This document shows positions 1-21,363 of a DNA stretch of 21,363 nt, piece after piece. The stretch spans positions 1 to 21,363 of the IMG/VR virus record IMGVR_UViG_3300024518_002241; one strand, 5' to 3'. Source of the DNA: a virus. Under the pieces are notes generated by a model. That model saw nothing but the letters and a program-made list of their open reading frames with translations, did no database searches and was not told the origin of the DNA. Made by a program: the position numbers and the translations under genes. Numbering within the stretch: the stretch's first letter is position 1; each line of letters begins with the position of its first letter.

Positions 1-121
1 TGGGGTTGGATGGGGTTGACCCCGTCCTGCCCCCCCCCACCAGCCCCCCGCCGGGCCTCGGTGGCCTCGAGCGTCTGGCCGCAACCCCTTGCCCCTGCTC
101 GGCCTACCGTCAAGTTTCCCA

Positions 122-150
122 TTGATCCGCGCCAAATTTGCCGATAGATA
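122..150 (+). promoter_or_regulatory. Candidate sigma70-like promoter of the left operon
   Basis: TTGATC (122-127) and TAGATA (145-150) are separated by exactly 17 bases. The -35 box matches four of six consensus bases and the -10 box three. The predicted transcript start near 157 coincides with the first base of a perfect hairpin and lies 40 bases before the first start codon with a good ribosome site. The positional fit is the main support, because the boxes themselves are weak. Confidence 0.3.
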
Positions 151-156
151 GGACGC

Positions 157-180
157 ACCCGGGGGCATTTCTCCCCGGGT
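157..180 (+). promoter_or_regulatory. Leader hairpin before the first gene
   Basis: ACCCGGGG (157-164) pairs perfectly with CCCCGGGT (173-180) around an 8-base loop. The stem is all GC except one pair and ends five bases before the AGGAG ribosome site of the gene at 198. There is no T-tract, so it does not look like an intrinsic terminator. A hairpin at or near the 5' end of a phage mRNA commonly protects it from decay, and that role is inferred here. Confidence 0.45.
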
Positions 181-197
181 GGTTAGGAGTCCCTGAC

Positions 198-422
198 ATG
201 TCCCAAAGCTTCGAAAGCTTCATGCGTGCGGTTAACCGCTTGATCGGCAAGCGGCTTGATGGCCTTACCTCCGACGATTTCCCCGACCTCATTATGTGGC
301 ACGACGCCTGGGATGGCGGCGGATGCACTCCCTCAGAGGGGCTCGCATTGTTCCTCGAGACGATGGTAGACGAAGGCGAAATTCCGCGTGATATCGCCTT
401 CCCAAAGGGGGCGAACTCATGA
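198..422 (+). CDS. Small hypothetical phage protein (74 aa)
   Basis: The start at 198 is chosen because AGGAG lies at 185-189. An upstream in-frame ATG at 138 would place the leader hairpin inside the gene. The protein is acidic. It has an N-terminal helix with basic residues (FMRAVNRLIGKR), then a GLTSDDFPDL segment, an aromatic WHDAWDGGG turn and a C-terminal SEGLALFLETM helix. This layout resembles a group of short phage proteins of unknown function (DUF5419-like, from memory), in which a 'GLtS.DlpD...w.d' pattern is followed by an alanine/leucine helix. The stop overlaps the next start as ATGA, so translation is probably coupled. It heads the left operon, and no function can be assigned. 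Confidence 0.75.
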   Translation: MSQSFESFMRAVNRLIGKRLDGLTSDDFPDLIMWHDAWDGGGCTPSEGLALFLETMVDEGEIPRDIAFPKGANS

Positions 423-724
423 GCCATCTATCAATGGCGGCGATCCAAACATCCTTCCTAGGTCCCACGACTTATCGTGGCGACAGAATCAAGGCGACCG
501 ACGGAGGCCATCTTGACCTCCCTCCGCGCACCCTCATTAGGTCGTGGGATTTCGGCATCTCGGCGTCCGAGAATCACCGCCAAACCGCCCAAGCTTGGCT
601 GGACAAGTACAATCCCGGGAACGTCGTAGCCTTTCCCGGTCTTGGGTTCCAGCACCGTTACCTCTGGACATGGGCCGAGGCTCCCAAGCCGCACGGGGCC
701 GATATCGGGGGGGCGGACTCATGA
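419..724 (+). CDS. Conserved small phage/plasmid-type protein (101 aa)
   Basis: The ATGA overlap with the preceding gene and an AAGGGGG ribosome site fix the start at 419. Near the N-terminus is the block IQTSFLGPTTYRGDRIKA, followed in the middle by ENHRQTAQAWLDKYNP and an aromatic C-terminal strand (YLWTWAE). From memory, this 'iqT.yl.PTn.RGsRikA ... eNH..Aa..l' pattern occurs in many small uncharacterised phage and plasmid proteins, so the gene is almost certainly real although its role is unknown. It is soluble with no membrane segment. Its stop overlaps the next start as ATGA, so three consecutive genes here are translationally linked. Confidence 0.75.
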   Translation: MSHLSMAAIQTSFLGPTTYRGDRIKATDGGHLDLPPRTLIRSWDFGISASENHRQTAQAWLDKYNPGNVVAFPGLGFQHRYLWTWAEAPKPHGADIGGADS

Positions 725-1413
725 GGGGCGGGCATTGGTCGCTGGTCGAAGCATCGGAGGATCGGAAAACGGGCGGTATGCCCGTGACCTACGCGCCGAA
801 ACAGACATGCCCGGCATGCCCGATCTCGGAGGAATGCTACGCGTCAAGTGGCAAGGTCCGCATCCACTGGCAGGCCCTTAGCCTCGAGGAACGTGGCACG
901 GACTACCTTGACCATCTCGAGGCTATCTCCGACCTCGAGGGGCCCGGCCCAGCCCGGCTGCACGTCTCCGGTGATTTTCAGACCGGACCCGATGGTCGGA
1001 TCGACCGGGAAGCTTTGCGGGCCCTGGACCACGCTTGCCTCGAGTCCGGCGCCGACTGGTTTACATATACCCACCACGACCTGACCGACCGCCGTAACCT
1101 TGCCGCCGTCTCGAGTCTTGCCGGTATCGTTGCGAACGCATCCGCCAACGACCTAGGCCATCTTGACGACCTCCTAGATCGTGGCCTCCCAGCTGTAGCC
1201 GTGGTTCATTCCCGGCATGGGGGTGACGCCACGGTCATGACGCCTAAGGGCAGAACCGCCGTAGTTTGCCCGGCCTCCCGCACCGGCTCCGAGGTTACCT
1301 GTTCGAGCTGCGGCGACGGTGCCCCTTTGTGCGGTCGGGCAAACCGACCGTGGCCGATAGTCTTCCCGGCCCATGGCTCATCGAAGGCGACCTTAGATGC
1401 TTCCCGGGCATAG
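721..1413 (+). CDS. Cysteine-rich phage protein, DUF7227-like (230 aa)
   Basis: The ATGA overlap with the upstream gene fixes the start at 721; the longer frame upstream overlaps that gene and is not needed. The N-terminal half carries KTGG (16-19) and three cysteines in CX2CX5CY spacing (C30, C33, C39). HVSGDF (81-86) and DWFTYTHHD (112-120) read like strands of an alpha/beta barrel core. The C-terminal part holds C183 and a CX2CX6C cluster (C194, C197, C204), followed by WPIVFPAHG. This order of motifs fits the phage family I recall as DUF7227. The N-terminal cysteines recall radical-SAM-like phage proteins of the Gp37/Gp68 type, but the spacing is not the classical CX3CX2C. Metal binding is likely, and enzymatic activity is only inferred. 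A 190-base gap with regulatory signals follows. Confidence 0.75.
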   Translation: MRGGHWSLVEASEDRKTGGMPVTYAPKQTCPACPISEECYASSGKVRIHWQALSLEERGTDYLDHLEAISDLEGPGPARLHVSGDFQTGPDGRIDREALRALDHACLESGADWFTYTHHDLTDRRNLAAVSSLAGIVANASANDLGHLDDLLDRGLPAVAVVHSRHGGDATVMTPKGRTAVVCPASRTGSEVTCSSCGDGAPLCGRANRPWPIVFPAHGSSKATLDASRA

Positions 1414-1493
1414 ATGGTGGTTAATGGGGGTGTCGCTCCAGCTCGAAAAGCAAGGGGCGGCACCACTCGAGCCTCGATCGCCTGGCCGGGTTT

Positions 1494-1537
1494 GGCATCC
1501 CTCGAGGTATGCTGCGGCATCCCTCGAGGGATGCCGC
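1494..1537. promoter_or_regulatory. Tandem dyad operator-like site
   Basis: Two copies of a dyad occur 22 bp apart, about two helical turns: GGCATCCCTCGAGGTATGC (1494-1512) and GGCATCCCTCGAGGGATGC (1516-1534). The second sits inside a perfect 24-bp palindrome (1514-1537) whose arms are GCGGCATCCC and GGGATGCCGC around TCGA. The pair ends directly at a candidate -35 box. Spacing on one face of the helix suits cooperative repressor or activator binding. In RNA the second copy could form a hairpin ending the upstream gene, but no T-tract follows it. Confidence 0.55.
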
Positions 1538-1564
1538 TTGCAATCCCCCAGGAATGCCGATAAT
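1538..1564 (+). promoter_or_regulatory. Candidate promoter of the clamp-like gene operon
   Basis: TTGCAA (1538-1543) and GATAAT (1559-1564) are good matches to sigma70 boxes, but the spacer is only 15 bases, shorter than the preferred 17. The -35 box abuts the palindromic dyad, so a protein bound there would control it. The predicted start near 1571 leaves a leader of about 33 bases containing AAGGAG (1587-1592) before the ATG at 1604. Confidence 0.4.
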
Positions 1565-1603
1565 TGAACCGGCGTGATAGTGCGCCAAGGAGAGACTTAG
1601 AAA

Positions 1604-2236
1604 ATGCGAAACGAACCGGAATACCTAGACGCGAAAATCGATCGTGCGAACCTCGCAGCGATCGTCAAACCAACGAACACGATCTCTGCAGGGGCGTACC
1701 AGGATGACCTAGCGTTCCTCGAGAACGGAACGGCGACCACCAACGGGAAGTCTGCGATCTACGTTCCCTACCTCGAGGGTACAGGTGATCTGCAGACCAT
1801 CCAGATACCCCAAAAATCCGCCCGTTCCGTGGCCAAGCAATTCCCCAAGCGGAAACCCGTTCACGTCCAATGCGGGCCCCATGACGCCGCCGCAACACAG
1901 AGCGGCGTCCACTTCTACTCCGACGATGGCAATACCACGTCCAAAACAGAGCAGAACGACGCTAGCCGCCCGTTCCCGTCCATCGGGCACCTACGTCCGT
2001 CTCGCGACATGGACTCGATCGCTACGGTGATCCTCGACTCGAGATACCTAGCCGAGATCGCAAAAGCATTCGAATTGATGGCGGATCTACGGGCCCCAGC
2101 AGGCGCTCAGTCCCCTTTTGCAGTCACCATCCAGGTGTTCAGCGACAGAGCGGCCGTTGAAATCACCTCCGAACACGTTCCCGACGCCTACGCCCTGATC
2201 ATGCCAATCACGCCGGGAAAGGCTCAACATGCGTAG
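1604..2236 (+). CDS. Sliding-clamp-like protein (210 aa)
   Basis: The C-terminal third has the pattern of the last domain of bacterial DNA polymerase III beta: RYLAEIAKAFE (helix), VTIQVFSDRAAVEITSE (paired strands) and DAYALIMPI, which corresponds to the 'ylvMPm' end strand of DnaN. Before it, RPFPSIGHLRP resembles the 'FPdy..vlP' loop that leads into a clamp-domain helix. At 210 residues the protein is much shorter than cellular beta (about 366), so it would have to trimerise like phage gp45/PCNA or act as a partial clamp. The N-terminal part is not recognisable. It is preceded by AAGGAG at 1587-1592 and overlaps the next gene by eight bases. A role as polymerase processivity factor is inferred from local similarity only. 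No polymerase lies in this window. Confidence 0.6.
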   Translation: MRNEPEYLDAKIDRANLAAIVKPTNTISAGAYQDDLAFLENGTATTNGKSAIYVPYLEGTGDLQTIQIPQKSARSVAKQFPKRKPVHVQCGPHDAAATQSGVHFYSDDGNTTSKTEQNDASRPFPSIGHLRPSRDMDSIATVILDSRYLAEIAKAFELMADLRAPAGAQSPFAVTIQVFSDRAAVEITSEHVPDAYALIMPITPGKAQHA

Positions 2237-2528
2237 AATGACCAACCGCCAATGGTCAGCCGCCACCAGACGAGCGACCAAATCACTCCCCGACGCCTAT
2301 CGCGTCATCACCACCGACCCTCGAGGCTTCACCCTCGAGAGAATCGCCACCGGCTCAACCGTTCGCGTCACCCGCATCATGATCGACCGGACGATCGCCA
2401 CGCTGGCCGCAGGAAAGACAATCCCCAAGCGGGAGATCTCATACACGTCCGCCATCGAAGCGGCCGTCATCGCCGCAATCCCACCGACAACCATCGTCAT
2501 CACCGAGAAAGGATACTCAGCGAAATGA
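2229..2528 (+). CDS. Conserved hypothetical protein (99 aa)
   Basis: The start ATG overlaps the end of the clamp-like gene by eight bases and has AAAGG upstream. The protein is basic at its N-terminus (MRRMTNRQWSAATRRATK) and then predicted alpha/beta. A GFTLERIATGSTVRVTR strand pair is followed by the block GKTIPKREISYTSAIEAAV. I recall related small proteins in bacteria and phages with a 'G..IP.R.IsYTvAIE.aVv.al' end, none with a known function. The basic start makes nucleic-acid contact possible. Tight coupling to the clamp-like gene suggests that the two products act in the same process. Its stop overlaps the following start as ATGA. Confidence 0.65.
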   Translation: MRRMTNRQWSAATRRATKSLPDAYRVITTDPRGFTLERIATGSTVRVTRIMIDRTIATLAAGKTIPKREISYTSAIEAAVIAAIPPTTIVITEKGYSAK

Positions 2529-2614
2529 AAGAACTCGCGCAAGACATCACCGCCTGGTTATCGCTCACGCTTCTGGTCTGGGCACTCATTCAACTAGGGA
2601 GGCATTACGCATGA
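2525..2614 (+). CDS. Tiny membrane protein (29 aa)
   Basis: The sequence begins MKELAQDITAWLSLTLLVW and ends LIQLGRHYA. A single hydrophobic helix (about residues 11-24) lies between a short charged start and a basic tail. Both ends are joined to neighbours by ATGA overlaps (2525-2528 and 2611-2614), and an AAAGGA ribosome site lies upstream. Such precise stop/start linkage on both sides is unlikely by chance, so the gene is probably expressed despite its size. It could be an inner-membrane modulator of host function or a small holin-like peptide. The sequence gives no more than a membrane location. Confidence 0.6.
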   Translation: MKELAQDITAWLSLTLLVWALIQLGRHYA

Positions 2615-2871
2615 TCTACCCCAACTCACGAGATGCCTACAAAGCAGCCAAGACAGCAGCCAATGAAATCATGGCTCCCGTCATCATCGAGACCATCCGC
2701 CGGCCCCACTACTGGGAAGGTATCGCAGGATGCCCCGACGCACCTGCCTATCGGCTCACAATGGACACCACCGTACCCACCTCACGAAAAGCCAGGTACG
2801 TCATCCCTGACGCCTGGGCAGACGGCGGTAGGATCGACCATGCCGCCAACCTGATCAGGATCCCCGACTAA
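2611..2871 (+). CDS. Hypothetical protein (86 aa), last gene of the left operon
   Basis: AGGGAGG at 2596-2602 and the ATGA overlap define the start. The N-terminus (residues 1-29) is a likely amphipathic helix, SRDAYKAAKTAANEIMAPVIIETI. A WEGIAGCPDAPAYRL turn and a short C-terminal strand region with IPDAWADGGRIDHAANLIRIPD follow. There is one cysteine and no membrane segment. I do not recognise the family. It is the last open frame before the strong terminator at 2891-2927, so it closes the transcription unit that begins at the clamp-like gene. Confidence 0.6.
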   Translation: MIYPNSRDAYKAAKTAANEIMAPVIIETIRRPHYWEGIAGCPDAPAYRLTMDTTVPTSRKARYVIPDAWADGGRIDHAANLIRIPD

Positions 2872-2890
2872 CCACCGGCACCACCACCAC

Positions 2891-2927
2891 AAACACCCGG
2901 TACGCTTCACGGCTTACCGGGTGTTTT
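2891..2927 (+). terminator. Rho-independent terminator
   Basis: AAACACCCGGTA (2891-2902) pairs perfectly with TACCGGGTGTTT (2915-2926) around a 12-base loop, and one further T follows. The 12-bp stem, GC-rich core and A/T flanks are typical. It lies 20 bases after the last gene of the left operon. The A-tract on its left side would also allow some leftward termination. Confidence 0.85.
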
Positions 2928-3133
2928 CATGCCTTCCGACATCGACCGTCACCACCATCGGCACCGACCAAAGCAGGCTATCGGCCTGCCGAGCCGACCC
3001 CTTGATCGCTCGATTCTCAGGAAAACGTCCCGTTTTTTGACCGTCATAAGTCTAATGATCTCGAGACCGCTACGGCCACCGTCAGGACCACCAGAAGCCG
3101 CTAGGGGGGGACCCCCTCAGATGGGGAGCTGAA

Positions 3134-3170
3134 GTATCAAATTGATACCTGTCTCTGTTGGCAGTGTGAA
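3134..3170 (+). promoter_or_regulatory. Dyad overlapping a candidate promoter
   Basis: GTATCAA (3134-3140), a central A and TTGATAC (3142-3148) form a perfect 7+1+7 inverted repeat. Its right arm supplies a good -35 box (TTGATA). Seventeen bases further is TGTGAA (3165-3170), a weak -10. An operator placed over a -35 box is a typical repressor arrangement. The downstream transcript would enter the leftward gene cluster in antisense. Confidence 0.4.
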
Positions 3171-3210
3171 AGGAGAGTTGTTTCACATGGAACGTATGGT
3201 TGTGTGGTGA
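3165..3210 (+). promoter_or_regulatory. Hairpin with ribosome site in its loop and a 7-codon leader ORF
   Basis: TGTGAAA (3165-3171) pairs with TTTCACA (3181-3187). The loop holds GGAGAG, and the start codon at 3187 sits at the stem edge. The open frame reads MERMVVW and stops at 3210. A strong ribosome site, a start codon and a minimal ORF suggest a translated leader peptide, with initiation tuned by the hairpin. No following gene on this strand is visible, so the role is unclear. Confidence 0.3.
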
Positions 3211-3372
3211 AGCGGTCAGCCCCCAGTCAAGGCTCTGGGGGGGGGGTGGGGGTTATCAGCCGATGAGGCTTCCTGGGGGAATATTCTGGGGTAGGAATGC
3301 TCGTGCTCCCCTCTGCTCCCCGCACTTCGCGCCGCCGCCTTCCCCAGTTAAGACCGGCTGGCCTGAAGAATC

Positions 3373-3395
3373 AAGCGTCAGGAAGTCACGCTTTT
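3373..3395. terminator. Weak, possibly bidirectional terminator at the end of the leftward cluster
   Basis: AAGCGT (3373-3378) pairs with ACGCTT (3388-3393) around a 9-base loop. On the plus strand the stem ends in TTTT. On the minus strand it overlaps the stop codon of the last leftward gene (stop at 3386-3388) and is followed by a short AT-rich stretch. The stem is short, so this is only a candidate. Confidence 0.3.
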
Positions 3396-3562
3396 GGTTC
3401 GCTGGTGTGTGTGTTTGCGTAACAGTGGCGGCAGTAGCCGGTTACGGCGGAAGATTTTAGGACGAGCGGTGCTTTGCATGAGATGCACTTTGGCCTGTAG
3501 TCCCTTGGGAACTGGACAGGTATCCGTCTGACGGCGTTCCTGATCTGTCTGTTTGAGGCCAT
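3386..3562 (-). CDS. Small zinc-ribbon protein A (58 aa)
   Basis: The start at 3562 has an AAAGGA ribosome site about eight bases upstream; a longer frame to 3613 is possible. The N-terminus is basic (MASNRQIRNAVRRI). It is followed by two CX2C knuckles (C26/C29 and C44/C47) separated by 14 residues, the spacing of a treble-clef or zinc-ribbon fold. The segment RPKCISCKAPLV aligns with RKKCDACNVPLV in the gene at 4181-4345, and TGYCRHC aligns with YGLCAYC. The two are therefore paralogues in one leftward cluster. It probably binds one zinc ion and contacts nucleic acid or a protein such as RNA polymerase, which is inference. The stop codon lies in a small hairpin. Confidence 0.65.
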   Translation of the reverse strand: MASNRQIRNAVRRIPVQFPRDYRPKCISCKAPLVLKSSAVTGYCRHCYANTHTSEPKA

Positions 3563-3652
3563 CCTGGTTGTCCTTTTGAATGAAAAGGGGGTCCTGTCGC
3601 GGCGAGCAGTCACGGCAGAACCCCCGGGGCACAGCAGGTTGCAAGACGGAGC

Positions 3653-3784
3653 CTACTGTGCCCGCACCTTCTCTTCCGTCGTTCCCATCGTCTTCATCGT
3701 GTACGGGTTGGGCTGTGGGTGCCCGACGACATGCAGTATCAGGTCGATCTTGGCTTCGATGCTCTCGAGTGTGCTGGTCGTCAT
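3653..3784 (-). CDS. Small hypothetical protein (43 aa)
   Basis: The start at 3784 has AGGATGG seven bases upstream. The in-frame codons at 3928 and 3937 lack a visible ribosome site and would add a glutamine/glycine-rich stretch. The protein opens with an amphipathic helix (STLESIEAKIDLILHVV) typical of short coiled-coil phage proteins, then a proline-containing tail ending in EEKVRAQ. No cysteines or membrane segment are present. It lies between the two zinc-ribbon genes on the same strand, and its function is unknown. The call rests on start context, helix pattern and position, so it is only moderately supported. Confidence 0.4.
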   Translation of the reverse strand: MTTSTLESIEAKIDLILHVVGHPQPNPYTMKTMGTTEEKVRAQ

Positions 3785-3950
3785 TTGTGTTCCATCCTGA
3801 GCATGACTGCTGGCCTGGCCCAATGCTCCGGGTTGATCAGAGGGTAGATTTGTCTGCAATTCTTGCTGCAGAACAACCCCGACGGCGCCGATCGGATCAT
3901 CCTGACCCTGGCTAAGCCTTTGAAGCATGTGGCGCACAGGTCTATTGGCC

Positions 3951-4184
3951 TCATGTCGGCTCAGGGAGGTCGAAAAGACCCGATACCCATCCTACCCCTT
4001 CGGAATCCTCCGACTCTGAAGAGTCGGGGGTCTCTGCCGGGGGGGCTGGCTCTTCAGGGGCCGGGTCGGGGGTGGGGGGGGCCTCTTCCTCGAGAGGGGC
4101 CTCGTCCACGGGGGGGTGGGAAGGGAGAGGCGGGTAGCAGGAGGAGCAGCCTTTGATCGGGTCAACGTGGTAGTTACAGCTCAT
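3951..4184 (-). CDS. Acidic proline-rich protein with a Cys/His N-terminus (77 aa)
   Basis: The start codon at 4184 overlaps the stop of zinc-ribbon B as ATGA, and AGGAC precedes it. The first 16 residues carry C3, H6, C13 and C16 (MSCNYHVDPIKGCSSC), a possible single zinc site. Residues 17-62 are a low-complexity stretch rich in proline and glutamate. The C-terminus WVSGLFDLPEPT is hydrophobic and could be a docking peptide. The acidic disordered linker between a metal-binding head and a short C-terminal motif suggests an adaptor, or a DNA-mimic style inhibitor of a host protein. That is speculation from composition only. The G-rich plus strand at 4021-4130 is the complement of this linker. 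Confidence 0.55.
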   Translation of the reverse strand: MSCNYHVDPIKGCSSCYPPLPSHPPVDEAPLEEEAPPTPDPAPEEPAPPAETPDSSESEDSEGVGWVSGLFDLPEPT

Positions 4185-4345
4185 GGGTTTGTCCTGCAGT
4201 AGGCACAAAGTCCGTAGGATTCGGAGGTTTTAGACACGAGGGGTACATTGCAGGCGTCACACTTCTTCCGTGTGTTCCGAGGGTCCAAGAGTTTGCGGAC
4301 TTGGCGTCGGCAATCCATACGAACTGTCGGTGGCTCTGCGCTCAT
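4181..4345 (-). CDS. Small zinc-ribbon protein B (54 aa)
   Basis: From the ATG at 4345 the protein has C29, C32, C47 and C50 as two CX2C knuckles. It aligns with zinc-ribbon A from the RQVRK/RQIRN basic helix to the CX2C ends. A second start at 4318 (MDCRRQVRK) would give 45 residues and fits that alignment equally well. Neither start has a strong ribosome site. The stop is ATGA-linked to the next leftward gene. It is the first gene of the leftward cluster, and a minus-strand terminator hairpin lies just upstream (4364-4394). Its transcription may therefore depend on read-through or on a promoter inside that element. A role as small regulator of transcription or packaging is possible but unproven. 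Confidence 0.6.
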   Translation of the reverse strand: MSAEPPTVRMDCRRQVRKLLDPRNTRKKCDACNVPLVSKTSESYGLCAYCRTNP

Positions 4346-4363
4346 GACGCGAAGCTTACCACG

Positions 4364-4394
4364 AAAAAGACGCCCGGCGGTTGGTCCGGGCGTC
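4364..4394 (-). terminator. Minus-strand terminator/attenuator before the leftward genes
   Basis: Read leftward, GACGCCCGG (4394-4386) and CCGGGCGTC (4377-4369) form a perfect 9-bp GC-rich stem with an 8-base loop, followed at once by TTTTT (4368-4364). This is a textbook intrinsic terminator on the minus strand, only 18 bases before the ATG at 4345. It may stop antisense transcription coming out of the terminase region, or it may attenuate the leftward cluster if its promoter lies to the right. Confidence 0.7.
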
Positions 4395-4422
4395 ACGATC
4401 GAGAGGTTGCGCGTGCTTGGGA

Positions 4423-4451
4423 TTGCAGCGACTTGGGTGACGGATGATACC
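4423..4451 (+). promoter_or_regulatory. Candidate promoter for the late (virion) operon
   Basis: TTGCAG (4423-4428) and GATACC (4446-4451) are separated by 17 bases. They lie about 54 bases before the small terminase gene, in the gap between the leftward cluster and the rightward virion genes. Both boxes are weak, so a phage-specific factor or a different site may be used. Confidence 0.25.
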
Positions 4452-4504
4452 ATCGGGCGCGGTAAGAATGCAGTCCTACCGTTTGGAGATATCGGAGATC
4501 GTTG

Positions 4505-4846
4505 ATGCAGGCCGTGAAAAAGGCGAGGCCAGTGCCTTCTATGGATGGGGTTCAGGACCTCTCCTCCAAGAAGATGGAGTCCATCCGAAGGGCGATGTTC
4601 GAGGCTCTGGAGGTCGAAGGCCAGGAGGGCCTGACCAAGTTTCGAAGCCACTACAAGATGCTCTTGGCCTATGGGGTTCTCGCCGGGGCCAAGATGAAGG
4701 ACGAGATACAGACCGGAGCAGAACTCGCTCGGCTCGAGGGATGGCGTGTTTCTCCGACAGCCGTGAAGAACAACGACATCGGAGAGGACGAACTTGTCGC
4801 AAAGCTTCGAAGTAGGTCAGACAGCGGATCGAATCCGACTGCGTGA
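4505..4846 (+). CDS. Putative terminase small subunit (113 aa)
   Basis: GGAG at 4494-4497 lies seven bases before the ATG at 4505. The protein is largely helical: KKMESIRRAMFEALEVEG and TKFRSHYKMLLAYGVLAGAKMKDEIQTGAELARLEGW suggest a helical core. The C-terminal tail is charged (DELVAKLRSRSDSG). The assignment rests mainly on position directly before, and overlapping, the large subunit, and on the size of small terminase subunits. Such proteins form rings that recognise viral DNA and stimulate the large subunit. No clear helix-turn-helix can be picked out by eye. It shares 53 bases with the large subunit gene, which has its own ribosome site inside this one. Confidence 0.6.
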   Translation: MQAVKKARPVPSMDGVQDLSSKKMESIRRAMFEALEVEGQEGLTKFRSHYKMLLAYGVLAGAKMKDEIQTGAELARLEGWRVSPTAVKNNDIGEDELVAKLRSRSDSGSNPTA

Positions 4847-6407
4847 GAAGTACACCCGTGAAGAAGACTCCTTCTTCGAATTCACCAGAGATGTTGTCGG
4901 GTTCCCCGATCTCGACCCTATCCTGCATCGTCAGGTTTGTAAGTTCCTCGTGGACGGCCTCGAGGCAGAGGAGGACATCACAATGCTCCTCCTCCCCCGA
5001 AAACACCTGAAGTCGAGCGTCACCTCGATCTCATTCCCCCAGTACCTCTGGATGCTCATCAATGCCTGCTCAATACAGTTGATGCACGGCAAGAAGGATT
5101 CAGGGAAGAAGTACCTCGGGGAACTGAAGGGATATGTCCTGAGGAAGATCAATGCACTCAGGTTCATGGCCCCAGATGTCTTCCCTGCGGACCCAAGACA
5201 TCACAAGGACGTAGAGTGGCTCTCCGAATACGTCGTCATGCTTCGGGATATGCCAGACAAGGCACCCTCTCTTCTTGTCAACGGAGTCGATGGAGATGAC
5301 ACAGGTCTCCATTTCAATATCCAACTTCTCGATGACCTCGTGACGAAGCAGAACTACAGAACTCGAGGGGAGAGGAACAAGGTCTACAACGTCATCCGAT
5401 CTCAGATACCGATGAGAAAACCATTCATCGGACCCAGCGGGAAATTGGTGCCCGGGAAGATTTTCATCGTAGGGACCAGGTGGCACAAAGATGATGCCTA
5501 TGGGCGTCTCCTCGACCCAAAGGGTGAGCACGCTGGACAGATCCGTGCGATGGTCATGGACTGCTACGACAAGAATGGAGAACCCATCTACCCACTTCGT
5601 GAGGGGAAGAAGATGGGGCACACAAAGAAGACACTCGAAGCAGACAAGAAGAACATGGGGTCGGCTCTGTTCAACGCCACCATGCGGAACAAACCGACCC
5701 TCAAGAAAGATGCCTACTTCGATACGAGACAGGCGCGACGGTTCATGATGTCGCCTGATGGGAGCATCCCAGCCCCAGGGAAGAGGTGGATATTCACCGC
5801 GTGTGATCCGAACAACAACACGACCCTCGGAGGGGACGCCGGGGTAACCATGACTGCGATCTGTACAGAAGATGGTGGCCTGTGGGTTGTTGACATCCTT
5901 CGAGGACGACCGTCTATCACTACCCTGATCTTCTGGATGGTCGATTCTGTGCGGCGATGGGACTCGTCTGCTCTTCTTATCGAGTCGGTAGGTTTTCAGA
6001 ACCAGTTGCAACACCCTCTCAGACAAGCCATGCTTAGAGAGGGAATCCAATGCGAGGTCATCCCTGTGAAGCGTGGGGGTCGAAACTCGCTGTCAAAACA
6101 GGAGCGCATATCTTCACTGCGCTTTCCGCTGGAAGCCGGGGGGCTTCATGTGAGGGAAGGCGCTGATGGAGATTGCCTCCTGTCTGAACTATCTACGTTC
6201 CAGCCAGAAGTGAGAGACCAGGAAGACGATCAGCTTGACTGCCTGGCCGATATCTATGAGCTGGCCCGTGAGCGGATAACTGTTGTTGATGGGACCAAGC
6301 CGAAAAGTCCCGAAGTGCGTCTCGAGGACTCGATCATGCGTGAGTTAGGGATCGCGCCTGATGGACGAAGCTTTGAATCTCTATCGGGGGCAATGAGATG
6401 GCCGTAA
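4794..6407 (+). CDS. terL: Terminase large subunit (537 aa)
   Basis: This is the ATP-driven DNA packaging motor and genome-cutting nuclease. The ATPase domain shows a Walker A-type loop LLLPRKHLKSS (65-75), a Walker B strand ending LLDD (178-181) and a coupling motif IVGTRWHK (225-232). The nuclease domain, of RNase H-like fold, has its acidic residues in FTACDPN (D338), LLIESVG (E397) and QEDDQLDCLAD (D478/D479, D482). The length is normal for the family. The start is TTG at 4794 with GGAGAGG at 4781-4787; no in-frame ATG exists before the Walker A region, so the TTG is needed. The gene overlaps the small subunit by 53 bases and the portal gene by ten, as expected for coupled synthesis. Confidence 0.95.
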   Translation: MSQSFEVGQTADRIRLREKYTREEDSFFEFTRDVVGFPDLDPILHRQVCKFLVDGLEAEEDITMLLLPRKHLKSSVTSISFPQYLWMLINACSIQLMHGKKDSGKKYLGELKGYVLRKINALRFMAPDVFPADPRHHKDVEWLSEYVVMLRDMPDKAPSLLVNGVDGDDTGLHFNIQLLDDLVTKQNYRTRGERNKVYNVIRSQIPMRKPFIGPSGKLVPGKIFIVGTRWHKDDAYGRLLDPKGEHAGQIRAMVMDCYDKNGEPIYPLREGKKMGHTKKTLEADKKNMGSALFNATMRNKPTLKKDAYFDTRQARRFMMSPDGSIPAPGKRWIFTACDPNNNTTLGGDAGVTMTAICTEDGGLWVVDILRGRPSITTLIFWMVDSVRRWDSSALLIESVGFQNQLQHPLRQAMLREGIQCEVIPVKRGGRNSLSKQERISSLRFPLEAGGLHVREGADGDCLLSELSTFQPEVRDQEDDQLDCLADIYELARERITVVDGTKPKSPEVRLEDSIMRELGIAPDGRSFESLSGAMRWP

Positions 6408-8191
6408 GGCGTGGTTCCTCTGCTTGGCTGAAGACGCTGCTCGATTATTTCGACGGGTACAAAGAAGAGTTCGAGCCGTTCTGGGCAACGGTCGATGAAC
6501 TCTACAGACCGTCTCAATTCGAGAAGAACCAGGATGTGACTTACGACAGAGTCGTCCAGCAAGTCAAACCTGGATACGTCTACTCCTTCGTTCACGGGAT
6601 CGAATCTATGATCCTGGCGAACAACCCGAAGCTCTTTGTCCAGGGATACCCCGCTCGGTTCGAAGAGAACTTCGTGCCCCATATACAGGATGTCCTAAAC
6701 CGAGACTGGACATTGCATGGCCGGATGGGCGGGGAGGTGAGGCTATGTGTCCGTGACGCGATCAAGAAGGGCGTGTCGGCTGTCGAAACAACGATCGTTT
6801 CCAGCGGCGAGAGAAAGGATGAGATCGACTCCAAGGAAGACGACGAACTCATTCGTGCAATCGGGGCGCAGCTTCGGTCTGAAGATGCAGCCATCGAGGC
6901 CAGGAAAAGTCAGCCACCTGTAGAGCGCACCTTCGAACACGACTCTCGGGTCATGGTTGACCAGATCGTGACCAAGTTCATACCGATTGAGCACTTCGTT
7001 TGCGACCCTGATGCGAACAACAACTACGACTGGAAGTGGGCAGGTACAGGGTTCTGGGCAGACCTTGACCGGATGAAGAAAGACGACCGTCTTCGCAACG
7101 TGGGCAAACTTGAAGCCACGCATATGCCTGAGGGAGCAATGTCTGGGGGGGACTCACCAATCAACCTCGTGTACATGCACAGGATGTACTACGCGCAAGA
7201 CGACCACTGGAGGATGTGCCTATACAACCGCGAGCATGAGGTGATTGTCCTCAAAGAAGAAGACCCGTTCTGGATCGGGTGCCCAATGCGGACCTTGTCT
7301 TGGAACACTGACGGTAGGTCGCTGTATGGTCAGTCAGATGTCTTGCCAGTTGTCAGCCAGATATCACAGCTTCATACCCTGTACAGCAAGACAACGGATG
7401 CCTTCGCAAGGCAGTCACAGAAAACGACCTTCTATGACCAAGCAGCAGGCATACCAGATGCAACATTGAACGCGATCATGGACCCGTCTGGTAACAAGTG
7501 GGTGCCCATAAACAGGTCTTCTGGGCAACCGCTTGCCGCGTCGTTCTACGAGCCTATGCACGGGAACATCTCTCCTGAGGCGATGAACCTGATCATGCTC
7601 CTCGAGCGTTCAATACAGCAGAGCGCAGGCATGTCCCCAAGTCAGATGGGCCAGATCATGAAGTCTGACACCTCTGCCCAAGAAGCCGCTCAGCTAAAAG
7701 CTGGGTCTGATGCCCGCGCTTTGCATAAGTTCGAAGCTGTCGAGGAGTTCATCGGGGCTGTCGCTCAACAGAGACTGGGCCTTATGGCCCAGTTCTACGA
7801 CGCAACGAAGGTCGCAAGGATCGGTGGACCTAAGGCTGCAGAAGCCTGGGAACATCTCGACTGGACAAGGGAAGACGTTCAGCACGGTCTCAACATCAAG
7901 GTCGAACCTGGGAGCACCAGGTCAGTGAACGATGACACGCGGACAGAGCAGCTCCTGAATGTGCTGCGCCTCGTCGGGCAAGATCCGGGGGCAGCGATGC
8001 TCATAGACCGCGAAGAACTTTACCGTAGGTTGTTTAAGCACATGGGTTTCCATGACTCAGGAAACCTTGTTCGGAACAAAGAAGAGGTAGCAATGATCAT
8101 GCAGCGAGCAGCGCAAATGCAAGCTAACCAGCCTCAACCACAGCAAGGCGCACCATCGAGGCCACCCCAGCCGCAGGGTGCTCAAAGATGA
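6398..8191 (+). CDS. Portal protein (597 aa)
   Basis: It forms the dodecameric ring at one capsid vertex through which DNA passes and to which terminase and tail bind. The N-terminal part is alpha/beta (LDYFDGYKEEFEPFWATVDELYRPS). The middle holds the typical clip and stem region with GRSLYGQSDVLPVVSQISQ, as in short-tailed phage portals. The SGQPLAASFYEPMHGNIS and MSPSQMGQIMKSDTSAQEA segments follow, then long helices of the crown. A glutamine/proline-rich tail closes the protein. The size is within the normal range. It follows the large terminase with a ten-base overlap, the standard order. Its stop overlaps the next start as ATGA. Confidence 0.9.
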   Translation: MAVRRGSSAWLKTLLDYFDGYKEEFEPFWATVDELYRPSQFEKNQDVTYDRVVQQVKPGYVYSFVHGIESMILANNPKLFVQGYPARFEENFVPHIQDVLNRDWTLHGRMGGEVRLCVRDAIKKGVSAVETTIVSSGERKDEIDSKEDDELIRAIGAQLRSEDAAIEARKSQPPVERTFEHDSRVMVDQIVTKFIPIEHFVCDPDANNNYDWKWAGTGFWADLDRMKKDDRLRNVGKLEATHMPEGAMSGGDSPINLVYMHRMYYAQDDHWRMCLYNREHEVIVLKEEDPFWIGCPMRTLSWNTDGRSLYGQSDVLPVVSQISQLHTLYSKTTDAFARQSQKTTFYDQAAGIPDATLNAIMDPSGNKWVPINRSSGQPLAASFYEPMHGNISPEAMNLIMLLERSIQQSAGMSPSQMGQIMKSDTSAQEAAQLKAGSDARALHKFEAVEEFIGAVAQQRLGLMAQFYDATKVARIGGPKAAEAWEHLDWTREDVQHGLNIKVEPGSTRSVNDDTRTEQLLNVLRLVGQDPGAAMLIDREELYRRLFKHMGFHDSGNLVRNKEEVAMIMQRAAQMQANQPQPQQGAPSRPPQPQGAQR

Positions 8192-8700
8192 CATCAAGCG
8201 ATGATGGATGGGGAGTCCCGCTCCACGAGATCCCGACGAAAACACTCGAAAATGGGACGGAATTCAAGGAGTGCGCGGATGGCACAATATGGGTGCGCCA
8301 GGAGAAGGGGAGGTGGAGGAGGTCTGACCGGATGCGGTTACCACTTGCGCCAAGGGTCTTTCCAGCCGTACACTACGTCAACGAGCAGTCAGACGGGAGA
8401 ACGTGTAAGTTCGACACCGGACCCCGAAACGATCGCAAGGAGCAACCTTGCCTCCATGTCTATGCAGACGAGGTTGCGAAGCAAGAATGGCATGACTACG
8501 TTGTTATGCCTGACGGAAGAGAAGGGCCAGCACCCTTTTCTTCAAGTTCAGAGCGGGCAGAGTATGAGAGCCGATTCGGGTATCGAGGGCTCGACAAGGA
8601 TGAAGTTCACGATCACCCGCTAGACCAATTCCTTCGCCAGGAGGGGTCGTCCCTCCGTCGAGGAGACTTCACCAACCATGGAACAGGTGTCGAGGACTAA
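8188..8700 (+). CDS. Hypothetical head-module protein (170 aa)
   Basis: The start is fixed by the ATGA overlap with the portal gene. The protein is hydrophilic and predicted mostly beta in its first half: a FKECADGTIWVRQEKGRWRRSD stretch looks like a small beta-sheet with basic residues. A central segment carries two cysteines, and an acidic end contains DKDEVHDHPLDQFLRQEG. I do not recognise the family. Placement between portal and scaffold suggests an accessory head protein, or one taking the place of a maturation protease, but no Ser-His or other protease motif is visible. The end overlaps the scaffold gene by 23 bases. Confidence 0.7.
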   Translation: MTSSDDGWGVPLHEIPTKTLENGTEFKECADGTIWVRQEKGRWRRSDRMRLPLAPRVFPAVHYVNEQSDGRTCKFDTGPRNDRKEQPCLHVYADEVAKQEWHDYVVMPDGREGPAPFSSSSERAEYESRFGYRGLDKDEVHDHPLDQFLRQEGSSLRRGDFTNHGTGVED

Positions 8701-9643
8701 TCATGAAGAATGGACATCCCAAGAAGGTCCCGCTGATCCCCAACTCGGGGCCGGGGGTCAAGACTTGCATCAAGCCGACAACGGGGCCGCAGCACTAAAC
8801 GAAAGTCCCGGTGCGCTACAGTCTGATCCGCTCGATGGGTACGAGCCTGTTGACCAGGCCGGTCCCATCGAGCGGATGGACCAACCCCCACTTCATCCTG
8901 ATGCGGAAATCCCACAAGGTGATCCGCTGGAAGGTTGGAATGGGAACATCGAAGACCTGAGCCCTGATGTTCAGCCTTTAGCCCGAAGCCTTCAGTCCCA
9001 CTACCAGAAGGGATTCCAGCAAAACGCCGCAGCCTCGAAGGAGACTGACATGCTGGCCCAGAAGGCTGCAGCATTCGACCAGCTAATCACTGACCCGAAC
9101 AAGCGCAGCGAGTTCATGTCAGGGTTTGGGGATACCTCTGCATCTGGACCCCAAAGCCATGGCATGTGGCATGACGATGACCTCGAGTCTGTTGATGCCA
9201 AGTCGCAGTTCGATGATCCCACCTACCAGGGTGTCGAGGCGATGATTTACAAGGCGTTCAAGTCAAGGCTTGAGCCTGAACTGCAGCGGCTGAATGCTTT
9301 GAGCAATTACTCTGCTCAGCAAACTATGAAGAACCAGTGGGATTCACTGGTTAGCCAATACCCGTCAGCTTCGCAGCACGCGAATGCTGTCGCCGCAAAA
9401 ATGCAGGCGAGTCCGAATCTCAGCTTGCAAGAGGCCCTTTTCGCAGTGGCCGGTCCTTCCCTACTCCAAGCAGCGCACACGACTCCTCCCAAGGGACGCA
9501 GCAACGGAACGCAGCAGAGGCAAGGGATTCAGTACCGGGCAGACGCAGGGTCGCGTCGTCCTGCTTCCAAAGCGGCTCCATCGTTAGAGGCGATCATCGC
9601 CTCCTCGAGGAAGCAACTTGGAATTCAGGAGGGCATGTTCTAA
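8678..9643 (+). CDS. Capsid scaffolding protein (321 aa)
   Basis: Scaffolds guide assembly of the procapsid and leave before or during packaging. The evidence is position directly before the capsid gene and composition. The N-terminal 90 residues are acidic and disordered, rich in Asp, Gln and Pro. A helical, glutamine/alanine-rich middle follows (LARSLQSHYQKGFQQNAAASK, AAAFDQLITDPNKRSEFMSG). A basic C-terminus (GRSNGTQQRQGIQYRADAG, SRRPASKAA, SSRKQLG) matches the capsid-binding tails of P22-type scaffolds. No protease signature is visible, so the head probably matures without a fused protease. GGAG upstream is 12 bases from the ATG, a rather long spacing. It ends 27 bases before the capsid gene. 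Confidence 0.85.
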   Translation: MEQVSRTNHEEWTSQEGPADPQLGAGGQDLHQADNGAAALNESPGALQSDPLDGYEPVDQAGPIERMDQPPLHPDAEIPQGDPLEGWNGNIEDLSPDVQPLARSLQSHYQKGFQQNAAASKETDMLAQKAAAFDQLITDPNKRSEFMSGFGDTSASGPQSHGMWHDDDLESVDAKSQFDDPTYQGVEAMIYKAFKSRLEPELQRLNALSNYSAQQTMKNQWDSLVSQYPSASQHANAVAAKMQASPNLSLQEALFAVAGPSLLQAAHTTPPKGRSNGTQQRQGIQYRADAGSRRPASKAAPSLEAIIASSRKQLGIQEGMF

Positions 9644-9670
9644 CCGAAACCCCTTGGGAGGAGTTTTCCA

Positions 9671-10819
9671 ATGGCTACCGCAACTAGGACAGGGGCTGGT
9701 GCATACACCACTCTCTGGACTCACGTTCTTGATCAGTGGCTCACTCCGGGCTACGCCGAGGACATCATCTCGCGGCACACACCTACCCTGAACCTTCTCT
9801 GGAAGAACAGGAAGCGTGTTCCGCTCGGGCCATACGCCAACGTGCGTTTGCTCGACAAGCTTGGCAACGCAAACGGTGCGTTCCAGTATTACGACGCGCT
9901 TACTGGCCGCCCCCAGCGGGGCGCACAGGCGGCGCAGTTCCAATCGAAGATGTACTACGCGAACATCTCGATGTCCTTGCAGGAGGAGCTGGACTACGGG
10001 GTCTCTGACCTCATGTCCGCTGACCGAATCAAGGAACTGACTACTCAGGAAATCATGGGCTTGAGCGATACCCTCGCACAGGCAGTGTTCCAGGGTACGA
10101 ACCTCGGGGCTAAGCACATGCTTGGTTTCGAGCAGGAACTCCCGGCTTTCGACCATGAAGCGAATGACGGGACGACGGCGTCCGCGCTGGCTCGTATCGG
10201 ATCGCGCTTCCGCGTTCGCCAACAGAACGGCTCGACCTACGGCGGCGTTGACCGCGCTGACTGGACGAGCGCGACTGCTGGAGGCACCGGCTGGGAAGCC
10301 AACTCTGTCCAGATGGTCGACAATGCGGACAACATCTTCCGCTTCCACTCGACTGAGCCTTACGGCCCTGACAAAGGACTGGCGGTGTTCTACCAGATGC
10401 TGCAGTTCACTTGGTGGGGCGCTGCTTCCCGTCGTATCGTTGTTGGGACTCAACGCCCTTACGACGACTACATGTTCGCAGTCATGGGCAAGACGCTCTT
10501 GACTAAGGACTCAGCCAGCACGCCTGACGCTCAGCCGTTCTTCGCTAACCTGGCGCTGCCGGGTGCGACGTTCTACTTTGATGAGTACGCAGCGCACTCT
10601 GGTGGTGACGATGTCACTGCTGGAAATTCTGAGTGCTTCTACATCTTCGACCCGAACTACTCCAAGCTTTGGGTCGATCCGCGTGCTGAGATGAAACTCA
10701 CGAAGCCTCGAGTGCCGGAAGGTCAAGAGGCGAGTACGCGCCGCGTGATCCTTCGTTGCCTGAAGGCAAATACAAACCCGCGTACTGGTGCGTGTGGCTT
10801 CAACTACTTTGACGGTTAA
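9671..10819 (+). CDS. Major capsid protein (382 aa)
   Basis: A strong GGGAGGAG site precedes the ATG. The N-terminus is small and alanine/threonine-rich. Next come a helix and E-loop-like region (ILTS-free but with WKNRKRVPLGPYANVRLL), an ANISMSLQEELDYGVSDL block and a long helix (SADRIKELTTQEIMGLSDTLAQAVFQG). This resembles the N-arm, E-loop and spine helix of HK97-fold coat proteins. The C-terminal half is beta-rich (RRIVVGTQRPYDDYMFAVMGKTLL, TFYFDEYAAHSGGDD, KLWVDPRAEM), as expected for the P and A domains. The size is typical. Its place after the scaffold and before a decoration-type gene supports the assignment. No cleavage site for a maturation protease can be identified. Confidence 0.9.
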   Translation: MATATRTGAGAYTTLWTHVLDQWLTPGYAEDIISRHTPTLNLLWKNRKRVPLGPYANVRLLDKLGNANGAFQYYDALTGRPQRGAQAAQFQSKMYYANISMSLQEELDYGVSDLMSADRIKELTTQEIMGLSDTLAQAVFQGTNLGAKHMLGFEQELPAFDHEANDGTTASALARIGSRFRVRQQNGSTYGGVDRADWTSATAGGTGWEANSVQMVDNADNIFRFHSTEPYGPDKGLAVFYQMLQFTWWGAASRRIVVGTQRPYDDYMFAVMGKTLLTKDSASTPDAQPFFANLALPGATFYFDEYAAHSGGDDVTAGNSECFYIFDPNYSKLWVDPRAEMKLTKPRVPEGQEASTRRVILRCLKANTNPRTGACGFNYFDG

Positions 10820-10834
10820 GAAAGGAGACTGATC

Positions 10835-11344
10835 ATGTTCACAATTCCTCAAATTTCAGGTCGGACTCCTCAGTCTGACGACGAACTTGCGTCCGATGGG
10901 CGCACCATCTACGGCCTGTTCGAGGCCAACGGCAACATCGCAGTCGGTGAGCCGATCAAGCACGACGTAACCGTCACCAATGCGTCAGGCGTTCTTGTCA
11001 TCGTCACCGCAGCGGCGACTGAGGACTACTACTGCCGTGGTGTCTACTCTGGCCTCGGGGGTTCCTCGGCGGAATCCACCGTGACCGATGCCGACGGACT
11101 GTGGGATGCCAAAGACGGCGACCACATTTTCGTCGCCATGTCAGGGCACCAGAAGGTGATGGTCAACGCCAACAGCGTCAACATCGTGGCTGGCGACATG
11201 TTGGAACTGCAAGCCGGTGAAGCTGGGCGGTTCTACAAGGATGCCGCCGTCGCTGCTCAGTCGTCACGTCACTGCGCACGGGCTCTGGAGGCCAACGCCT
11301 CTGACGATGCACTTTGCGACGCTTGGATTGCCAACTGCCTCTAA
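10835..11344 (+). CDS. Probable capsid decoration/stabilisation protein (169 aa)
   Basis: AAGGAG lies close before the ATG at 10835. The protein is small, acidic, glycine/alanine-rich and largely beta (VTVTNASGVLVIVTAAATEDYYCRGVYSGLGG, KVMVNANSVNIVAGDMLELQAGEAGRFY). It sits directly after the capsid gene, where decoration proteins that clamp the lattice are usually encoded. The VAGDMLELQAGEAGRF strand pattern resembles phage head proteins of the capsid-cement type, but no diagnostic motif is seen. It ends with an unusually cysteine-containing tail (CARALEANASDDALCDAWIANCL). The stop overlaps the next ATG as TAATG. Confidence 0.6.
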   Translation: MFTIPQISGRTPQSDDELASDGRTIYGLFEANGNIAVGEPIKHDVTVTNASGVLVIVTAAATEDYYCRGVYSGLGGSSAESTVTDADGLWDAKDGDHIFVAMSGHQKVMVNANSVNIVAGDMLELQAGEAGRFYKDAAVAAQSSRHCARALEANASDDALCDAWIANCL

Positions 11345-11562
11345 TGGGTGCAAAAAGCCCTACGATGAACACGATCATGCGCTGTGTGCGGTGCTACCAC
11401 GCCGCCCCAGTGCGTGAGTTCACCAGGAAACCGGGCGGCTGCAAAAAGTGCCTCGGCATGCAAGTCAGCCGCCCGGCGGGCCGACACCCGCGATTCGGGG
11501 GCAGAGTGTGGGAACGCCTTGTCAAGTTCCCACTTCTCAAGAGAAAAGGATTCACCCTGTGA
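11344..11562 (+). CDS. Small zinc-ribbon protein C (72 aa)
   Basis: The TAATG junction with the upstream gene fixes the start at 11344. Two CX2C knuckles (MRCVRC, C14/C17; GGCKKC, C33/C36) are separated by 15 residues and followed by a strongly basic tail (SRPAGRHPRFGGRVWERLVKFPLLKRKGF). The spacing resembles the zinc ribbons of the leftward cluster, so this is a third family member or a convergent one. Sitting inside the head module it could be a packaged minor virion protein or a DNA-binding assembly factor; both are inference. The ATG at 11365 is an alternative start. Its TGA overlaps a GTG start of the next gene. Confidence 0.65.
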   Translation: MGAKSPTMNTIMRCVRCYHAAPVREFTRKPGGCKKCLGMQVSRPAGRHPRFGGRVWERLVKFPLLKRKGFTL

Positions 11563-12035
11563 GCGAGCATATCATCGAGGTCAAGACGACCAGATACACT
11601 AACCGGATTGTCGAGAACGAAGACGAGCGCACAGTCCCGGTCCAGTTCTATGACTACTACGTCAGGGCTGATCGCGGAGATTTCCGTCGTGTCAAGCAGA
11701 CAATCGACTGGAAGCTCGATGAGTTCAACGTGGCGCATATGATTTCATCGACAACTGATCTTCAACCGGAGAGAGGAGCCCCGGTCCTTGACTGGGAGGA
11801 AGTCAACAAGTGCTACGATATGATGGAGAAAGAAGACATCTCCGTCATCACGGCAGTAAAGAGACTCTTCGGTGACGAGGAGATGAACAGTGGATGGCTT
11901 CAGGACTGCGTTGAGTGCAAGCTCTATAAATGGAAGCCTGTCGAGCCTCTTATCGTGACCCCAGGGACAGAGCGCATAACGTCTCCAACCCCTGAGGCCA
12001 GGATGGTCTCTGCAGCTCCTCGCGTTTCGGACTAA
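11559..12035 (+). CDS. Hypothetical virion-module protein (158 aa), GTG start
   Basis: The GTG at 11559 overlaps the preceding stop as GTGA and has AAAAGGA about nine bases upstream. Earlier in-frame starts would lie inside the zinc-ribbon gene. The product has an N-terminal beta region (HIIEVKTTRYTNRIVENEDERTVPVQFYDYYVRAD) and a helical part with EEVNKCYDMMEKEDISVITAVKRLFGDEEMNSGW. A WLQDCVECKLYKWKP segment with two cysteines and a proline/threonine tail follow. I do not recognise it. Its location between the decoration protein and the adaptor suggests a minor head protein or head-completion factor. Confidence 0.7.
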   Translation: MSEHIIEVKTTRYTNRIVENEDERTVPVQFYDYYVRADRGDFRRVKQTIDWKLDEFNVAHMISSTTDLQPERGAPVLDWEEVNKCYDMMEKEDISVITAVKRLFGDEEMNSGWLQDCVECKLYKWKPVEPLIVTPGTERITSPTPEARMVSAAPRVSD

Positions 12036-12047
12036 CGAGGTGGAAAG

Positions 12048-12806
12048 ATGGCAGCGGTTGAATCAATTACGGTCGGAGACCTGGTAAGCGATGTTCGCTT
12101 CATCTTGACCAACTCCTCCGCTGCCGACTCTGACCTTGACACTCAGATCAAGGTTTGGCTGAACGCGACCATGAGGGACATGATTGCGCGTTCAGAGCAC
12201 CCCAGCTTCACCATGGAAGATGTGATGAAGCTGAGCGCCGGGACTCAGGACTACGACCTCCCAGGTGATTATGGTCGGATGATTGAGCCCGGTGTCCGTC
12301 ACTTCAGAGAAGGTGACTCGATGCTGACGGTGAAGTACATCACTCAGCCGACTTATGACGAGCATGAGGGCGCGAGGTGGTGGACTGATACAGGAATCCC
12401 GACTCACTACACGTTCACTGGCCGAGAGAAAGAGACCCAGGGCACGTTCAAGGTCCGGTTCTTCCCGATCCCTGATGAGCCCTACCAGATCAAATACAGC
12501 TACTACGGCATACCGGAAAACATCCGCGCTGCCGCAGACTCTGTAGAGATTGATCGCCGCTTCCCTCGAGAGCTTGTCCATGTCCTGGTCACTGGGACAT
12601 GCCTGTACTTCCCGAAATACCTTGCCGGTCACCTTGCGACCTACAAGGAGAAGTACGCAGAAGCCCTTGCTTCTCTTCAGAGAAACTCGAGGCCGCTCGT
12701 CGGTGGGTATCAGCAGTCGAGGAGAATGGATGGGATCTCTTCTTTGGGTGGCAGCGTCCTGGTTCGTGGGAGCATTGATATCAGTGACCAGGACAACCAC
12801 TTCTGA
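12048..12806 (+). CDS. Head-tail adaptor protein (252 aa)
   Basis: GAGGTGG lies just before the ATG. The protein opens with TVGDLVSDVRFILTNSSAADSDLDTQIKVWLNATMRDMI, the usual start of short-tailed phage adaptors, in which two helices pack against the portal. A TQDYDLPGDYGRMIEP block and a beta region (TFKVRFFPIPDEPYQIKYSYYGIP) follow. The C-terminal part is helical (RELVHVLVTGTCLYFPKYLAGHLATYKEKYAEALASLQ). This order fits P22 gp4 or T7 gp11-type adaptors, which join the portal to the nozzle. The stop overlaps the nozzle ATG as TGATG, further supporting a direct functional link. Confidence 0.8.
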   Translation: MAAVESITVGDLVSDVRFILTNSSAADSDLDTQIKVWLNATMRDMIARSEHPSFTMEDVMKLSAGTQDYDLPGDYGRMIEPGVRHFREGDSMLTVKYITQPTYDEHEGARWWTDTGIPTHYTFTGREKETQGTFKVRFFPIPDEPYQIKYSYYGIPENIRAAADSVEIDRRFPRELVHVLVTGTCLYFPKYLAGHLATYKEKYAEALASLQRNSRPLVGGYQQSRRMDGISSLGGSVLVRGSIDISDQDNHF

Positions 12807-15800
12807 TGAGCCCCAAATCCTCGAGAACAGCCCTTGCCGTTGTCGATCGTTTTGCGGGTTGGTCTGACCGCGACTACCCAATCCAGGGGACTCGAATTGA
12901 GAACCCAAACCTTCTGAACGTAGACTTTTCAGAAGGTGATGCGACTCCAAGAAATGGGTTCACTCGTCAGCACACCAATGTGATGCGAGACGCGAGTTCT
13001 CGCCTCGACGGCATTGACGATTTCGCTCGCATACCCGACGCGACTGCTTACGACTTCTCCAACAAAGGATATGTCGGGTTCATATGTGTGTTGAACGAGT
13101 TCCCTGAATCTGAGGTGACACTCATCTCGAGAGGGTACGGGACGAGCACCAACTGCATGGTGAGGTTCTCGTATGACCCAAGTATCAATTCTGGAAGCGG
13201 TGGATGGAGATGCCGCGTTGGCTCAAACAACATCACTGTCAACGATGGCGACGGCCAGTCTCCTGCAAAGCTACACCGATATCTGGAACTGTCCCACGAT
13301 AGCGGGAGCCTCTACAAGCTGAGAGTCTGGAGTTCTTCTGGTTCTCTTGTCGTCGAGTCATCTACGTTCACGGTCTCTTCGTTTGTCTCGTCTGCTTTTG
13401 GATGGACTGTCGGCGTCTCCACTACAGATGGGGTTACCCTCGGAACCGACTACGGGAACTTCTCGATTGCCGAGGTAAGGCTTTGCGACTCAACCAGCGC
13501 GGCCCCGTCTTTCGCAGGAGATGGCGCACCAGCTCGGGAGCTAACTCCAACAGAGATATCTGAGTGCGTTGGGTATTGGAAGTGCAATGACGGCATTGGA
13601 AACACTTGGGAAGATTCTACGGACACGTCGAATGACGCTGTCCTTGGTTCTGAGCCCCCGGCATGGGTGACAGACCAAACAGAGGTCGTCGGGAAGGCTG
13701 GCCTCGAGTTCTTTGGAGAATCTGGTCATGTCGCAGTCGAACTCGGAGGAGCGGGTACAACGATCTTCAGCCCATCCGGGCTTGCCCGCAGATGGACGGT
13801 TGCGCTCGTATGGACACCGCGCCTGGATCAAGGTGAAACGTCTGTCAGGGATCAAACGATACTCTGGTCAGGAGACGACCCAGCAAACCCTGCCCCCCTC
13901 GGTATCGCCGTCGAGGGCAGCGGAGGGTCACAGCGAATCGTGATGTACTACCGGGACAGTGGAGGTCTAAACACTGTCCTGCCTATCACGACCCTGGATC
14001 TTGACGGGACAATCAAAGACAAAAGGGTCCGCATTAGGTGTTCGGTTTACACGACTGGCGGAACCGAAAAGATGCGTATCGGGGCTTACGTTGAGGGGGC
14101 AACGCAGCACGAAGCAGTCCAAGACACATCTTCTGGCGGGACACCAACGAGTGTCTCTGAGGAGTGGAGCATCGGGAGAAAGTGGGCCTCAGGCGGGAGC
14201 ACTTTCCCGTACTCGTTCAATGACAACTCGGCTCGATGCGTGGTGTCTGATCTGACTGCTTGGAGGCACCCAAGTTCATCTACGAACGGGTTCCCGCCAA
14301 TCTACATCACCCTCACAGACCAGACTGCTTTCCTCGAGTGGGACGAGAACATGCCATCCCAGTTTGGGTTCTCCGCTCTTGGTGGAAGTCCAGACGTGGT
14401 CACACACATCAGCATGAATGAGGGGTCAGGAAGCATCCTCTCCGCAACAGGGTCAAGGACTCTTGACAGGATTGTCCTCCACCCAGGGCAGCAAGGAGGG
14501 GTGAGATGGGATGTCGGTCTTGCTGACCCGTACACGCCAGTCAAGGCGAGCATGATCTACGATTACGTCGAGATCGACTCGAAGGGTGACCAGATCCGAT
14601 CGAAACTCGTAGTGTCTGGCTGCACCATGTACAAGGTGTCTGGCAATACAGCCACCCCGGTCGCAGCGGACCTTCACAAAGGTGGCGCATGGTCTGCGAC
14701 CCAACGTGACAACGCAGTGTACCTTGCAAACAGTTCGGGTTACCGACCTCGCAGGTTCAACAACAACGCCGTCAACTGGGTTGGCATAGACATCCCTCTG
14801 GACATCGCTGATGGGTCTGCATCAACGTCTGGAGGTTCTCTTGCTGACGGGCTCTACAACGTCTATGTGACGTTCAGGAACTCGAACACTGGGACAGAAA
14901 GTAACCCCGGACCACCAAAGGCTCTGACTGTCAGCGGTGGAGGTGGAAGCGGCGCTCTTGGGAGCATGGTCATCCCCACATCGACTGACCCCCAAGTGAA
15001 CCAGAGGCGAGTGTGGTGTACGGTCGCAGGGGCTCTCGCGGGCACGACGGCCTATCTTGTTGAGACAATCACCGACAACGCCAACACGACGGGCTCGAAC
15101 ATCACGAGTGTGGACATCACAGCCACCCAGCTTGAGTACAACAACAACGGCATACCACCATCAGGCCATTCTCTACTGATGAATGATGACCGCTTGTTTG
15201 TCGGCGGCGCGTCGTCTGGCCCTACGAAGGTCTACTACTCGCACACACGAGGTGTGATCGAGGGGTTCTCGAGCACATCTTTTGTCGAGGCTACACTCGA
15301 CCAAGGAGACGTGATTACGGCCCTCAAACCATTGCGAGGCAGCGTCATCGCGGCCTTCAGGGACGGTGGGCAAGCAATCACTGGGACCGACTTTGTAGCT
15401 GACCCATTCCTCGTGGACCAAATGCCTCTGGACGCAGGACCTCTGAACAACAACGCAGTCCGCACTTTCGAAGGTGGCCTGGTGTTCATGGCAGAGAGGG
15501 ACATCTACTGGTGGAATGGGACAGAGACACTAAATCTGACAAGCCCAACTGATGTCGAGAGGACATCCATCCAGACATGGCTTAGAGACAGCGTCCTTCA
15601 GGGTAGCCTCGCGGGGTCGGCCTCAATGGCATTCCATCGGGCTCGTCGTCAGTTCTGGTTCTTGTTCCCCATCAGCGCCACTCAAGTAGAGACTGTTATC
15701 TACGATTGGCAGAGAGGTGTCTGGTCGAGGTATGACCTCGACCTTGACCTCGTCTCAGAGATTGAAGACTCTGCGGACAGCCCGTGGATATATGGGGTTC

Positions 15801-16459
15801 ACGAAGGTTTTCTCGTCAAGCTTGATGACGGAGACCTTGACGGTCATTCCCTTGCCGTGAGCGGAGGCGCGGGATCTGGAGGGACTGTGAGCGGCGGCAC
15901 AACGACCACGCTGTCTGACTCGAGCAAGACATGGACATTGAACCAGTTCAGGGGTCTTACTTGCTGGTGGATTGACGTTGATGGCGTAGCTGTCTACTCG
16001 GACAAGATCGCCTCAAACACGACAGACGGCACATTGACTTTTTACTCTGGAGGTTCTGGCGTTGCCCCAGAAGTCGGTGACCCGTATCTGATCGGAGCAA
16101 TCGAGTCTTGGATGGAGTTCAACTTCAACTTCGGAGACCCGTTTGCCTTCAAGAGGCTTAGATGGATTCAGGCTCGTGGGATATCGGATGCTGCGAACAC
16201 GATTCGAGTTTCGATATCTCCAGATGATCTTGGCCGGTCCATGGATTTCAGCAACGACACCAACAAGTTCATCACTTGGGCATCGTCTGATTCACACGTC
16301 CAGGGGATTCTTGGCGGTACTGGTAGAAACTTTCGGATGAGAATAGGTCAGGCAGGAACGTCTGCAATTGATGTTGGTGGTGATGTAATCCCTCCCGTGA
16401 CGGGTCGTGTTCGCTTGCAGGGCTTCATGCTTGAGGCGGAAGAACTGTTCCACAGATGA
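12806..16459 (+). CDS. Tail hub/nozzle protein with two LamG-like insertions (1217 aa)
   Basis: The N-terminus (IENPNLLNVDFSEGDATPRNGFTR, about 31-54) has the 'nl.n.df..g..tpR.Gf' start of nozzle-type proteins (P22 gp10, T7 gp12), which form the short tail tube end. Two concanavalin/LamG-like lectin domains are then inserted, about 66-245 (LDGIDDFARIPD, then ELTPTEISECVGYWKCNDG) and about 255-490 (LEFFGESGHVAVELGG). The nozzle resumes near residue 540 with a propeller-like series of strands (GNTATPVAADLHKGGAWSATQRDNAVYLAN, LLMNDDRLFVGGASSG, GGLVFMAERDIYWWNGTETLNL, DWQRGVWSRYDLD). Nozzles are usually 600-800 residues, so the insertions explain the extra length. They may bind host glycans. The stop overlaps the fibre start as ATGA. 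Confidence 0.75.
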   Translation: MSPKSSRTALAVVDRFAGWSDRDYPIQGTRIENPNLLNVDFSEGDATPRNGFTRQHTNVMRDASSRLDGIDDFARIPDATAYDFSNKGYVGFICVLNEFPESEVTLISRGYGTSTNCMVRFSYDPSINSGSGGWRCRVGSNNITVNDGDGQSPAKLHRYLELSHDSGSLYKLRVWSSSGSLVVESSTFTVSSFVSSAFGWTVGVSTTDGVTLGTDYGNFSIAEVRLCDSTSAAPSFAGDGAPARELTPTEISECVGYWKCNDGIGNTWEDSTDTSNDAVLGSEPPAWVTDQTEVVGKAGLEFFGESGHVAVELGGAGTTIFSPSGLARRWTVALVWTPRLDQGETSVRDQTILWSGDDPANPAPLGIAVEGSGGSQRIVMYYRDSGGLNTVLPITTLDLDGTIKDKRVRIRCSVYTTGGTEKMRIGAYVEGATQHEAVQDTSSGGTPTSVSEEWSIGRKWASGGSTFPYSFNDNSARCVVSDLTAWRHPSSSTNGFPPIYITLTDQTAFLEWDENMPSQFGFSALGGSPDVVTHISMNEGSGSILSATGSRTLDRIVLHPGQQGGVRWDVGLADPYTPVKASMIYDYVEIDSKGDQIRSKLVVSGCTMYKVSGNTATPVAADLHKGGAWSATQRDNAVYLANSSGYRPRRFNNNAVNWVGIDIPLDIADGSASTSGGSLADGLYNVYVTFRNSNTGTESNPGPPKALTVSGGGGSGALGSMVIPTSTDPQVNQRRVWCTVAGALAGTTAYLVETITDNANTTGSNITSVDITATQLEYNNNGIPPSGHSLLMNDDRLFVGGASSGPTKVYYSHTRGVIEGFSSTSFVEATLDQGDVITALKPLRGSVIAAFRDGGQAITGTDFVADPFLVDQMPLDAGPLNNNAVRTFEGGLVFMAERDIYWWNGTETLNLTSPTDVERTSIQTWLRDSVLQGSLAGSASMAFHRARRQFWFLFPISATQVETVIYDWQRGVWSRYDLDLDLVSEIEDSADSPWIYGVHEGFLVKLDDGDLDGHSLAVSGGAGSGGTVSGGTTTTLSDSSKTWTLNQFRGLTCWWIDVDGVAVYSDKIASNTTDGTLTFYSGGSGVAPEVGDPYLIGAIESWMEFNFNFGDPFAFKRLRWIQARGISDAANTIRVSISPDDLGRSMDFSNDTNKFITWASSDSHVQGILGGTGRNFRMRIGQAGTSAIDVGGDVIPPVTGRVRLQGFMLEAEELFHR

Positions 16460-18066
16460 GTCACGGGTTCCCACTGCAGCCACCTCCTCCGACAGGAGAC
16501 CCTGGTCTCGATAGGTTCAACAGAGACCTATACCGACTTCTGCGGCTGTACTTGAACCGGGTTTTCTCTCCTGGGTTCGGCCTAAAGGTAAGTGACGACA
16601 CTCTTGAGACGGACCTGTCTCTGTCGAGCCTACCTGGCGTCACTATCACTGATGCTGCTGACCAGGACATTCTTGTCTACGACGACTCGTCTGGACAGTG
16701 GGTCAACGAATATCACGACCGGGTGTTTACCCGTGTCAAGAATGACACTGCAGGGGCCTTCACCAAGGGTCAGGCTGTCTACGTTTCTGACGCACACAAC
16801 GCGAACGTAGTCGATGTAGATTTGGCCGATGCGAGTAACGCAGCGAAGATGCCCTGCATCGGCATTCTGTATCAAGACCTCGCGGCAGGCGCTGAGGGCT
16901 TGGCAGTGACATTCGGCAAGGCGATCGGTGTCGCGGCGAATTTCACGGATGGGGATGTCCTTTACGTCTCGCCAACGACTCCGGGCGGTCTGACCAGTAC
17001 GAAGCCCACGAGCGCGTCTCACCTGATCCAGAACGTCGGCATCTTGATGCAAGCGCACGCATCGAATGCCTCGGTCAAGGTCACCGGGGTCGGTCGATCG
17101 AATGACGTTCCAAACCAGTTCTCGATATCTGGGACGATCACGGCGTTGGAATTCATCAAGAGCGGGGGGGCCGCTGACGCATTTTTGCTCGCGGATGGAG
17201 ATGCCGAGAGCGGAGCGACGGCACGGGGAACACTGGGATTTGACGAGACAGCCGTATCAGCCGGGTCTCTCTGGTACTACGACACTGGCACTTCAACATG
17301 GAAGAACACCAACACCGCTCTCGTGTACGACGTTGCAACAGGCACGTTCAAAAGCGAGGCCGATGCTGCTGACTCCACCGGACTCCCCCGCCTGTCACAA
17401 CTGACCACTGCGGCGACGGGGAAAGGCGCAGACCTGATTGCCTACGACAACACCTCATCGGGCCTGACGGCGACGAAGGTCGGGGACGCAATCGACGAGT
17501 TAGGCGCGGCAGTCATCTCGGAAACCTGGTCACTCTATATCAGCATGGGGAACCGTGCGGGGATCGTCGATAGCGGATCGGGGACTCTGGCGGGCGCGAA
17601 CTTCGGGATCAACTCCTCGTCGGACTACGATGGGCATTCGGTCATCTACAATTTCACGCACTCGGCAGATCGAGGCGTGGCGTTTCGGTTCATCGTCCCC
17701 GGCGACTTCGACACGTCTGCCGTGATGACCCTAAAGGTGTACGGGCGGTTGTCCGGTAACCCTACTGCGGGGTCAGCATGCCGGGTCGGCGCGGATTTCC
17801 GGGCGGTCGCGGACAACGAAGACATGGAGACGGGGGGGAGCCTGGCGAACATCGGCCCGACCGATTTCGAGATCGACGCCTATTCATCGTCGGACCTTTG
17901 CATCCTCAGCCTCGGAACCGTGTTCGCCGCGTCCACGCTGGCCGCAGGGGATTACGTCAAGGGGGTCTGTTACCGCGAGGGGTCGCACGCGAACGACACC
18001 TACGCCGGGACGTTCCAGATCCTCGGGGCGTTCCTCGGTGGCACGAAGAAAAAGGCCACGTTCTGA
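16456..18066 (+). CDS. Tail fibre / receptor-binding protein (536 aa)
   Basis: The ATGA overlap with the nozzle defines the start. Residues 1-60 form a proline-containing, helical tail-binding start (LDRFNRDLYRLLRLYLNRVF), then LSSLPGVTITDAADQDILVYDDSSGQWVN. Residues about 90-215 match a module I know from many aquatic phage fibres: RVKNDTAGAFTKGQAVYVSDA, MPCIGILYQDL, VTFGKAIGV, DGDVLYVSPTTPGGLTSTKP, HLIQNVGILM and VGRSNDVPN. The rest is repetitive beta structure, and the last 170 residues look like a beta-sandwich receptor domain with no visible enzyme motif. Base use changes within the gene: the part after about 17160 is richer in GCG, GGG and CGG, which suggests exchange of the receptor-binding end. 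Confidence 0.75.
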   Translation: MSHGFPLQPPPPTGDPGLDRFNRDLYRLLRLYLNRVFSPGFGLKVSDDTLETDLSLSSLPGVTITDAADQDILVYDDSSGQWVNEYHDRVFTRVKNDTAGAFTKGQAVYVSDAHNANVVDVDLADASNAAKMPCIGILYQDLAAGAEGLAVTFGKAIGVAANFTDGDVLYVSPTTPGGLTSTKPTSASHLIQNVGILMQAHASNASVKVTGVGRSNDVPNQFSISGTITALEFIKSGGAADAFLLADGDAESGATARGTLGFDETAVSAGSLWYYDTGTSTWKNTNTALVYDVATGTFKSEADAADSTGLPRLSQLTTAATGKGADLIAYDNTSSGLTATKVGDAIDELGAAVISETWSLYISMGNRAGIVDSGSGTLAGANFGINSSSDYDGHSVIYNFTHSADRGVAFRFIVPGDFDTSAVMTLKVYGRLSGNPTAGSACRVGADFRAVADNEDMETGGSLANIGPTDFEIDAYSSSDLCILSLGTVFAASTLAAGDYVKGVCYREGSHANDTYAGTFQILGAFLGGTKKKATF

Positions 18067-18293
18067 TGTCGCATAAGATCGCACTCTATACGCACGGTCG
18101 CCTTTCGACTTACCGGGACGAGGAGACGGGGGCGCTGGTGTTCAAGGACACGCAGACGGGGATCGAGTACGGCCCTCCTCCGATGATCGAAGACCTGGAG
18201 GAGATGGTGGTATTCCTTATGGCCGCGATGGTCGAGTCATCCCCATCAGGATCGACTTTAGGTTCATTGTTTGGGATGATTGAGAGGACGTGA
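18066..18293 (+). CDS. Small fibre-associated protein (75 aa)
   Basis: The stop of the fibre gene overlaps this ATG as TGATG. The protein starts with strands (KIALYTHGRLSTYRDEETGALVFKDTQTGIEYGP) and ends in a helix (DLEEMVVFLMAAMVESSPSG). It shares the GC-rich base use of the end of the fibre gene, so the two probably moved together. Small proteins directly after a fibre gene are often fibre assembly chaperones or tip proteins. That role is inferred from position only. Confidence 0.65.
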   Translation: MSHKIALYTHGRLSTYRDEETGALVFKDTQTGIEYGPPPMIEDLEEMVVFLMAAMVESSPSGSTLGSLFGMIERT

Positions 18294-18324
18294 TGTGCAT
18301 TCAAATTTATTTGGAGTCTGAACG

Positions 18325-18669
18325 ATGACAGTTCACATAAATTCCGACGCAGGCCCTGACTACACATTCCATGACGCTGGGGCGGCTACCCAAGTCGATT
18401 TCGATTTCGCCACTCTCATCTCCCCTGGCGCTATGCGCGTCAGGGTTGAGCACCGGAACATGAACAACACCTCCTCGGCCCGCCTTGGGTGGACGACCAC
18501 TGGGTCAGCGGTCCCAGCGATGGACCCACCGACCACTGCCAACACCGACGACAATAGGGTGTTGATGGCGGCAGATGCAGTCGAGATCCAATCGGTGGAT
18601 GTTCCGATCACGGACTTCTCAATTCACCAAAGTGCCGACACGCCATACTCCATCATGGCGTGGAATTAG
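18325..18669 (+). CDS. Hypothetical virion-module protein (114 aa)
   Basis: GGAG lies seven bases before the ATG. The preceding 30 bases are AT-rich and mark the end of the GC-rich fibre segment. The product is beta-rich (TVHINSDAGPDYTFHDAGAATQVDFDFATLISPGAMRVRVEH) and has no charged helices, cysteines or membrane segment. The composition, with many Thr, Ser, Asp and Ala, matches structural proteins of tails and fibres. I do not recognise the family. It ends nine bases before the next gene, in the same operon. Confidence 0.65.
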   Translation: MTVHINSDAGPDYTFHDAGAATQVDFDFATLISPGAMRVRVEHRNMNNTSSARLGWTTTGSAVPAMDPPTTANTDDNRVLMAADAVEIQSVDVPITDFSIHQSADTPYSIMAWN

Positions 18670-18678
18670 GGAGCAGTC

Positions 18679-19140
18679 ATGGCTGATGGTGATCTCGTTG
18701 TCAGGTTCGGAATAGACGCTCTCATCCAGGGTGCTCGTAGGAAGCTGGACATGGCGTTGACGGACTCTGGGATGGTCTCGTGTCTTGACCAGCTCGTGCC
18801 GCTGTCTACTACGAAAACCACTCTGTGGTCTTACGCTGCGGACGAAGCTGGGGGTGTAACCGAAGACTGGGAGTGCATGATCCTTTCCAATGAAGACTCA
18901 AGCATCGCGGTAGATGTTGCTTTGTCATCTTCTGCAGCAAACACAGATAGCGTCTGGGTCCAGATCCCGGCTGGCAGGTTCTTTGTCCTGTGGAACCGTA
19001 AGTTTCTTGTCGATGACGATGCGGTAGCTGGGGCCGCTCCTCCGTCGTATGTGAACATCGAACTCGTTGAAGCTGCTGGTGCCTCAGGTAATCCGATTGT
19101 CAGAGTCCTGGTGTTTGACGACACCGCTGCGAGTGCTTAA
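18679..19140 (+). CDS. Hypothetical virion-module protein (153 aa)
   Basis: GGGAG lies six bases before the ATG. The sequence alternates short strands and turns: DLVVRFGIDALIQGARRKLDMALTDSG, TEDWECMILSNEDSSIAVDVALSSS, SVWVQIPAGRFFVLWNRKF and SYVNIELVEAAGASGNPIVRVLVFDD. The final part resembles a jelly-roll sheet such as those found in fibre or head-fibre proteins. No known motif is seen. It ends the structural series before a 77-base gap and the membrane-protein cassette, so it is probably a minor tail or fibre component. Confidence 0.65.
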   Translation: MADGDLVVRFGIDALIQGARRKLDMALTDSGMVSCLDQLVPLSTTKTTLWSYAADEAGGVTEDWECMILSNEDSSIAVDVALSSSAANTDSVWVQIPAGRFFVLWNRKFLVDDDAVAGAAPPSYVNIELVEAAGASGNPIVRVLVFDDTAASA

Positions 19141-19217
19141 GGAGCCCTAAGGCAAAGCAGTCTATACCTGAGTCGTTTCCATTCGGCATGGGACTGTATC
19201 GAGTGGGGGTTAGTGCT

Positions 19218-19541
19218 ATGCCGGAAGACCATAAGGACAAATTCAAAGACCATGAGACCAGGCATCGAGAATGCGAGAGGTGGCGTGCTGAGCACGACGG
19301 TCGCATTAACGCTTGGTGGGAGGCCCAACACCGATGGAACGCAGATGTCGAATCTCTGATCGACCGCTACGAAAAGAGGATTCACAAAATGGAATCGTCC
19401 CTCCATTCGGGGCAGCAGGTCTCTGGGGTCGGACTCTCGAGAAAACAAGCGGCGGCGGCGACAGGTGGGATCTCCGCAATTACTCTGATCGCCTCGAAAC
19501 TAATCGAATGGCTATCGAGCGTGACGAACTCAGGAGCCTGA
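19218..19541 (+). CDS. Coiled-coil protein with C-terminal membrane helix (holin/XhlA-like, 107 aa)
   Basis: The start at 19218 has a GGGGG tract as possible ribosome site; a start at 19188 would have none. The first 65 residues are highly charged and helical (HKDKFKDHETRHRECERWRAEHDGRINAWWEAQHRWNADVESLIDRYEKRIHKME), a probable coiled coil. Residues about 79-100 are hydrophobic (AAAATGGISAITLIASKLIEWL), one membrane helix. A coiled coil followed by a single C-terminal helix is the plan of haemolysin XhlA-type phage lysis proteins. The next two genes are also membrane or lipoprotein genes that overlap this one, supporting a lysis role. A virion role cannot be excluded. Confidence 0.6.
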   Translation: MPEDHKDKFKDHETRHRECERWRAEHDGRINAWWEAQHRWNADVESLIDRYEKRIHKMESSLHSGQQVSGVGLSRKQAAAATGGISAITLIASKLIEWLSSVTNSGA

Positions 19542-19630
19542 AGTGGTCACGGGCGAAGAAGTGGTTCATCCCATTCACCGTAATGTCTGGTTGCGTTCTT
19601 CTTGGATGGGGATTGCAGCTATTGTTTTGA
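19508..19630 (+). CDS. Tiny membrane protein (40 aa), nested in the lysis-like cassette
   Basis: The product has a charged start (MAIERDELRSLKWSRAKK) and then a 22-residue hydrophobic segment (WFIPFTVMSGCVLLGWGLQLLF) that reaches its end. It overlaps the upstream gene by 34 bases and shares 88 bases with the lipoprotein gene that starts at 19543 in another frame. Its own ribosome site is poor, so it would depend on coupling to the gene before it. A basic N-terminus and single helix fit a pinholin or a minimal holin/spanin partner, but no family can be named. The charged-then-hydrophobic layout makes a chance frame less likely. Confidence 0.5.
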   Translation: MAIERDELRSLKWSRAKKWFIPFTVMSGCVLLGWGLQLLF

Positions 19631-19878
19631 GTGGGTGTGCTCAGTTTGGGTACGACCATGTTGAAGTCAAAGCTGGTATTGAAGACCCTTGGTTTGGTCT
19701 TTTCCTCGGCGTGGACATCACGCTTGGTGAAGCTATTAGAGGTGAGCCCTATGCGAGTGACCCTTTTTCTGACTTGCGTTCTCTTGTGGATGACATCTTG
19801 CTCGACTCTGGACAAGGGAAAGCAGGTGGTAGCCGATGCTCACAAGGCATTGGAGAGGCTCAAGGAGAAGGCCGCTGA
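19543..19878 (+). CDS. Overlapping lipoprotein, GTG start (111 aa)
   Basis: AGGAG (19532-19536) lies six bases before the GTG at 19543. Residues 15-31 form a hydrophobic signal with a charged start (VWLRSSWMGIAAIVLSG), ending in the lipobox LSGC with C32 as the lipidated residue. The mature part (AQFGYDHVEVKAGIEDPWFGLFLGVDITLGEAIRG) looks like a small folded domain. The last 43 residues are encoded on top of the next lipoprotein gene and become glycine-rich. Starts at 19591 (TTG) or 19606 (ATG) would shorten the signal. A lipoprotein nested with a one-helix membrane protein recalls Rz/Rz1 spanin pairs, the two-part systems that fuse the membranes at lysis. This is inference. Confidence 0.55.
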   Translation: MVTGEEVVHPIHRNVWLRSSWMGIAAIVLSGCAQFGYDHVEVKAGIEDPWFGLFLGVDITLGEAIRGEPYASDPFSDLRSLVDDILLDSGQGKAGGSRCSQGIGEAQGEGR

Positions 19879-20191
19879 AGGGCAAGCCAAGTTTGACGAG
19901 TACATGCTCAAAGTCGATGCCGATCGTGCGCGATTTGAACAGATTACGGGACCGTGGGACCAGAACGGTGATGGCACGGTGGACTCGTCGGAGATCGCAA
20001 GCGTCCTCTCTTCGACGGCGAAGGGGGCTGTCACTGATCCGTCGAAGCGTAGCCTGATCCTCGACCACTGGGGCGAACTGCTTGCGTCGATGGGCACAGT
20101 GGTGGCGGCTGGGTGGCTTGGTCTGAAGGGTAAGAAGAAGGCTGGCGATGCGATTGCGAATGCCGTGACCGCACGACAGAAGGTCAAGTAG
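19751..20191 (+). CDS. EF-hand lipoprotein with coiled coil and C-terminal membrane helix (146 aa)
   Basis: GAGGTGAG lies just before the ATG at 19751. A signal peptide (RVTLFLTCVLLW) ends in MTSC, with C17 as the lipidated residue. Residues 25-65 form a charged helix (ADAHKALERLKEKAAEGQAKFDEYMLKVDADRARFEQ). Residues 70-81 (DQNGDGTVDSSE) are a canonical EF-hand calcium loop with D70, N72, D74, T76, D78 and E81 all in place. A hydrophobic segment about 107-124 (GELLASMGTVVAAGWLGL) and a basic tail follow. It overlaps the previous lipoprotein by 128 bases in another frame. It may be a spanin or other lysis protein, or an envelope lipoprotein whose state depends on calcium. The combination of lipobox and EF-hand is unusual for a phage. 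Confidence 0.65.
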   Translation: MRVTLFLTCVLLWMTSCSTLDKGKQVVADAHKALERLKEKAAEGQAKFDEYMLKVDADRARFEQITGPWDQNGDGTVDSSEIASVLSSTAKGAVTDPSKRSLILDHWGELLASMGTVVAAGWLGLKGKKKAGDAIANAVTARQKVK

Positions 20192-21363
20192 TGTCTACTC
20201 TCAGGTCTGTAGGTAACCCGACTGACTCATACCGCCCGTTCCCTGACGTGACGATGACGGGACCTATAGCCCCTTCCATGTCCCGGTTCGTTGGGCTGGG
20301 AGGTCAGTTCAACGGGTGGCCGGTGCCTTCTGGTGAGCCTGGCAATCTTCTCCGTACTGGTGAGAGGTACTACTGGTACGAGGGGGACATCCCCTCACCC
20401 CCACCGATGGACGACCCACGGTGGAAGGACGTGAGGCTCTACCTTCTCAACACGATCAACCGTGGTCAGCGCCAAGACCACCGTGCTGAGACGTTCATCC
20501 GCGATGTCTTCACTGACGCTCACGAGGACGAGAGACCTGAGGACGGCACGTCACGCGGAAAGGTTGGGAACGGGTACGGGCTTTCCGCCGGTCACACGGC
20601 TCGTTTCTTCCGTGAGCATTACAGCAACGCTGCCTGCGACAACACCCCGGTCCACCGTGGCCTGGGTTGGGAGCCTGGGGGAGATGGAATCCCGGCAGGC
20701 AACCACTACTCGAGTGCGATGTGGCACCTCGAAAACTTCATGCTGTACGGTGACCCGAAGGCATGGCAGAGGTTCGTCCACATCGTTCTTCATCTGGCCG
20801 GTCAGGGGTGGGACACCAAGTACGGTGCCTGTCTGTACGAGAAGTCGTCGAGCATCTACCCCGGCGTGTACTACCAGCGTGGATTCCTTCAGTGGTCGCA
20901 TATGTGGTACGACGCCCTGATCTTCTTCCATCACCTGACTGGTGACATGGGCGATGTCGTTCAGGAGCTGTACACCTACGGGCTGAACAACCCTCAGTTC
21001 TCAAATGAGTATTGGGGCATCAGGCGGATCACTCGTTACCTGAGGACTCTGCGTGCCGCCGACCTCTGCCTACCTGATGTCGTTGTGGCGGATGACCACC
21101 TTGCGTGGTCGATCATCGACGATGCGTTGCGGGAGGTGGAGTCCTACACCGACGAGCCCTGGTTCCACAACAAGGGGGCTCCTGGCAACATCGACGTGTG
21201 GCAGGACTGGGACTTCCTGGCAGAGAGCATGGCTTTCGCCATCCAGAAGGGGAGAGCAGACGAACTCTACCCCCGCCTGAAGCCCATCGCGGACTTCCAT
21301 ATCGCCAACCATCTCAGGCCAGACGGGCTGTCAGCCTACTACCAGTCGCCCTCGGGGCAGGTT
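20191..21363 (+). CDS. Large open frame cut by the window end (391+ aa), function unknown
   Basis: The GTG at 20191 overlaps the previous TAG (TAGTG), with AAGG about nine bases before. The frame runs without a stop to the last base, giving 391 codons, so the 3' end is missing. The protein is rich in Trp, Tyr and His and has no signal peptide. It starts with GPIAPSMSRFVGLGGQFNGWPVPSG and is helical later (SSAMWHLENFMLYGDPKAWQRFVHIVLHLAGQGW, GFLQWSHMWYDALIFFHHLTG, ESMAFAIQKGRADELYPRLKPIADFHIANH). Paired helices with aromatic clefts are reminiscent of alpha/alpha-barrel glycan-active proteins, but no catalytic motif is identified. A tail-associated glycan-binding or depolymerising protein is possible, at low certainty. 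Confidence 0.75.
   Translation, partial: MSTLRSVGNPTDSYRPFPDVTMTGPIAPSMSRFVGLGGQFNGWPVPSGEPGNLLRTGERYYWYEGDIPSPPPMDDPRWKDVRLYLLNTINRGQRQDHRAETFIRDVFTDAHEDERPEDGTSRGKVGNGYGLSAGHTARFFREHYSNAACDNTPVHRGLGWEPGGDGIPAGNHYSSAMWHLENFMLYGDPKAWQRFVHIVLHLAGQGWDTKYGACLYEKSSSIYPGVYYQRGFLQWSHMWYDALIFFHHLTGDMGDVVQELYTYGLNNPQFSNEYWGIRRITRYLRTLRAADLCLPDVVVADDHLAWSIIDDALREVESYTDEPWFHNKGAPGNIDVWQDWDFLAESMAFAIQKGRADELYPRLKPIADFHIANHLRPDGLSAYYQSPSGQV

Follow-up and report, generated by a model that had tools for sequence, protein, structure and literature searches.

Excess of CTCGAG in an early module of a phage contig resembles a highly iterated palindrome of the HIP1 type

The hexamer CTCGAG is found 36 times in the window (the whole stretch of DNA analysed here, 21,363 bp in length), with 16 sites between positions 66 and 3065 and 20 elsewhere. 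We propose, with a rough probability of 0.55, that this excess reflects a highly iterated palindrome similar to HIP1, carried by an early phage module with its origin in a DNA pool where CTCGAG is favoured. The counts and coordinates given in an earlier note on this DNA, made from the sequence alone, proved correct by exact search, and the octamer CCTCGAGG, said there to occur at least eight times, occurs exactly eight times in the window (at 882, 933, 1500, 1522, 1771, 2319, 4958 and 9603). The features discussed below are collected in Table 1.

Table 1 Features of the window referred to in the text.
Feature	Position	Strand	Basis and remarks
Left block, compositionally distinct	1..3100	.	GC 0.61; 16 CTCGAG; no avoidance of palindromes or CTAG
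Left CTCGAG sites 1–8 (starts)	66, 354, 883, 916, 934, 1039, 1110, 1466		Exact search
Left CTCGAG sites 9–16 (starts)	1501, 1523, 1718, 1772, 2038, 2320, 2334, 3060		Exact search
Small early gene	198..422	+	ORF scan; weak phrog_519 match (PHROGs E = 0.0067); one in-frame CTCGAG at 354; AGGAG upstream of start
Small gene, phrog_3199 match	419..724	+	PHROGs E = 3.5e-9; no CTCGAG
DUF7227 / GP88-like gene	721..1413	+	Pfam PF23872 E = 3e-46; phrog_2554 E = 3e-27; 5 CTCGAG
Two tandem 22-bp dyads, GGCATCCCTCGAGGTATGCTGC and GGCATCCCTCGAGGGATGCCGC	1494..1537	.	Repeat search; centred on CTCGAG
Possible third, degenerate dyad arm pair, TGCAATCCCCCAGGAATGCC	1539..1558	.	2 mismatches to arms; weak
Gene for 210 aa	1604..2236	+	3 CTCGAG; weak phrog_3007 match (RusA-like label), E = 9e-5
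Gene for 99-aa basic protein, pI 11.2	2229..2528	+	ORF scan; CTCGAG at 2320 and 2334
Gene for 86 aa	2611..2871	+	ORF scan; no CTCGAG
Terminator-like 15-bp inverted repeat, then TTTT	2891..2926	+	Repeat search; 93% complementary, 6-nt loop
Right block, structural genes	3101..21363	.	20 CTCGAG vs 9.3 expected; avoids other palindromic hexamers and CTAG
TerL-like gene	4794-6407		Right block; homology search
P22-like portal gene	6398-8191		Right block; family search
SU10 adaptor gene	12048-12806		Right block; family search

A dinucleotide (order-1 Markov) model predicts 1.1 CTCGAG sites for positions 1–3100, against 16 observed (approximately 14-fold), and 9.3 for the rest of the window, against 20 observed. 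The expectations are 1.3 (left) and 8.8 (right) at order 2, 3.4 and 12.4 at order 3, and 11.5 and 20.1 at order 4, a model which is not independent because its pentamers derive from the CTCGAG sites themselves. In the Markov comparison of palindromic hexamers that the earlier note had suggested, the excess persists at orders 1 to 3 and is the largest among all 64 such words, both in the whole window and in the left block, while GAGCTC, the reversed word of equal base composition, is absent from the window. The many-fold enrichment of the left block described in that note is also seen as clustering, since, given 36 sites, the finding of 16 in any 3 kb has p = 0.0005 (scan statistic); the left-block density is 5,160 sites per Mb and falls about five-fold across 3.1 kb. 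Moreover, the left block has few one-mismatch neighbours of CTCGAG (22 vs 38 expected), and outside the dyads the left sites have a weak G/C preference one base beyond the hexamer, with information in the farther flanks near noise, in what is a small sample of 16 sites.

The excess is a property of the hexamer at the level of DNA, as it is seen in all reading frames and between genes, is independent of codon use and is specific to CTCGAG. Specifically, shuffling of synonymous codons predicted 1.95 sites in the left genes (11 observed) and 6.7 in the right genes (17 observed), and in neither case did any of 2000 shuffles reach the observed count. When split by frame, the sites number 8/1/2 in the left genes, for expected values of 1.6/0.05/0.29, and 7/3/7 in the right genes, for expected values of 4.3/0.7/1.6. 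A further five left sites fall within 556 bases of non-coding DNA.

At eight of the 11 genic sites of the left block (which has 16 sites in total), the hexamer is in frame and encodes Leu-Glu. The left-block proteins contain eight Leu-Glu pairs, every one of them encoded by CTCGAG, which would happen with a chance of about 3e-6 from codon use, and the pair itself is over-used in these proteins (8 vs 2.6 expected). Four of the pairs encoded by CTCGAG lie in the DUF7227 protein, at residues 55, 66, 72 and 107, and are found in 1, 0, 4 and 0 of 80 homologues, respectively. Because every Leu-Glu pair uses the hexamer and those of DUF7227 are almost absent from its homologues, the protein appears to have been bent to fit CTCGAG; judging from these sequences, the direction of influence seems to run from the hexamer to the protein.

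A highly iterated palindrome would be expected to stand far above Markov and codon expectation, to occur in all frames and in non-coding DNA, and to be spread genome-wide. The first two features are seen here; as for the spread, both blocks have an excess, but with a steep step at 3.1 kb between them (16 vs 1.1 expected on the left, 20 vs 9.3 on the right). HIP1 and the alternate HIPs of cyanobacteria (GCGATCGC, GGCGCC and others) are likewise short palindromes, both genic and intergenic, which lie far above Markov expectation and reach hundreds to thousands of sites per Mb, as in our window; they accompany cognate methyltransferases, and methylation-dependent repair has been proposed to create them (Elhai, PMC4390886). 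The present case differs in its word, in being carried on a phage contig, in being mostly confined to 3.1 kb and in that the link to a methyltransferase is putative. Orphan methyltransferases specific for CTCGAG have been described in Nocardia, with clusters of the motif at the origin (Blow et al., PMC4752239). We favour the HIP1-like reading because neighbours of the hexamer are scarce, its Leu-Glu pairs are not shared with homologues and homologous phage loci lack the excess. In 80 viral DUF7227 loci, a control set picked irrespective of CTCGAG, 57 sites were counted against 103 expected, and only two loci exceeded three-fold with at least four sites, compared with 14-fold in the left block.

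By analogy with HIP1, a possible mechanism would be that CTCGAG is methylated and favoured in the environment of a particular host or lineage, where biased repair or selection would create and retain it; the 3.1-kb left block would derive from such an environment, or have been resident there for longer. As HIP1 is genome-wide in cyanobacteria, the step at 3.1 kb would require an additional event, either acquisition or misassembly. Among the roles offered in the earlier note, that of a modified or protected motif fits best, given the HIP pattern and the known CTCGAG methyltransferases, with methylation itself presumed by analogy; the sites may also have a role in condensation or segregation. 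No DNA methyltransferase was recognised among the proteins scanned from this contig, which may be partial. The host without XhoI-type restriction implied by the same note is reasonable in the sense of a host which has no active XhoI-type restriction or in which the site is methylated.

A scan of genomes for this pattern pointed to Natrialbaceae. Of 79 Halobacteria genomes sampled, 16 contained 2,200–4,600 CTCGAG per Mb, 8- to 118-fold over GAGCTC, and the others far fewer, with pieces from several of the low-count genomes avoiding the word; from the named loci, we infer that all 16 CTCGAG-rich genomes are Natrialbaceae. Unselected 20-kb pieces from one group of Halobacteria have the same signature; in one such piece, for example, 62 of 81 Leu-Glu pairs were encoded by CTCGAG, 18 sites were out of frame (2.5 expected) and 11 lay in 1.6 kb of non-coding DNA. 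Natrialbaceae such as Natronosalvus, Natronolimnohabitans, Natrarchaeobius and Natrinema resemble the phage in having CTCGAG in all frames and in non-coding DNA, and in using it for most Leu-Glu pairs. However, these archaea are halophilic, whereas the proteins of the phage are not and its ribosome sites are of the AGGAG type, and therefore Natrialbaceae are unlikely to be its host; the pI of 8.1 of TerL, together with the ribosome sites, speaks against any haloarchaeal host. We found no clearly HIP-like genome with a composition similar to that of this phage among 249 Pseudomonadota, 149 Actinomycetota and 119 Acidobacteriota genomes, the nearest to the CTCGAG signature being two GC-rich acidobacterial genomes (G593 and G557). 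A search of 297 Acidobacteriota genomes for DUF7227 was negative, which, without a positive control, shows little. Other viral contigs do have a strong CTCGAG excess in all frames, some with whole-record CTCGAG/GAGCTC counts of 318/0 and 75/1, in a sample that is biased by the search since it was collected through CTCGAG clusters or patterns.

We tentatively suggest, at somewhat less than even odds, that CTCGAG is a HIP both in the phage lineage and in one distinct group of Halobacteria (whose named members are Natrialbaceae), in which case such remodelling would extend beyond cyanobacteria, affect phages and be able to rewrite proteins, through new Leu-Glu pairs, to create sites, and phage modules that have moved would be recognisable by their HIP density. 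In the literature searched, we found no account of an iterated CTCGAG palindrome in Halobacteria or phages. HIP1 itself has lacked an explanation for decades. If our reading is true, CTCGAG would be a second, independent iterated palindrome, one for which the methyltransferase specificity is known, in archaea, phages and perhaps some bacteria, and the methylation/repair model would become testable outside cyanobacteria. HIP density would then also be a marker of the DNA pool behind a phage module, and the abrupt change in density within a single phage contig is a natural experiment on the speed at which sites appear.

Two observations absent from the earlier note concern the blocks themselves: the left block is compositionally distinct, and the right block has a milder CTCGAG excess of its own, at the DNA level. 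A Jensen-Shannon split of trinucleotides has its optimum at 3100-3150, and the left genes differ from the right ones in codon use (p about 1e-13). Other palindromic hexamers number 49 vs 56 expected on the left and 88 vs 251 on the right, and CTAG is found 8 times (5.1 expected) and 3 times (37 expected), respectively. Because composition, codon use and the avoidance of palindromes and CTAG all differ between the blocks, the left block was probably acquired (recently) from another DNA pool, or else the contig is chimeric. The second possibility, that misassembly joined the left 3.1 kb to an unrelated phage, so that the two parts bear the signatures of different hosts, would account for every one of these differences, but we consider it unlikely, as an acquired module would yield the same pattern, the DNA-level excess of CTCGAG is common to both parts, and in 5 of the 80 loci a TerL of this kind is encoded no more than about 4 kb from DUF7227, although in another orientation. 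Even in a chimera, the left part could be read as HIP-type.

The earlier note had also likened the sites to stoperators, at which a virus protein would bind across the early region; in this reading, those at 1494-1537 would be strong operators. In mycobacteriophage L5, stoperators are longer, asymmetric and directional, and lie near gene ends. The sites described here are similar in being many copies of one short word across a phage genome; they differ in being a bare palindrome inside genes. Their clustering in an early-looking block, the five sites in so little non-coding DNA, and the two tandem dyads upstream of the gene at 1604, which are spaced by 22 bp (about two helical turns) and are unmatched in shuffles, would all suit such a role. 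Nevertheless, this reading is not supported and we regard it as decidedly unlikely, given that the other 14 left sites share little past the hexamer, with weak flanking G/C and no extended consensus, and that most left sites are genic, largely in one frame with altered amino acids. Furthermore, conservation of the sites was not seen in relatives with the same genes (the 80 loci without excess are distant, at about 33-40% identity in the DUF7227 protein), the right structural block likewise has an out-of-frame excess, and no regulator was recognised among the proteins scanned.

At 1494-1537, the two dyads are indeed both centred on CTCGAG, as the earlier note had it, with 20/20 and 16/20 symmetric positions. 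Their pattern has just two matches in the window, and two matches were obtained in 0 of 100 shuffles; the segment has strong hairpin potential (fold z = -4.9). The putative third dyad is symmetric at 12/20 positions and keeps about the same 22-bp register, its centre not being CTCGAG. No consensus promoter was found at this array, upstream of the gene at 1604. The array (1494-1559) is probably a separate operator or origin, for which the CTCGAG at the dyad centres would be either coincidental or exploited.

If the array were part of a phage origin, the left block could use CTCGAG methylation in the way that Dam sites are used at oriC. Three CTCGAG sites do fall within 63 bases (1466-1528) of the intergenic region 1414-1603, which includes the strong dyads, and both GC and AT skew shift near 1500. 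In Nocardiaceae, the same hexamer is clustered between dnaA and a pol III gene (PMC4752239), and our sites resemble that system in being clustered, one cluster being intergenic. However, the nocardial clusters are non-coding and at oriC, whereas most of the sites here are genic and no replication protein was confirmed beside the array, and genomes of Nocardia and Rhodococcus contain only about 500-1,150 CTCGAG per Mb, which makes a replication-linked methylation cluster improbable. By eye, the product of the gene at 1604-2236 had been considered as a DNA sliding clamp, which would suit the Nocardia oriC case, but it has no PF02768 match.

Restriction by a host that cuts most palindromes and leaves CTCGAG as the sole survivor would agree with the avoidance of nearly all other palindromic hexamers in the right block; it is very improbable, as it accounts for a lack of depletion and not for an excess, and the left block, where the excess is largest, avoids no palindromes. 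Composition or codon bias alone can be dismissed, even with CTC and GAG as the commonest Leu and Glu codons here, in view of the shuffles, the out-of-frame and non-coding sites and the lack of GAGCTC, so that the claim of the earlier note that codon bias is insufficient holds.

Relatives of TerL, portal, MCP, DUF7227 and the gene at 1604 were not retrieved with exact peptide patterns. When phage records were searched by tblastn, matches had identities of only about 24% for TerL, 22% for portal and mostly 31-38% for DUF7227, with none for MCP or for the gene at 1604, for the product of which AlphaFold, without an alignment, gave no usable fold (pLDDT 30). The gene at 2611 had no family match in PHROGs and the other family scans. 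The inverted repeat that follows it, which a terminator scan did not pick up, is terminator-like and, from its sequence, may close the left transcription unit.

In one group of Halobacteria, whose named members are Natrialbaceae, CTCGAG reaches 2,200-4,600 copies per Mb, exceeds GAGCTC (the reversed word, of the same base composition) 8- to 118-fold, and occurs in all reading frames as well as between genes. This set comprises genomes G001, G437, G458, G478, G479, G490, G495, G497, G510 and others, with loci L351, L352, L354 and L355 taken from such genomes. In this group CTCGAG looks like an archaeal highly iterated palindrome, apparently one that nobody has described so far.

A 110-kb viral record (G035; locus L101) carries 318 CTCGAG and no GAGCTC, and the charge of its sampled part is not halophilic. 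Two Acidobacteriota genomes hold about 2,200 (G593) and 1,360 (G557) CTCGAG per Mb, 8- to 14-fold more than GAGCTC, with a mild out-of-frame excess.

Within window 3101-21363 nearly all palindromic hexamers are very strongly avoided (88 observed versus 251 expected), many being absent altogether, with CTCGAG and GATATC as the exceptions; CTAG is very strongly avoided too (3 versus 37). GC and AT skew both shift abruptly at the tandem dyad array (about 1500), and again near the terminator-like inverted repeat (about 2900). Long C or G tracts lie at the left end (30-50) and, close to the composition break, at about 3.1-4.1 kb (3112-3118, 3238-3251 and 4027-4080).

Several small ORFs carry zinc-ribbon motifs, possibly as a small paralogous family; at E values of about 0.01-0.02, two of them show weak similarity to ribosomal L37Ae.

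Small ORFs with CxxC...CxxC zinc-ribbon motifs
Position	Strand
3386-3613	minus
3781-3954	minus
4181-4651	minus
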